This document shows positions 1 through 64,000 of a stretch of DNA of 64,000 nucleotides, piece by piece. The first letter of the stretch is position 1, and every line of letters begins with the position of its first letter. A program made the translations under genes and the position numbers. Under the pieces are notes generated by a model. That model made no database searches. It was not told the origin of the DNA and was given only the letters and a program-made list of their open reading frames with translations. The DNA is from Anaeramoeba flamelloides (lineage: Eukaryota > Metamonada > Anaeramoebidae), in contig JANTQA010000012.1 of the NCBI GenBank assembly GCA_027625915.1, positions 1,581,001-1,645,000 of the forward strand. The letters are read 5' to 3'.

Positions 1-291
1 GGAAAATCTATAAATACCCATAACGAAAGAGAAAACATGTGAAAGGCATAATGAATTTTTTTCACTTTAATAAATGAAAAGTAAATAAAATTTCTATTTA
101 TTTATTAAATTAAAGAAAGTTGGAGACTCTACAACATTTTTGATTAATACCTGGATTTATAATTTGTATTTGAGGTATTGTATAACATAGTAATGTCTGG
201 TTAATTCTATTTAGAATCACACCCCTTCTATAAGTTGAGAATGTTTTTTTTTACAATTACTATTCCTTTTGATGCAGAAACAGATTTATTT

Positions 292-293
<2 letters not shown>

Positions 294-327
<34 letters not shown>
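294..327. repeat. (TA)n microsatellite
   Basis: About 17 uninterrupted TA units, read directly. Similar AT/TA runs occur at about 35667-35695 and 36405-36440. Confidence 0.95.
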
Positions 328-329
<2 letters not shown>

Positions 330-2179
330 ATCACAACAAAAATAGCACAAAAATGGTGATAACTTTTTTTTACTTCATAACACTTTGTTTTTTTTGAAAT
401 TTTTCCAAATTTTGAAAGGAATTACAAGATCAAAATTTCAATGACTTTCAATTTTAATATTTTAACAATTCGTACTTTTAAATGATTTACAATTTGTAGA
501 AATTTCCACTTTTTGGTTTTTATAAAAAGAGTTTCAGGTTTTTGAAAGCCTACAAATATTTTTCTTTTTGTTAAATTTTTAAATATTTGAATTAAATTTC
601 AAATTTTATCATTTTTTAATTATTTTTTTAATCACATTTTTTGGACTAGAATAAGTTTTTATCAAGTTTTTGAAATTTGAAAAAATATGAAAAATATTAG
701 AAACATAAATCTTACAGACTGTAAGTCTGAAAGCTCCAAAAAGTCTTTAAATATTTATATGAATTCTTTTATTTTTGTCTTGATCCAAAATAATTATTTT
801 ATTCTAATATCCATTCAAACCCCATGAATATATATAATTTAATTATTATAACTGGAAAATTTGACTACAAAATGTTTTTCTAACTCAATTGTAAAAAAAT
901 ATTAAAAAATCAAAATATTTGTTTTTGGGTTACTTGCTAAAAAAATATGTCACAAAAAATTTTTTTTTACAAAGAAGAAAAAAGTAGAATAAAATGATAT
1001 TACATAACTTCTATTGATTCAGTTCTGAATTAACCAATTCTTTTAAAAAAACGATTTTGTCTTCTTAATAATACTAATAACTTTTAAATAATAAACAATT
1101 AAAGAATAATATTCTTGATATTATTCGAAATAAAGACTGATTATTTGTTTTATGATTGGTTAATGATAAGGAAAATTATGATTCTTTATTAAAATTTCTA
1201 AACAAAAATTTAGAAATCAGGGCTGTAAGAGGAAATTAGTTTCCTCTCTTCAAAATAAATAATAATAATAATAATAATAATAAATTTTGTATCTGACTTC
1301 TGCCCAAAAATCCCATATTTTTTTTATTCACATATGACTTTTCTTTTTTATTAAAAAATGATTACATAATGAAAGAGGTGAATTTTTACATGTATTACTT
1401 AAATAGTCTTATTGTTGTTGTTTCATAGGTGAAGTATTTGAAAATTTTGATTTTAAATTAAATTGAAAATTTATTCACTATTTTTAAACAGATATCATAA
1501 ATAATTTTATTTAATTTTTCTAAAGAATAATATATCAATTGGACTTCGTATAAAATCAAACAAATTAATAAAAAAATATCATTTCAATTAATTTTGAAAT
1601 AAAAAAATAAAAAATAAATTAATTGCAAGATAACTTATATAAACAAATAGAAATTTGAATTTAATAAGGTTCCACAATTTTAGGTATTCGTTTTATTGTA
1701 ACCAAGAGATATTGTTATAAAAATAAAGGATAGAAAAAAAATACTCTATTTTTTCGAAAGATAAGAAGATAGTTATTTTTTTAAAGAATATTTTTTTTTG
1801 GGAAAACTTTTCGAAATAATTTTAAATTTCAAAAAATTAAAAAATATTATATTTAAATACGGCTAGGAAAAATCAATTTAATATCTTTTTTAGAAGAGAA
1901 TTAAATCCTTTACAAAAATTCATTCTTTGACAAAGATTGGAATTTCAATACTACTTTTCCTTTATGGGATTTATTGTTTTTGTGGATTTTTTTCCTTATA
2001 AGTTGAAAAAAAAAAAAAAAATGGTAAATATACCATTTAAACAAAACTATTTATTACTTAATTTTTTAGTATTTGTAATATTCTATTAATTTTCTTGATC
2101 ATAGCAAAGAAAGAAAAAATTTTTTCAATTCACAACCCATAGAAATAAGATATTAATTCACATTTATAAATTAAGAATT

Positions 2180-2560
2180 ATTGGATTTGGTGGTGTGTGT
2201 TTCACTTGATACATAAAAAAACATTTGTATTTTTTCAGTAAAAAGTCCAAATGAAATTTCAATTTCTAAAAATACAATTATTTTTTTTATTTACTCCGAT
2301 TCTCTCCAAAAAAAAACAAGTTAAAGTCACATCCTTTGGACTAACCTTTAAATTATTTTAATTTTGTTAACTAAAAAATAATAAAAATGTTGCAAATATT
2401 TGATTTTTTTTTTTTAAAATTTTCAGCAAAAGATTTTGGGTGACTTATTGAACTCAAACAGTGAATCAATCATTGAGCCGAACTGACTTTTAATGGACAT
2501 TAGGTGTTTATATCAATTAAAACAAAATTTTTAAAAAAATACATTATCTATGAATATAAA
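2180..2560 (+). repeat. Dispersed repeat R1, copy 1
   Basis: This stretch aligns by eye, in the same orientation, with 28865-29230. Shared blocks include the AGCAAAAGATT start, GTGAATCAA, and TTAGRTGTTTATAT. Identity is roughly 65-75 percent with small indels. No terminal repeats or coding frame were recognised. It may be an old transposon fragment; the class is unknown. Confidence 0.6.
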
Positions 2561-2693
2561 GAAATATTTGAGAGATCTTTCCAAATAAAAATAAATAAAA
2601 AAAATTCTGTTTATTTATTCATATGATTATTACGAATTAAATAAATTATTTGAGGAAAATAAAAAAAAAATCAAGCAAAGATAATATAAATCT

Positions 2694-5600
2694 TTATTTT
2701 TGTAATAATTGTCTGATAAATTTTTCTGGTAATTGATTAGAAATGATTTTTTTCCAAAAATTCAAGCAAGTAAGATGGAATGGTTTATTTTCCCACATGA
2801 CGAGGCCCCTTTCGTCATGCTCTACTTCTTCAATTAGCATACAGCAGAGAGTACAATTATGTGATTTTTTTTGTGAAACAATTTTGAATTCAAATTGGCT
2901 AGTTTGAGATAATTTATTTTTCAGTTCTTTACATTCAAACAGTTTTTTAGCCTTTTTTTCAAATCGGCGGATTTTCCGAATCGATTTTTCTTTTAAAAAT
3001 ATTTTTTTTGAAGTTTCAATTCTTTTTAACATATGATATATTTTGATTATTCCTGTATAATGATTTAAAAATGTTTCATTTTTCCAAAGTATGTTTTTTT
3101 GCTCTGTTATAAAATTTGAGTCTGTATTTAATAAAACCAAAGTTTTTATGGTTTGTTCAAATTTTTTCATTGATGTTTCAATTATCTTAAAGCCTTCTTC
3201 TAAGCATTTTTCCCAGGCTCCATTTGAGTTATTTATTGTTGAGATTCGTATCCCATTCAATAAAGTATTTTCTTCTTCATCCTCTTCGCTTTCGCTTTCG
3301 CTTTCACTGTCACTGTCGCTTCCACTATCACTATCACTATCACTATCACTCTTACTCTTATGTGCATTTTCACCTTTATTATCAGTTTTAATAATGCTGT
3401 TATTAAAGATCTTATTGTCCTCAATATTTCCAATCACATGGTTTGTTAATAAATTGTTTGGCTGCTCTTCATTTATTCTTGCCGTTTCATTTGAATTCAA
3501 ATTTTCCAAATTATTACTTTTGCTTTCAATTGTCGTACCCGTCATAGTTGTTGTCAGAATTTTATGATTAGATTGTGTTTCTCCTGAAAAAATTAAATTT
3601 ATTTGATCTTTAAAAGAATTATCGTTATCTTTATTTGTTGATACAGTGTTTTCATTATTGTTATCGAGACCACTACTATCATCGTTGTTATTACCTTGAT
3701 CATTTGTTTTTTTCTCGACGGTATCAAAATTTAAAATGTTATTTGAATCTTGTAAAGTTTCATTTGCTTGGTCAAAATCCAAATCTTGTAAAGTTTCATT
3801 TGTTTCATCAAAATTTAAATCTTCGAAATTTTCATCATTAAAATCACCAAATTGTGGATCAAAAACTTCATCATCTTCTCCGTCCCCATTGTCATCACCC
3901 ATCATTATTGTTTGTTGCTTTAGTGTTTCTTCATGTGCTTCTTTTTTGACTAATTCTTTTTCTTCAATTTTTTGATTATTGTCTTCACTTTCTTTCATAC
4001 TTTCTCTTTCTTTCGATTTGGAATCATTATTTTCAGGAAATTTAGGTTGCTCAATCTTGGATGTTTTTTTCTGGTCATCCTTTGGCAATGATTTACTTAG
4101 ATCAGGCGATAAAATATTTAATTCTGTTTCCCAATTAAATGGAGTATTTGTTTCCATTTTTTTTTCTATTTTTTGATCGTTGCCTAAAAAAAATAAATCA
4201 AATTCAGATTCTGTATTATTTGATTTCTTTGTATCAATGGTATTATCTTCGTTGGGTGGAGTTTCATTTTTTAAAGAAGAATTATTTTTTGTTTTTGAAA
4301 AGAAATTTAATCCTAAGGTGAGATCGTTTTTTATTTCCTTTTTGTTTAGAACTGTTTTTTCTGCTTCTTTATCATCTCCGTTTCCTTTTTCATTTTCCTT
4401 TTTATTTTCAATGTCAATTTCTAATGTTGATTCTTTTTGATTTTCGTTTTTTCTTTCTTTTCTCTTTTCTTTGTCATTTTTGATCTTTGTTTCTTTTTCT
4501 TTTTCATTATCATGATCTTTTTTTTCATTTTGTTCCTTTGTTTCATTTGTTTCGAATAATGCATTTTCAATTTTGTTATTTTTACTTTCGTTTGCTTGAT
4601 TTGTATTATTTTTTTTATCAAGATTTTCGATTTTTAAAGTTGGTTCCGTTTTATTTGTTGTTTCCATTATCGGATCAAACATTAAATTATTTTCTAATTC
4701 TGTTTGTTGATTTTTGTTGTTAACATCATCAAAATTTAAAACCTCTGAATTGCCAAAATCCAAATCATGTAAAGTTTCATTTGCTTGGTCAAAATCCAAA
4801 TCTTGTAAAGTTTCATTTGTTTCGTCAAAATTTAAATCTTCGAAATTTTGATCATTAAAATCACCGAATTGTGGATCAAAAACTTCATCATCTTCTCCCT
4901 CCCCATTGTCATCGCCCATCATTATTTTTTGTTGCTGTTGCATTTGGCTTTCAATTTTATTGGTATTATTTTGATCATTGCTTGTATCCACCTTTTCCTC
5001 TTTAATTTTGTTCGAACTATCTGTAACTTTCATTTCTTTTGTGCTTCCAGTATTATTAGATTTTACAAAGCCAGTGCCAAAATTAGTTAATTCTGTTTCC
5101 CAACTAATTCCAATAGGATCACTATGTGATTGTATTTCATTATGATTCATAATTTTTTTTTTTTTTGATGTTAAATCCTTTTTTTTCTTATTTTCTTCAT
5201 TCTCTTGTTTTATATCATTCATGTTTTGTTCATTTTTTTGATTCAATTCAAAATCAATTAAATTATTTGAATTATTGATAGTTTGTAAATTTTGAATTTC
5301 TTTTTGATCAAGTTCATTCTTTTTATTATTATTTCCTCCCAATAAAATCGCTTCATTTTTTTTGGAATCTTTAGTATCGTTTTGATCCATTAATAGATTT
5401 TTTTCTTTATTTTCTTGGTTTTCCTTTTTTTCTTTGCCATCTTCTTCTTCTACATACCCTTCAACCATTTCTTCACCTTCAAAATTAAATGATGGTTCAA
5501 ATTCTAATTGTGAAAAATCACCATAAGGATCTTCTATTTCTGGATTACCTAAAATAGATGTTTCATTTTGGTTAAGATTGGTTGAAGTTGTAAAAGTTAT

Positions 5601-6545
5601 TTCTTCCCCAAGAAGATTTGGTTCTTCAATTAAATTTTCCTCAATTTTAACATTTTGTTTTTCGTTATCATTTTCATTATTTTCCTCAAAATTTGGTTGA
5701 AATTCTAACTCCTCTCCTTCTCCTTCTCCTTCTCCTTCTCCTTCTTCTTGATTTAAAAATTCATTTGCGTTCATTTGTGATTCTTCTTCTTTTTTTTTTT
5801 TGGACTCAATCGATTCTAGTTCTTTAAAAATCGAATAATCTGGCAGTTTTTTTTTTGGTTTTTGTTCCTTTTCCTTTTCCTTCACTTCTTCTTCTTTCAC
5901 TTCTTCCTCTTCCACTTCTTCTTCTTTCACTGTTTTTCCTTGTAAGTCCTCAAGTTTTTCTTCCTTTTTTTCAACTTTTGGTTCTAATTCGTTTTCTTGT
6001 TGTTCTTCTTTTGTTTGATCGATCGCTTCCTCTTCTTTTTGTAATGATTGCTGCTCTAATTCTGTATTTAAATTTTCTTGGCTTTGTTGTAATAAAAGAT
6101 CTTGATCGATAGGTTCGTTTTTTTGTGGATCGATACTAATATTAAATTGGTTTTCTAATTCATTTACTTGACCATTGCTTATTAGTAAATTATTATTTTG
6201 AGAAATTTCTTGATCTAATTCATTTTCTTGAATTTGATTAAAATTTGGTTCATAAAACTCCTTTGTTTCATTTTCATTTTCATTTTCATCTTCATCTTCT
6301 CTAGTTTCATCAAATTGGGGACTAAATGATAATTCATATTCATTTTCATTTTCATTTTCATTTTGATAATTATTATTTTGAAAATTTTCTTCTTCCTCCC
6401 ATTGAATATTTTGATAATCTTGGTTTTCATCGAATGTCTCATACTCATCAAAATTAGGCTCAAATTCTTCTTCTTCCTGCTCTTCTTCTTCTAGGTATTG
6501 CATTTGCTCCTCCTTTTGTTGCTGCTGATATTGTGTTTGATATTG

Positions 6546-6587
<42 letters not shown>

Positions 6588-8120
6588 TTGATATTGCTGT
6601 TTGTATTGATATTGCTGTTTCTGTTGATTAGGATTTATTTGTTCAAATTCTTGATAAATATTCTTTGAAAATTTTGTTCTTACTTCAGGGGAATTCATTT
6701 TATAGTCAACTAATAAATTCTGATTATTTATTTCATTCATCTTTTTCTTTTGTTGAACATTAGATTTAGTATTATTTTGTTGATTAAATTCATCATATTG
6801 TGAGGATTTTTGATTGCTTTTATATTGATTAGATTGTTGAGAACGGTTAAGATTCTCAAATTGTGGAAGTGAATTATTATTAATTGAAATTTCTTTCTGA
6901 TACATCTGATTTGGTAGATTTTGATTTGTTTCAATTGAATAATCTTGATTAATATTTTGTTGAAACAAATTTTTTGTAATTAGTAATTGTTGTTGAGTTC
7001 CCCTTCCTCTTCCTCTTCCTCTTCCATTATTAATATAATTTAAATTGGGAGATCTTTGATTATTTTGAATTACATTTCTTCCTCTTCCTCTTCCTTGCAC
7101 CCCTCTTCCCATTTGCATTTTGTTTTGCATTTGATAATTTTGATTATTTTGAATTAAATTACTTCCTCTTCCTCTTCCTCTCCCTTGAATTCCTCTTCCT
7201 CTATTATACATTCCTCTTCGCATTTGCATTGTGTTTTGCATTTGATAATTTTGATTATTTTGAATTAAATTACTTCCTCTTCCTCTTCCTCTTCCTTGTA
7301 TTCCTCTTCCTCTCATTTGCATTCCTCTTCCCATTTGCATTCCTCTTTCTCTATTTGTTGTGTTTTGCATTTGATAATTTGAATTATTTTGAATTAAATT
7401 ACTTCCTCTTCCTCTCATTTGCATCCCTCTTCCCATATTTGTTGTGTTTTGCATATGATAATTTGGATTATTTTGAATTAAATTACTTCCTCTTCCTCTT
7501 CCTCTTCCTCTTCCTCTTCCTCTTCCTCTTCCTCTTCCTCTTCCTCTTCCTTGCACCCCTCTTCCCATTTGCATGCCTCTTCCTCTTCCACCACTACTTT
7601 GCATTCCTCTTCCGTTATTAATAGAATTTAAATTTGGAGATCTTTGATTATTTTGAATTACATTTCTTCCTCTTCCTCTTCCTCTTCCTCTTCCTTGCAC
7701 CCCTCTTCCCATTTGCATTTTGTTTTGATAATTTGGATTATTTTGATTTAAATTTCCTCTTCCTCTTCCACCACTACTTTGCATTCCTCTTCCGTTATTA
7801 ATAAAATTTAAATTTGGAGATCTTTGATTATTTTGAATTACATTTCTTCCTCTTTCTGAACCATTCCCTCTTCCTCTCCCCATCTCAACATTAATTTGTG
7901 TTGTACTTTGGTTATAGTCCCCATAATATTGGTAATTTGGGTTTTGTGTTTGTTGTTGGTTTGTTTGTGTATACCCAAAGTTTGTTTGGCTTGTTGGATA
8001 ATAAGAACTAGATTTTGATGGGAAATATCCAGTACTTCCTCTTCCTCTTCCTCTACCTCTTCCTCTACCAACACTTCTTTGCATTCCTGATCTCGTTTGC
8101 ATCCCTCTACCTCTATTCAT
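2694..8120 (-). CDS. Large RG-repeat, poly-Q, acidic disordered protein with C-terminal zinc-knuckle-like domain (1808 aa)
   Basis: One uninterrupted frame from ATG at 8120 to TAA at 2694. Residues ~1-400 are RG/RGRG repeats alternating with N/Q linkers, a composition known from RNA-binding and phase-separating proteins. A poly-Q run follows at ~515-535 (CAG/CAA on the coding strand), then Glu/Asp/Asn-rich stretches with an EGEGEG run. An acidic module of about 50 residues beginning MMGDDNG and containing FDPQFGDFND occurs twice, near residues 1066 and 1405. A Ser-Asp/Ser-Glu run sits at ~1587-1616. The last ~200 residues are ordered, helical and basic, and end with a Cys-x2-Cys ... His-x2-Cys pattern (~1752-1783) that looks like half of a LIM/RING-type zinc site. 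An RNA-granule or chromatin role would suit the composition but is inference. No family was recognised. Confidence 0.85.
4780..4925 (-). repeat. Internal acidic module, copy 1 of the 1808-aa gene
   Basis: The DNA at about 4780-4925 and about 3755-3905 is almost identical, encoding the MMGDDNG...FGDFND...NETLQD segment of the same protein twice. Near-identity at the DNA level, in an otherwise fast-drifting gene, points to a recent internal duplication or to gene conversion. Confidence 0.85.
6500..6615 (-). repeat. Poly-glutamine CAG/CAA tract
   Basis: On the plus strand this is a CTG/TTG run (coding CAG/CAA on the minus strand), encoding about 20 Gln plus flanking Q/Y-rich sequence inside the 1808-aa protein. 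It is a likely length-variable microsatellite. Confidence 0.9.
7000..7870 (-). repeat. GGAAGA-type minisatellite encoding RG repeats
   Basis: The plus strand shows CTTCCT hexamer arrays (longest near 7485-7550) separated by ~80-100-nt units containing TTTTGAATTAAATTAC or a close variant. They encode alternating RGRG blocks and N/Q linkers. Units repeat at least eight times with small differences, so this is an in-frame expanding minisatellite. Confidence 0.85.
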
Positions 8121-8578
8121 TTTCTTTTATATTTGAAAATCTAAAAGAAAGGAAACAAAAAAAAAAAAAACAAAAAAATGAAATAGCTTATGAAAACAAT
8201 AGGTTTTGACTTACAAATTGAATTGTTGTTTCTTACAGAAATATTTCAAAAGTCTAATCGGTATTTCTTGTTTTTTTTTTTTTGTTTGAATCTTAAAACT
8301 TGTTTCGAAAAAAGGAAACAAATAATTTCTTTTTCAACAAATTCATTCAGTTTGTTTGAAACAGTTGTTTTATAAATACTTGTTGAATCAAAATTTTCTT
8401 TTTGAAAAAAGTGATATTTTAATTATAATCTAGTAAGACTTACTCTATTGACTTTAATTGATGAAAAAATAAAGAAAACCTTTCATAGATCCTGTGGGTA
8501 ACTAACGAAAAAAAGTCAAAACAAAGAAACAAAAATGAAAAACACTTTAATCTTTTCCAAATCAGCCTTCTTGAGTTC

Positions 8579-8824
8579 TTAGTCACTAAAATCAAGATTT
8601 CGTCCAATGGAGTTAGTTTGCCCAACAACTTCAGTTTCTGTTACAATATTTGAACCTTGTAAGTCATTTTTAAAAACTGTAAGAAAAAAGTTTTCCAAAG
8701 AATCTTTTAAAAAGACTTGATAAACTTCAGGTGAACCATTTTTAGATCTATACCTCACTTGAGACTTGAAATTATTTCCAAGACACGATCCCCTTTCAAT
8801 TATTCGTAAAATAATAGTCTCCAT
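8579..8824 (-). CDS. Small unrecognised protein (81 aa)
   Basis: ATG at 8824, TAA at 8579, no intron. The 81 residues have a balanced, non-repetitive composition, with patches such as RYRSKNGSPEVYQVFL and TETEVVGQTNS, unlike the low-complexity noise of the surrounding DNA. That supports a real gene. No signal peptide or membrane helix is evident. It lies ~460 nt upstream of the start of the 1808-aa gene, on the same strand, so the gap between them should hold the larger gene's promoter. I considered SRP9/14-like and other small alpha/beta proteins but none matched well enough to name. Confidence 0.6.
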   Translation of the reverse strand: METIILRIIERGSCLGNNFKSQVRYRSKNGSPEVYQVFLKDSLENFFLTVFKNDLQGSNIVTETEVVGQTNSIGRNLDFSD

Positions 8825-8899
8825 TGGAAAGATAAATCGGAAAAAATTTTCACTTTACATTCCTAATCTTTTATTTTCTATTACTGTAAATTTCAAGTC

Positions 8900-9585
8900 A
8901 TAGATTGAAATTTATGTCTCTGTGTATTTGGTTGCCACTTTTTTGTAGCATACCTTGGTCTATTTTGGATGAACTAATAACTGTCATCATAATATTGAAT
9001 AGATTAAAAAAAGTTCAATTTTATTTATTCATAAAAAAATGTAATAAAATCGTTATTTTGAATTATAGACCAATTAATATTAATAAAAATTGACCAAGAT
9101 TATTATTTAATTTTTTTATATAAATTAATTGAACCTTGTTGGGAATTTATTCAAAAAATTACTATTTGGGTTTCGAAAAAAATATAATACTCGTGTTGCA
9201 ACATTAAACTTCTAAAATACTTATAGAAGATAAAAATCAAATAAAGATGATAAAAATTGAATTATAATGATGGACAGGGAAAATATTTTGATTCAATTAA
9301 TTTTAAAATTATTAGAAAAACCATAAAAATTATATTTTGAATATTATTATCTATACAAAGTTTTTCTTTAAATATTATCTAGGTAAAGGATTTGATATTT
9401 TCCAAAGATCCATTGTTATCTATTTTATTTGCGCTCATTTCATATTTTACTTTATTGATAATAATACCTAACAAATCATTGTCAAATGTATAACAGATGA
9501 TTTCCTTTTAATTATAGAAGGAAATCAAAATTCTATAAATCAAAGAGTAGATTCAATATTAGAAAATATTGATCATTCCTCAAGT
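8900..9585 (+). pseudogene. Decayed LINE (non-LTR) reverse transcriptase fragment
   Basis: Read on the plus strand across several frames, the order of motifs is that of a non-LTR reverse transcriptase: an NYRPI motif at 9061-9075; FGFRKKYNTRVATL near 9165-9209 (the family's GFR...ST..A region); YFDSINFKII near 9284-9313 (the FDS..H motif); and TDDFLLIIEGN near 9494-9526 (the YADD catalytic box with the first residues changed). Spacing is shorter than normal and the frame changes between motifs, so the copy is dead. No 5' part, endonuclease or poly-A tail was identified. Conserved order of four motifs makes chance unlikely. Confidence 0.6.
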
Positions 9586-9597
9586 CTATATCAGCAG

Positions 9598-9707
9598 CTA
9601 TTGATTTTTTTTAAAAAAAATATCGAATATATTTCTTTTTGAGATGCGAATGCATCGAGAGAAAAATATATTCAGATGTTTTTTTTTTAAAAAAAAAAAA
9701 TCAATAG
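9598..9707. repeat. 110-bp imperfect hairpin
   Basis: Left arm from CTATTGATTTTTTTT and right arm ending AAAATCAATAG meet at a GATGC-GAAT-GCATC centre at 9643-9656. The arms are about 50 bp with few mismatches. It abuts the 3' side of the LINE relic. It could be a small foldback element or a hairpin-forming transcript. Confidence 0.75.
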
Positions 9708-9829
9708 TGGATGTTATATTTTGAGGGCAAACAATATGAAAAAAATAAAAAAGACTAAAAACAAAAAAAAAAAAAAATTTTTATTTATTTGTCATCCTTT
9801 GCGATCTTGATCGAAAATAGTTAGAAATG

Positions 9830-9979
9830 TTAAAAACAACAAATATAAAAGATCTTCATTTGTATTTTAATTTCTTTTAATATTTGTTCCAAACTCTCAT
9901 CTGATATTAGAACTTCGTCTGGTGAATCGTTGTTATCTGATTGGCCACTAAAAGAGTAAAATTTTGGACCATTAAACAT
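9830..9979 (-). CDS. Possible 49-aa coding exon or small gene
   Basis: ATG at 9979 opens a 49-codon frame to TAA at 9830. It contains PKFYSFSGQSDNNDSPDEVL and an ISDESLEQILKEIKIQ stretch. The acidic/serine-rich then helical composition resembles expressed proteins in this window rather than random AT-rich DNA. The last nine residues look non-coding, so it may be an exon whose donor I could not place, or a remnant. No homology was recognised. Confidence 0.35.
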   Translation of the reverse strand: MFNGPKFYSFSGQSDNNDSPDEVLISDESLEQILKEIKIQMKIFYICCF

Positions 9980-9989
9980 CCCAATACAA

Positions 9990-11921
9990 CAAACTTATAA
10001 AATAAAAAAAAATGTTTTGTTATTTTCTCTTTTTGAAATTCTGTCATTTCAATTATTTAAAAAAAAAGTAAAAATGAAACTGAATTTTTCCAACTCCTAT
10101 TAAATGGTTGATTGCTTCGATTGCTACTCTTTTTTTGATCCTAAGTAAAAAAATTTTTATCAAAAAATTGATATTTTTTTTTGATTTCAAAAAGTCAATT
10201 GATAAGATCCAAAAGCCAAAATAAACCTTTTTATTTGCAATATTTTTTTTTTTGATAAAGTGATCGATATTTTTAGTAACTTGAATTTTTCACTTTATGA
10301 ATTTGAATTTTCTTTCCCAAAAAAAAAACCCAAAGGCCAATTTAAACAATTTCCTCCTATATTTTTAATTTGAAAAAGTTGATATTTTTTCACTAATTTT
10401 TAGCTTATTTTTTTTCTGACCAGAAAAGAAAAGCTTAACCCAATACAAGAACATTTGGTAAACATTATCGAATATGTTACGTGATGTTGATCAGAAAAAT
10501 ATAGTAACATTTTTTATATTTTTTCCAATATTTTTGCATGAGAAAAATAACATTCTAATGATAATAATAGATTAATATTTCAAAGCGAATGAAAAGAATT
10601 TAACTTTAATTGAAATATTTTAAACTGTTATAACTCAAATTATTTTCATTAATTATTAATCTTGAAATATCATATTTAACTTTTAACTACATAAAAGGAA
10701 AAAACAACACATATAATCACAAAATGGTGATTTTTTCGAATTGAGTAATTATACCTCAAAATTCAAATTTAGTTTTTTTTTATTTTAAATATCATTTAAA
10801 TTTTTAATATAATGATTATTGTAAATAAGACCAACCAATTTATTTCAAAACAAGTAAACAAAATAAAAGTTTTTGCTTGTTAAAAATATATTTAAAATTT
10901 TTGATAATGTTTTTATTTTTATCCCATTCAAAAAATAAATCATATGGTAAAAATTAGTACAAACACAAATACAAAAAGCAACAAAAAAATCACAATCTAG
11001 TGTATTTTTCAAAGATTAAAATTTAATCCAGATTTAAGTTACTTATTATTATTTTTATTAGTAAAAATTTTTATACAAAAACAAAAAACAATTTAAAACT
11101 AAAAAAAAAAAATATGATTTATATAAAATACCGAAATAATGATATGAACGGAAAAAAAAAAATCTATTCCTATATAGTTTGAAAATTTCACCAATAATTG
11201 TTGATATACCAAAAAAGTAGATATCATCAACTAATCATATACCAATTTTTTTATTAAAAAACTCAACACTAACCTTCTATCAACCATTGAAAAAAAATTC
11301 CGAATCAAATGAACAAGATTACATAATTTGAAAAAAGTATATTGAAAACAAAACAGAAATGACAAAAAACAAAAAAATCGTTAGTAAAAAGTAAAATTAT
11401 TTCCAAATTGTTTGTAAATATAATATTGTAATTCTTAAAACTGTTTAACTGTGTCCAAAATTTTGAAATTAAGTTTATTTTACTTTTTTTTTTATCTCAC
11501 TTTTGAAATCTTTAGTTACATATTATTTAAGTAATTTGTTTTTAATTTCTACATCAATTGTAATGACCAAACTTTATTTCTAGAGTAATATGTTTATTGT
11601 TATTAATGGATTATATTGAAATCTATGAAGATTAATTATCCTGTAAACTTCCTTATTTTTGTTAAAATATTTAAATCCGGTTATAAATTTGAAAAGAAAA
11701 CACTTTAATATGGTTTAAAACAATAAATTATTTTGTTTTAATTATTACCAATTTTTCGTTTTTAATTCTTGTTCTTGTTAAAAATATTAAAAATATTTCA
11801 ATAATTAAATAAAAAAAATAACAACACAGCAAATATATATATATTCATAAAAAAATCCCTTTATTTTTTGATTTTTTTTTTTTTTTTGATAGAATCTTCA
11901 ATCCCAAAATATTTAAATAAA
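9990..11921. other. AT-rich intergenic region
   Basis: Nothing beyond A/T-rich sequence and homopolymer runs is supported here. It is the 3' flank of the CPBP gene on the right. Confidence 0.6.
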
Positions 11922-14900
11922 TTAATAGAAATGAAGTTGATCATCATATAGCCTACCAGAATCTGGAATTTTTTTCCTTAATCTAAAGAAGCAAATTATG
12001 ATGAAAACCAATGAAAATATTATTATACAAATAACAAAAGCGGATGGAATATGTTGAACACAAAGATCAAAAATATTTATATAAATGAACTCAAGGAGAT
12101 TTGCACAAAAATGACTAATCACTGATGGCAATGAAGAATGTGTTACAACCGCCAATACACCATATAAAATACCCATAACAAGCCTAAACATTATGGACAT
12201 TAGATTAAAATCTATATTAAAAAATGCATAAAAAAGAGTTGATGTAATAATCGCCTTATCGAGTGATTTGATGTGCGTTTCTAGCACCTGCTGAAAGAAG
12301 CCACGATAAATTAATTCTATTAGTTCAATTATTTATCCAAGTTAGGAGAAAATAATAAAATAATTTAAAAATAAATAAATAAATGAATGAAGAAAACGAA
12401 ACAAAAAAAAAGAAAGAAAGAAAACATAAAAGGAAAAGGAAAAAGACAAGAAGTAAGAACCAGTGAATGAATACAAGACGTGGTGGGATATAAAAATGAT
12501 TATTTAGAATTTTAAAATGAATAAAAATTTTCGAATATAAAAAATTTCTTTCTTCTTCTTCTTTTTTTTTTTTTAAATTATTGATTTTCTTTTCTTTTTT
12601 TTTATTTTTATGAAATACAATCTGAAAACAAAACAATCTTTGGAAAAACAAATAAACACTAAAAAAAATATGAGACTGTGTAAATTCTTTTAAAAATCAG
12701 AAATTTATTATTTTAAAAAATCATATTGTTTTTTATTATTAAAGAAGGGAGGTGATTCATAAAAATTACCTATTATTTACCGTTAGGGTTTCCAGAATTT
12801 AAAAGAATGGAGTAAAATCATAGATTTTATTCAATTCTTTTGAATTTTGGAAAATCGCCGTTAGCTTTTCTTGAATTTTCTGTTTATTAGGAAAATCAAT
12901 AGATTTTACGGATAAAACAGAAAACCTCAAGAAAAGCTATTCACTCTACGGACATTTTTCATTAGATTTTTTTTAATTTGAGAAATAAAACGAAAATTTA
13001 TTTAATTTTCGGTTAATTTCTCAAATTACAAAAAATCGTCCCGTTAGCTTTTCTTGTGTTTTTTGTTTATTTGGAAAATCAATAGATTTTACAAATAAAA
13101 TAGAAAACCTCAAAAAAACCTAGAACACTTCACAAATAAAACAGAAAACCTCAAGAAAATCGCTGACGGCTTTTCCAAAATTCAAAAGAATAGAGTTAAA
13201 TCTTTGATTTTACTCTATTCTTTTAAATTCTGGAAAAGTCAGGCACCCCACAACACTTGAAGGCACTTGGAGGCACTTTCTGAAATCCTAAATTTATTTA
13301 GAGTTTTTTTACCAGGGTGATAATGTAGGTAAGGTTATAAATCAAATGAAAGATTTTCTTTAAATAAAGGAAAAGGAGAAATAGAAAAGACGAATAGACA
13401 ATCAAGAAATTATTTTTATGGTTGAAAAAGCAAAAACAAAAAATTTACAAGAAAAAAGAAAAAGAAATTTAAAAATAGTTTATTAAAAAGCAATTTATAA
13501 AAAATAATAAATAAAAATCCAATGCTATTAGTTTAATTAAGGTACACCCAAAATAACAGACACAATTCTCTTGGCTAATTTATTTTAGTTTGGTAGTTGA
13601 ACATGACAGTTCATTTGGTAGATTGTAGTTTAATTGTTATTATTTCTTTTTTTTTTTGATCTCATTTTTAACCCTTGAGAATTTTTTGTTTTGCTTTTTA
13701 TTTTTTTATTTCCAAGTTACTCAGAATTTCATGTTTCGGTATCTCATTATTAGCAAGTAACCACTTGACCTTTCCACTTTCTAATCCCTTTCTTCATATT
13801 ATAAAGAAATTCAATCAAGGAAAAAAGCCAAAAAATAAAATTATTCAATTTTTAAAAAATTTATTTACTGTTTGAAAAAAAAAAAAAAAAAAAACAGATT
13901 TACTCTACGAACACCACCAATATTTATAGTCATGTGAAAGTTTTTTTTATATATATTTCAGTTTTAATAGAAGAAGCGATATCAATAAAGCTTTTATTTA
14001 TTAAAGTTACCAATGTGGAAAAAAAAGATCAACACGATTGTTAATTGAGACATTAATAGAATCACAGAAATCACAGAAATCACAGAAACCTGAAAATGAA
14101 AAGTAAAATCAATTAAAAGAAGAAACCAATTAGATTCAAAGAATAATTCATTTTGTTATTCTCAATCAAACAAATGAAACCAATTTAGATCACCTTTTAT
14201 ATTTTGAAATTCAATTAGCCCTTTTCTTGATCTCAAAAATAGTCAATTTTTTCAACAAATTTTTCATAATTGATCAACCAAAGAAAAATCATTATCAAAA
14301 GATATTATTATAAAAACTATTATTATGATTGAATACTCCCTTTTCTCTTGAATCTTTTATTTTTTCTTTTATTAAAAGATCTTTTTTTTTATTTTTATTT
14401 TCTTTAAGGTTTTCAATTAGAAATTGTGTTGAACTTTTTTTTTCATTTTCGCTTTTTTTTTACATTTTCACTTTTTTTTTCATAATGATTCGTATATAAT
14501 GGTTAAATTTTACCCCAGAAATATGTTATTTTTTCAGAAATTCAACATTATTTAAAAAAATGTGGAAATTAGTTCTTCATGGATATAAAAGATATTTAAA
14601 ATTTTGAAATAAATATTTTATAATTTTTTTAAAAGTTAAGCTTTAAATTTGAAATTTTTAAATTTAAATTATTGAAAAAAAAATAACGGGCATGAAAATA
14701 AGCCCCCAGACGTTATTTTAAATTGTTAATATTCTGAAAATAGTTTTGTGATTGCTGAATTATTTCTTTTATTTAAGAATCAAACTTTGAAAAGTATAAT
14801 TATCTACTTATTAGAATGATGATTAATCAAAATTACACTTGTTCAAAACAATATTCAATCATTCAAAAATAAGAATAAAAATTATCATTGCCAAAACTCA

Positions 14901-16849
14901 GAGCCAACCTGTGTAAAAATCTATTTTTTTTATCAAAACATATAGGTCTAACCTTCGGTTATCACTTAATTAAACGAATATCCTAGATATACTCCCACTT
15001 TAATGAACTTTAGGAAGATTGATTACTGATTTCATAAAAAATTTGTTTAGCTCTAAAAAGGATTTGGCTTTAAAGTTTCCGAATATTAACAATAAATAAT
15101 TTCCAAATTTTAACAATTAAAAATCTTTTCCTGACTTATTTTTATAACAGGGATTTTTTTTCAATACTATTAGAATTTAGGCTCTGGTCTTTTTTCTATC
15201 TAAAAAATTTTGCTTGTATTTTTATTTTGCTGTGTATTTATAGACACATCCAACCCTTAAAAAATGAACCATTGCCAAAAATTATTTTTTCATGTATCAG
15301 ACTTTATTTTAACAATTTTGCTGACTATTATTCAACTGTTGTCATATCTTGGAGCTTGCAATAATTGGGACCAAGAGCTGTCAAAAAAAAAAAAAAAAGA
15401 AACACCAACCCACTTTGGGGTTGAGGAATAGTATTAGTTTAATAATTGGGTTCTACTGTTATTTTGATATTCAACGTGAAACAATTTTCACTTAATGTTT
15501 TTATCTTTTTCAGGATTTTGAGTTGTAATTTTAAAATTCCGACTTAAAAAACAAAGAGCATTTATCTATATTGACATCTTGGCTAAGAAAATTGAAATTA
15601 AAATGAGTTAATAAAATTAAAACGAATTTCTCTGAATAGTGATCGTTATTAAACGAAAAAAAGATAAAGAAAAAGAAGTTAAAAATTTTTCCCATTTAAC
15701 CCAAAAATACGAGTAATTAACTTGAAAAAAAATTTGTTTTATAACTCTCTTCCTTTTTAAGAAATGTACAAACATTCACCCTTTATGTAATTTTGCTTTG
15801 TTTGGGTTGGTTTGCCAAATATTCGAATAACATCCCAAAACGCAAAATAAGAAAAAATCGCAAGAAATAAATAAAGAATAATAAGAATAATAATAAGAAT
15901 AATTACCTTCAGTAATAGCGGGAAGCAGAACAACCATAAAAAATCCACAAAAAAAGAGGGGCGCGGAATCAACAACAAATATATCTGGCTTTATTCTTTT
16001 TTTTGAATAAATACCAGCAAGAACAGCAATGAAAAAAAAAAATGTCATACTTAATGAACTTATGAGTGATCCAACGACGCACCAAAAGGAATTCGACATC
16101 CCTTTATGGAAACGAAGCCAAGATGTAATTAAAAATTTTTTTTTATGGAGATAATACAATATAAATGACAGTGTAAGAACATTACAAAGTGCAAACCAAA
16201 TAAAATAGATTAACTTTGGGCCGTTTTCCTCTTTTAACAGATAATAGATTCCAATAGTAAGTAAGAGCGCTACGACAAAAGAAATAATGACTATGATCGT
16301 AGATTCAATTAGGCTTGGTGATTGAACTTGTGTTTCTGTGGGGAAATGTGTTTCTCCAAAATAGGAGGTTTGCTGGTATAGTAATGGCTGCTCTTGTGTG
16401 CTTGATTTGGTTTGGTGTTGTAGTTGTGTGCCTGAGAATTCTTTTTCAAGTATTTCTGTTTCTTTATCAGAGTGAATAATTGTTTCTTCTTTTTCCTTTC
16501 CTTTTTCTTTTTCTTTTTCTTTTTCATTTTCGTTTTCCTCGTCTATAAAAGAATTGTTTTCAATTTGGATTTTTTTTTTGTCTTTTTGGAGAAAAAGGAT
16601 TTTCTCGATTTCACTTTCGCTTTTGTTTTCAGACAATTGGGATTCTTCTTTTGTTGAGAAGTTTTGAATTTTAGGATCATTGTTTGAATTTATTTCATTA
16701 AATGAAAGATCGGATCCACTTGAATTTTCTTCTTCATTATCTTTTTGAATTGCAATTTTTTTTTCTTGTTTCTCGTTTGGTTGTGTATTTTTATAACTTG
16801 ATAACAAGGAACCGTTTGGAATTTCTTCAGACGAAATACTTGAAGTCAT
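11922..16849 (-). CDS. CPBP-family (CAAX-like) intramembrane protease, two exons, 445 aa
   Basis: Exon 1 is 15907-16849 and exon 2 is 11922-12316. The donor at 15906 reads GAAG|GTAATT and the acceptor reads CTAATAG|AATTAA, so the codon G+AA completes ITEELIYRGFFQQ, the EExxxR signature of CPBP proteases. That junction falls exactly inside the motif, which is strong proof of the splice. Residues 1-~175 are an acidic, low-complexity cytosolic tail (EKEKEKEKGKEKEE). Hydrophobic segments follow from ~180, with the Glu-Glu motif at ~314-315, a FYAFFNID segment where the family usually has FxxxH, then SHFCANLLEF (the HxxxN motif), and a last membrane helix. The second-motif His appears to be Asn, so activity is uncertain. 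CPBP members include the Rce1 prenyl-protein protease; whether this is Rce1 or another subfamily is not decided. Confidence 0.85.
12317..15906 (-). other. 3590-nt intron of the CPBP protease gene
   Basis: Begins GTAATT and ends AACTAATAG, with a TCCTAAC branch-like motif ~30 nt before the acceptor. It holds a hairpin cluster at 12783-13255, GGCAC-rich spacers near 13245-13290, and otherwise AT-rich sequence. No coding exon is needed between the two halves because the protein motif joins directly. Smaller introns in this window are 95-480 nt, so this one is greatly expanded. Confidence 0.75.
12783..13255. repeat. Hairpin-cluster repeat, copy 1
   Basis: At least five palindromes of 55-65 bp follow each other. 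Examples are TTCCAGAATTTAAAAGAAT with its partner ending TTGAATTTTGGAA at 12790-12854, and a similar one ending near 13237. They are separated by linkers of the type CGTTAGCTTTTCTTG and AAAACCTCAAGAAAA. The same palindromes and linkers recur at 29940-30360 and, more decayed, at 17620-18020. Right of it lie several GGCACTT repeats. Confidence 0.8.
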
Positions 16850-18229
16850 CTCAAATTAGATGAAAATGTGAAAGTTGGTTTATAGTTTCAAGGAAAATTA
16901 GAAAAAATAATAAAATTATAAGTTATTTGCAATGAAAATTGTACACTAACCAAAATATATTCTAAGTTCTTTATTCTATTTTTAAATTCTTTTTGTTTTC
17001 AAGATTTTAGTTTTTTTTTGTATTTATTTATTTTTTGTGTTTTTTCCAATATTTCAAAAAACAATTGACGCTAATAAAAAACTTCAATATTACAAAAGAG
17101 TTTATATTATAATGTGTTAACATTTAAAATGTTTAATCCCCTTTAATAGATTTGAACAATTACTGCTAGTTATGCAAGGCATTATTAATAACGATTGTTG
17201 AATTTATGAAAAAATTGTAATAAAAGATCAATTTGAAAAGGTCAAATTAATAAAGATAAAAATTAATCATGAAGAAGTTTATATTGATAAAATTTTAATA
17301 GTTATTAAATGATAATAAAAACAATAATATTCTTTTAATAAAGTTAGAATTCAAAGATTAAAACTAAATAATAATAATAAAATAGTAAAAGATTGTAAAA
17401 TACTTCTCAATAGGTTTAAAATCAAAAATCAGAGCAAATAAATAAATTTGTTAATAATATTATATTTAAAAATTTAAAAAAATAAATGAGTGTCAACAAA
17501 ATATTTTGTAATTTGTGTGATATTGATTATGGTTAATAGAGTGTATCGGATTCTTAGAGAAACTAGCCAGCCCCAACAAGGTTCAGTAATATCTCTAACC
17601 CAAATAGAATTTTGGGAATTACCTTATATTTTCTTTATTTTCTTGTAGTTTTCTATTTTATTTGTGAAGTGTTGGAGGTTTTTTTGAGTTTTCTATTTAT
17701 ATATAAAATTAATAGATTTTCCGAATAAACCTAACAAAAATCTATTGATTTTCTAAATAAAGAAAAAACCGAAGAAAAACAAAATGTGTTTTTTTATTCG
17801 TAATATCGGAAAATTTTCTAATGTTTCTTATTATTCTTAAATTGAAAAGATTGTTAATCACAGGTTTCCAAATTCTGAAATTAAAGTGTGAAATATAATA
17901 TTTTAATCAATTCTTTTAAATTCTGGAAAACCTAATGTACATATCTAGGTTTTCCAAAATCCAAAAGAAATTGAATAAAACCAAAGATTTTAATTTATTC
18001 GTTTAAATTCAGGAAAATTGAATTTTAAACAGTAATCTTAAAGTATTCTTTCTTTCAAGAAAAAAAAATTATCAAAAATTTTGAAAAAATAATATGTGAA
18101 TCAAAGTTTAAACAGTTTTTAAAATAAAAATAGTGTTTCTTTTTATAGAGAAGACCTAAATATTAATACATCAAAGTATCTAAAAATATAGGATAAGTTA
18201 ATATTATATTGATTTCTTAAATATCTCTT
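16850..18229. other. Intergenic region upstream of the CPBP gene
   Basis: It contains the probable promoter of the minus-strand CPBP gene next to 16850 and a decayed hairpin cluster at 17620-18020. A weak coding-like stretch lies near 17220-17310 (plus strand, KVKLIKIKINHEEVYI), too short to call. Confidence 0.45.
17620..18020. repeat. Hairpin-cluster repeat, copy 2 (decayed)
   Basis: Shares with copies at 12.8 and 29.9 kb the palindromes based on TTTTCCAAAATCCAAAAGAA / TTCGTTTAAATTCAGGAAAA, the element AATAGATTTTCCGAATAAAC, and the TTTTCTATTTTATTTGTGAAG segment. Arms are less perfect than in the other copies. It is intergenic, unlike the other two. Confidence 0.65.
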
Positions 18230-19035
18230 ATTCAAAACAGAAATTCTCTATATGAAAGATCATATGAAATATTTATTTTAAAAAAAGAAATTATTTAATC
18301 AAAGTTATATTATCAAAAATACAAAAAATTTAATAAAATTTCATGAAAATTAAGAAAAATTTTCAACTATTTGTATAAATAATTTAAATTTTACTGAAAA
18401 TAACAAGAGTTTAACTTCAGAATTGATTCATATTGGTAGAATATTTGGGCAGTAAATTAGTCATAGGTTGTTACACAAAAGAAAAAAAGTATATACTTTA
18501 TCGTAAACAAAGATTATTAGATACATTGAGAACGTATTTTTTTTTTTTTTTTTTTTTTTTTGATATTGTAACCAATAATCAAAAATACTTAAAATATTTT
18601 CAATCATTTGAAAATACTTTTTTATTAAGCTTATGAATATTAGTGTATTTGTATTTTCTTTTTAATGATAAAAATGGAATTTTATTGTAGAATATTATTT
18701 TTTAGCTGGAATCATCACAAAATATGAAAAATTATCAATTTTTAGCAGCAGTATTCAACCCATTTTGTACAAAAAGAATTATTAGTAAAGATGTATGTTA
18801 TATTTCTGATCTTTGTAGAAGGTATTGGCAAATGAGAGGAATTGTCGATGTAAAATCAATTAACATTGTGTATAATTATAAATAATTTTGAGAAGATAAT
18901 TGCGACATTATAAAGTATGTTAAATCATACAGAGTAATATCTAATTGTCTATCCACAATCCTTACCCAAAATGACCCAAACCTAACTTTATTTAGCACTC
19001 CATTCCAGCAGAAGAAATTAATATTAATTTAATCT
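18230..19035 (+). pseudogene. Broken plus-strand coding relic, family not recognised
   Basis: Several stretches read as protein on the plus strand: NNKSLTSELIHIGRIFG (~18402-18452), VIGCYTKEKKYILYRKQRLL (~18459-18518), NYQFLAAVFNPFCTKRIISK (~18730-18790) with SDLCRRYWQMRGIVDVKS after it, and DIIKYVKSYRVISNCLSTIL (~18904-18963). They are interrupted by frame changes, a long T run and a few stops. The composition is clearly coding, but I cannot name the family; a transposase is possible. A right-hand neighbour is a TTAA-element copy ending near 20535. Confidence 0.4.
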
Positions 19036-19317
19036 AAAAAAAGTTAACACTGCCTACAAAATCTACCATAGCACATACCAACACAAATATAACCTGGCAT
19101 GCAATTAAACTTACTCTAATAAGTACTCGCATATCCAAATGAGACCAAAAACTCACAAATAGCTCAAATTCCGAAATCCAAAAAAAAAATATTTTGTCTG
19201 AAAGCTAAATTGATATTTTACAATAAATGTTTATCTTTGAACTCACCCATTTTCTGAAAATTTCTTCAAAAAGTGTTTTTAAGTAGTTAAAAAATTTTTG
19301 AGTATTTTCCATTTTCA

Positions 19318-20535
19318 TGAATATTTCAAACACTAAAATCAATTAGTAAAATAGTACTAAATAGTTGATCCTTATCAATTATAAATGATCAATTATATCA
19401 GCAAAAAACGCAACATTTTGAAGAAAAAAATATTGAATTATTTTCAGACAAATTTAAAGGTTATATCATCAATATTCAGACTTTAAAGTTTTAAAATATC
19501 TTGTTTACATTTGTATCAAAATTCAGATTAGTTGCTAAAAAATACTATTTTTTAAAAAAAAATTAAATTAATTAACATTGATTATTTTGGCAATTCATTT
19601 TCACATATTGGAAATATATCGATACTAAACCCCAATTCAAAATTTTTAACATACCAAAATTCAATTTTTGAAAAAAAAAACTTATTTAATCAATTAAAGA
19701 AGATTTCCCAAATTAGAACCATTCACTAATTAGAATGCTACCACTTTTTTATAAATTACAATATACCACAAAAGAAAAAATAAATAATTATCAATACAAA
19801 TAAATCATTGGGTGTGTTAAAAATTTTGGAGAGAGCAAAACAAAAAAATTGATTGGTAAATTTGTTTAAAAGTCTATTAGAATTATTGATCGATCAAAGG
19901 TTAGATACTACCAACTAATTTTATTTGAGTTCTTCCATTTGGAACAACTTGACTTTAACATAATATCAATTCTTCAAAAAAAAATTGATACAATGAAACA
20001 AATTACGCAATTCAAACAATGAAATGAAAACAAAAACTAAAAGATGAAAAAATGATTTTCATATTTTCCAAAAATCAAAATTATCTCCAATTTCAATGGA
20101 ATTGTATTATTGTGATTGTTTGGAACGTTTTAGCTGTGTGGAAAATTTTGAATTTTAGTTTACAACCAACCTTGATAAAAAGGAAAAAAAGTAATTCATT
20201 TTTGAAGATTTGTGTGTTAATGATTATTGAAAAAATCTTGAAATTAAAAAAATGAAAAAATAGTTACTTTTTTAAAGTTCTAAATAAGAATTCTTAAAAA
20301 TACTGGAATACTATTATTTTAGGTTTTTATTTTTAGATTTGTTAAAATTAATAAAAAAATTTACCAAATGAAAATTTTTTAATTGTGATTCATTAGTAAA
20401 AAATGTAATAATTTATTTTTCAATAATATTTATAATAGATTTTTTAGATTCACTTGAACCATGGAGTTCTCATATCGTTAATACCCAGTTACAACATACT
20501 TTAATTCTAGACGAATCTGTGGTGACACCAATCCG
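19318..20535 (+). mobile_element. Degenerate TTAA-family DNA transposon copy
   Basis: Two blocks, about 19318-19570 and 20190-20535, align in the same orientation with the element at 33629-34376. They include ATCAATATTCAGACT..AAAG, GTAAAAAATGTAATAATTTATT, TTACAACATACTTTAA and the right end GGTGACACCAATCCGTTAA (GGTGACGCTAATCCCTTAA in the better copy). The segment between them, ~19640-20190, is absent from the 33.6-kb copy and instead matches 63.1-63.66 kb in inverted orientation. The left end is not resolved. Confidence 0.6.
19600..20050 (-). repeat. Dispersed repeat family A, copy a (inverted relative to the others)
   Basis: About 450 bp that is the reverse complement of 63200-63660. Family A also occurs at 22985-23345 and 61680-62010. 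The most conserved part contains ATTGATCGATCAAA and TACTACCAACTAATTTTATTTGAG. Translated on this strand's copy it gives fragments such as RYYQLILFEFFHLEQLDFNI, matched by minus-strand fragments of the other copies, so the ancestor was probably coding. Confidence 0.7.
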
Positions 20536-20682
20536 TTAATTTGTAATCTTTTTCCACAAAATTTAAAATTCAATTACCAGTTTTATTTGAAATAAAAAGC
20601 TTTTTAAATTCAACAAGAATTAAAATAATAGATAAATAAATGAATAATAGATTTTTTTTTTTTTTTTTTCTTAGAAAGAGTA

Positions 20683-21813
20683 TTAATCTTGCCAAAAAAA
20701 CTGTGTGGGGCAATTGTCACTGCTTTCGTCTTCTGAGATTTCCACCTTATTTTTCCTTTTTTTCTTTTTCTTTTTCTTTTTCTTTTTTGATTTATGTGAC
20801 TTTTTCTTTCTGGATCTTTTTTTAGTCTTTTTCGATTTTTTAGATTTTTTCTTTTTTCTTTTCAATGCCTTTGCAAATTTTGAATTTAGATCATTTTGGG
20901 GGATTTGGTTGTTTAAAAAGTTTGACTCTCCCTCTGTTTTTTCTGTAATAGCTGTTGTTGACAATGGGACTTGATTTTGGATCTGTCTTTGTGGATTTAT
21001 TTGGTCTTGATTGTAATTCAAGCGATTGTTTATTTGTCGAGCCTGGTTTCCAGAAGGAGAAGGTGTGAAACCAAATGGTAGAGGGATATTAAAAAGCTGT
21101 CCATGGGGCATACTAAAATCTGGCACAAAATAAATCCCTCTACTCCTTAAGTTTCTCAAATTCTTATTATAACTATTGGGTGTACTGACTAATTGGTTAG
21201 TTTGGGAACTTTTAGGTGTGGAGAATTCTGTTTGGCCGCTTTCCCCTTTCTCCTTTTCTTTCTTCTTTGTTTTATTTTTCCTTTTCCTCTTTGACTTTTC
21301 TTTTTCTTTTTCTTTCCGTCTTTTTTGGTGCTTTTGTTTTCGTTTTTTTTCTTTTTCTTTTTCTTTTTCTTTTGTTTTTTTTTTTGTTTTCTTTGTTCTG
21401 TTGCCGAGTCTCTGGTTGGACGCTTCAATTCCTCGGACTAATATGTCAAGCGACGAAGAGTTTAACTGATGTGAAAGATCAGTCGCTCTTGCTTCTTCAT
21501 CTTCTTCATCGTCTTCTTCGTCCTCGATTGTATCCAGAGAAGGGTTTTGGTAAATTTCTAAGGTTTTGTAAAGATCGTCAAAGCCAAGGTTTCTGATCGC
21601 AGTCATAATATGATCACTATCCAATTGCTTTTTTTTTTGTTCAAATGTGACATCTATGGCTTCAGATGCAATAAACATTAGAAATTCCGTTGCACACTCA
21701 ACCATTAAGAGTTTTGATGTATGGGATAGGGATCTTTTCCCCACTTTTTGATTCATGATTGAAGTCATACACTTGGCGACATTATGTACAGGTAATTTTT
21801 CATGATCTTCCAT
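20683..21813 (-). CDS. NF-YB/Dr1-type histone-fold protein with long basic tail (376 aa)
   Basis: ATG at 21813, TAA at 20683, single exon. Residues ~6-92 form a CBF/NF-Y-type histone fold. They begin LPVHNVAKCM, continue VECATEFLMFIASEAIDV (the alpha-2 core; NF-YB has ECVSEFISFVTGEA and Dr1 has NCCTEFIHLISSEA) and end DSDHIMTAIRNLGFDDLYK. NF-YB pairs with NF-YC and NF-YA on CCAAT boxes; Dr1 (NC2-beta) pairs with DRAP1 to repress TBP. The opening LP..NV.K.M favours NF-YB, while the CATEF core resembles Dr1, so I leave the subfamily open. An acidic stretch follows at ~96-109. Two Lys-rich runs come later (~142-190 and ~315-366), around a hydrophobic PHGQLFNIPLPFGFTPSP patch. Human NF-YB and Dr1 are ~200 residues or less, so the tail is an expansion. 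Confidence 0.88.
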   Translation of the reverse strand: MEDHEKLPVHNVAKCMTSIMNQKVGKRSLSHTSKLLMVECATEFLMFIASEAIDVTFEQKKKQLDSDHIMTAIRNLGFDDLYKTLEIYQNPSLDTIEDEEDDEEDEEARATDLSHQLNSSSLDILVRGIEASNQRLGNRTKKTKKKTKEKEKEKEKKRKQKHQKRRKEKEKEKSKRKRKNKTKKKEKEKGESGQTEFSTPKSSQTNQLVSTPNSYNKNLRNLRSRGIYFVPDFSMPHGQLFNIPLPFGFTPSPSGNQARQINNRLNYNQDQINPQRQIQNQVPLSTTAITEKTEGESNFLNNQIPQNDLNSKFAKALKRKKKKSKKSKKTKKRSRKKKSHKSKKKKKKKKKKRKNKVEISEDESSDNCPTQFFWQD

Positions 21814-22791
21814 AAGACAAAAAGATTTTTTTGGTTTTGAATTGTAAAAAAAGAAACCAAAAATTAATAATAAGTTTAAACAATAAAAAATGGTATTTCT
21901 TTTGGCGTTCTTGGGCTATACTCTAACAAACAATTTGGATATTTTTTGTGAATACACTACCAAAAACAGTTCTTTTTTTATGTTTTGAAACTTTATTATG
22001 AGGATTTTTTATGAAAGAATTGTTTAACGTAAAGTTTTTTTTTCTATTTTGGTTTAAAAAAATTTGGTTTAACAATTTATGGTATGAGTAGACAAATGAA
22101 TTGAAAGTGAAATATAAGACTAGAGCACATATGTTATACTTCTTACTTTCGTTTATTTTTCCAAATACCTTCTACTTGAAGATATGGATTACTTAAGAAG
22201 ATAGTAAATTGTACTATTGACAAAATATTATTTCAGAAAAGATTCAGGACTATTCGAATTTTATGCTCTGTGAGGGTTGAAATAAAATACTATAAACAGA
22301 AAAAAAGCTTTATAAGACTTTGGATTGAGGAAAAGTCAAAATATTGCAATTTTTGGCTTTTTTAGATTTTGTTTGAAAATCATTTATTGTTCAAAAAAAC
22401 TTTTTGAATTTCCTGAACAAAACAAGGCAAAACTAAAAAAGCCATTTTTTTTGATATTAAGAAAATGCCACCCCACCTTCTTTTCAAGTATATTTATACC
22501 CTCTCGCTACACTCGAACACACTTGAAAAGAAAGTGGAGTGACATTTTCCTAATGAAATTTTTTTCTTCGAAATTTGTTGAGAATAATTTGGGTTTTATG
22601 AAGGAAAATTGTTTTTCGCCCAACTCAAAATTTTCCAAAATAAACTAAATTTTTCAAGTTAGCAAGATCCCTTAGATCAAGTTTCTTTTAAGTCTATAAA
22701 TATGTTACTAGGTTGAAAAATAGTATTCACTAACCATAAAAATTCGACTAATCCTTAATCTGTATTTTAAAATAAAAAGAGTATGTCGATT
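21814..22791. other. Upstream region of the histone-fold gene
   Basis: Should contain the promoter of the minus-strand gene just right of 21813. No further gene is supported. The plus-strand frame at 22325-22648 has no recognisable content. Confidence 0.5.
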
Positions 22792-22984
22792 TTAAGGGAG
22801 TAGCTACACCATAAGACATGATAAAAATTTGAGAGAGATGAGATAAGAACATTTTATTTTAGTGGCGTGTGATCGTAGATTCTCTAAAAATTTTTTTAAA
22901 AAAATTATTTGATATTTTTTTTTTAGTAATGTTCAACAATAAAAAAATTGAGATTATATTGATAGAATAGTTTTTTTTATTATT

Positions 22985-23345
22985 ATTTTTTTATTAAAAT
23001 AAACTTAATTCCATTAATTTGGACACATTTTAAACAGTTGAAAAAATAACAATAACATGATTTACATCCAATTCGAAATTAATTTTAATTCAACAAACTA
23101 TTTCATTTTTTGTCTTTTTTGTTTTTGTTTTCATTTACAATTTTTCAGTTACTTAATCTGTTTAGTTAGATCTGAAATTTTTTTATAGATGGTTGATAGA
23201 ATGTTAGTGTTGAGTTTCAAAAATTGAAAAATCCACATACAACCTGTGCATGGTATCTTATCATTTGATCGATCAACCATTGTTGGTGTAATTTTAACAA
23301 ATCTACCAATATATTTTTTGTTCAAACTCTTTCATTTCAGCTCGT
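22985..23345 (+). repeat. Dispersed repeat family A, copy b
   Basis: Matches 61680-62010 and 63110-63480 in the same orientation: AAACAGTT...AAAATAACAATAA, TTACTTAATCTGTTTAGTTAGATCTG, GGTTGATAGAATGTTAGTGTTGAGTT, and CATTTGATCGATCAACCATTGTTGGTG. On the minus strand the last part reads FVKITPTMVDRS, comparable with FVEISPTIIDRS in copy c. A helix-turn-helix of a transposase is a possible origin. Confidence 0.7.
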
Positions 23346-23910
23346 TTCCTTATTTTGGGTACACTTGTTTTGATTTTTTATTTTATATTGTTTTCTTATA
23401 TTTGGATGAAAATGATTACTTAAAAAACCATTAATATTATGTTATTTAAATATGGTTTTATATTACATTAGGGAAAATATAATAAATTGAGTTTTTGTTT
23501 TGACTATTTTTTATTTTCTGATGTATACAAATTTTAGGAACGGGGGTTTAGTTTTTTTTTTGGGAGAAGATAATTTCAGATTTTTTGAATAAAATTTGTG
23601 GCTATTTTGTGTTTTAAACTTTGATAACATATAATCATATTCACTTCTCCAATTCCACTAAACGCAATGATTTAAAATCCTAATAAGTAATAATTTGACT
23701 TAGTTATTCTAATTTTGGAATTCTTCTAGCTATTTAAGTCCCATTTATGTTTCCTTTTATGATTATTTCAATTTTAATGTTGTTGTTCATTTTAAACAAA
23801 ATCCATTAATCCCAAATGCCACTAATAAAAAAATATTTCTAATTGCTTTATCTTGTCAGGATTAAAAAAATCTCAAAAATGATGTAAAAATAAAAAATGA
23901 AAAAATTAAA

Positions 23911-24004
23911 TGCCACAATAGAATGTTGAGAGAAGGATAAAAGAAAAGTTATTCAACTTTCAAAACACTATTTTTTGCAATTCAACTCAACATTCTATTG
24001 TGGC
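23911..24004. repeat. Foldback with perfect 20-bp arms inside the TTAA element
   Basis: TGCCACAATAGAATGTTGAG at 23911-23930 and its exact reverse complement CTCAACATTCTATTGTGGCA at 23985-24004. It sits near the right end of the 22796-24163 transposon, either as a subterminal repeat or as a nested small MITE. Confidence 0.85.
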
Positions 24005-24184
24005 AATTTCTTTGAGACCTGAAAAAAAATTTAAAAATCTAATGAATGAAGTACTTTAAATAATAAAAATCAATGAGTTACAACCAAAATAAAAAATGTT
24101 ATTTTCTGATCCTCTTCAGAATTGCAAAAAAGTGAAAAATTTTCCTTTACCGTGGCTACTCCCTTAAAGAAGATTTATAAATTA

Positions 24185-24565
24185 ACTGAATAAGGAACTG
24201 ACAATAAAAGATAAATTAATATGGTATTGGTCTAAAAGTTCTATTATTATAAAAGAAATTCTAAAATTAATGAATCAAATCAGATTTGTCTTAAAAATAG
24301 AGTATATACCTTGTTAAAATTCTTTTTTTAATCAAAAAAATAAAATATTTCAAAATTATTGAAAAAATTACAAAAAATTTTGAACAAATTGCTTTCCTAA
24401 TTTAAATTTAACTAAAAATATCAAGGATTTTACATTCTAAAATTAGTTTGGACTTAGGTATACCATTATGTAGTGAATTAATCAGTGTATTGGAACAAGA
24501 AGAAAAAAATCTTAAATTATATTTTGAAACATTGATTATAGTATATTGACATGAATTATTTTGAT
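24185..24565 (+). pseudogene. Plus-strand coding relic next to the TTAA element
   Basis: Two coding-like segments: about 24186-24310, containing LTIKDKLIWYWSKSSIIIKE and LMNQIRFVLKIEYIP; and about 24441-24548, containing SLDLGIPLCSELISVLEQEE and KNLKLYFETLIIVY. Composition is far from random for this DNA, but no start, no joined frame and no family were found. It may be exons of a host gene or part of an older transposon. Confidence 0.35.
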
Positions 24566-26574
24566 CAATGTTTTAATTTTTTTTCCCAAAAGATAATTGT
24601 GTAATTATTATCACAAGAATACAATTAAACTGGCAACTCAAACTCATTTATCAACTTTGGGGAAATAAGTTTATCTTTTTTAAAAAGAGTTCATTTTTAC
24701 ACATGAAATTTTCAGTAAAAAGTCAGGATCCTTTTTGTTTCGATTTATCTTTCAAAAAAAAAAAAAAAAAATTTATCAAACAGTTATTAATTTGATGAGA
24801 TATCACTTTTGGCAATTTTGGAGAGTTGAAATGAACAAATAATACTAAAAATTTAATCTCATTTTCAAAAAATAACAAGAAAAATAAATATATTATTGAA
24901 CGTTCGAAGATAAGAAAAAAATGATCATTTATTTGATTAACAAATATTTAAATAATTTTTTGATCTTTAAATGATTGGTTAATATCCTTTTCCAAATATT
25001 AAGAGTTTAAAAAATAATAAATTGTTATTAACAAAATCAATTACTTGATAATAACTATAATTTTTATTATAATTAATATTATTAATTTAAATAACATTCA
25101 TTTGTTTAAAAATAATGAAAAAAATTTTCAAAAAAATTAATTTAAAATAGTTCATAAAAATTTTAATTATTGAGTTATTTTTCTATAATTTGTATTATTT
25201 TTTTTTTCAAAAAAACAAATAAGATTCCACTCATTATCATTTTGAAATTAAAAATAAGTTCAATCAAATAATATTTCCTTAAAGTAAGGAAAATGTTTTT
25301 TTTTTATACTGACAGTTTCACTTTTAAGGCACAAACTTTCAACGAAATTTAAGGCACGTAAAAATTCTCAAATTAAGACACAAAATTTGTAATTTTAATT
25401 TTTACAATTTATTTTTACTAGAATTTGAATTTTGTGCTTTAATTTGAGATTTTTTTTGTGCCGTAAATTTCGTTGAAAGTTTGTGTCTTAAAAGTGAAAA
25501 TGACAGTATTTTTATCTTTTTCATAAGTATAGAAAAATAAAAATACAATATTTATTAAACTAAAAGAGCATTAAAATGAAAATTTCAAAGAAAAAGAAAA
25601 GATGATTTTTTATTTCTTTTAAATAAAATCGATTTAATAAATGATTTTAATTGTATTTTTTTTTTGATTTTTTTTTTTTTTTTTGTATTTGAAGTCAATA
25701 TAACAACATTAGAATTTTCAACCACAATTTATTCTATTATTCCTATTTCTAACTTCTTAAACTTATAAATTTATTTTAATTTTTAACTTGTTTAGAATAA
25801 TTTTTCATTTTATATCTTTTTCTTTAATTCAATTGAAAAGAAAACTAGGATAAATGAACACATAAACTATTCATCAAAATGCCAAGTTAAATAATTTTTT
25901 CAAAAAAATGAAGTTATACTATTCCTGAAATAACTTTTCAACACCAAAACTTATTGATATTTTTTTTTCTTGTAAAATTTCTCCTTTTATACCACAATAA
26001 AAAAACATCAACTTCATCGATTTTATATGAATATATAAAACTAAACTTTAAATCAATAAAATTGAAAAATTTTGCATATTTTTTCAAATAGTATCCCAAA
26101 TTGAAAAAACAATTTCAAAGATCTGAAAATATTTTTTTTTTATTTTCTTTCAAAAAAAAAAATTCATTTTGTAAAATAATTTCAGTTAAACAATAAGCTT
26201 CGAAAATCCTATTAATTGGTTTCTAAATTAGTCAAATTTCATTTAAAAAAGATGTTATCTTTTTAAGTTTTTTTTTTTTTACTTTTTTCTTTTAAAAAAA
26301 CAAAAAAAATTCCAAAAATACCATTTTTTTTGTGAAAAATTATTTTAATCTGTAAATAAAAGATTATTAACACCTAAGCCAAAATCAATTTTTAGTCTGT
26401 GTATTGTATAAAACAAGTCCATTAAGCACACATGCCCTTAAAAATACTAATTTGTGAAAAGGAGAAATATAACTATATATAATTCTTAATTTAGTTATTA
26501 TTTTTAAAAGCAGAATAAAAAATAAAATTGTATGATGATATTTTTATGTTAATTTAAAATTATTATTTTTTGTT
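24566..26574. other. AT-rich intergenic region
   Basis: Apart from the TA-flanked foldback at 25309-25506, I see only A/T-rich sequence. The right end is the 3' flank of the F-BAR gene. Confidence 0.6.
25309..25506. mobile_element. TA-flanked foldback MITE, 198 bp
   Basis: Arms of ~85 bp start CTGACAGTTTCACTTTTAAG on the left and, read from the right end, CTGTCATTTTCACTTTTAAG. Both continue ACACAAAC or GCACAAAC, then TTTCAACGAAATTTA. TA lies on both sides (25307-25308, 25507-25508). This is the form of a Tc1/mariner-type MITE or foldback. Confidence 0.85.
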
Positions 26575-29500
26575 TTAGTCTTCAAATTCTGTGGTTGTGT
26601 AATTTTCAGGGACTAGTCCAATATCCCCTAATTCGTTTTGTGCTTTAATCCATCCATCAAATTCTTCTAAAACTATTAATTTTTCACCCTCGTGTATGCA
26701 GAGAACTTCTTCGTCTTCTCCTTCGTAATCATAAAGTGACATTACATAGACAAGTTCTTCTTCTTCACTTGTAGTTTCTTCTTCATTCGACTGTTCATCG
26801 CTCTCATCATCTATCAGTTCTTCTTCAATATCTTCATCGATCCGTTCCTCTTCAATTTCATCATTTTCTTCATCATTTTCACTTTCTTCATTTTCTTCGT
26901 CATTGTCAATTTGTTCGTTTTGTTTTTTCAAGTCTTCATTTTTTTGATCTTCTTCCTTTATTTGATCTTCTTCTTGTTTTCTTTCTTTATTTGCAATATC
27001 CTTAAGTTCATTAGGTATCTCAATAACTTCAAAATCATCATCATCATCAATGTTTTGTTTAAAGTTATTAGAGTTATTGTTACTATTCTTATTAAACTGT
27101 GAATTTGTGGAATTGTCTGTTTTATATTGTAAATTTTCAATACCAAGTTTTTCAATTGTTCTTGTGTATGTTAAAGGGAAATACCCAATTTTTTTGCCAA
27201 TTTGCCCTTTCCACCAATTATTTTCGTTTTCCTCTAATACATAAATAAGATCACCGGAATTAAATGAAAGTTCGAAATTATCTTCATCGCCAATATATGG
27301 ATATACTGCTTGATGGATTTTCATTGATGGTGGTAATGGTGCTGGTTCTGTTGTTTTTGTGATTTTTTTTTCTTTTTTTGTTTTTGTTTCTGTTGTAATC
27401 ATTGTTAATTTTGAACCTAATCTTTTTTTCCATTTTTCCTTTGCAATTTTGACTTGTTTTGAGTTATAATGTTTTCGCTATTTTTTTTGTTGGTTTGTTT
27501 AGAAAAAAAATTATTTGATAAAAAAATGAAAAATATTTTATGAGATTATCGAATGTAAATAGATAGGTAGAGAAAACGGTAGATTGATATTCAAGATGGG
27601 GGTGATAATATTGTTTTATAAATTTGTAAACAAACAATAATTTAAATTTTAGTTTGTAGGAAACATTTATTTTATTTTGAATTAAATAAAGTTCCTATCA
27701 TTGATAAACTACTTTAAAATGATTTATTAAAACCCTAGTATCATTATAAAAGCAAAAAATTTCCATTTTTTTTTGTCATTTTTTTAAATTAACTTTTTTG
27801 GAATATCTTTAAGTTATAGTTTTGAACTAAGTGTTTGGCTAGGTTTGAATAGTAATCATTTTTACATTTCAGGCAACCTTTTGTTCATGGAGTTTTTGAA
27901 AAAGGAGATTGAAAAAAAATGACAAAAAAAATGTCCATTTTTTGCTTTTATACTGATACTAGAGCTTTAAGATGAATAATTAATATTTCTATTCAACGGT
28001 AAGATGCCATTTTTTTTTTTTTTTTGAAAAGATGTAAATTGGATTCTTTAAAAAATAATTTAAGTAAGAGTTGAATAATTAAAAAGGTATAACTATGCCA
28101 ATTGTAATATGTCTTTTGCTACAATTTTGGTATTTTTTATTTTTTCTAATTTCCTGTAATTGATACCAAAAATAATATTGACTTTTATGCGAATATTAAA
28201 AATTGAATAGTAATTGCTAACAGATAAACTAATAAAGGAAAAAAATACCAAATAGAATAAACTGAAACAATTTTTGCTTATAGTGGAAACATGTTTAAAA
28301 AACTATTAATTTGGAATTGAATGAAGATTACCTGTCGAAATTTGAATTTAAAAAGGTGAAAAAAAGTTTAGAGTAATTGCTTTTTGATAATAGGAGATTT
28401 ATCTATTATATATTTGTATTGAAAAACAAAATGCCTTGAAATACTACAATTTTTCGAAACACAAGATGGTATTTATTTTTTTTTGGTATAATTTTTTGGA
28501 AAACCACTCTGAACAATTTCAAATTCTAAAGGAAAAAACGTTATTTATTCAAGAGTAAGACTGGAAAACGGTATTTAATTGCTTTTTTTTTGAAATGAAA
28601 TTTTCTATAGAAAAAATTTAAATCTTTAATAAACATCGGGGATTTGGTACTCATTTCAATTGATGAGATTTACTTTCCGGGATTATTTATTGCAAATGGG
28701 GCTTAAAAATTACAAATACAAGCCGGAAAGAAAATCATTTATAACTTAAATGTTTAGTAGTAATTAGATTTTATCTTTTTTTGATTGAAGAAAATAATAA
28801 AAAAGAGAAATTTAATTTCTCAATACATCGAAAGAATAGTTTAATTTCCATTTTGGTTTTGAAATTGTTTTGTTATAGTGATGTGTGTTCCACTCGGTAC
28901 AGAAAAAAAGGAGTTATATTTTTAAAGAAAAAAATTCAAATCAAATTTCAATTTTGCAAAAAAATAAAATGGTTTTTCTTTATTTATTTGAATTTTGGAA
29001 GAAAAAATAGCAAACTCTAACCCTCTTTGACTGATCTCTTAATTATTTTGATTTTAGTAACTAAAAAATAATTAAATATTGAAAATATTTTTATTTTTTT
29101 TTCAATGTTTAGCAAAAGATTCTGGGGGTTTGTTGAACCAAAATAGTGAATCAAGTATTGGGTTTAAACAATATTCAAATAAAATTTAGATGTTTATATT
29201 CATTTAAAACAAATTCTTTCAAAAAAAAAACATTGCTCCCCTATATTAAGATATATATATCGTTTTGAATTAAAATGTATTCAAAATATTTTAATATTCC
29301 AAAGTAAAAAAATATAATTATTTATCATTAATTTTTCCATTGAGTTTCCTTTTTTTTGTCTAAAAAAGAATTTATTATTATTATTTTTTTTTTCATTGAA
29401 AACTATAGAAGAAAAAAAATAATCAGAGTTGTGGTTCTAATTTGGTGGGGAAAGTATTGAAGAAGAGAAATGGTGGTTACAATTTAACAACTTCTTATAT

Positions 29501-32500
29501 ACAATTGCCATTTATTGAGATAAATTTTTGGTGAGTTTGGTAATAATACCTTGTACTAGGATCAACTTCTGTCAAGTATGGCATTATATCAAATGGGCGG
29601 TATCATGATGGTTCTAAAAAATTTTTTTGACATAATTGTCATTAAAGGAAACAACCAATAATCCCTGAAACACACAGGATACAAAAAAAAACTTTTAATT
29701 AAGTTTTTACTTTTTTTTTATTATTTTTTACAGTCTTAAATTTCTTGCCTTTCTTTGTCTTTTTCTTATCATTGTTCAAAAATAGTATTGTTTTTCATTT
29801 TTTTTTTTAAAAGAAAAGCAATTCTATGAGTTATAATTTTGGGTAAATTATAGCTATGATAAAAAACTCTGCATAGATTTTAATGTTTAAGATAAAGTGC
29901 CGTAAAGTGCCGTTAGGTGCCGTAAAGTGCCGTTAGGTGCCGTAGAGTGCCTAGCTTTTTCAGAATTCAAAAGAATTGAGAAAAATATTTGATTTCACTC
30001 GATTCTTTTAAATTTTGGAAAAGCTAACGACGGTTTTCTTGAGGTTTTATGTTTTATTTGTTAAGTTTTCTCGGTTTTTTTGAGGTTTTCTATTTTATTT
30101 CCAAAAGTAAAAAAAAAACCGAACGAAAACCTCTTGATTTTCCAAATAAACAGAAAAGTCCAGAAAAGCTAACGAAAATCTATTGATTTTCCAAATAAAC
30201 AGAAAACTCAAGAAAAGCTAACGGCGTTTTTTTTTAATTTTAGAAATAAAAAGAAAATTTCTTTAATTTTCTTTTTATTTCTTAGGTTTTCTTTTTATTT
30301 CTTAGGTTTTCTTTTTATTTCTTAAATTTTCTTTTTATTTCTCAAATTAAAAAAAAACTAATGGTAAACAGGTTTTAATTTTGTTGAATCGCCTATCTTC
30401 TTTAACAATAAAATACAAAAAGAATGAAAAAATAAAAACAAAAATTAGAATTTTTTATTATGAAAATTTACACTTTGTTCTAAATCGATGAAAAGACTAA
30501 AAAATTTTTAACTCATAATTTAAAGTGAACAACAACTTTTGGAATTTAATTTAATTTATATAATCCACTTTTTGATAACAACTATGAAAACAAACCTATT
30601 TTGTTGATTTGATTTTTTGAAAAAATCCAATAATCTGAAAATATTTTATTATTATTTGTTGAAAAATAAATGGAACAAAATTTTCATTCAGCTTTTCAAA
30701 AAAAAAAAGTTTTAAAAGTCATTTAAAATTTAAAATTATTTAATTCCTTAAAGAGGCTTAGATTATTAATTTTCTTTTTAGTATTGTAGACTTTTGTGTT
30801 TTATTTTAATTCCTGGAATGGGATTTTTTTGGAAGGATGAATGAAAATTTTGATCTTTTTATTTTTCAAATGTTTGATTATTTACCAAAGATATTTGTTT
30901 TTAAATTATTACGGATCTTGAAATTTTCAAAATTAATAAACTGAAGAATAATTAAAAAAAAGGATGATGAAAGAGTTAACTAAAAAAATTATTAAAAAGA
31001 AAAAGGAAAAAATGAAGAAAGAAAAAAGAAGAAATGAGAAATTGGAAAGAAGAAGGAGAAAGTGAAAGAATTCTATACCTCGTTAATATATTTTGTTATT
31101 GGGATGTCTTGAATTTCTTCAGGACTATTTTTGTGTCGATTCACAAAATTATTTATTTCAGCTTTTGGTTGGATTAAGTTGATTCGGTTGACTAGTTTGC
31201 TACAGTTGTCCTTTGTGGTTGTGTTAATTATTTGAAGTGTGATTAAAAACATTGTCCAGTTTTTTTGAAGAAAATCAATTCTGTTTCTTTCTAAAATCTC
31301 TAATGATTTCAAAATCTCTTCTAATTTTGGCTTGACTCGATTAGAATACTTTTCTAACTGCTTCCATGCTGTTTGGTATTCTTTATAAAGTTGTTTATAA
31401 TCTCTTTGATTTGTTTTCACTTTATGTTTCATCTTTTAATTTGTTAGCATTTAGTTTATGAAGAGTGGGTTCATTAGTGAATTATTGGAATCAATAAAAA
31501 GATTTTTTTTTTTGAATTTTGTTTTTGTTTCTTGTGAAATTTCTGTCTTTGGTGGGGACAAGAAATTTCTTTAAAAGAGAAAAAAGATAAAATAAGAATA
31601 AAAATAAAAAGGTTATTACTTTTGTTACTTGGTTTGGTGATTTTTTTTTAATTCTTCTAAATTTTCAAGTGAATTAAAATATAATTCTGATTTTTTGAAT
31701 GTTTTGGCTTTTTTTTTATTAACAACCAACAAATGGTCATCATATTGTTTTTTTATTTTTTTCCAGTTTGAAAATAACTAAATGATATATGTGAAAGTAA
31801 ATTTTAAAAAGAATTCAAACAAATCAATTGAAAAAAGTTGATGGATAAAATTTTGTGAAAAAACAAAGAAAAAAAGGTTTTGTTGTTTTTTTGTTACTTT
31901 TTCTGTTTTTGGGGTATAGCTTTGTAAAAAGGTTGTTGTTTCGTTGATCATATTTTTAATAAGTGTTTGTGTTTGAGACTGATGTTCAGAAGAAGTTTCG
32001 ATTTGTAACTTAAAGGCAATCCAACATTTTGATACTTCTCTTTATATTTTGTGTTTTTTTTTTCATTTGTGATTTTTTGTTTCATTTGTGTTTTTTTGTT
32101 TTATCACAAAAAAAATTAAAAAGAAGAAAAAGATCGGGAATAAAGATCGGTTTCAAAAAAAAAAGTAAAAATTTGTTTTCAAAAGAAAAAGATCTGTTTA
32201 TAAAAAATTACGAGGTATCAATTTGTGATTGTTGAAATGATTTGGTTAATTTTTCTAATTGTAAGCTATGTTTGTTTGTTATGTTTTGTAAATTGGTAAA
32301 CACTGTGAACATTTCTTTCATATTTAGAATTGATTCGTTGGAGTGAGCATTAAATGATTCTGGTTTGTCCCATAAATTTGGAAAAAAGCTTTCATTTTTC
32401 GTCTTTGGTTCAATAAATTGAATTTGTGTGTGGTGATAAAAAAAAAAACAAAGGATTTAGGGTTACAACAAAAAAAAGAAAGAGGAATAAAATTTATCAT

Positions 32501-32564
32501 TTACAATATTATTTTGTTCTTTAGTTGGTTGTGTTGTTGATTTTTTTTGTTCAGTTTTGCTCAT
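26575..32564 (-). CDS. F-BAR and double-SH3 protein (six exons, 576 aa)
   Basis: Exons: 32505-32564, 32212-32402, 31898-32039, 31629-31777, 31079-31403, 26575-27438. All introns are GT-AG, the phases agree, and the total is 577 codons with TAA at 26575. Residues ~24-290 resemble an F-BAR domain: SFFPNLWDKPESF (the FCH start), SKCWIAFKLQIE, YKEYQTAWKQLEKYSNRV and LEILERNRIDFLQKNW. SH3-1 is ~331-386 (AVYPY, NNWWKGQ, GYFPLTYT). After a ~130-residue Asp/Glu-rich linker, SH3-2 is ~519-576 (LYDYEGEDEE, GWIKAQ, GLVPENYT). F-BAR domains bind and bend membranes, and SH3 domains recruit proline-rich actin regulators such as WASP. The same order is known in yeast Bzz1 and animal FCHSD/nervous wreck. The fifth acceptor (27439) is chosen by phase, and the exon-5 acceptor (31404) has an alternative. 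Confidence 0.82.
28865..29230 (+). repeat. Dispersed repeat R1, copy 2
   Basis: Aligns with 2180-2560 in the same orientation (AACTAAAAAATAAT, AGCAAAAGATTCTGGGGG, GTGAATCAAGTATTGGG, TAGATGTTTATAT). It lies within the big F-BAR intron. Confidence 0.6.
29898..29950 (+). repeat. Tandem decamer GTGCCGTWAR array
   Basis: Five decamers run GTGCCGTAAA, GTGCCGTTAG alternating twice, then GTGCCGTAGA, followed by GTGCC. It is unusually GC-rich for this window and leads straight into the hairpin cluster. The related cluster in the CPBP intron ends with GGCAC repeats (13245-13290), the reverse-complement motif. Confidence 0.9.
29950..30360. repeat. Hairpin-cluster repeat, copy 3
   Basis: Starts with a palindrome AGAATTCAAAAGAATTGAG / CTCGATTCTTTTAAATTTTGG at ~29961-30022, then CTAACG linkers, AATCTATTGATTTTCCAAAT segments, and three tandem TCTTTTTATTTCTTAGGTTT-like units near 30270-30335. 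These match copy 1 at 12.8-13.25 kb, which lies in another gene's giant intron. Confidence 0.8.
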
Positions 32565-33075
32565 TTGAATAAAAGACACAAAAAGGAGAAAAAAGAATGA
32601 AAAAATGAAATAATGAAAAATTAACTTTTTAATTTTTGTGAATTTTTTTGAATTTAAGGACTTGGTTTTCAAATGAAAACAGTGAGGTTGTTGTAAAAAG
32701 ACTCTTGAAAGAGTTCCAGAATATCAGTTAAATTTCCTTATAGAGAATTTCTCTTACAAAAAACTGGTAAATTATTACAATTTTCACAATTATACTTTGA
32801 TCCGATCAAAATTTGATTTTTAAATTTTATAATTTCTATTTCAAATCGATAATCACAAAAAACTTTTTCAAGCTGTTCTAAATATTTTTTTATGTTTCTA
32901 TTACAAGTCTGAAAGATTTTCAATTTTGAAATTGTACTTGAAAATCCTTTAACTGAGTAGTATTTTTTATAAATAAAATGAGTTCTTTTCAAAATCTTGA
33001 AATAAAATTTTATGGTAATTTGTGTTTCAACTTCTGAAATGGATGATTTAACCTCATTTAAACAATTTATTAATT
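32565..33075 (-). pseudogene. Possible orphan coding exon upstream of the F-BAR gene
   Basis: The minus frame from ~33075 to TAA at 32738 gives ~110 codons of coding-like composition: KSSISEVETQITIKFYFKIL, SVKGFSSTISKLKIFQTCNR, IKKYLEQLEKVFCDYRFEIE, then SKYNCENCNNLPVF with a Cys-x2-Cys pair. It has no ATG near its left limit and no clear acceptor. It is either the 3' exon of a gene whose start is lost or unseen, or a remnant. The stretch 32565-32737 is the F-BAR promoter region. Confidence 0.35.
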
Positions 33076-33624
33076 ATGATCAGTCTCTTTTTTGAAATTT
33101 AAAATTAACATATTTCCAATATAAAACCAAAATCAGTGACATATTATTTTGTTTAACAATTAAGTTAATTCTTGAAAATGGGAAAACATATTTTTCGTTT
33201 TATTTTTTTAGAAAGTCTTGGTTTTGAAAGAAAATTTTTTTTTTAATTATTTTACTTTATTAATATTTCAATTCAAATCTCCACTAATAATACTGATTGT
33301 GTTATACGTGGTTCAATAAATGAATGTTAGGTAGAATACTAACTACACTTTATCAATTAAATTGAGATCTATTAAGTAAATTTTTGTCAAGTAAGGTTTT
33401 CAAAAAGGTTGTTTTCATGTTTTCAAAAAATGAAAAAATATTATAAAAAAATTTTTTTAATATATTGTTTTTCCCAAATTATTTGGTCTTTTTCACAAGA
33501 ATCCTTATAACAATTCAAATCATTTTTGTCAGAAAAAAAAATGTTTTTGAATTTTGAGGAATAAATTACTATAATTCCCAAATATGTTCAAGAAAATTTT
33601 ATTTTGAAAAATCGAATTTTCATC
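33076..33624. other. AT-rich spacer left of the TTAA element
   Basis: No gene or repeat recognised. Confidence 0.5.
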
Positions 33625-33628
33625 TTAA

Positions 33629-34376
33629 GGGATTAGCACCTACCAAGGAGAAGCCTAGGAACAAATTATGCTGTTATTGGGTTTGACAAAATTAGTGCTA
33701 CATGGTTCAAATGTCTCTAAAAAATCGATTAGTAAAGTAGTAATATTTGTTGATCTCATCAATTAAAAATGTTCTTTGTATTAGTAAAAAACTCAACAAT
33801 TTCAGAATAAAATCTGCATTTCGCCATAAATTTCAAGGTTGAATTATCAATATTCAGACTACAAAGTCACAAAATATCTTTCTTAAATTTGTGGCGAAAT
33901 GTAGATTAGTTACTAAAAAATTCGTTTTTTTTTAAATATTAAATAATTAACGAATAAATTTTTTTGACTAATTATTTCTCAAATCATGCAAATATATTGA
34001 TGCTACAAGTACCTTTATCAAAAGCAAACAAAAATAATAAGTATTTGTACTTTTATGTTGATGATTATTGAGATAGTCTTTGAAATTAAAAAATTAAAAA
34101 AATCGATACTTTTGAAAGTTCTAAATCTAAATTATTAAATACCAGAATACTGTATTTTCAGTTTCTATTTTTAGATTTTGAAAAGGAATTAAAAATTTTT
34201 TTTTTCAAAATTAAACTTTTTTAATTGTGATCCTTGGTAAAAAATGTAATAATTTATTGTGCAATAAGATTTATAATAGATTTTTAAGGGCTATTTGAGC
34301 CATAGTGCACTAATACCATTTACACCCAATTACAACATACTTTAACGATTGGTAAATCTATGGTGACGCTAATCCC
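33629..34376. mobile_element. TTAA-flanked DNA transposon, 748 bp
   Basis: Left end TTAA|GGGATTAGCACC at 33625-33640; right end GGTGACGCTAATCCC|TTAA at 34362-34380. The outer 9 bp of the inverted repeats (GGGATTAGC) are perfect. The body matches the outer blocks of the 19.3-20.5 kb copy but lacks its ~550-bp middle. No coding frame is seen, so it is a non-autonomous element (MITE-like). Confidence 0.8.
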
Positions 34377-34380
34377 TTAA

Positions 34381-36401
34381 AACAAAAATAAAAATTTATT
34401 GGTAAAATTTTTAAATGACTTTATGACTTTAATTATTATAAATATTTTTTCTTGTAAACAATACAATTATTTTTTAATACGTTGAATCTATCATTTTTTT
34501 GTTAACGAAAAGAATTATCTAAAAAAAGAAAAAAATCTTTATATTAATATTACTGGTAACAAAGATCTTTTGTAATATAATAATGATCAAAATGAGGATA
34601 AACTGGGTAAAAACTGTTATAATACAAGAAATAAAATGAATTTAAATAATTTTCTTTTTGAGAAAAGATTGAAAAAAAAATTGATCTCACTAAACTAATT
34701 TTCTTTTATAGCTTTCTTTGTCGAACAGATTTTTTTGACACTTTAGAAATACAAAATTTGTAAGTAGAGAATATCACCAATAATATATTTTGAACTTTTG
34801 TCATGTTATTGTAGAAGAATGATCCCTTAAAGTAATTTTTTAAATAATTTTCCTTCAAAAATCTACTTGAAAAAAAAATATTATTTATGTTAGTTTTGGC
34901 TGTAAATTTATAATTTATATTTTTTTTTATCCAATTTCTTCAGAATGAAAATTCTTTTGTATAATTGTATGCAATATAACATAATAACTTAATCTCAACC
35001 AGATCCCATACTTAGTCCTTAAGGAGGTGCTTTTAAATAAAATGTTTCTCATGGAAAAATAGAAGTAAATTACTTTCAATTTCATTATTCGAACAATATT
35101 GGCATATTTTCTTTAAATTGTTATTTAATTGACAAATTACTTTTAAAAATAAATAAATTAAACATCATTGATCTTAATTTGAATTTTATGTTCAATAATA
35201 GGAGGTGATTAACCAATGTAGTATTCTTAAGCATATTTATCAAAAATAAAAATAATGTATATTGGTAAATGGGGTTTATTAATTAAATAATAAAGTAAAA
35301 GTCAAAGAATTAATAAAAAATACAAGGTTGGTAAATCTTTAATCTTTTATTAAAAGAAGAATCATAAAATTTAATCCTCGAAATTATTTTTTTTTTTCTT
35401 AAAAAAAGGAGTTAAGATGTTATTTCTATTACTGTGTAAAGAGAAAAAAAGATTGGTCATTTTCTCGAGAAGGTTGCTAATTTTGAATTAAGCAGATTAT
35501 GAAATAAACTGGTATTTAATAGACTTTTAAATAAGAATATTTGTTTTTTATCGATTAATTTTTTTTTTGATAAAAATTAAATAATAAATCTAAATGAAAA
35601 AAAAAAAAACAACCTTTTACATTTTTAATTTTTATTTCTGTATTTCAAAAGTTTAAGTAGTATCATATATATATATATTTATATATATATATAAACTATT
35701 TTTTAGTCAAATGGGCCCAGTTGTAATGGATGAAATACATGTTTCAAAGGGTTAGCATCGATATTAGAAGAAAAATTATATTTTGGAAATTATTGAAATT
35801 GAAATCATTTTTTCACATTTCTACACATTTTTGATTTACTTTTTTTTTTTGGATTTTTTTTTGACACCTAATTCAGAAGCAAAATTTTTTTTTATTTCAA
35901 GATCAATAGTAAATTGGTAAAAATGTGTTATTCTAAGGTTATTGAAACCATAAAAATCATTGTTGACAAATCTATTGATTTCTATTGGAATTCTATTCGA
36001 TCTTTGATCTTGATATTAGATTAATAAAGGTGAAAAATTTTCACTTTATTTTCATTTACTTTTTCAAATAGAGACTACAAATACCAATCACACTTTGTTT
36101 GGTGACTTGACTTCTAAAAGAAAAAGTATGGAAAATGAAGTGAAAATTGTTTCCTATTTATTATTCAAATACCAGTAGAAGTTCAAAACGAACATTGTAG
36201 TTTTTCTCAATAGGGCAATAAGAATTTGAGTTTTTCAATTTTTAAGAAAATTTATTGATTAATTAGTTTTCCTTCAGACATATATAAACAATTATTTGAT
36301 TTATATTATTCTGCTTAATTCTTATTTGTTCTTAAAAGGTTAATTATATATAATAATTGATATTTGAAAAAAAAAAAATTGGGCCCCTTTGCTTGAAACA
36401 G

Positions 36402-36442
<41 letters not shown>

Positions 36443-38663
36443 CAATAATAAAAATAAATAAATAAAATCACTTTTTTTACCAGAAATTGCCTAAAAGTTG
36501 GTTTAAATATGATATAAAAATCAAAAAATGAAATAAAAACCCATAATTATGTTCTTGTGACTTTTATGTTTTTAATAGTTCATCTTATAAACATTTTTTT
36601 CTATTTAGTTGAATAATTATTACATGAAGTTTAGGATGTGTCTCTTTATAGTGTATTCTTAGACGAATTTGTCCAAATGTTCAAGAATAAAATTGTAAAT
36701 TCAATCAATGTTTTTTTTTTTTTCAATTGGTCATATTTAAATTACAAAAAAGAGACGGTTTATAAAAAAATTATTTTAAGAGATATTTTTATTCTTATGC
36801 TATACAATGTCATTCAATTGTGATATGTGTTGTTTATGGCTTTTTATAGGGTATTTTTTATTTTTTCCCATAATGAATAGTATAAAAATGTTAACCCCAA
36901 TATAAATTTCTCTAAATAATTAAATTTATTAGCATAGAACAGTTGTATTGAACTTTATTATTATTTTAAATAGAGTTTTTGAAAAATCTAATGAAAGAAA
37001 GAAAGAAATTGAATTTCTTTTCAAGACCTTTTTTTTAATGACTATATTATGACTTTAATCCTAAATCTTATTTTTTTGTCAACTTTTGGATTTTCTTAAA
37101 AACTTTTTAAGATATTAATTTAGAATCAAGAAAAAAAAAGGATAGAAATAATAATAATAATAAAAATATACCTTGCTAATATTCCTTTTTTTGTTTTATT
37201 TATCAATTTATTAATATGAAAATAGGAGCTGTAATTTTTTATAAAATGTAAAAAATTGTTAATAAAAAGTTAAGAGATTTCTAAAATACAACCTTGGAAA
37301 TTAAAAAAAAAACATATATTCAAAACACCTGTTTATAGATAAAAACAAAAAATCTGGAGTTTTATATTTTTTTTTATTTTCACTTTTTTGGAAAGTTCTT
37401 TTATAATTTTTTTCCAAAAAAAAAATAGGAAAAAATATAAAAATAAATAAAGTAAAAAATTTAATTGAAAGATTTCAATGATAAAACAAAAGTTACTTGG
37501 GATGAAATAATAAATACTTGAAATTCCTAGTAAATTAAATCTTGAACTATATAATAAAAAATATCTTTTTATACACTTTTGTTCTTTTATTTTTTTCGAT
37601 TTATTTTTGATATGTAATTGTTTTGGAATTTTTATTTTATTGTAGGCTTAAGTTGCTAAATACATTCATGCCATTCAATTGAGTTTTCCAAAAAAAAAAA
37701 AATTGATTTTTAATTTTTCATTTATGAACTTCTATTTCTTTTCTTTTCGAAATAATTTTAACTTTTGTTTTATTGTGTTTGAAAAATTTAATCATTAGTA
37801 AATCTTGCAATGATGAATTGTTTCCTATTTTTAATACTCCTTTTTAATTCTCTGAATTTTTGAACCATTTACTTTGTAACATATATTGCTGTTTTTTCAT
37901 CTTTGAAAAAAGACTTTTAAATAAATGATTATCAAAATCTGGATTTTTTCCCTTTATACTCAAAATACTCCTTTAAGTAATTAAATTCTTCATAAATAAA
38001 AACAAAAATTAAAAAATTTCAATAATTTTTTATTTATAATTATTTTTTTTATAAAAACAAAAAACAACTTTTTAAGTTTTTCTTGTTTTTTAAAAATACA
38101 ATTCCAAAGAAAATATTTTTTTCAATTAGGGTAAAAAATATTTTTTTGAAATATATTAGCAATATAACACCAAATTGATGTTTTATTAAAGGGTTTGATA
38201 AAAAAAAAAAATAAAATAAAAGGATTAGATTAAAATCTAGGTTTGAAATTAAAATTTTTGATTAAAATGATAATGGGTCACCTTTGGTGAAAGAAAGTAC
38301 AACAGTGCTGCAAATTTATGTTGATAATGGTTATTAATTAATATCATTAGAATGGGATTTAAAGTTTATCACTGAGGAAAACAGAATAAATGAAAGAAAA
38401 TATTCAAGAAAATTTTCTTGGTGAAATTAGATCTAGAGGAAAAATGGTGATAATATGTATTATGGTTACATTATTTGAAGCATATGTATATTTTTTAAAT
38501 GGCAAGATATATATATATATATAATGTATTTATTAAATTAGACTTATTCGATCAAATGAAATTCAAAACATATCAAAGTATTCCTGAAAATATTATTCAG
38601 AATGAATGTTTGGGGTAATATTTTTTTCGTTTTTGTTTTTATTACAGATAGTAAATAAATACC
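34381..38663. other. AT-rich intergenic region
   Basis: I recognise no gene. It contains AT microsatellites (35667-35695, 36405-36440, 38512-38522) and homopolymer runs. Its right end is the 3' flank of the winged-helix gene. Confidence 0.55.
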
Positions 38664-41609
38664 TTAATCTACAAACCATCGATCATATAAATTTGGAACA
38701 AATGTATGTTCTAAAATTTTGGGTTCGGTTTGATCGATTTGAAAATTTGTGTTTTTTTGTTGATTTAAATCTAAAGATTGTTCATCAACAAATTTCATAA
38801 AATTATTATAAGATGTTTTTGAATTAAGAATTGATTCTTGTTCTGTATTTGTTTTTGCTCTTGTATCTTTTTCTTCCTCTTGTTTTTTTTCTTTTCTCTT
38901 TTCTTTTTCTTTTTCCTTTCTTATTTGTTTTTCTTTTTCTGTATCTTGATCGTCCAGTTTGTTGTTATTATACTCATAAGATTTTCCATTATAATTTAAG
39001 TTTAAATCATGATTATTTGAATTTTCTTTTCCTATATTTTCGCTTTTTATATTAAAAAAATCTTCTTGGTTTCTATCAAGGGGGTTATGTTGTGATGGGA
39101 AATTAATTTTGTTTAATCCATGATAAATATTCCAAAAGTTGGGTGTATTTACTGATGTGGGTGTGGGCTTGGTGTTATTTGTAAACAGAGATGCCGGGGT
39201 AATGTCTGGTGTTTGTGTAGAGTTATATAAGATTTTTGAATCAAATGGCGTGTTGGCATTAATTAGATTGGGCTGTTTTTGTTCCATTTTGAAATTTTTA
39301 CTTGTACTTTCTTTATCCTTTTGAATTTTCTTTTTATTTCTCACAAAATCTTTATTTTTTTTTTCGTTTTCATTGTCATGATTCCCATATGATTGCAACC
39401 AATCTAAATTAAATTGTTTTATTATATATATATATATATTTGATAAATAATCATTATTAACATTTGAAAGAAAAGAAAAGATTATTCAAAAAATAAATCA
39501 ATAAATGTATCAATGAAGAAACGGGCATACGGGGGAATGAAGTAATGAATGAATGGATGAAGAAATAAATAAATAATAGCACATAAATAAATAAATAAAT
39601 AAATAAAAAAATCAATAAACATAAATATTTAAATATTAAAATGAAGAAAAAATATTAAAAGAATTTCTTACAATCAGAGTCACCCATTTTTGGAAAGGAA
39701 ATAGTCAATGTAGGGTGCTTTTGGTTTTGTTGTATTGACAATAAAATTTGGGGTGGTTCCTTCGAATTATTTATAGTCTGTAATTGTTGTTTGTCATCTA
39801 TAAACATTTTCAATTCTTGTGGATCATTAATTGATTGTGTGTAAGAAGTCAAAGGTTTTTTTTTTTTGTTTTTTTCAAATGGAATTATTTTATAATTTAT
39901 TGGTGATTCGATAATATTGATTTTATTTCGATTTTTCATATTTGGGCTTATTATTCTAGTTCTTTTATTGCTGGCCTGTTTATTGATTGTGGAGTTTTTT
40001 TTCTTTTTGTTTTTGGCTTTGATTTTGTTTTTAGAATTAAAATCTTTATGTTTTTCGTTTTTTATTTTGGCATTTATCTTCTTTAAGGAATTTGATTGTA
40101 TTTTTTTTTTCCGTAAATAATTCGAATTTTTTTTTATTATATTTTTCTCTTTTTGTCTTACATAAAATTGTTTGGGTGGGTTAATTTTTTCAGAGGGTTT
40201 ATCTTTTTTTTTTTTTTTTTTTTTTTTGTTTGATTTTAATTTATGTCTTTGATATCTTTGATTTTTATTTTCTTTATAAATATTAGTTGTGCTTTTTTTT
40301 TGTGTTTCTTCTTCTTCTTCGTCTTCGTCTTCTTCTTCTGGTTGTTGTTGCTGCTGCTGTCGATTATCAATAAAATTGTTATAATTTTTATTAAAATTAT
40401 TCTTCTTTACATCGTTTTCGATATTATTTAGTGTGTTATTTTTGTTTATGTTGCTTTTGTGAATTACAATTTCACATATATATTTTTCTTTCTTTGGATT
40501 CATTTTGGCAATTATATTTTTATAAATTTCAATGTGCTTTAATTCTTTTGTTTTATTGTTGTTCCCAAGATCTTGGTTAGTTTTAGACATCCTCGACAGT
40601 AATTTTTCCGCCAATTGCTTCCCTTGTAAACTTAAATTACGCCTTTTTTTGCGGAGTTCAACAAGTCTTAAGTTGTAGTCTTTTAAATATGGCAAGATCT
40701 GCGCTAAGTTTTTCTGGAAAAATAATTGCCCTTTCTGTTCTTTGACAAATCCAAGTCCTTTAAAAATAGAGAGAACAACAGAAATCCTTTGTTTGTTAAA
40801 GCCAGTTCTTTGAGAAATCGTCTCTCTTGTGTTTGATCCTAATACAGATTTTTTTTTTCAAAAAAATGCAAAATTGAAACAAAAAAATTGAAAAATCAGA
40901 AAATTGTGAGAGCAAAAAAGAAAAAAAGTTTTTGGTTATTTTTATGGATGCTGGTGCAAAATGAGGAAGACAATAGAAGAAGGCGAAGAAATTACAAACC
41001 ATTTCTTAATTTCTGAAAAGTTAAATAACTGGTCATTCCAATTGCTTTTGACCTTCTTGCCTTGCTAAATAGAAAATAGTTTTTGTTGTTTTGCTTAAAA
41101 ATGGTTTCCAATTCCTTTGTCCAGATTTTTAAGAAGTGCTGTTTCCAATAGGGGCTCAACTGGAACTTGTTTTTTGTGTTTTTTGATGAGTGACTCGTAA
41201 AAAGTAGGATTTCGTTTTGGATATAAATTTGTTCAATTCGCGCCAACCATCGATCCAAGAATTGCTGTGTGATCCCTAAGTGATCAAAGAGCTTTGATTG
41301 TACAAACGAATTGTGTACTGCTGACAAAGAAAAGACCTGATAGTCTTGAATTGTCGAGAATAGGTGTAAACCAAAGAGGTCCTGTAAATCAAAAAATTTT
41401 AGATCAAGATCAATCATTAAATTTTTGGAAAAATTTGCAAATGATCCATTTTCTTTTTGGGTTTTTTTTTTTGGTTTCCTGTGCTTCTTGGTTTCTTTCT
41501 TTTTTGTTTCTACGTTTTTTTGTTTTGGCTTGTTTTCTTCTTTTTTTTTTTCTTTTTTTGTTTGGTTCTTTGTAATAAATTTTCCAAGAGTTTGAAAATC
41601 TTCCAACAT
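38664..41609 (-). CDS. Basic protein with E2F-like winged-helix segment (three exons, 838 aa)
   Basis: Exons: 41000-41609, 39672-40838, 38664-39403. The donor AATG|GTTTGT and acceptor TATTAG|GATCA join as LRN-G-SNTRETISQRTGF. The second donor GATT|GTAAGA and acceptor TTTAG|ATTGG join as SDYWLQSY. Phases agree (839 codons). A Lys-rich start precedes an ordered block (~68-185) containing FFDLQDLFGLHLFSTI. Then ~186-247 reads as a helix-turn-helix with wing: GMTSYLTFQKLR, QRTGFNKQRISVVLSIFKGLGFV, GQLFF. This pattern is close to E2F/DP domains (VxKRRIYDITNVLEGIGLI). A heptad-like LVELRKKRRNLSLQGKQLAE segment follows, as in E2F dimerisation regions. The rest is K/N/Q/E-rich. A DNA-binding regulator is likely; the E2F assignment is tentative. 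A GTAAGT at ~41670 suggests a 5' UTR intron. Confidence 0.7.
40839..40999 (-). other. Intron 1 of the winged-helix gene
   Basis: 161 nt, GTTTGT...TATTAG, placed so that the interrupted winged-helix frame becomes continuous. Intron 2 of the same gene is 39404-39671 (GTAAGA...TTTAG, 268 nt). Confidence 0.75.
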
Positions 41610-41699
41610 CCTTGCTTTGTTTTTTGTTTTTTGTTTGGTGTTGTGGAATAATAAAATTCCAAGCTACTTACAAGAAAAAAATGAAAATAATTTTGGTAA

Positions 41700-43060
41700 G
41701 GTTAATGAAAAGTATGATTTAGATAAAAATAGATAAGAGTTGGTTTATTTGTTTTTGTAACTTCTTTTCAACTTTTCTTCTCATTTGAATTTTTTTTTTT
41801 CAGAACAAGAGTATTCGGCCCAAATTTTTCCTTTTCACAATCATTTTTTTTTCACAATTCTTGTCTTCAATTTCTTTTTTTATTATTTGTCAAAGAAATG
41901 TTCAGTTTAAAAAAAGGATTTTTCTTTTTTGGTGATCTTTTACTGATTTTTGAAAAATTACTGGAGAAAAAGTTTTCACTTCATTTCCATTTTCCTTTTA
42001 CAAATTTCTTATAGAGACCACAAATTACAACCTGCTTCTTTGGAAACTCTACTTTGTTAAGAGAAATCAATAAAATGAAGAGAATTTTTTTTTATTGTCT
42101 GTTACAAAATGTCATCACAGTTTCAAACATATTTATCTCCATTTTTTTTTTTCTTTTTTATACATTTTTTATTTTGATCTCGGATTATTTTTTTTCAGAA
42201 AAGAAAGTATGAAAATTGAACAGAACAATTTTCAAATTCAATTAAACACTTTATTTGTGATCAAAATGAAAACAGATTCTTGCCAGTTTTGTGGTACACT
42301 TTTTAGATTCCACAATAAATGTTTCAAAAATTAACCCAAAAGAGTACTTTTTTTAATCTTTTGATGGCATAATAAGATATTAGTGTCTTCTCAAAATTCT
42401 TTTTTCAGAATTCTGTTATTCATCGAATTTTTTTTGTTTTTTGTTTAATTTAGTATTTTTCCTTATCCTCAGTTTAGTATTAAAAACAATTTAAGTGACT
42501 AAGAAACTAAAAAAAATCTTTTACGAAATTTTAAAAAAAAAAAAAAAAAATTTACCACATCTTGAAATGGAAAAATGACGTAAAAATCTGTTTACTAGAA
42601 AACTAAGCTTACTTTTTAAAGCCAATTTTTAGAAAAGATTTATTGTTTTTAAAAAGTTAGATCTATTTTTCTCCTTAATTGAAAAAGTTCAAAATTCAAC
42701 ATATTTCTAAAATAATTGTCGAAAAAATTATTTTCTTTAAAAGAAGAAATAAATCTTAGTAGCTTTGAAGAAGGGTCTGTAAAACAAATCCATTTTAAAA
42801 ATGAAACCTCTTAAATTCTAAAAGAATCATAGTATTAAAAAATCTGCTTAATCAAAAAAAAAAAATTTCAATCATAATTATTAAAAAAAAAAGAAAGTAC
42901 CAACGAAGAAATGGTTCAGTTACATACACAAAACAGAAACAAATTTATTCTCAACACCTATGAAGTTTTGTGGATTTCCTTTTTTGAAATTTATTCGACT
43001 TGGAAAGGAGATTTTGTTTCAAATTTATTTAAAAGTTGAATAAAAAAATTATCTATTTAT
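41700..43060. other. Intergenic region upstream of the winged-helix gene
   Basis: Apart from the likely promoter near 41650-41850, nothing is supported. Several A/T homopolymers are present. Confidence 0.5.
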
Positions 43061-43071
43061 TTCCGACTTCA

Positions 43072-43220
43072 GCCCGTAGAGCAATTTGCAATTATAAGTT
43101 CAATTCTTGAAAGGTTCATTCTTCTCATTCGAACCTTCGCCCTGGTGGGCAGTGTCTCGTCAACACAGACATAACGAATGCAAATTGGTCAGTGGTTCAA
43201 TTCCACTCTCGCGCATTTTT
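43072..43220 (+). ncRNA. tRNA-like Pol III transcript candidate
   Basis: At 43191-43207 the sequence AGTGG-TTCAATT-CCACT is a perfect T-arm with a B-box (GGTTCAATTCC), followed by CTCGCGCA and a T6 terminator at 43216. Upstream, ATTTGCA (43084-43090) pairs exactly with TGCAAAT (43179-43185), GGTTC pairs with GAACC (43113-43134), and CGTAGAGC near 43075 resembles the end of a D-arm. No 5' strand pairing with CTCGCGC was found, so a standard cloverleaf cannot be completed. It could be an intron-bearing or degenerate tRNA, a tRNA-derived SINE, or another small RNA. The local GC content is high for this window. Confidence 0.4.
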
Positions 43221-43544
43221 TATCCTTTTTTCTGTTGAATCTGTCTTTTCCCCAATTTTTTTTTTTGTTTTAAATGATGAGTAAACTGAAAACAAAAATT
43301 TTAATGATTCTTTTCAATGAAAATTTATCATAATTAAAATGAATGAAAAAGTGAAGTAAAAACCCATTACTAAAAGACCAAACTTTCTTTTAGTTGATTT
43401 TCAGCAATGAATTTATATTTTCAAAATTTGATCACTTTTTCATATAGTTGAAAATTCCTAAATTCTTCAAATTTTCTTTTTTTTCAATAACAATTATTTT
43501 CTTTGAAAGAAGATTGAAATCATATTATTTTCGAAGTGGTTATA

Positions 43545-43943
43545 CAGTCAATCCAAGGCTACCGTGAAATTTTATCAATATCAAATTTTGATGTTGATAT
43601 AAATTTCTAAAAAGTTCAATATTAGAATAATAAAGCTAATATTGAAAAAAAAAATTCCTAAATGTGCCAATATTCAGGAATTTTTTCTGATTTTCAAAAA
43701 ATAAATCTTCAGAACCCAAAATGACTCTAAACATCAAAAATTCATTAAGAAACGACATAAAATCTCCACTAAAAAATAAATTTATTTTTCGATCACATTA
43801 GAAAAATATTTTGCATATCAACTCATTTATGAAAGAATATTTTCAATATAAGCTTTCTTATTCACATATTCTTCGATTTAAAAATCTATATCTACATCAA
43901 AATTTGATATTGATAAATTTTCACGGTAGCCTTGGAACAGCTG
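43545..43943. mobile_element. TA-flanked Tc1/mariner-type MITE, 399 bp
   Basis: Ends TA|CAGTCAATCCAAGGCTACCG and CGGTAGCCTTGGAACAGCTG|TA. Inverted arms of ~65 bp continue through TGAAATTTTATCAATATCAA and a matching reverse complement near 43898-43925. TA is duplicated at 43543-43544 and 43944-43945. There is no coding frame. Confidence 0.88.
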
Positions 43944-43945
43944 TA

Positions 43946-45362
43946 CCATTTAACGCTTAAAAAAACCCCCATTGAGTTCGAAAATAACACAGTATAAAAA
44001 ATCTACTTAATTAAAAAGAAATTACAATAATTATTTTAAACTTGAAAAAAATATAATTTATTTCTTCAAAGAACAGATCAAAATCAATTTTTTCTTTTTT
44101 ATCCAATAAAAAAAATAAAAGAAAAAAAAACCAAAAAAGAAATTAGTTTTTCTATGAAATACTTTTTTGAAACTCAGGAAAATTCAACTTATATTCTAAA
44201 GAAATACTTTTTAATTTGATTATTTTCAATCCATAATTTAAAATTCAATCTTAATAATTTCATTGAGTCGTCAACAACCCAAAGATTAAATGTATCAATA
44301 AATAGATTTTCCAATTATTTCTCAATTTTTTAAAGATTTTCAAACAAATAAAACAAATCCAAATAAATAAAACTAATAAAAAAAATTAATAGATATTCTC
44401 AAATAATTGATTTTAATATAATCAGTTCCTTGTTTATACTCCGAATATCTGAAAAACAATATTGTCTAAACTTTTAAAAACTTGATAAATTAATAAATAT
44501 TTGATAATAGACAAAATGAACAATTTTTTTAGATCTTCAAGGATTCATTATTTCATTGATATTTATTTTGATTATTTTTTGAAAATAAGATTATATTTCC
44601 AATGCTTATTTGTTCCCACATACAATCAGAAATTACTAAAAGTGAGATTTCTTCAAAATTAAAAATTTTTAGCAAATTTTTCTTTTTTGTAATTTATTCC
44701 GAAATCACAAAAATTCGAGGATAAGATCTTTTTACTTTAAATTTAATTGGGTAAAAATGAAATCCTTTCAAAAATGATAATTCATCTCTCTAAAGTTGAT
44801 AAAGGAAGTTGCGTATCGGGTTTAACTGTACCTTTGTGTAAATAATTACTTTATTGCCTTTGGAAAAAAAAATAAATAAGAGTTAGTAGTACCTTAATTT
44901 TTTTTGTAACAGATAGTGTTTTAATAGTTTGCCCTATTGTTCGAGAGTATTGATCCATTAAAGATATTTTTTGCTATACTTGGCTCAGCCGAAGAAAGAA
45001 AGAGTTATTTTTGTAAAACTACGATAATTGGTACCAAAGGGTAATTTCAAAATAAGTAACTTGTTTATTCTATGAACAAGTGGCATTTGTTCTTAAAAGT
45101 TCTAGAGGTGGATATCAATCCACAAACAGAAAAGCAAAACTTTTAAAAAAATTTAAAAATGGAAAAAAAAAAAAAAAAAAACGAAAAAACGTGAAAGGAA
45201 AGGAGTGAGATCAAAAAATTTATTGCAAAAGAGAAAAGAGAATGATTAAAGGACTCGGAATAAGCAACTTTCAAATATAATAATAAAAAAAAGAAAGACG
45301 CACAAGTCTTTTACACAAAAGTCACTGAAGGAAAACTAACAAAAGTCGAAAAAAAGAAACAA
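43946..45362. other. AT-rich intergenic region
   Basis: No gene recognised. It ends in the 3' flank of the MIR gene. Confidence 0.55.
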
Positions 45363-45896
45363 TTATTTTCCAGCAATTTCAATGATTTCCCAGTAATCAT
45401 TATCGTCAGATCCAGCAAAGCAAGTTACCTCTTGTTGGTTACCAGTTTTGTGACCGTTGTGAGAGTGAAGTCTGTGGTTAGTGTTTACATGTACAAGTTT
45501 AAATTTTAATCCAACAGTAAGTTTTTTTCCATCGAATTCAATTTTCCAGTTATCGTTACCGTCCCCGATACCATCAGTTCCAAAGCCTGTAACTTCTTGT
45601 TGATTTGAACTTTGGGATCTGTGACCGGAATGTGAGTGAAGGTTTTTTCCTGTTTCAACATGTTCAAGTCGAATTACTTTTCCATTTTTGATTTTTTTTC
45701 CTTTTTTGCAGTTGTATCTTTCGTTGGATTCGTGTTTACCTTTAAATTCGAACCAATCGTTGTTGTCAAATCTTCCATAACAAGTAATTTCTTGTTGGTG
45801 TGATCCAGTCTTGGATTTAAAGTTATGAGAATGGAGATGCTTTCCTGTGGCAATGTGTTTGATTTTTACTCTATCACGGAATTCTACTTTGGACAT
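45363..45896 (-). CDS. MIR-domain beta-trefoil protein, SDF2-like, no signal peptide (177 aa)
   Basis: ATG at 45896, TAA at 45363, single exon. Three MIR repeats fill the protein (~3-58, ~66-119, ~120-177). Each contains LHSH (GKHLHSHNF, GKNLHSHSG, HRLHSHNG) and a later QQE(I/V)T motif, and each closes with a DNDxW-type motif (NNDWFEF, NDNWKIE, DNDYWEI). MIR domains occur in protein O-mannosyltransferases, IP3/ryanodine receptors and SDF2. SDF2 has the same three-repeat layout but carries an ER signal peptide, which is absent here (MSKVEFRDRV). So this is probably a cytosolic, possibly carbohydrate-binding relative. The frame has more C/G codon endings than its neighbours, suggesting high expression. 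A short plus-strand reading frame starts divergently at 46282. Confidence 0.9.
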   Translation of the reverse strand: MSKVEFRDRVKIKHIATGKHLHSHNFKSKTGSHQQEITCYGRFDNNDWFEFKGKHESNERYNCKKGKKIKNGKVIRLEHVETGKNLHSHSGHRSQSSNQQEVTGFGTDGIGDGNDNWKIEFDGKKLTVGLKFKLVHVNTNHRLHSHNGHKTGNQQEVTCFAGSDDNDYWEIIEIAGK

Positions 45897-46281
45897 GAGT
45901 GGAGATTTTGTTTTGATTAAGAATGATTTTGAAAAGAAATGAAAAAGATTGATCAGTTTTTCCTTTAAAAGTTAAATTTTAAAATTTCGTTTTTTGGATT
46001 CTTTTTGAAACAAACAGGCGGTGTGTAGTACTATGAAGATTTTGTTCATATTTCTTTAAATTTTTTTCTCCTTTTCGGAGTTACTATTAAAAAAATAGGA
46101 AAAAACGAATGGGTACAAATCATTTGCTAAAGGTTAGGTCACTCTCTTTAGAGAATTTTTTTTTTCTTTTGTTGGAAAATGATTCAAGAACACAAATTTT
46201 TTTTTTATTTGTGTGTGTAAAAGTGAAACTGAAAAGTTGACAAACTTTTTTCGTTAACACCTTTTTTATACTGATTTTGTA
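45897..46281. promoter_or_regulatory. Divergent promoter region
   Basis: 385 nt between the ATG of the minus-strand MIR gene and the ATG of the plus-strand gene or relic at 46282. No specific element could be assigned. The position is the only basis. Confidence 0.4.
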
Positions 46282-48315
46282 ATGGAGGAATTTGCTTTTT
46301 CTGATCTGCAAAATTCTCTATTTGATGAGCAAAATTCTACCCACTCACAATGGTATGGTTAATTGTACCCTCAATACAGGATCTTTTTTTTTCTAATTCT
46401 GATAAAGTAAATTAAAAAGCATTTTACTAATTAAATTTCACTATAAAAATGATATTTCAAGTTGTTTTGTAAGTCTCTGTTCTGATTTTTATGAGATTTT
46501 TTAACCTCGTAGTTCTGAAAAGAGACCTTATCTTAAAGATTTGCAACAATTTGAAAAATTTAATATGTTTTAATTAAACCAAATTCTCGTTCAACAAAAA
46601 TCTAAAAAAAAAGTATTTTATCTTTTAGAAATGTTTGATCGGGAATAAATTACATTTCTTGGTTGAAAAATATTATCTAAATACGATCAATGTTTTATTT
46701 TGTTTTGTAGAATACTTTTATCAATTTTTTAAAAAATGTAGGTTTCTTTCAAATGAATCAAAAAAGAAAGAAGTGGCAATTTAGAAACAAATTATTCCAA
46801 AGTTGAAAAAAAAGAATTTTAAGGGACTAGTCTATATTAAATTTTTTTAGGTAAATTTAATAGAGATTTAGAATTTTTTTTGCCAATTACTTAGATTTGA
46901 AATCAAAGTGAAAAACTTCTTAGTATATTAACTAAATCTTGCTAAATGACATTCATTAAATTTAGTTATTGTTTTTATAGAAATAAAAAATTTTTGCATT
47001 TTTTCACTTTTTTGAAAGTTGCTTTTTTTCAACTTTTCGCAAAAATACATAAAAATAAAACAAAATATGAACAAGAAAGCAAAACCTTGTTATGTTTGTG
47101 TAAGACCTACAAAAAATAGTTTGAAAAATAAACCTGAAAGGGTTTTTTTGGATTTGTATGAAAACATAGTTTGATTCGAAAAAAATATACAATATATGCT
47201 TTACTCTTATTAAAAGATTTTCTTTCTTTTCTTGTACCATTCTTTTTTTTCATGAATCTACTTTTTGAGTTTACACTCTTTTGTTTTTGTTGAATTTGAA
47301 GTTTTTTTAAGTGTTCCCAAATTACCATCCCAAAAGTTTTTGTCAGAGTCAAAAAAAATCAAAGAAAAGAATAAGAACTATTTTTTTAAAAAATAAATTA
47401 TTGATAAAACAAATTGTGTTCTTTATACATTCAAGTTGGATGAATAGAAGTGAAGGAGTAAATATTCATCAGTTTTAAATTATTTTTTCATTTTTAAAAA
47501 TGAGAATAAATATTATTTTTGAGAAAATAATTAAATCCAAAATTAATCAAAAAATTCTCATCCGTTAAAGATATCTTTTTTCAAAAAAAAATTTTACCAA
47601 AAGTCACTTTTTTTGGCAGAATTGTAAAATTTTAAAAAAACAAGAACTAAAAGTTCTAACATTGAAAAAAACTGTCTATTTTCAATTTTAAACATATTTC
47701 AAGATAAGGATTCCTTATTTGGTTATTGGACAAAAAAAAATTAATATAGACTAGTCCCTTAAAAGAAATCAACCGAAAAAAGAAAAAACTGTTTTTGCTA
47801 ATTATTCCTGCTTTACTTGAAGTTCAACTTTTTTAATTTAACAAGTTAAATTAGTTCCTATAAATCCAAACCCATTGATATTATTAAATATATTTTCATG
47901 GGAATATTCTCCAATTGAGATCAAAAAATCATTTTATTAACTGATAAATTCCAAAAAATATATTCAATTTTTTCGTTCAATTTCCTTTTTTTAAATATAA
48001 TAACAAAGTTTTGAAACAAAGAATTTTGTTTGTTTAAATCCAAACAAACATTGAAAAAAGATGAATTTTCCAGAGTTTCTTTTATCAGAACTGTTTTTGG
48101 GATTGAAATAGAAATTTTATCAAAAGAAAAATTGAAAGAAAAATATTTTGATATTTTACGGATTTTATCAGTAAGTTTTTCTTAAATTAAAAAATTAAAT
48201 ATATTTTAATAAAACCACGAAAAACTTTATGGAGAAACTTGAAAAAATGATTAAGAAAAATAATCACCCTTTTCAAGCCTTAAAAAATGAAGATCATTTC
48301 AAACACTGTCAATAA
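46282..48315 (+). pseudogene. Plus-strand multi-exon gene, probably broken, invaded by a TTAA element
   Basis: Coding-like pieces in order: 46282-46352, beginning with ATG and MEEFAFSDLQNSLFDEQNST, donor TG|GTATGG; 46513-46566 after acceptor CTCGTAG, containing KRPYLKDLQQFEKFN and in phase; 46629-46781 after TTTTAG, containing LIGNKLHFLVEKYYLNTINV; 48022-48170, containing DEFSRVSFIRTVFGIEIEIL and ending at a GTAAGT; and 48235-48315, containing KLEKMIKKNNHPFQALKNED and a TAA. The last two join in phase. The middle junctions do not, and a TAG interrupts the third piece, so the gene is probably dead, or I have misplaced exons. A 936-bp transposon lies in the middle. No family was recognised. Confidence 0.4.
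46823..47758. mobile_element. TTAA-flanked DNA transposon, 936 bp
   Basis: TTAA|GGGACTAGTCTATATTAA at the left (46819) and TTAATATAGACTAGTCCC|TTAA at the right (47762) give perfect 18-bp inverted repeats. The ends belong to the TTAAGGGANTAG group also seen at 22796 and 33629. The 46785-46822 frame (IIPKLKKKNF) continues after one TTAA copy at 47763 as KRNQPKKEKTVFANYS, so the element sits in a once-coding TTAA site. Inside, minus-strand frames of ~80 residues have no recognised domain. Confidence 0.85.
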
Positions 48316-50622
48316 ACAACTCGTGCTATAAAAAATCACATTGTCTATGATTTTTAGCCTTTGAGTTACCTGGTTAGTTTAATTTTGGTCATAAATCAAA
48401 ACTATACCTTACAAATGAGTTGTATTTTCCCCTTTGTTTTTTTGGTTTTGTGTTGATTCTTTTTGTTTTTCAAAAAATTGAGGTTTTCTAAAAACTCTTT
48501 CTAGGATATTATTAACTCTTTTTGATTTTTGAAAACAACCGATACTTCCAAACATACAAAAAATTGTTTTTTATTTTCTTGTTATATTTTTTTTGTTTGT
48601 ATTATATCTCTTAAAACTCAATAGTTAGTTTGAAGACAAAATTTGATTTGGGTGTGGGAAAGGTTTCGAGGTATTTTACATTCAACGATCTAATTAAAAA
48701 AAAAATGTAAAAACCTTACAAGAATTTTGTTATTTAAAAAAACAAATGTAAAAAGTTTAAGGCATTAATAAAAAGATCTTTCTTTTGTAGAAAATGGGTT
48801 TGTATGAAACCGTTTCAATACCCCAATACTTTGTCAAGCTTTTATCAAATTCAGATCAAACCAGAAAATTACAAAAAAATACTTCCTCCGAAATTTTGAT
48901 TTTTCTACATTTTGAATGATAAAAACATTTTTTTAAACCCCATCAACTTAATGAATTCATCGAGAAAAAAGAATATAACATTTCCAAGATTGTGTAATGG
49001 TTCTAGTAATTTTTTTCATGAAAATTATCTCAAAAAGTTGTTTTTTTTCCAACCTTCTTTTTCATTTTAAGAAAACAAGAACAAATAAATTTGGGTAAAA
49101 AAATGGGATTTTTTACTTCTTAGATCTCGTTTAATAAATATTTGTGAGAATTTAAAACCACCAAACCATGATAAAAATCACATTTGTGTTTGAATTTCAA
49201 TTGTAAAAGTAATCCCTAATTTAATTTAAGAGGAATACTTAAATTCAGAAATTGTTATGAACACAAGTTATTGGGTATTTTATGTTTGATCGCCTTCTGA
49301 TATTTTTTAACAAAAAGGAAAGAAAGTGAAAAGAGATACCTATTAAAAAGTTGCATGAACTATTTTATGTCTGTAAAATTTTAACCAAGTTTTGTCTCCA
49401 ACAAAGAAAATGAAAAATTTAACTTCAATTTTTTCAATCGTTCCATTTGGAAGAAAAGAAACTTTGAAGAACTTGTTCTCATAAGCTTTTTTAGAAAATA
49501 ATAAACTAGTTTTGTTATTTGTTGTTTGTTTTTTTTTTTATTGTGTTTTTTGCGATATAGAGCAGATCTAAGTTCCAAAAAATAAATAGTATCTCGGATT
49601 ATTTCATTTTTTCAACTGCCACTCCTTTTTATATAATTCCTCATTTTGAATCCCCTTCAAGACCCAAAATATTATTTTATTCTAGTTCCAAGAGGATATT
49701 AATCGTCGTTCTTTGAACCCCACAATATAATTTTTATTCACTTGGGGCAATATCATATTTCTCGTTTTTCGAGGACCAAACAATGAATATAATGAGGTAA
49801 TTATTCTCAAATCAAAACAATAATACAGAGATGTCCTCTAAAATATTTTTTAGGATATACAGTTGTATTTATCAAACATTTAATAATTATATCCAAAAAA
49901 GTACTTATTTTTAAAAATTAACACTTTTTTTGGGAGTGTTCAATTCTGAAATATAGATTTCTTAAAAGTCTTGATCATAAGTTTTTTGAAAATTGGATAA
50001 TTTTAATAATAGATTTAAATTCAATCCAAGGTTTATTACACCCAATACAAGTCCAACCTTTTTTAAATTCTTTGGTCTAATAAACCCCAAGGCCCAAGTA
50101 ATTACCATGCGGAAAATTTTTTAGAAATTGTTAAAAGTTTTTTAATAATTTTATTAGTAACTATTACCAATTTCAAAACAATCGACCTATTATGCAAAAT
50201 ACTGATCTCAATAAACCAATAATAATCAAAATATGGTATTTATTGAAAAAAAAAATCAAATGGCAATTCATTATCAATTATAACCTGGCTGTGAATTTTA
50301 ATCTAAGATATAACCATTTTCTTTTCATAGTTTCAACATTGGGTGTGTTTTTAGATCGATACGATTTTATTCTTTATTTTGTTCATTTTCTTCATGAAAA
50401 TTATCTGTATCTAAAAAATTGAATAAAATCTTGATTTTATAAACTGGAAACTATGATAAAATAATGAGAAAATTATTACTTTTCAAATTTAGGCAAATTC
50501 TCAATTTTTTTCAAAATAGTAAATTCTATTACAATATATTGGCCGTAGGTAGATCAAAAGGCTTTTTTTTTATGTTATGATACTTTAGGGTATATTCGAA
50601 CAGGTTTGGATTGTTTCGATGA
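48316..50622. other. AT-rich intergenic region
   Basis: No gene recognised. A somewhat GC-richer stretch at 49600-49800 may be an old element but showed no ends. Confidence 0.5.
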
Positions 50623-50624
50623 TA

Positions 50625-50979
50625 CAGCAATTTCAAACCTGGTGCGCACGATTTAACTTAACTTAAAATTTCAATTTTCATTCAACTTTGATTGAACTTC
50701 AAGATCTGATCAAACTAAATAAAGGTTTTAACCCCAAAAATCAAGAAAAACCGAATGAAAAGCTTCTTTAACAACTTTTCACGTTTTCTTTTAAACTTTT
50801 TTCAAATTATTTTAAAAAAATTCCATTTTTATGAGATCTTTGATATGAAGGACAATTCAAGAAGATTTGAGTCCAAAATAACAATCGCACTTTTAAATTT
50901 AAAGGAGTTTAAAGAAAGTTTAATGAAAATTGAAATTTTAAGTTAAGTTAAATCGTGCGCATCAGGTTTGAAATTGCTG
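50625..50979. mobile_element. TA-flanked Tc1/mariner-type MITE, 355 bp
   Basis: Ends TA|CAGCAATTTCAAACCTGGTG and CATCAGGTTTGAAATTGCTG|TA. Arms of ~60 bp run through GCGCACGATTTAACTTAACT and its complement near 50942-50960. TA lies at 50623-50624 and 50980-50981. The internal plus-strand frame (50755-50946) overlaps the right arm and is not a gene. Confidence 0.9.
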
Positions 50980-50981
50980 TA

Positions 50982-52142
50982 TCTTATACAATTCTGAATA
51001 TGATTTTATAAAAAAATAAATTAGGGGAGGAATTTTACTTGTATCACTTTTTTTTTTGGTTGAAAAATTTTGTTTCACAAAATATTAGTTGTTAAAATTG
51101 AGTTTTTAATAACTTTTTAAAAGTATTTATTATTGATGATTTCAACATCTTTGGATTTTCTACAATCAAAGTAATAAAATACTACTGATAACTTATTATA
51201 CTTTTTGTTTTTTCTTCCCACAATTATTTAACATATAAAAAACTTGCATACTGAGTAAAATAATAAAGAAACTCTTCAAAAACACTCAAAAAATCAATTT
51301 GACCCATTTTGAAATTTAGCTATATACCCAAATTTATCAATAATTTAAAAATATTTGAAAAGTAATAATTTTTCCCTAAAACAACACAATTTATATTAAT
51401 TTGTATTCGATGAATATGTAAGGAAAGAAAAAAACTTTTTCAAATTGAAGAAATACAAGATCCTGTAAACATTTACTTCAAAAAAATTACTTTTTTTTTA
51501 ATTTAGTACCTTAGCAACCTTTTTTTATTCATTGTATTTATATATATATATTGAATATCAGTTAATTTTTTATGTTATTTTTATTCTTTTTGGCCCAAAT
51601 ATTTCTAATTTCATTATATACCTCTTTTTGGTGCTAAGGAGTAATTTGGAAAGGGGTATTTACCTACTAAGGGACTTTATCCCCATAATACCCCCCTTTA
51701 AATAAATAGATTACCATTGCGAAAATTAAACATAAATAATTTAAAAATTAATAGTACAAATTCAAAGTCAGATTTATAATTTTTTTTTACTCAAAATACC
51801 TAATCCATAAATGACCAAAAAACAGAGAAGATATAATAAATAAATATGATCATAGTTTTTAAAAATTCTATTATTAAAAATACAATTCTAAAAGTAAATG
51901 ATCAAATGTAAAATTTTTTTTCCAAAAAATCGTCATAATTTTTAGAATAAAAAAACTTTATCTTTCATAAAAAATGGTAAAATTTAGAGAAAAGAATTTT
52001 TTATATTTTCTATTTAAAACATTTCAATAAATTAAGAGTTTAAACAATGTTAACAACTTAATTCTCTCATTTTTCAATTCAAATCCCAAAAAATGAACTT
52101 TATATAAATAAAAAGACACTTAAAAAAAAAAAAAAAAAACAT
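50982..52142. other. AT-rich 3' flank
   Basis: No gene recognised. The right end is downstream of the unrecognised multi-exon gene. Confidence 0.55.
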
Positions 52143-55100
52143 TTATTTTCTTGAAAAATTTTTAAATCTAAATTTTAATAATCTACTTGATTCTTTTGTA
52201 TTTCCAAGTACTATTGTTTTTTGACCTTCATTTATATTCTCAATCACAGTTATTTCATCAATCTTTTTCTTTGAAATAAACATAGGGTCAATTTCTGCAA
52301 TTTTATTTTGATCATAATTGAAGCTTGATTCGAAGTAATCAGAGAATTCGGTAAAATCCTGAGCACTTTCCAAGCCTATTACCGCTGCTTCGTAGCATAA
52401 AATTTCCAAGATATCGGCAAGGGCTTGTTTCACTTTAAGGGTTGAATCTTTCTTTAAAAAATACTTTAACCCGTGTTCAGCTTTATTGAGATTTATCAAA
52501 TCATCATTCAAAAGCAATTTTACATTCTCTCTTTTCTGTTTCTGTTTCACTTCATTAAGATCCATTATGTCCTTAGACATTTGTTCGTCTATTGGGATTA
52601 ATGGCAAGGGTTGTGAATAATAATGACTTAACTGTGGATAAATTGATTTCTCGTCATCGTTTTGAGGGCTTTTATTTTCACTTACATCAAATATTGATCT
52701 GCTTCGAATAATATCATACCCACCCAGTAGCTCACTGTGGTAAATGTTATTATTAAATGTAAACATACTTCCTAATCCTAAAGTGCCAACAGATGAGGTT
52801 TGTAAGGATTCTTGGTTGTTTGAAGAATTATTATTTAATGTATTCTTTGAATTGTATGAAAGCTTCCCATTTGAAAAAGCACTATCGCTATATTGATCAC
52901 TTTTAATCGATTTAGTTTTCTTGGGATCAGAACTTTCAATTTTAAGTAGTTCATTTTCAAATTCATTAAATGTATCTTCTTTTTCATTTATTTCCCATTG
53001 CTTATTTTTTTTTATTACTAACGTTTCAATTTGAATTTCAATTTCTTTTTCCCTTTCCTTTCCATTCTCTAGTGTTGGGAAATTTAATTTTAGATCAAAT
53101 GTTTTAAAAATTTGCTATTGGTTTTGGAAATTATTTGGGTACATTAAAAATAAATATTGAAGAGTTAACAAATTGTTTTTTTTTTTTTGGGATTGTTTTT
53201 CTGGATTTAAATAATAATAAAAAAAAAACTGAAAAATAAATAAATTACTTTTATTTGTTTTAACATAAATGTTAAAACGATTTTTTGTTGTTCTATATTA
53301 AATACCATTTCATTTATATCAACATCATCTTTTGTTTGATAAAAATGAACTAATTGAATTAAAGCAATTGTAACAAAGTTCAAATTATTTTCAATTTCAA
53401 ATAATTGATTTAAATAAATTATCGTTTGAAAAATGCAAAAAAAGGTATTTCCAAGAGTAGAGGATAATAGTTCCAGAAAGTGTTGAATTTTTCCAATATT
53501 TATTTGTTCATTTTCCTCTATTTAAAATTAATTTTAATGAAATAATTTTATTATTATAATTATTTTTATACAAAAAAAAAAAAAAGAAAATGGAATGTTT
53601 AAATATTCATTAAAGCAAATAATTGTCAGAAATGATAAAAATAATTTATATAAGAATTGTTGAAAGAGTAAAGAACAATAAATAATCTATTTTTGAAAGC
53701 ATAAAATTCAATTTTATAATTTTTTTTTTTTAATATAAATTCAGATTTTTATTTTCTAAATTATTATAACACATGAGACAAATTTATTTTTTAAAAATTA
53801 TGTTTTATTTATTTCTTGTGGGGATGGAGTAAAATCACAAAATAATATGGAAAGGGGAAAGGGGAAAGAAAATACTGTAATTTTGTTTAAAGGGAAATAA
53901 TACACCCCGTTTCGGATTAAAATACACTTTAAATAAATTTTTGGTTCATTATTTGAATTCAATAAACCTCCAGATTGTTATCTTATAATTGAAATTAAAT
54001 AAAAAATATTTGATTTATTGTTTTTCCATTAAAAAACCAAATGGCACTTTCCGAAACCCTAATTTAAATTAGAGACATTGTTGAAGCCTAGTGAGAGAAC
54101 AGTGCTGGTAAATTCCTCCCAAGAATCAGATACGTTCTTTAAATTGAGGGTTATTTTGTTCCAATTCTTATTATGGTTCAATTTTTATAATATTTCAAAT
54201 TGATCTAAATCAGTCAGACAATCTCTTCAAAGAATTAGCTGGCTCTAGTAAGCATAATCCCGATTTTTAACTAAAATTGCACCTTGGTGGCTTTTGTAAT
54301 TTTTGTAACTTTTTCAGAAAATGATAAAAAATCATAAATAATATGGTTGCGGGAAAATAGAACACTCTGACTTTGGATTGTAAGTTATACATGTGTCCTC
54401 TGGTTCGTTATTGGTTCTCGAAAAAATATTTCATTTTTTTTTTATATTTTTTTCCTCATTAAGGGATTTATTTGAAACTGACAAAAATGAAATTTTAAAC
54501 ATCATAAAACCCTTTTTTTTTTTCAACCAACAAATTTTCGAAAAGCATCAAATTTGATGCTATTAATAAAAATAAAACGATTGGGAAATGTTAGTCCATA
54601 AAAATATAACATTTTTAGAAAAATGTCCAAGTGATCCAAAATTTTGAGGGTGTTTGGTGTTTTCTTAAACATGGTGGCTCTATTTATTTAAAAAATGATG
54701 GATTCGGTTTCAGTGAGTTCTTTTCTTAAAAATCCATTTTTCATTTTTTCATTATTTCATTTTTTTTGTAATATTTCAAAGAAAAAAGAATCTAATAATT
54801 TTATATAAAACTTTGGATAAATTATTGATCCAATGAAAAGGAATTTATTTTCAGTGCGTATTTTTGAAGAGAGTTATGAAACAAACAATTCTTTTATTTT
54901 CAAAAAAAAAAATATATTTGTATTTGATAGAAAATTATGTTTATCAAAAAATTGATAAGCAGTCAGTTTTAAGAAAAAAAGAAAATTAGAAAACTTTTAC
55001 AATTTGACGAAAATTTAAAATGAAACTACTAACCAAAAAAGTAATATCGCATCAATAAATTAAAATTCAAGGGGGTTAACTAAAATAAAAAGAATTTTGG

Positions 55101-58100
55101 GAATAAATCTATAGATAACTAAACTCAATTTCAAAAATTGTGTCCGACCTGCAATAATAAATTGAAAAAAAAAAAAATAAAATACTTTTATATACAAGGA
55201 CAACTAATTATTAAATTTCATTAGGAATTTACTTTTTAATTATTCTAATAATCTCAAAGTCTGATATTCTCAAAAATGACAAAAAATAAAAACAAAAACT
55301 AAAAAAAAAGTGAATTACAATTTTTGAAAAGAGTATTACGGATTTTTTTATTACTGAACTTTAAGTGAAAAAAGGTTAACAATAAAATTATTTGAACAAT
55401 ATCCAAAATTTTAAAATACATTACATAGTCTCATTTTTCTTAATGTTTATTGATATTTTGGAAGATTCTTTTTTTTTTTTTAACTTTCTTTTGTAAAAAA
55501 AAAAAAGGGATTAAAAAAAAAGGATAAAAAAAAAAAAAAAAAAGGAAGAAAAGAAAAAAGAAAAAGAAAAAATAAAAAAGAAATCAAAAATGTGATTTTG
55601 ATCTAAAAATGAAAAATTTGCAAAATTAGAAAAAATGATTCTGATCCAAAAATTAGAAAATTTATTTTTGATAAGAATACTGGAATAAACCCAAACAAAA
55701 CCACTTTCAATAACATTATAAAGTGAGTCAAAATTTTTGAAAAATGGTTTGTTTTTTTCTTTGTTTTCTCAACCTTTCAAAACCAAATGAAAGATTAAAT
55801 CAGAAACTATATTGAAGTGTGATTGCTGTTTGAGTATTGATTTTAAAATCTATGGATCAAACAAACCCTTAAAGAACTTTTTTATTTTAAAGCTTTGCCA
55901 TTAACAATTCAAACACAAAGTACTTAACGTTACAAAAAAGCTATTAAATATGCTTTGCCTGATTCCATCTAAACTAAATAACATTTTGTCCCATTAGAAT
56001 TTGAAATTTTTAAGATAGTTTGAAAAAAATTGAGTAATTTAACAGTATTTTTAAATATCAGAATGGGTTTTTGAATAGTTTTCTAATCCAATTACCTTTT
56101 AATGTTTTTGAAAATAACTCACAAATAAATTTATTTTTTTACCAAGAAACTAGTGTTTTTTATCGTAAAATTTACATTAAAGACAATTGCCTATACTTTT
56201 TCAACATTCTCTCTATTTTTGGTTTTAAAAACAAATTTGAATAAACTAAAGAATCTTTATCAAAATATTGTTTTTTACTTTCTTGATCATTTAAGAATTT
56301 TCTCAGAAATTTTGCTTTTCCTTTTGCTTTTTAGAATAAATTGTTTTTTTTATTTTTTTCCATTTTTTCCCTGGCTGAATCTTCTTTATATTGGGAAGAA
56401 GAGTTACAAAGGAAAAAGACCAAGTGGTTACTTGATAATACTGTGACACTGAAACATGAGAGTATGAGTAACTTGAAAATAAAAAATCTAAAAAGCAAAG
56501 ACAAAAAATGTACATCAGTTTAAAGCAAATCAGATCAAAAAAAAAAAAAAGAAATTACAACAACTTAAATAACGATCCCCAAATGAACATTCATAATCAA
56601 TTATCAAATTAAATTAAATTAACCAAAAGTATTGTGGCTGTGATTTTGGGAGTACTTAATTAAAGATAGCATTGTTTTTTTTGATTTTTTATTTTTTACC
56701 AATTGCTTCTTATAAACCCTTTTTTAATTTCAATTTTTTTTTCCTTTCTTCTTTTCAATTTTTTTTTTGCTTCTTAAACATAAAAAAAAATTGGGTATGT
56801 ATTTCCATTGAAAAATCGTGGAATCTATGATTTTACGCTTAAATTACCATTAAGGAAATTTAAGTTAAAGTACATTTAGGGTGTAATTTAAACTTCTTCA
56901 ATAATAAAAAAAATAAAAAAAAAAATAAATTGCTTGTTTTTTTTTTTTTTTCTATGTACTGTAATTTATTCTTTAATATGTTTAAAATAATCATTACAGT
57001 TTCATAATGTTATTAATTTAAAAATCAAAAAAAAAGAAATTTTGTAAAAGTACACCACTCTTGTCTAAAGTGACAGATATGTATATATATAATCATATTT
57101 TTAAATCGATACGAGGAAGGTATTTTCATTAATAGCTTACTATCTGGACAATTCAACTCTCAAAGATGAAGAAAATCTTCTTTTCTCTAAATAAATATTT
57201 AATAAAAAAAAAAAAAAAAACAATTGGTTAAAATCGTTGTTTCCAAGCTATTAATACATTTTAAGTATAATTTGTATCAAATAGAACAAAACTAATAAAA
57301 TTTTTATCAGAAAATGATTAATTAAATATCGTAACTGGAACAATAACTATAATTGAAAAGGAAGTTAACAAAATTCCAAGTTAACAAAAAAACAAAATAA
57401 ATAGAATGATCCTAAGTCGAATCACAAAATTACTAATTAATTAGTATTTTAATGACCCAATCACTTAGCCTGACTTGCTCCATACTCAAGGAGTGACTTG
57501 ACACCAATATTAACAATGTTGTGAAATTGCACTTCTTTTGGTTGAAAAAATTCAAATAACAAAACAAAAAATATTATAATATCTCATTGGCAAATAATTC
57601 GATAAACAAAAAAAAGTTTAAAAAGGATCTCAATGGCAAAAAATTCAGATTTAAGATCACAGTTAAAAGGGACTTAAGATAAAAAATGTGATTAACAAAA
57701 AAAAAGTTTTACAGAATTCTCAATTTAAAAAAATTCTAATAACAAAAAAAAAAAATTTCATAGGATCTCGATGATAAAAATGAAAAAAAGAAAAAAAAAT
57801 ATTTGATTCTCTTATTTTCAAAAATTCAAATTTTGAAAAAAAAAAATTAATCATTTCTTTTTTTTTATTGAGGAGGAAGTGTAAATTACTCTAAGTGCCC
57901 TTTTACTTAAATTCCCTTTCGGAAATTTCAGCGTAAAATCATAGATTTTACGATTATTAATTAACGAAAATAATTTTAAGCTATCAAAATTATTTCATTA
58001 AAATTTAATTCTTTTAACTTATTCAGAAAAATCAATCTATCCTTTTCATAGGAAGTACATACCCATAAAAAGTGATAGAAATTAATCATTTCTTTCTTTT

Positions 58101-59511
58101 ATCTTTCCAAATGCTTAAATTTCTTCAATTTGAGATGAATTGTTTTCTTTAAGTACACAATCAATTTAATTCAATTGGATCTATTTTGTGGTTGTTTTAT
58201 AGCCCACTATATTTGACAAAGTAAGGATTTTTGTCTGATTCTTTCAATAAGAACAACTCATTTGAAAAATGAAAAAAAAAAAAAACTTCGAGATCTCAAA
58301 AAGTGCCAAATATCTACACTATGAAACTAACACAGTTGTATTTCTTCAAAATTAGAATTCGCAACCATTCAAATTAGAAATTGAGTGTCGCTCTTGGTAC
58401 ACTTTTTTCTAAAAATGTAGTCATTGTTCATTGTTGTTTTTTAGAAATCTATTTTACATAACATACTGATTTGTTTTTAATTGGTATTAGTTACCACTCA
58501 TATAAATTATTAAAAAATTTTTTTCAAAGTAATAACTCGAACATTAACAAGGTTTTTTTTTAATTTATTTCCAAATGACATTTTTTCAAGAATAAGTTTT
58601 TTGTTTGTCAAAGAATAACTAAAATAAAAATTTTTAGGTAATTATTTCATAGAAAAAAAAAAAAAATGAAAAAAAAAAAAAATACATACCTTCATTATAA
58701 AAATCATTTAATCGTGGGTCTTTTTTCAATGTTTTTTCTGGGAATTATTTACAAAAAAATAAGCAAAAATAAATAACGATTAAGAATAATTAAACAAATA
58801 ACAAATAAATATAAAAAGAAAAAAAAATATACCTTCTTCCATTTCATTTAGTATATCAATATTAAACGGGTCATCAATTTCTTCAAAAATTGGAGTGTTA
58901 AAATTTGTATCAATATTAACTACGGGATCAGGAATTGTCCAAAATATTATTATTAATAATTGAATTAATGATATTAAGGAATCTATATCTGAAGGCATTT
59001 TAGAAATTAATTCTTTAAAATTCTTTTTTTTTAAAATTTTTATTAATTTTGGAACTTTTAAATAATTGTTCTGAAATAATAATTCGAGACTAAAAATTTT
59101 TTTATTTTTTTGTTGCTTTAAAGAGGTTAACATATCGACTATCTTTATACAAATATCTCGAGGTAATTTCAAAAATACCTTTTTACGATAACACGCACTG
59201 GAAACAAATGTCTTTAATAAATTTTTGTTTTTAATAACAGAAAAGACCATAGAAATTATAAATATTAAATATGGGTTATTGGAAACAAGTATTATTGGTG
59301 GTTTTTTTTGTCGGTTGAATTTTAAATGATATTCATTATTTTTTTTAATTTCGATTTCAGAATTTTGAAACCCGTCAATTAAAAATTCACGTTTTTTTTG
59401 AATTGAATTTGGATCAAGAGATAGAAAATTTAATTTTGATTCCGTCATTATGCATAATCTTTCATCTTGTATCGAGCTGGATGCTTCTCTGTATTCTAAT
59501 TTGCATATCAT
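52143..59511 (-). CDS. Unrecognised multi-exon gene (655 aa as modelled)
   Basis: Exons: 58833-59511, 58690-58737, 53249-53517, 52143-53114. Junctions: GAAG|GTATAT to CCCAG|AAAAAAC; GAAG|GTATGT to AAATAG|AGGAAA; TAAAA|GTAATT to CAATAG|CAAATT. Phases are consistent over 656 codons. The first exon is helical and basic (SNNPYLIFIISMVFSVIKNK, LPRDICIKIVDMLTSLKQQ), then IPDPVVNIDTN and an acidic linker. The third gives KIQHFLELLSSTLGNTFFCI and VTIALIQLVHFYQTK. The last is Asn/Ser-rich, then helical (VKQALADILEILCYEAAVIG). It looks like an alpha-helical repeat or adaptor protein without a recognised family. The ATG at 59511 may not be the true start: the acceptor AATAG just before it (59517) joins in phase to an upstream exon at 59997-60180, which would give 718 residues. 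Confidence 0.65.
53518..58689 (-). other. 5172-nt intron in the unrecognised gene
   Basis: Starts GTATGT and ends TTTTAAATAG. Phase is kept across it (FYNE-E-ENEQ). It contains a transposon-like element at 56812-57955 and AT-rich sequence. Additional in-phase exons inside it cannot be excluded, but I saw none convincing. Confidence 0.55.
56812..57955. mobile_element. Element with ~65-bp terminal inverted repeats, 1.14 kb
   Basis: Left AAAATCGTGGAATCTATGAT...TTTACGCTTAAATT and right TTTCAGCGTAAAATC...TAGATTTTACGATT are reverse complements for ~65 bp with several mismatches. The repeats also share AAATTTAAGTTAAAG / CTTTTACTTAAATTCC. No coding frame was seen. It lies in the large intron and may be part of why that intron is long. 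Confidence 0.75.
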
Positions 59512-59515
59512 AAAT

Positions 59516-60180
59516 ACTATTAAATTTAGTTATTTTTCAAAAAAAAGAAAATTATATAAAAATTCAAATTAACAAATAAAATATAAAAATAATGATTTTT
59601 GTTGAACCAATAAAAGAGTATTGATTTGTTTTTATGTGACTTTAACTCTAAATAGAAATACATCATAATTAGTTTATTTTAAATATTATTCCAAAAGTTT
59701 TAATAAAACAAAAACCCATTTTTTCGTCAAATAATTTCTCGAAACATTGTAGAACACTTTTTTATTCTCAAATATTTTCATTTGGAGTGGCCATAAATTG
59801 GTTCAATTTCTTTTTCTTCTTTAGAATCTTCAAGTTCGATGTTTTGATAATTTAAAGTACAAATTTTCTTTCTCTATCTTTTTTTTTTTTTTTTTGTTTA
59901 AATTGTCTTGATATGATTGGAATTTGAGTAATTACGTTATGTTTGGGATGAATTAAAAATTTTTTTCTTGTTTTTGGGTTTTAAATTATTTTTAACTTCT
60001 TTTTGGATCTTGTAAAATTGGTTCATAAGTATAATCAGAACCAGAGTCAGAATCTGTCTCAAAAACCCGATTTTGTATAATTTTATTTTCCAAATTTGAA
60101 GACAAATTTTGATTCAGTATATGTAAACTTTTGGTTGATGTACTATAAGTAGCTTGAGTCAAAAGGTTAAAATTATTCAT
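59516..60180 (-). CDS. Probable first exon (62-aa frame) of the unrecognised gene, or a separate small gene
   Basis: ATG at 60180 opens a frame ending TAA at 59992. It contains MNNFNLLTQATYSTSTKSLH, NRVFETDSDSGSDYTYEPIL and QDPKR. If the donor AGAA|GTTAAA (59996) is used with acceptor TTTAATAG (59517), the frame enters the 58833-59516 exon in phase (QDPKR-I-FMICKLEY). GTTAAA is weaker than the usual GTAA/GTAT donors here. A minus stretch at 59787-59880 (NIELEDSKEEKEIEPIYGHS) also looks coding and would fit as a second exon of a separate gene, but no phase matched. Confidence 0.4.
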
Positions 60181-61679
60181 TAGAAGAGTTTTATTGAGTG
60201 AAGGTAAATGTGAAAAAAAATAAAAATTTGTTTTTTTTAAAAAAATCAAGATTAATTTTGAAATAGGTTTTAAAAATGTGAAATGGAGAGTTAAATGAGC
60301 AGTTTTCAATCAAAATAAAAGCAGATTTGTTTTTTTTTGTAAATAAAAAATTTTAATTGTGGTACTAAAGTCAAAAGTATTCTTCAATTTTTTTTTTTAC
60401 AGAGAGGAAAATACATTAGAAAACATTAAACAATTTTAATAATTAGAAAGCCGAAATATTCTGAGAAATAGGCTAGGAGATCGTTTTTTTTAAATTTTTC
60501 CTTTTTCAAACAAAAAAAAAATTTATTGATTTGGTCAAACATAAAACAATGTAATTATGTAACTATTATAATATAATCCCCCTTTCAACTCAATTATTCA
60601 TTTTTCTGTTATCATTTCTATTCTGTAGTCAAAATATATGAAAAAATATGTATTTTATCCCCATAAAGAATTTCCAAATGATTTCGTAAGAAATTTTAAC
60701 ATTAATTTTGACTCAAGATTGCAATTTTTTGACAGAATACCCACTAAACTTTCCATTTTACTCTTTTGATCATTTATTCTTTTTCATCATTCCGAAAAAA
60801 AAATTTTTTTATGTTAGAATTGATTATTTCAAAGAGGAGTTTTTTTATTTTATATTTTGTTAACCAATTGTTTCTCATAAATACATATTTGTAAGAATAT
60901 TAAAAACAATATTTTTGTTCAAAATTTTCTTATTTATTTTCTTTAACATAAAAAAAAAATTACCATTGAAAAAAATACTGATATAGTAAAATAAAGACCT
61001 ATAATGATTGTGCTTTAAAAGTAAAAAGTTTTAACTTTTTGAAATAAGAAATTTATAAAATCCCATATTCTAGATAAATTCATATATTAAATACAGGTAT
61101 TCCAGAAATAAATCATCTTGTAAAAAATTATTCTGGTAGGTTAGATGTTTATTCCAGTCATTTTATTTATATAGTAAATTGAATTTTAATTTTTTTCTTT
61201 TAGAGTTATTTAGTAACATTAACCTAGATTCCATATCTATTGTTTTTTATGGTAACTTCAAAGATTGAATATATCTAAAAAATTTGTTAGTAAGATTTAA
61301 TTTAAGCTTTACAATTGAAAAAATAACATTTTCTAAAACGAAAAGTTAGATATTTTAAATTTATCATTTACAAAAATAAAATCAAGATAGCTTAATTGTA
61401 TTTTCATTAAGGTTATTTTCATATTTTTTTTTTTCAGCTGTGATGGGGCTTTTCTTTGAATAACAATCTCCAAATAGGACAAAATATTTAATTTTCAAAA
61501 TTTGTACCAAAAAAATTGTAATGTATAAATACAAAGATATTTCCAAAAAAGCAGGTAATTTTTTTTTTGTCGATTTCAAATAATGTTTTCTTTTTAAGTT
61601 GTTCTATTTGTAAATTGATAATTTAAAATTAAGAGGGATTTTAATACTGAATGGATCAGTACATATGGTGTGCATTTTA

Positions 61680-62010
61680 AAATAAACTAAATTTCACAAT
61701 TTTGGAACAGTTAAATAATTTAAAAGAATAACAATACTATAGTTTCCATTAAATTTGGAAATAATTTTGATTTTTACAAAATATTTTTATTTTTTAGACT
61801 TTTTCTATTGTGTTTTCCATTGCCTTTTTTGTAGAGTTATGTAATCTGTTTCGTTTAGATCGTAATTTTTTTTTCCAATGATTAATAGACGGTTAAAGTT
61901 GAGTTTGGTTAAATAGAAAAGACCAGATAATATTAGTTGGTGGTATCTAATCATTTGATCGATCAATAATTGTTGGTGAAATTTCAACAAATTTAGCAAT
62001 AAAATTTTTG
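61680..62010 (+). repeat. Dispersed repeat family A, copy c
   Basis: Aligns with 63110-63480 and 22985-23345: GGAACAGTTAAATAATTTAA, TAGAGTTATGTAATCTGTTT, TCATTTGATCGATCAATAAT. A minus-strand 64-codon frame (IRYHQLILSGLFYLTKLNFN) parallels one in copy d (IRYYQLILFEFFYLEELNFS), consistent with a shared coding ancestor. Confidence 0.7.
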
Positions 62011-62050
62011 ATTCGGATCATTCCAAAATTTTTTTGACAAACCGGGTTTT

Positions 62051-62084
<34 letters not shown>

Positions 62085-63109
62085 GATAAAAAGTCTGCAT
62101 AAAGTAAAATTAAATATTAAGTAACTTAAACGTGATTTAATATTATGCTTTGCAAAATATAAAAAGTTGGCTATTTTAGAAAAATAAATTGAGTTTATAT
62201 ATTCTTCTAATGACTGTATTTAAATGGGTATTTAGACGCTCTTTGAATTAGGAGACACAAATTTAGTCACTTCAAAATTCTCTCCTTGCCAGACCAAGTT
62301 TCCAACACTTAGTTCTTATCAATAAATCCGAAAATATATAAAAAATTGAGATTTTATTTTACCTTTTTTTGATTTTGAGTGCGCCCAAATTTTTGGAGTG
62401 GTGTTTATATTCATCAAAATATTTTCAAAAAAATAAAAAAAAAAAAAATTGTTACCTTATTTGTAACCTAAACAATGCATAGCCAAATTCAATAAAAAAA
62501 TGGACAAACATTTAAGGATACAGAAGATTTTTTAAACAATAAAATATGTCAGTTCTAAGTTTTCACTGAATTAGATATTTTGTCAAGATTAATCCTCTTT
62601 CGGAAAACAATTTTTTCAACCAAAAAGAAAAAAATAATAAACACCAATTTTCACCCATATAAAAAATATTGTATAATATCAAGATCAGAAACTTTTAAGA
62701 TCTTTTTTAATTCATTTCTTATAACAAACAAATGGAATGATTATTATTTTGGATCAACTAAGGATAAATTACAATTTTGGATATTTAAAAAGTTTCCTTT
62801 TGGAATTAAGATTTAATAAAGATATTTTAAAATAAATTTGGCCTGTTTTTTCGGAAATAGCTTATTAGGAAAACATATTTTACATGTTTTGTTTAATTCT
62901 AAATTCAAATTTTTAAAAATTTAAGTTCGTTTAAAAAGCTTAAAATTGAAAAGCCTAATTATTGTGATACAATTTTCCTTTTTAATTGAATTGTGAAAGT
63001 GCTGTGTTTTTACCCAATCCATTATGACAAAACATGATTTTTTTGGAAATTCAAATAAAAATTTTTCTTTTATTAATTGGAAGATGATAGCAATACTTGA
63101 TCCCATTAA

Positions 63110-63660
63110 AAAATTATAAACTAAAATTCAAAATTTTTCACACAGTTAAAACAGTTAAAAGAATTACAATAATACAATTTCATTGAAATTGGAGATAATT
63201 TAGATTTTTGTAAAATATTAAAATCATTTTTTCATCTTTTAGTTTTTGTTTTCATTTCATTTTTTGAATTACGTAACTTGTTTCGGTCGATCTGGTAAAT
63301 TTTTTGGAATGGTTGATATAAAGCTAAAGTTGAGTTCTTCCAAATAGAAGAACTCAAATAAAATTAGTTGATAATATCTAATCGTTTGATAGATCAATAT
63401 TCCTAATTGAATTTTAAACAAATTTAGCAATGCATTTTTTTGTTTTGCTCTCTTCAAAAATTTTAACACACAGATAATTTATTTGTATTGATAATTATTT
63501 AATTTTTGTTTTGTGAGGATTGTAATTAAAAAACAATTATTAGCATTTCAATTAATGAATGGTTATAATTTGGTATTTCTTCGGGAATTGATTAAATAAG
63601 ATTTTTTTTTCAAAAATTGAATTTTGGTGTGTTCAAAATTTTGAATTGGGATTTACATTC
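63110..63660 (+). repeat. Dispersed repeat family A, copy d
   Basis: 63200-63660 is the reverse complement of 19600-20050 (GTTTTCATTTCATT, GAACTCAAATAAAATTAGTT, GTATTGATAATTATTTAATT, TCAAAAATTGAATTTTGGTG), the longest match in the family. It defines a repeat of at least 450 bp. Confidence 0.75.
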
Positions 63661-64000
63661 AGATTAAAAAACAAAAAAGATCAATGGATATTAATGCCTG
63701 CCCGAATCTTATGGTCAACGAATATTTCTTACATGACTAGCAATACATTTATTGTCTTATAAGAATGTTGATTCAAGATATTTTGTTACAATTTAAAATT
63801 TTTGTTTTTTTTTGTAAGAAAAATTTGTAATTTTGGAAGTGTAGATTCTTCAACTATCCAAATTCGAAATTTACCTTGAAAAGGTTGTAAAAATAAAATC
63901 TTATCGTTTCAAGGTTTTTTCACTTTATTTTCGAATATTCTGGGGTTTAAGATAATAGTAATTGAATATACTTGAATATAATATGGGATAGCCCCTGGTC

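Follow-up and report, generated by a model that had tools for sequence, protein, structure and literature searches.

A modular string of palindromes that may hitchhike on host transposons in the genome of Anaeramoeba flamelloides

The hairpin clusters in this window (the whole stretch of 64,000 nucleotides that we analysed) are, we think it likely, copies of a short, non-coding, non-autonomous and modular element—a string of palindromes that hitchhikes on host transposons. That is, the string would have entered each host family once or a few times and would then have multiplied as a passenger at each host transposition, and its modules may have been reshuffled by recombination, or by template switching, where hairpins have ends in common. 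The host probably gains nothing from it. Strings are found in a retroelement as well as in a DNA-type element, hosts that lack them are available for comparison, and the system permits a direct test of two questions: do palindrome mosaics arise by template switching, and do hairpins live as parasites of transposons?

Hairpin modules and their order

Clusters 1 and 3 are strings of palindromes of about 70 bp that come in three types, F, K and S. Most F palindromes measure 71 bp and the K palindromes 73-74 bp, against the 55-65 bp given in an earlier sequence-only reading of this DNA; both are built of two 34-35-bp arms and a 3-4-nt loop, and the S hairpin keeps two unlike arms (s>S<). That reading had also named common linkers. 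The two sequences concerned, CGTTAGCTTTTCTTG and CTCAAGAAAAGCTA, prove to be outer arms that belong to the S hairpin, and the true linkers are a 7-nt GCCGTTA-like piece and a CTAGGCACTTGACGGACACTTTTCGTTAG-like piece of about 26 nt. The general plan runs from GTTAG through hairpins F, S and K (sometimes telescoped via M) to CTAGG and a tail of GGCACTTGAC-like decamers; a GTTAG-like head is visible in most of the 39 clusters that we sampled, and the spacing is modally 7 nt or the long linker L, as in a REP/BIME mosaic. The ends are unlike each other (a GTTAGG head and a GGCACTTGAC tail). The clusters are what the sequence-only reading took them for, strings of hairpins and not a transposon with two ends.

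How real are these strings? Searches by nhmmer with single K and S arms gave no match; position-specific matrices were then used for the arms, with thresholds from three shuffled copies of the sequence, and 161 F, 149 K, 73 s and 153 S arms passed in 293 kb (the s and S models overlap). Palindromes with 28-bp arms, at most 5 mismatches and a loop of at most 24 number 122, of which 116 lie inside the 39 clusters, or within 8% of the 293 kb; one of the 6 outside is cluster 2 of the window, and a Markov copy of the 293 kb holds 3. Folding gives −182 kcal/mol for the + strand of cluster 1 (z −24), z −7.5 for cluster 3 and z −3.2 for cluster 2, in each case equalled by 0 of 100 shuffles. The three clusters are real and have modules in common. 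A genome search with cluster 1 returned 7,688 first-look candidates, of which 40 were scored, and the 39-cluster sample is centred on best matches; by rough estimate, strings lie at thousands of genomic places, and the supposition of one family spread through the genome stands. An exact search of viral contigs with a 25-base F arm found no match.

Satellite DNA consists of long head-to-tail arrays of near-identical monomers. The 39 arrays are dispersed, each of 0.18-1.06 kb, and two units from the same array resemble each other no more closely than two taken from different arrays. Local expansion of an ordinary satellite or minisatellite is hardly credible, even with the decamer tail and the 20- and 49-bp tandem runs of cluster 3 to recommend it, and in these 39 arrays the satellite once suggested for these repeats finds no support.

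The order of the modules is another matter. F-S-linker order recurs among the 39 clusters: the F-S gap is 7 nt in 21 of 24 joins, and S-linker joins have one polarity in 25 of 25 and a gap of −2 in 24 of 25. Other joins are looser (K-F 7 nt in 8 of 16; L-F −2 in 7 of 15), and L-K joins, at 22 against 12.0 expected, are within the range of shuffles, which reach 23, as are several further joins. The sequence-only reading had named independent palindromes in no fixed order as its refuting condition; across the 39 clusters to which this was applied, module order is biased, neither fixed nor free. One might also imagine that each palindrome of about 70 bp is its own tiny MITE and that the clusters are nested or adjacent pile-ups. 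Two short elements would suit such a history—L049, in which a single F hairpin is bordered by GTCG-like and GGCACTT-tail sequence, and L050, with a single F-like hairpin—and so would the K hairpins that the module-order analysis finds within S/M arms. The largely constant F-S and S-linker gaps with one polarity, however, are not expected from random nesting, and the clustering of 116 of 122 palindromes speaks against independent MITEs; we regard the pile-up as rather unlikely.

Three clusters in the window

Cluster 1 and its surroundings read as follows.

12317..15906, − strand: predicted intron of an Rce1-like CAAX protease gene, holding cluster 1 (GT/AG ends, joined exon reading, Pfam)
12740..12782, + strand: inner left flank, host repeat Y (GAAGG.GG.GATTCA..AAAATTACC; alignment of Y copies)
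12786-13275: cluster 1, whole
12786..12856, no strand: F hairpin, 71 bp (arm model and alignment)
12859..12938, + strand: S hairpin, s>S< (arm models; edges by eye)
12937..12964, + strand: long linker L, CTA..CACTCTACGGACATTTTTCATTAG (linker model; edges by eye)
12965..13037, no strand: K hairpin, 73 bp (arm model and alignment)
13042..13164, + strand: S hairpin extended 3' by an additional M-S arm, s>S<M<S< (models; edges by eye)
13169..13239, no strand: second F hairpin (arm model and alignment)
13240..13275, + strand: 3' tail of GGCACTTGAC-like decamers (edges by eye)
13276..13383, + strand: right flank, host repeat Y (comparison of Y copies)

The predicted intron that carries cluster 1 is well supported. 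It is 3,590 bp long and runs GT...AG, a Pfam PF02517 match lies within 11922-12287, and the exons joined across it read PAITEELIYRGFF, which restores the EExxxR motif (EELIYRG) of a type II CAAX protease. Cluster 1 starts 470 bp from the nearer exon, and the intron ends are untouched.

The other two clusters have these parts.

17636..18019, − strand: cluster 2, decayed copy (S/M arms from 17636, F arm at 17899, F hairpin at 17948-18019)
29760..29892, − strand: right flank of cluster 3, host repeat Y (flank comparison)
29893-30358: cluster 3, including decamer tail
29893..29951, − strand: decamer tail of about six GGCACYYWAC, TAAAGTGCCG on + (Tandem Repeats Finder, 5.9 copies)
29954..30024, no strand: F hairpin (arm model and alignment)
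30030..30223, − strand: S/M arms (arm models; left edge by eye)
30228..30358, no strand: K hairpin (arm model, tandem-repeat analysis)
30360..30440, − strand: inner left flank, host repeat Y (alignment of Y copies)

Cluster 2 is a decayed partial copy that falls below the cluster rule. It starts 787 bp upstream of the ATG of the CAAX protease gene (16849, minus strand). Two giant introns and one intergenic spot were once claimed for these repeats; the intron around cluster 1 is supported, and an intron around cluster 2 is not. Cluster 3 is inverted with respect to cluster 1; its S/M arms contain a 49-bp tandem duplication (30115-30223), and the centre of its K hairpin has been expanded by a 20-bp tandem repeat (30257-30348).

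Could selection keep the strings for the RNA structures that they form, such as substrates of Dicer or structures used in intron processing? Cluster 1 is intronic, with that z of −24 on the + strand, and the K arms covary, 112 cells having changed on both sides against 62.5 expected (0 of 500 shuffles), although symmetric subfamilies can produce the same covariation. When all 72 F units are put to a simpler test, 36 deviations are shared, against 24.8 (with 40 the maximum in 1000), but the 54 aligned F units have no covariation (27 cells against 35.2 expected), and one pair of the F arms is unpaired in 44 of the 54. The decay of cluster 2 and a window with no Rfam family at cut-off also count against selected structure, which we hold to be very improbable. 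Snap-back regeneration, in which the two arms of a palindrome would be copied one from the other, is disfavoured for F, with its aligned arms lacking covariation and its standing mismatch (the simpler test gives a small excess of shared changes), and for S, which retains two unlike arms; for K, with its symmetric subfamilies, such copying may have taken place.

Host repeats and the manner of spread

By reference flanks and masked comparison, the 39 clusters have as hosts X (17), Y (7) and Z (4), with 11 unassigned; an all-against-all clustering of flanks put all 39 in one group, which we ascribed to low-complexity sequence, and was dropped. Window clusters 1 and 3 are both among the seven Y copies; in two pairs of these the shared flanks are longer, so that each pair may stem from one insertion that was duplicated and not from two. 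There is some grouping of K units by host (equalled in 1 of 500 permutations; for F, in 117 of 500). CACTA/CMC transposons have CAC..GTG ends and a 2-3-bp duplication. Host X is a DNA element with CAC...GTG ends and the same 2 bp on both sides in 8 of 12 two-ended copies (individual ends vary); it would fit a CACTA/CMC-like DNA transposon by ends and duplication. Host Z carries a reverse transcriptase in frame with flanking sequence, on the strength of equal lengths of open frame (596, 575, 468 and 483 aa) at four places matched by eye, the 483-aa frame with a stop inside its reverse-transcriptase match; Pfam on three Z pieces gave nothing over cut-off and one weak match below it.

In X, Y and Z alike, the string occupies a single fixed point of the host sequence, and string-free sequences of all three are present elsewhere in the genome. 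Uninterrupted sites were read in five X and five Z; among the matches listed, Z is uninterrupted in 40 of 40, and for Y 23 of 40 are Y-like copies that run through the joined site with no array. The open frame continues across the insertion point in 3 of the 5 Z sites read. Since the same strings occur in X, Y and Z, we rejected the idea that the cluster is the middle part of a single transposon. Of 15 filled X copies, 1 (L039) is bordered by GGAA on either side, and we do not claim it as a target duplication at X because it is exact in that one copy only; inspection of 4 filled Z copies by eye showed none.

Might the strings instead have long belonged to the interior of X-like transposons, with some copies losing them and rearrangement moving them elsewhere? 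X holds more of the assigned clusters than Y or Z (the sample being centred on best matches), and a GGAA repeat like that of L039 could mediate precise loss; precise loss from a string-bearing ancestral host would also yield string-free copies. Against an origin in X are the uninterrupted Z and Y copies and the open frame kept across the point in Z, and we judge such an origin improbable. The passenger string remains our preferred reading.

Known systems

To what class might such a string belong? TIR transposons and MITEs have terminal inverted repeats and a target duplication of constant length; in the strings, we found as terminal inverted repeats only short TGTC/GACA-like matches, in some Z and L050 copies, and no constant duplication at X or Z. 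In foldback elements the terminal inverted repeats are long and contain sub-repeats, and the duplication is of 7-9 bp; neither feature was seen at X or Z. Helitrons begin with 5' TC, end in CTRR after a hairpin and insert between A and T without duplication; read by eye, neither the string ends nor the targets in X (TATTGGAAAAT) and in Z (TTGGAAGGTCC) fit, and rolling-circle spread finds no support there. SINEs have a variable duplication and a Pol III promoter that derives from some known small RNA; a tRNA search of the window found none. The ends of an introner are the splice sites, and those of cluster 1 are not. Composite palindrome elements have been described from bacteria and organelles.

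Among open-access papers, four systems share features with the strings. Tetris is modular, rearranged and non-autonomous with internal repeats, but foldback-like, with tandem repeats of about 220 bp in its terminal inverted repeats (PMC4079207), whereas the strings have a short head and a decamer tail. The hairpin-bearing introners of Amoebophrya are likewise inverted repeats dispersed in the introns of a protist (PMC7789003), but constitute the whole intron, whereas cluster 1 is a small part of an intron of 3.6 kb. Mitochondrial hairpin-forming and double-hairpin elements of sponges and Allomyces are non-coding, of single to multiple hairpins and at many sites; those of some sponges are AT-rich, and flanking duplications are cited as lacking for the Allomyces elements (PMC2800124). 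Here, in contrast, the genome is of 254 Mb in 76 contigs with spliced genes, and many strings lie inside transposons.

Bacterial REPs and BIMEs offer high-copy palindromes, a head that is short and fixed (GTAG, as against GTTAG in the strings) and regularly spaced composite mosaics (PMC2817692), with REPs of 20-40 bp (PMC3733652). The strings differ in having palindromes of about 70 bp, of several polar types, in a eukaryotic genome; in BIMEs, REPs alternate in orientation and the enzyme, RAYT (TnpA-REP), is known. It is a tentative and rather doubtful thought that this is a eukaryotic nuclear REP/BIME-like system—an independent mobile class whose unit is the polar palindrome string, inserted by an enzyme that recognises a folded single strand (an HUH- or tyrosine-type nuclease) and spread mainly by parasitising transposons. 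On our preferred reading, that of the passenger string, the strings would be the equivalent in the nucleus of BIMEs in bacteria and of hairpin elements in mitochondria.

Modules of the hairpin strings

Three places in the window carry strings of hairpins, in which F, K and S are palindrome types, M is a nested piece, L is a linker and the tail is made of decamers:

12786-13275: cluster 1, in the order F, S, L, K, S-M-S, F, tail
17636-18019: cluster 2, a decayed piece of a string
29893-30358, inverted: cluster 3, in the order K, then arms s, s, S, M, S, then F, tail

Direct reading and a repeat search find modules common to all three, as do arm matrices for four types (F, K, s and S), with M and L, whose thresholds come from shuffled sequence; the kinship proposed in the sequence-only reading is thereby borne out, and its "common linkers" turn out to be the outer arms of the S hairpin, which are unlike (s and S, about 2 nt different). 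F hairpins are mostly 71 bp long, and K hairpins 73-74 bp. Fold z values against shuffles (-24 for cluster 1, -3.2 for cluster 2 and -7.5 for cluster 3) come from predicted folding, which agrees with a make-up of hairpin strings, and the whole of cluster 1 is predicted to form a single large stem because its order, F-S-K-S-F, is roughly symmetric.

How common are such strings, and how strict is their order? Our 293 kb sample—the window, 20 stretches each spanning 10 kb about a good match, and 9 shorter loci—is non-random, the 20 stretches being centred on the best matches, and all its loci were transcribed into module strings with the matrices. It holds 122 palindromes with 28-bp arms, 116 within 39 clusters and 6 outside (window cluster 2 accounts for one), and a Markov copy of the 293 kb holds 3. 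Away from the stretch centres, the same 200 kb yields 8 more clusters, and the 64 kb window has 2 by the cluster rule plus the decayed cluster 2; since both counts point there, we suggest a density of about 1 string per 20-30 kb, which over 254 Mb would make some ten thousand as a very rough estimate. Searching the genome with cluster 1 gave 7,688 first-look candidates, 40 of them scored.

Order and arm pairing

Join expectations for the 39 clusters were obtained by shuffling module order. F then S occurs in 24 joins (6.5 expected), S then L in 25 (7.4 expected, and no more than 16 in any of 2000 shuffles) and M then S in 25 (4.8 expected); L-K joins (22; 12.0 expected) stay within the shuffle range (maximum 23), and K-F, F-K, L-F and K-L counts are near expectation. 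Relative polarity is identical in 25 of 25 S-L joins. A modal gap of 7 nt is found in 21/24 F-S and 9/10 S-F joins and in only 8/16 K-F joins, and the exact-linker gap is modal in 24/25 S-L, 15/17 F-L, 15/22 L-K and 7/15 L-F joins. Join counts, polarity and gaps thus show an order that is biased and polar, yet not fixed.

In K (65 of 67 units), both-side changes fill 112 cells against 62.5 expected, with 0 of 500 shuffles reaching this, and we attribute the covariation to symmetric subfamilies. F units of modal length (54 of 72) show no covariation (27; 35.2 expected), and one F pair is unpaired in 44 of these 54. A cruder count over all 72 gives 36 shared deviations versus 24.8 (maximum 40 in 1000), and arm mismatch does not fall (0.208 versus 0.206). 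Given the absent covariation, the standing unpaired position and the undiminished mismatch, F arms are not kept perfect.

Host repeats and neighbouring genes

Comparison of flanks brought out three repeat families around the strings, and by cut-offs the 39 clusters divide into 17 in X, 7 in Y and 4 in Z, with 11 left without assignment; cluster 7 was omitted from X when units were compared by host. X is 1.0-1.8 kb long with CAC...GTG-like ends, and identical two bases flank both ends in 8 of 12 copies with two findable ends, a count that omits the rows of clusters 8, 10 and 26 and reverse-orientation duplicates; 5 further X clusters have no usable end pair. Y surrounds window clusters 1 and 3, and two pairs of its copies have longer flanks in common. 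Z has a degenerate reading frame on either side of the string. Its 78-residue tail protein gave 5,053 first-look candidates and a genome search for reverse transcriptase gave 1,306, with 150 scored in each; at four places, paired by eye, reverse-transcriptase matches lie 520 bp upstream of Z tail matches with equal open-frame lengths. Reverse-transcriptase matches are abundant genome-wide, dozens of those listed having open frames above 400 aa.

Other repeats lie nearby. Window 22789-24000, 1.2 kb at 91% identity to L039:2827-4044 (another locus of this genome), is an interspersed repeat that has no relation to the strings. Inverted copies of another dispersed repeat, 77% alike, lie at 13407-13840, immediately adjoining cluster 1, and at 56348-56792. 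Long inverted repeats at 25306-25509 (82 nt at 89%) and 27727-27970 (72 nt at 79%) match none of the F, K or S models. At L034:4560-4700, a short run of TATCGCGATAAT-like palindromes adjoins a Y-hosted string.

Two of the clusters had been read as lying in giant introns and one as intergenic. Cluster 1 does lie within a well-supported predicted minus-strand intron (12317-15906) of an Rce1-like gene; cluster 2 starts 787 bp upstream of that gene's ATG, where an intron is not supported. The intron has GT and AG ends, the exon downstream carries a PF02517 match, and the exon join gives PAITEELIYRGFF, with an EExxxR that we take to be the CAAX protease motif; the intron interrupts its second glutamate codon. 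At locus L044, a string-bearing Z copy sits between two exon-like open frames (2870-3433 and 7079-8152, about 3.6 kb apart) that, by eye, look like a phosphofructokinase-type gene.

Comparison with known systems

The tests applied for Helitron, foldback element, satellite and introner identity each came out negative, and the strings show no constant target duplication, as expected of a MITE, at X or Z. Searches of open-access papers turned up no earlier account of comparable strings. In the way they work, the strings most resemble REP/BIME mosaics and mitochondrial repetitive hairpin elements, but they belong to a eukaryotic genome whose genes are spliced, their palindromes are larger, of several kinds and polar, and they sit inside transposons.
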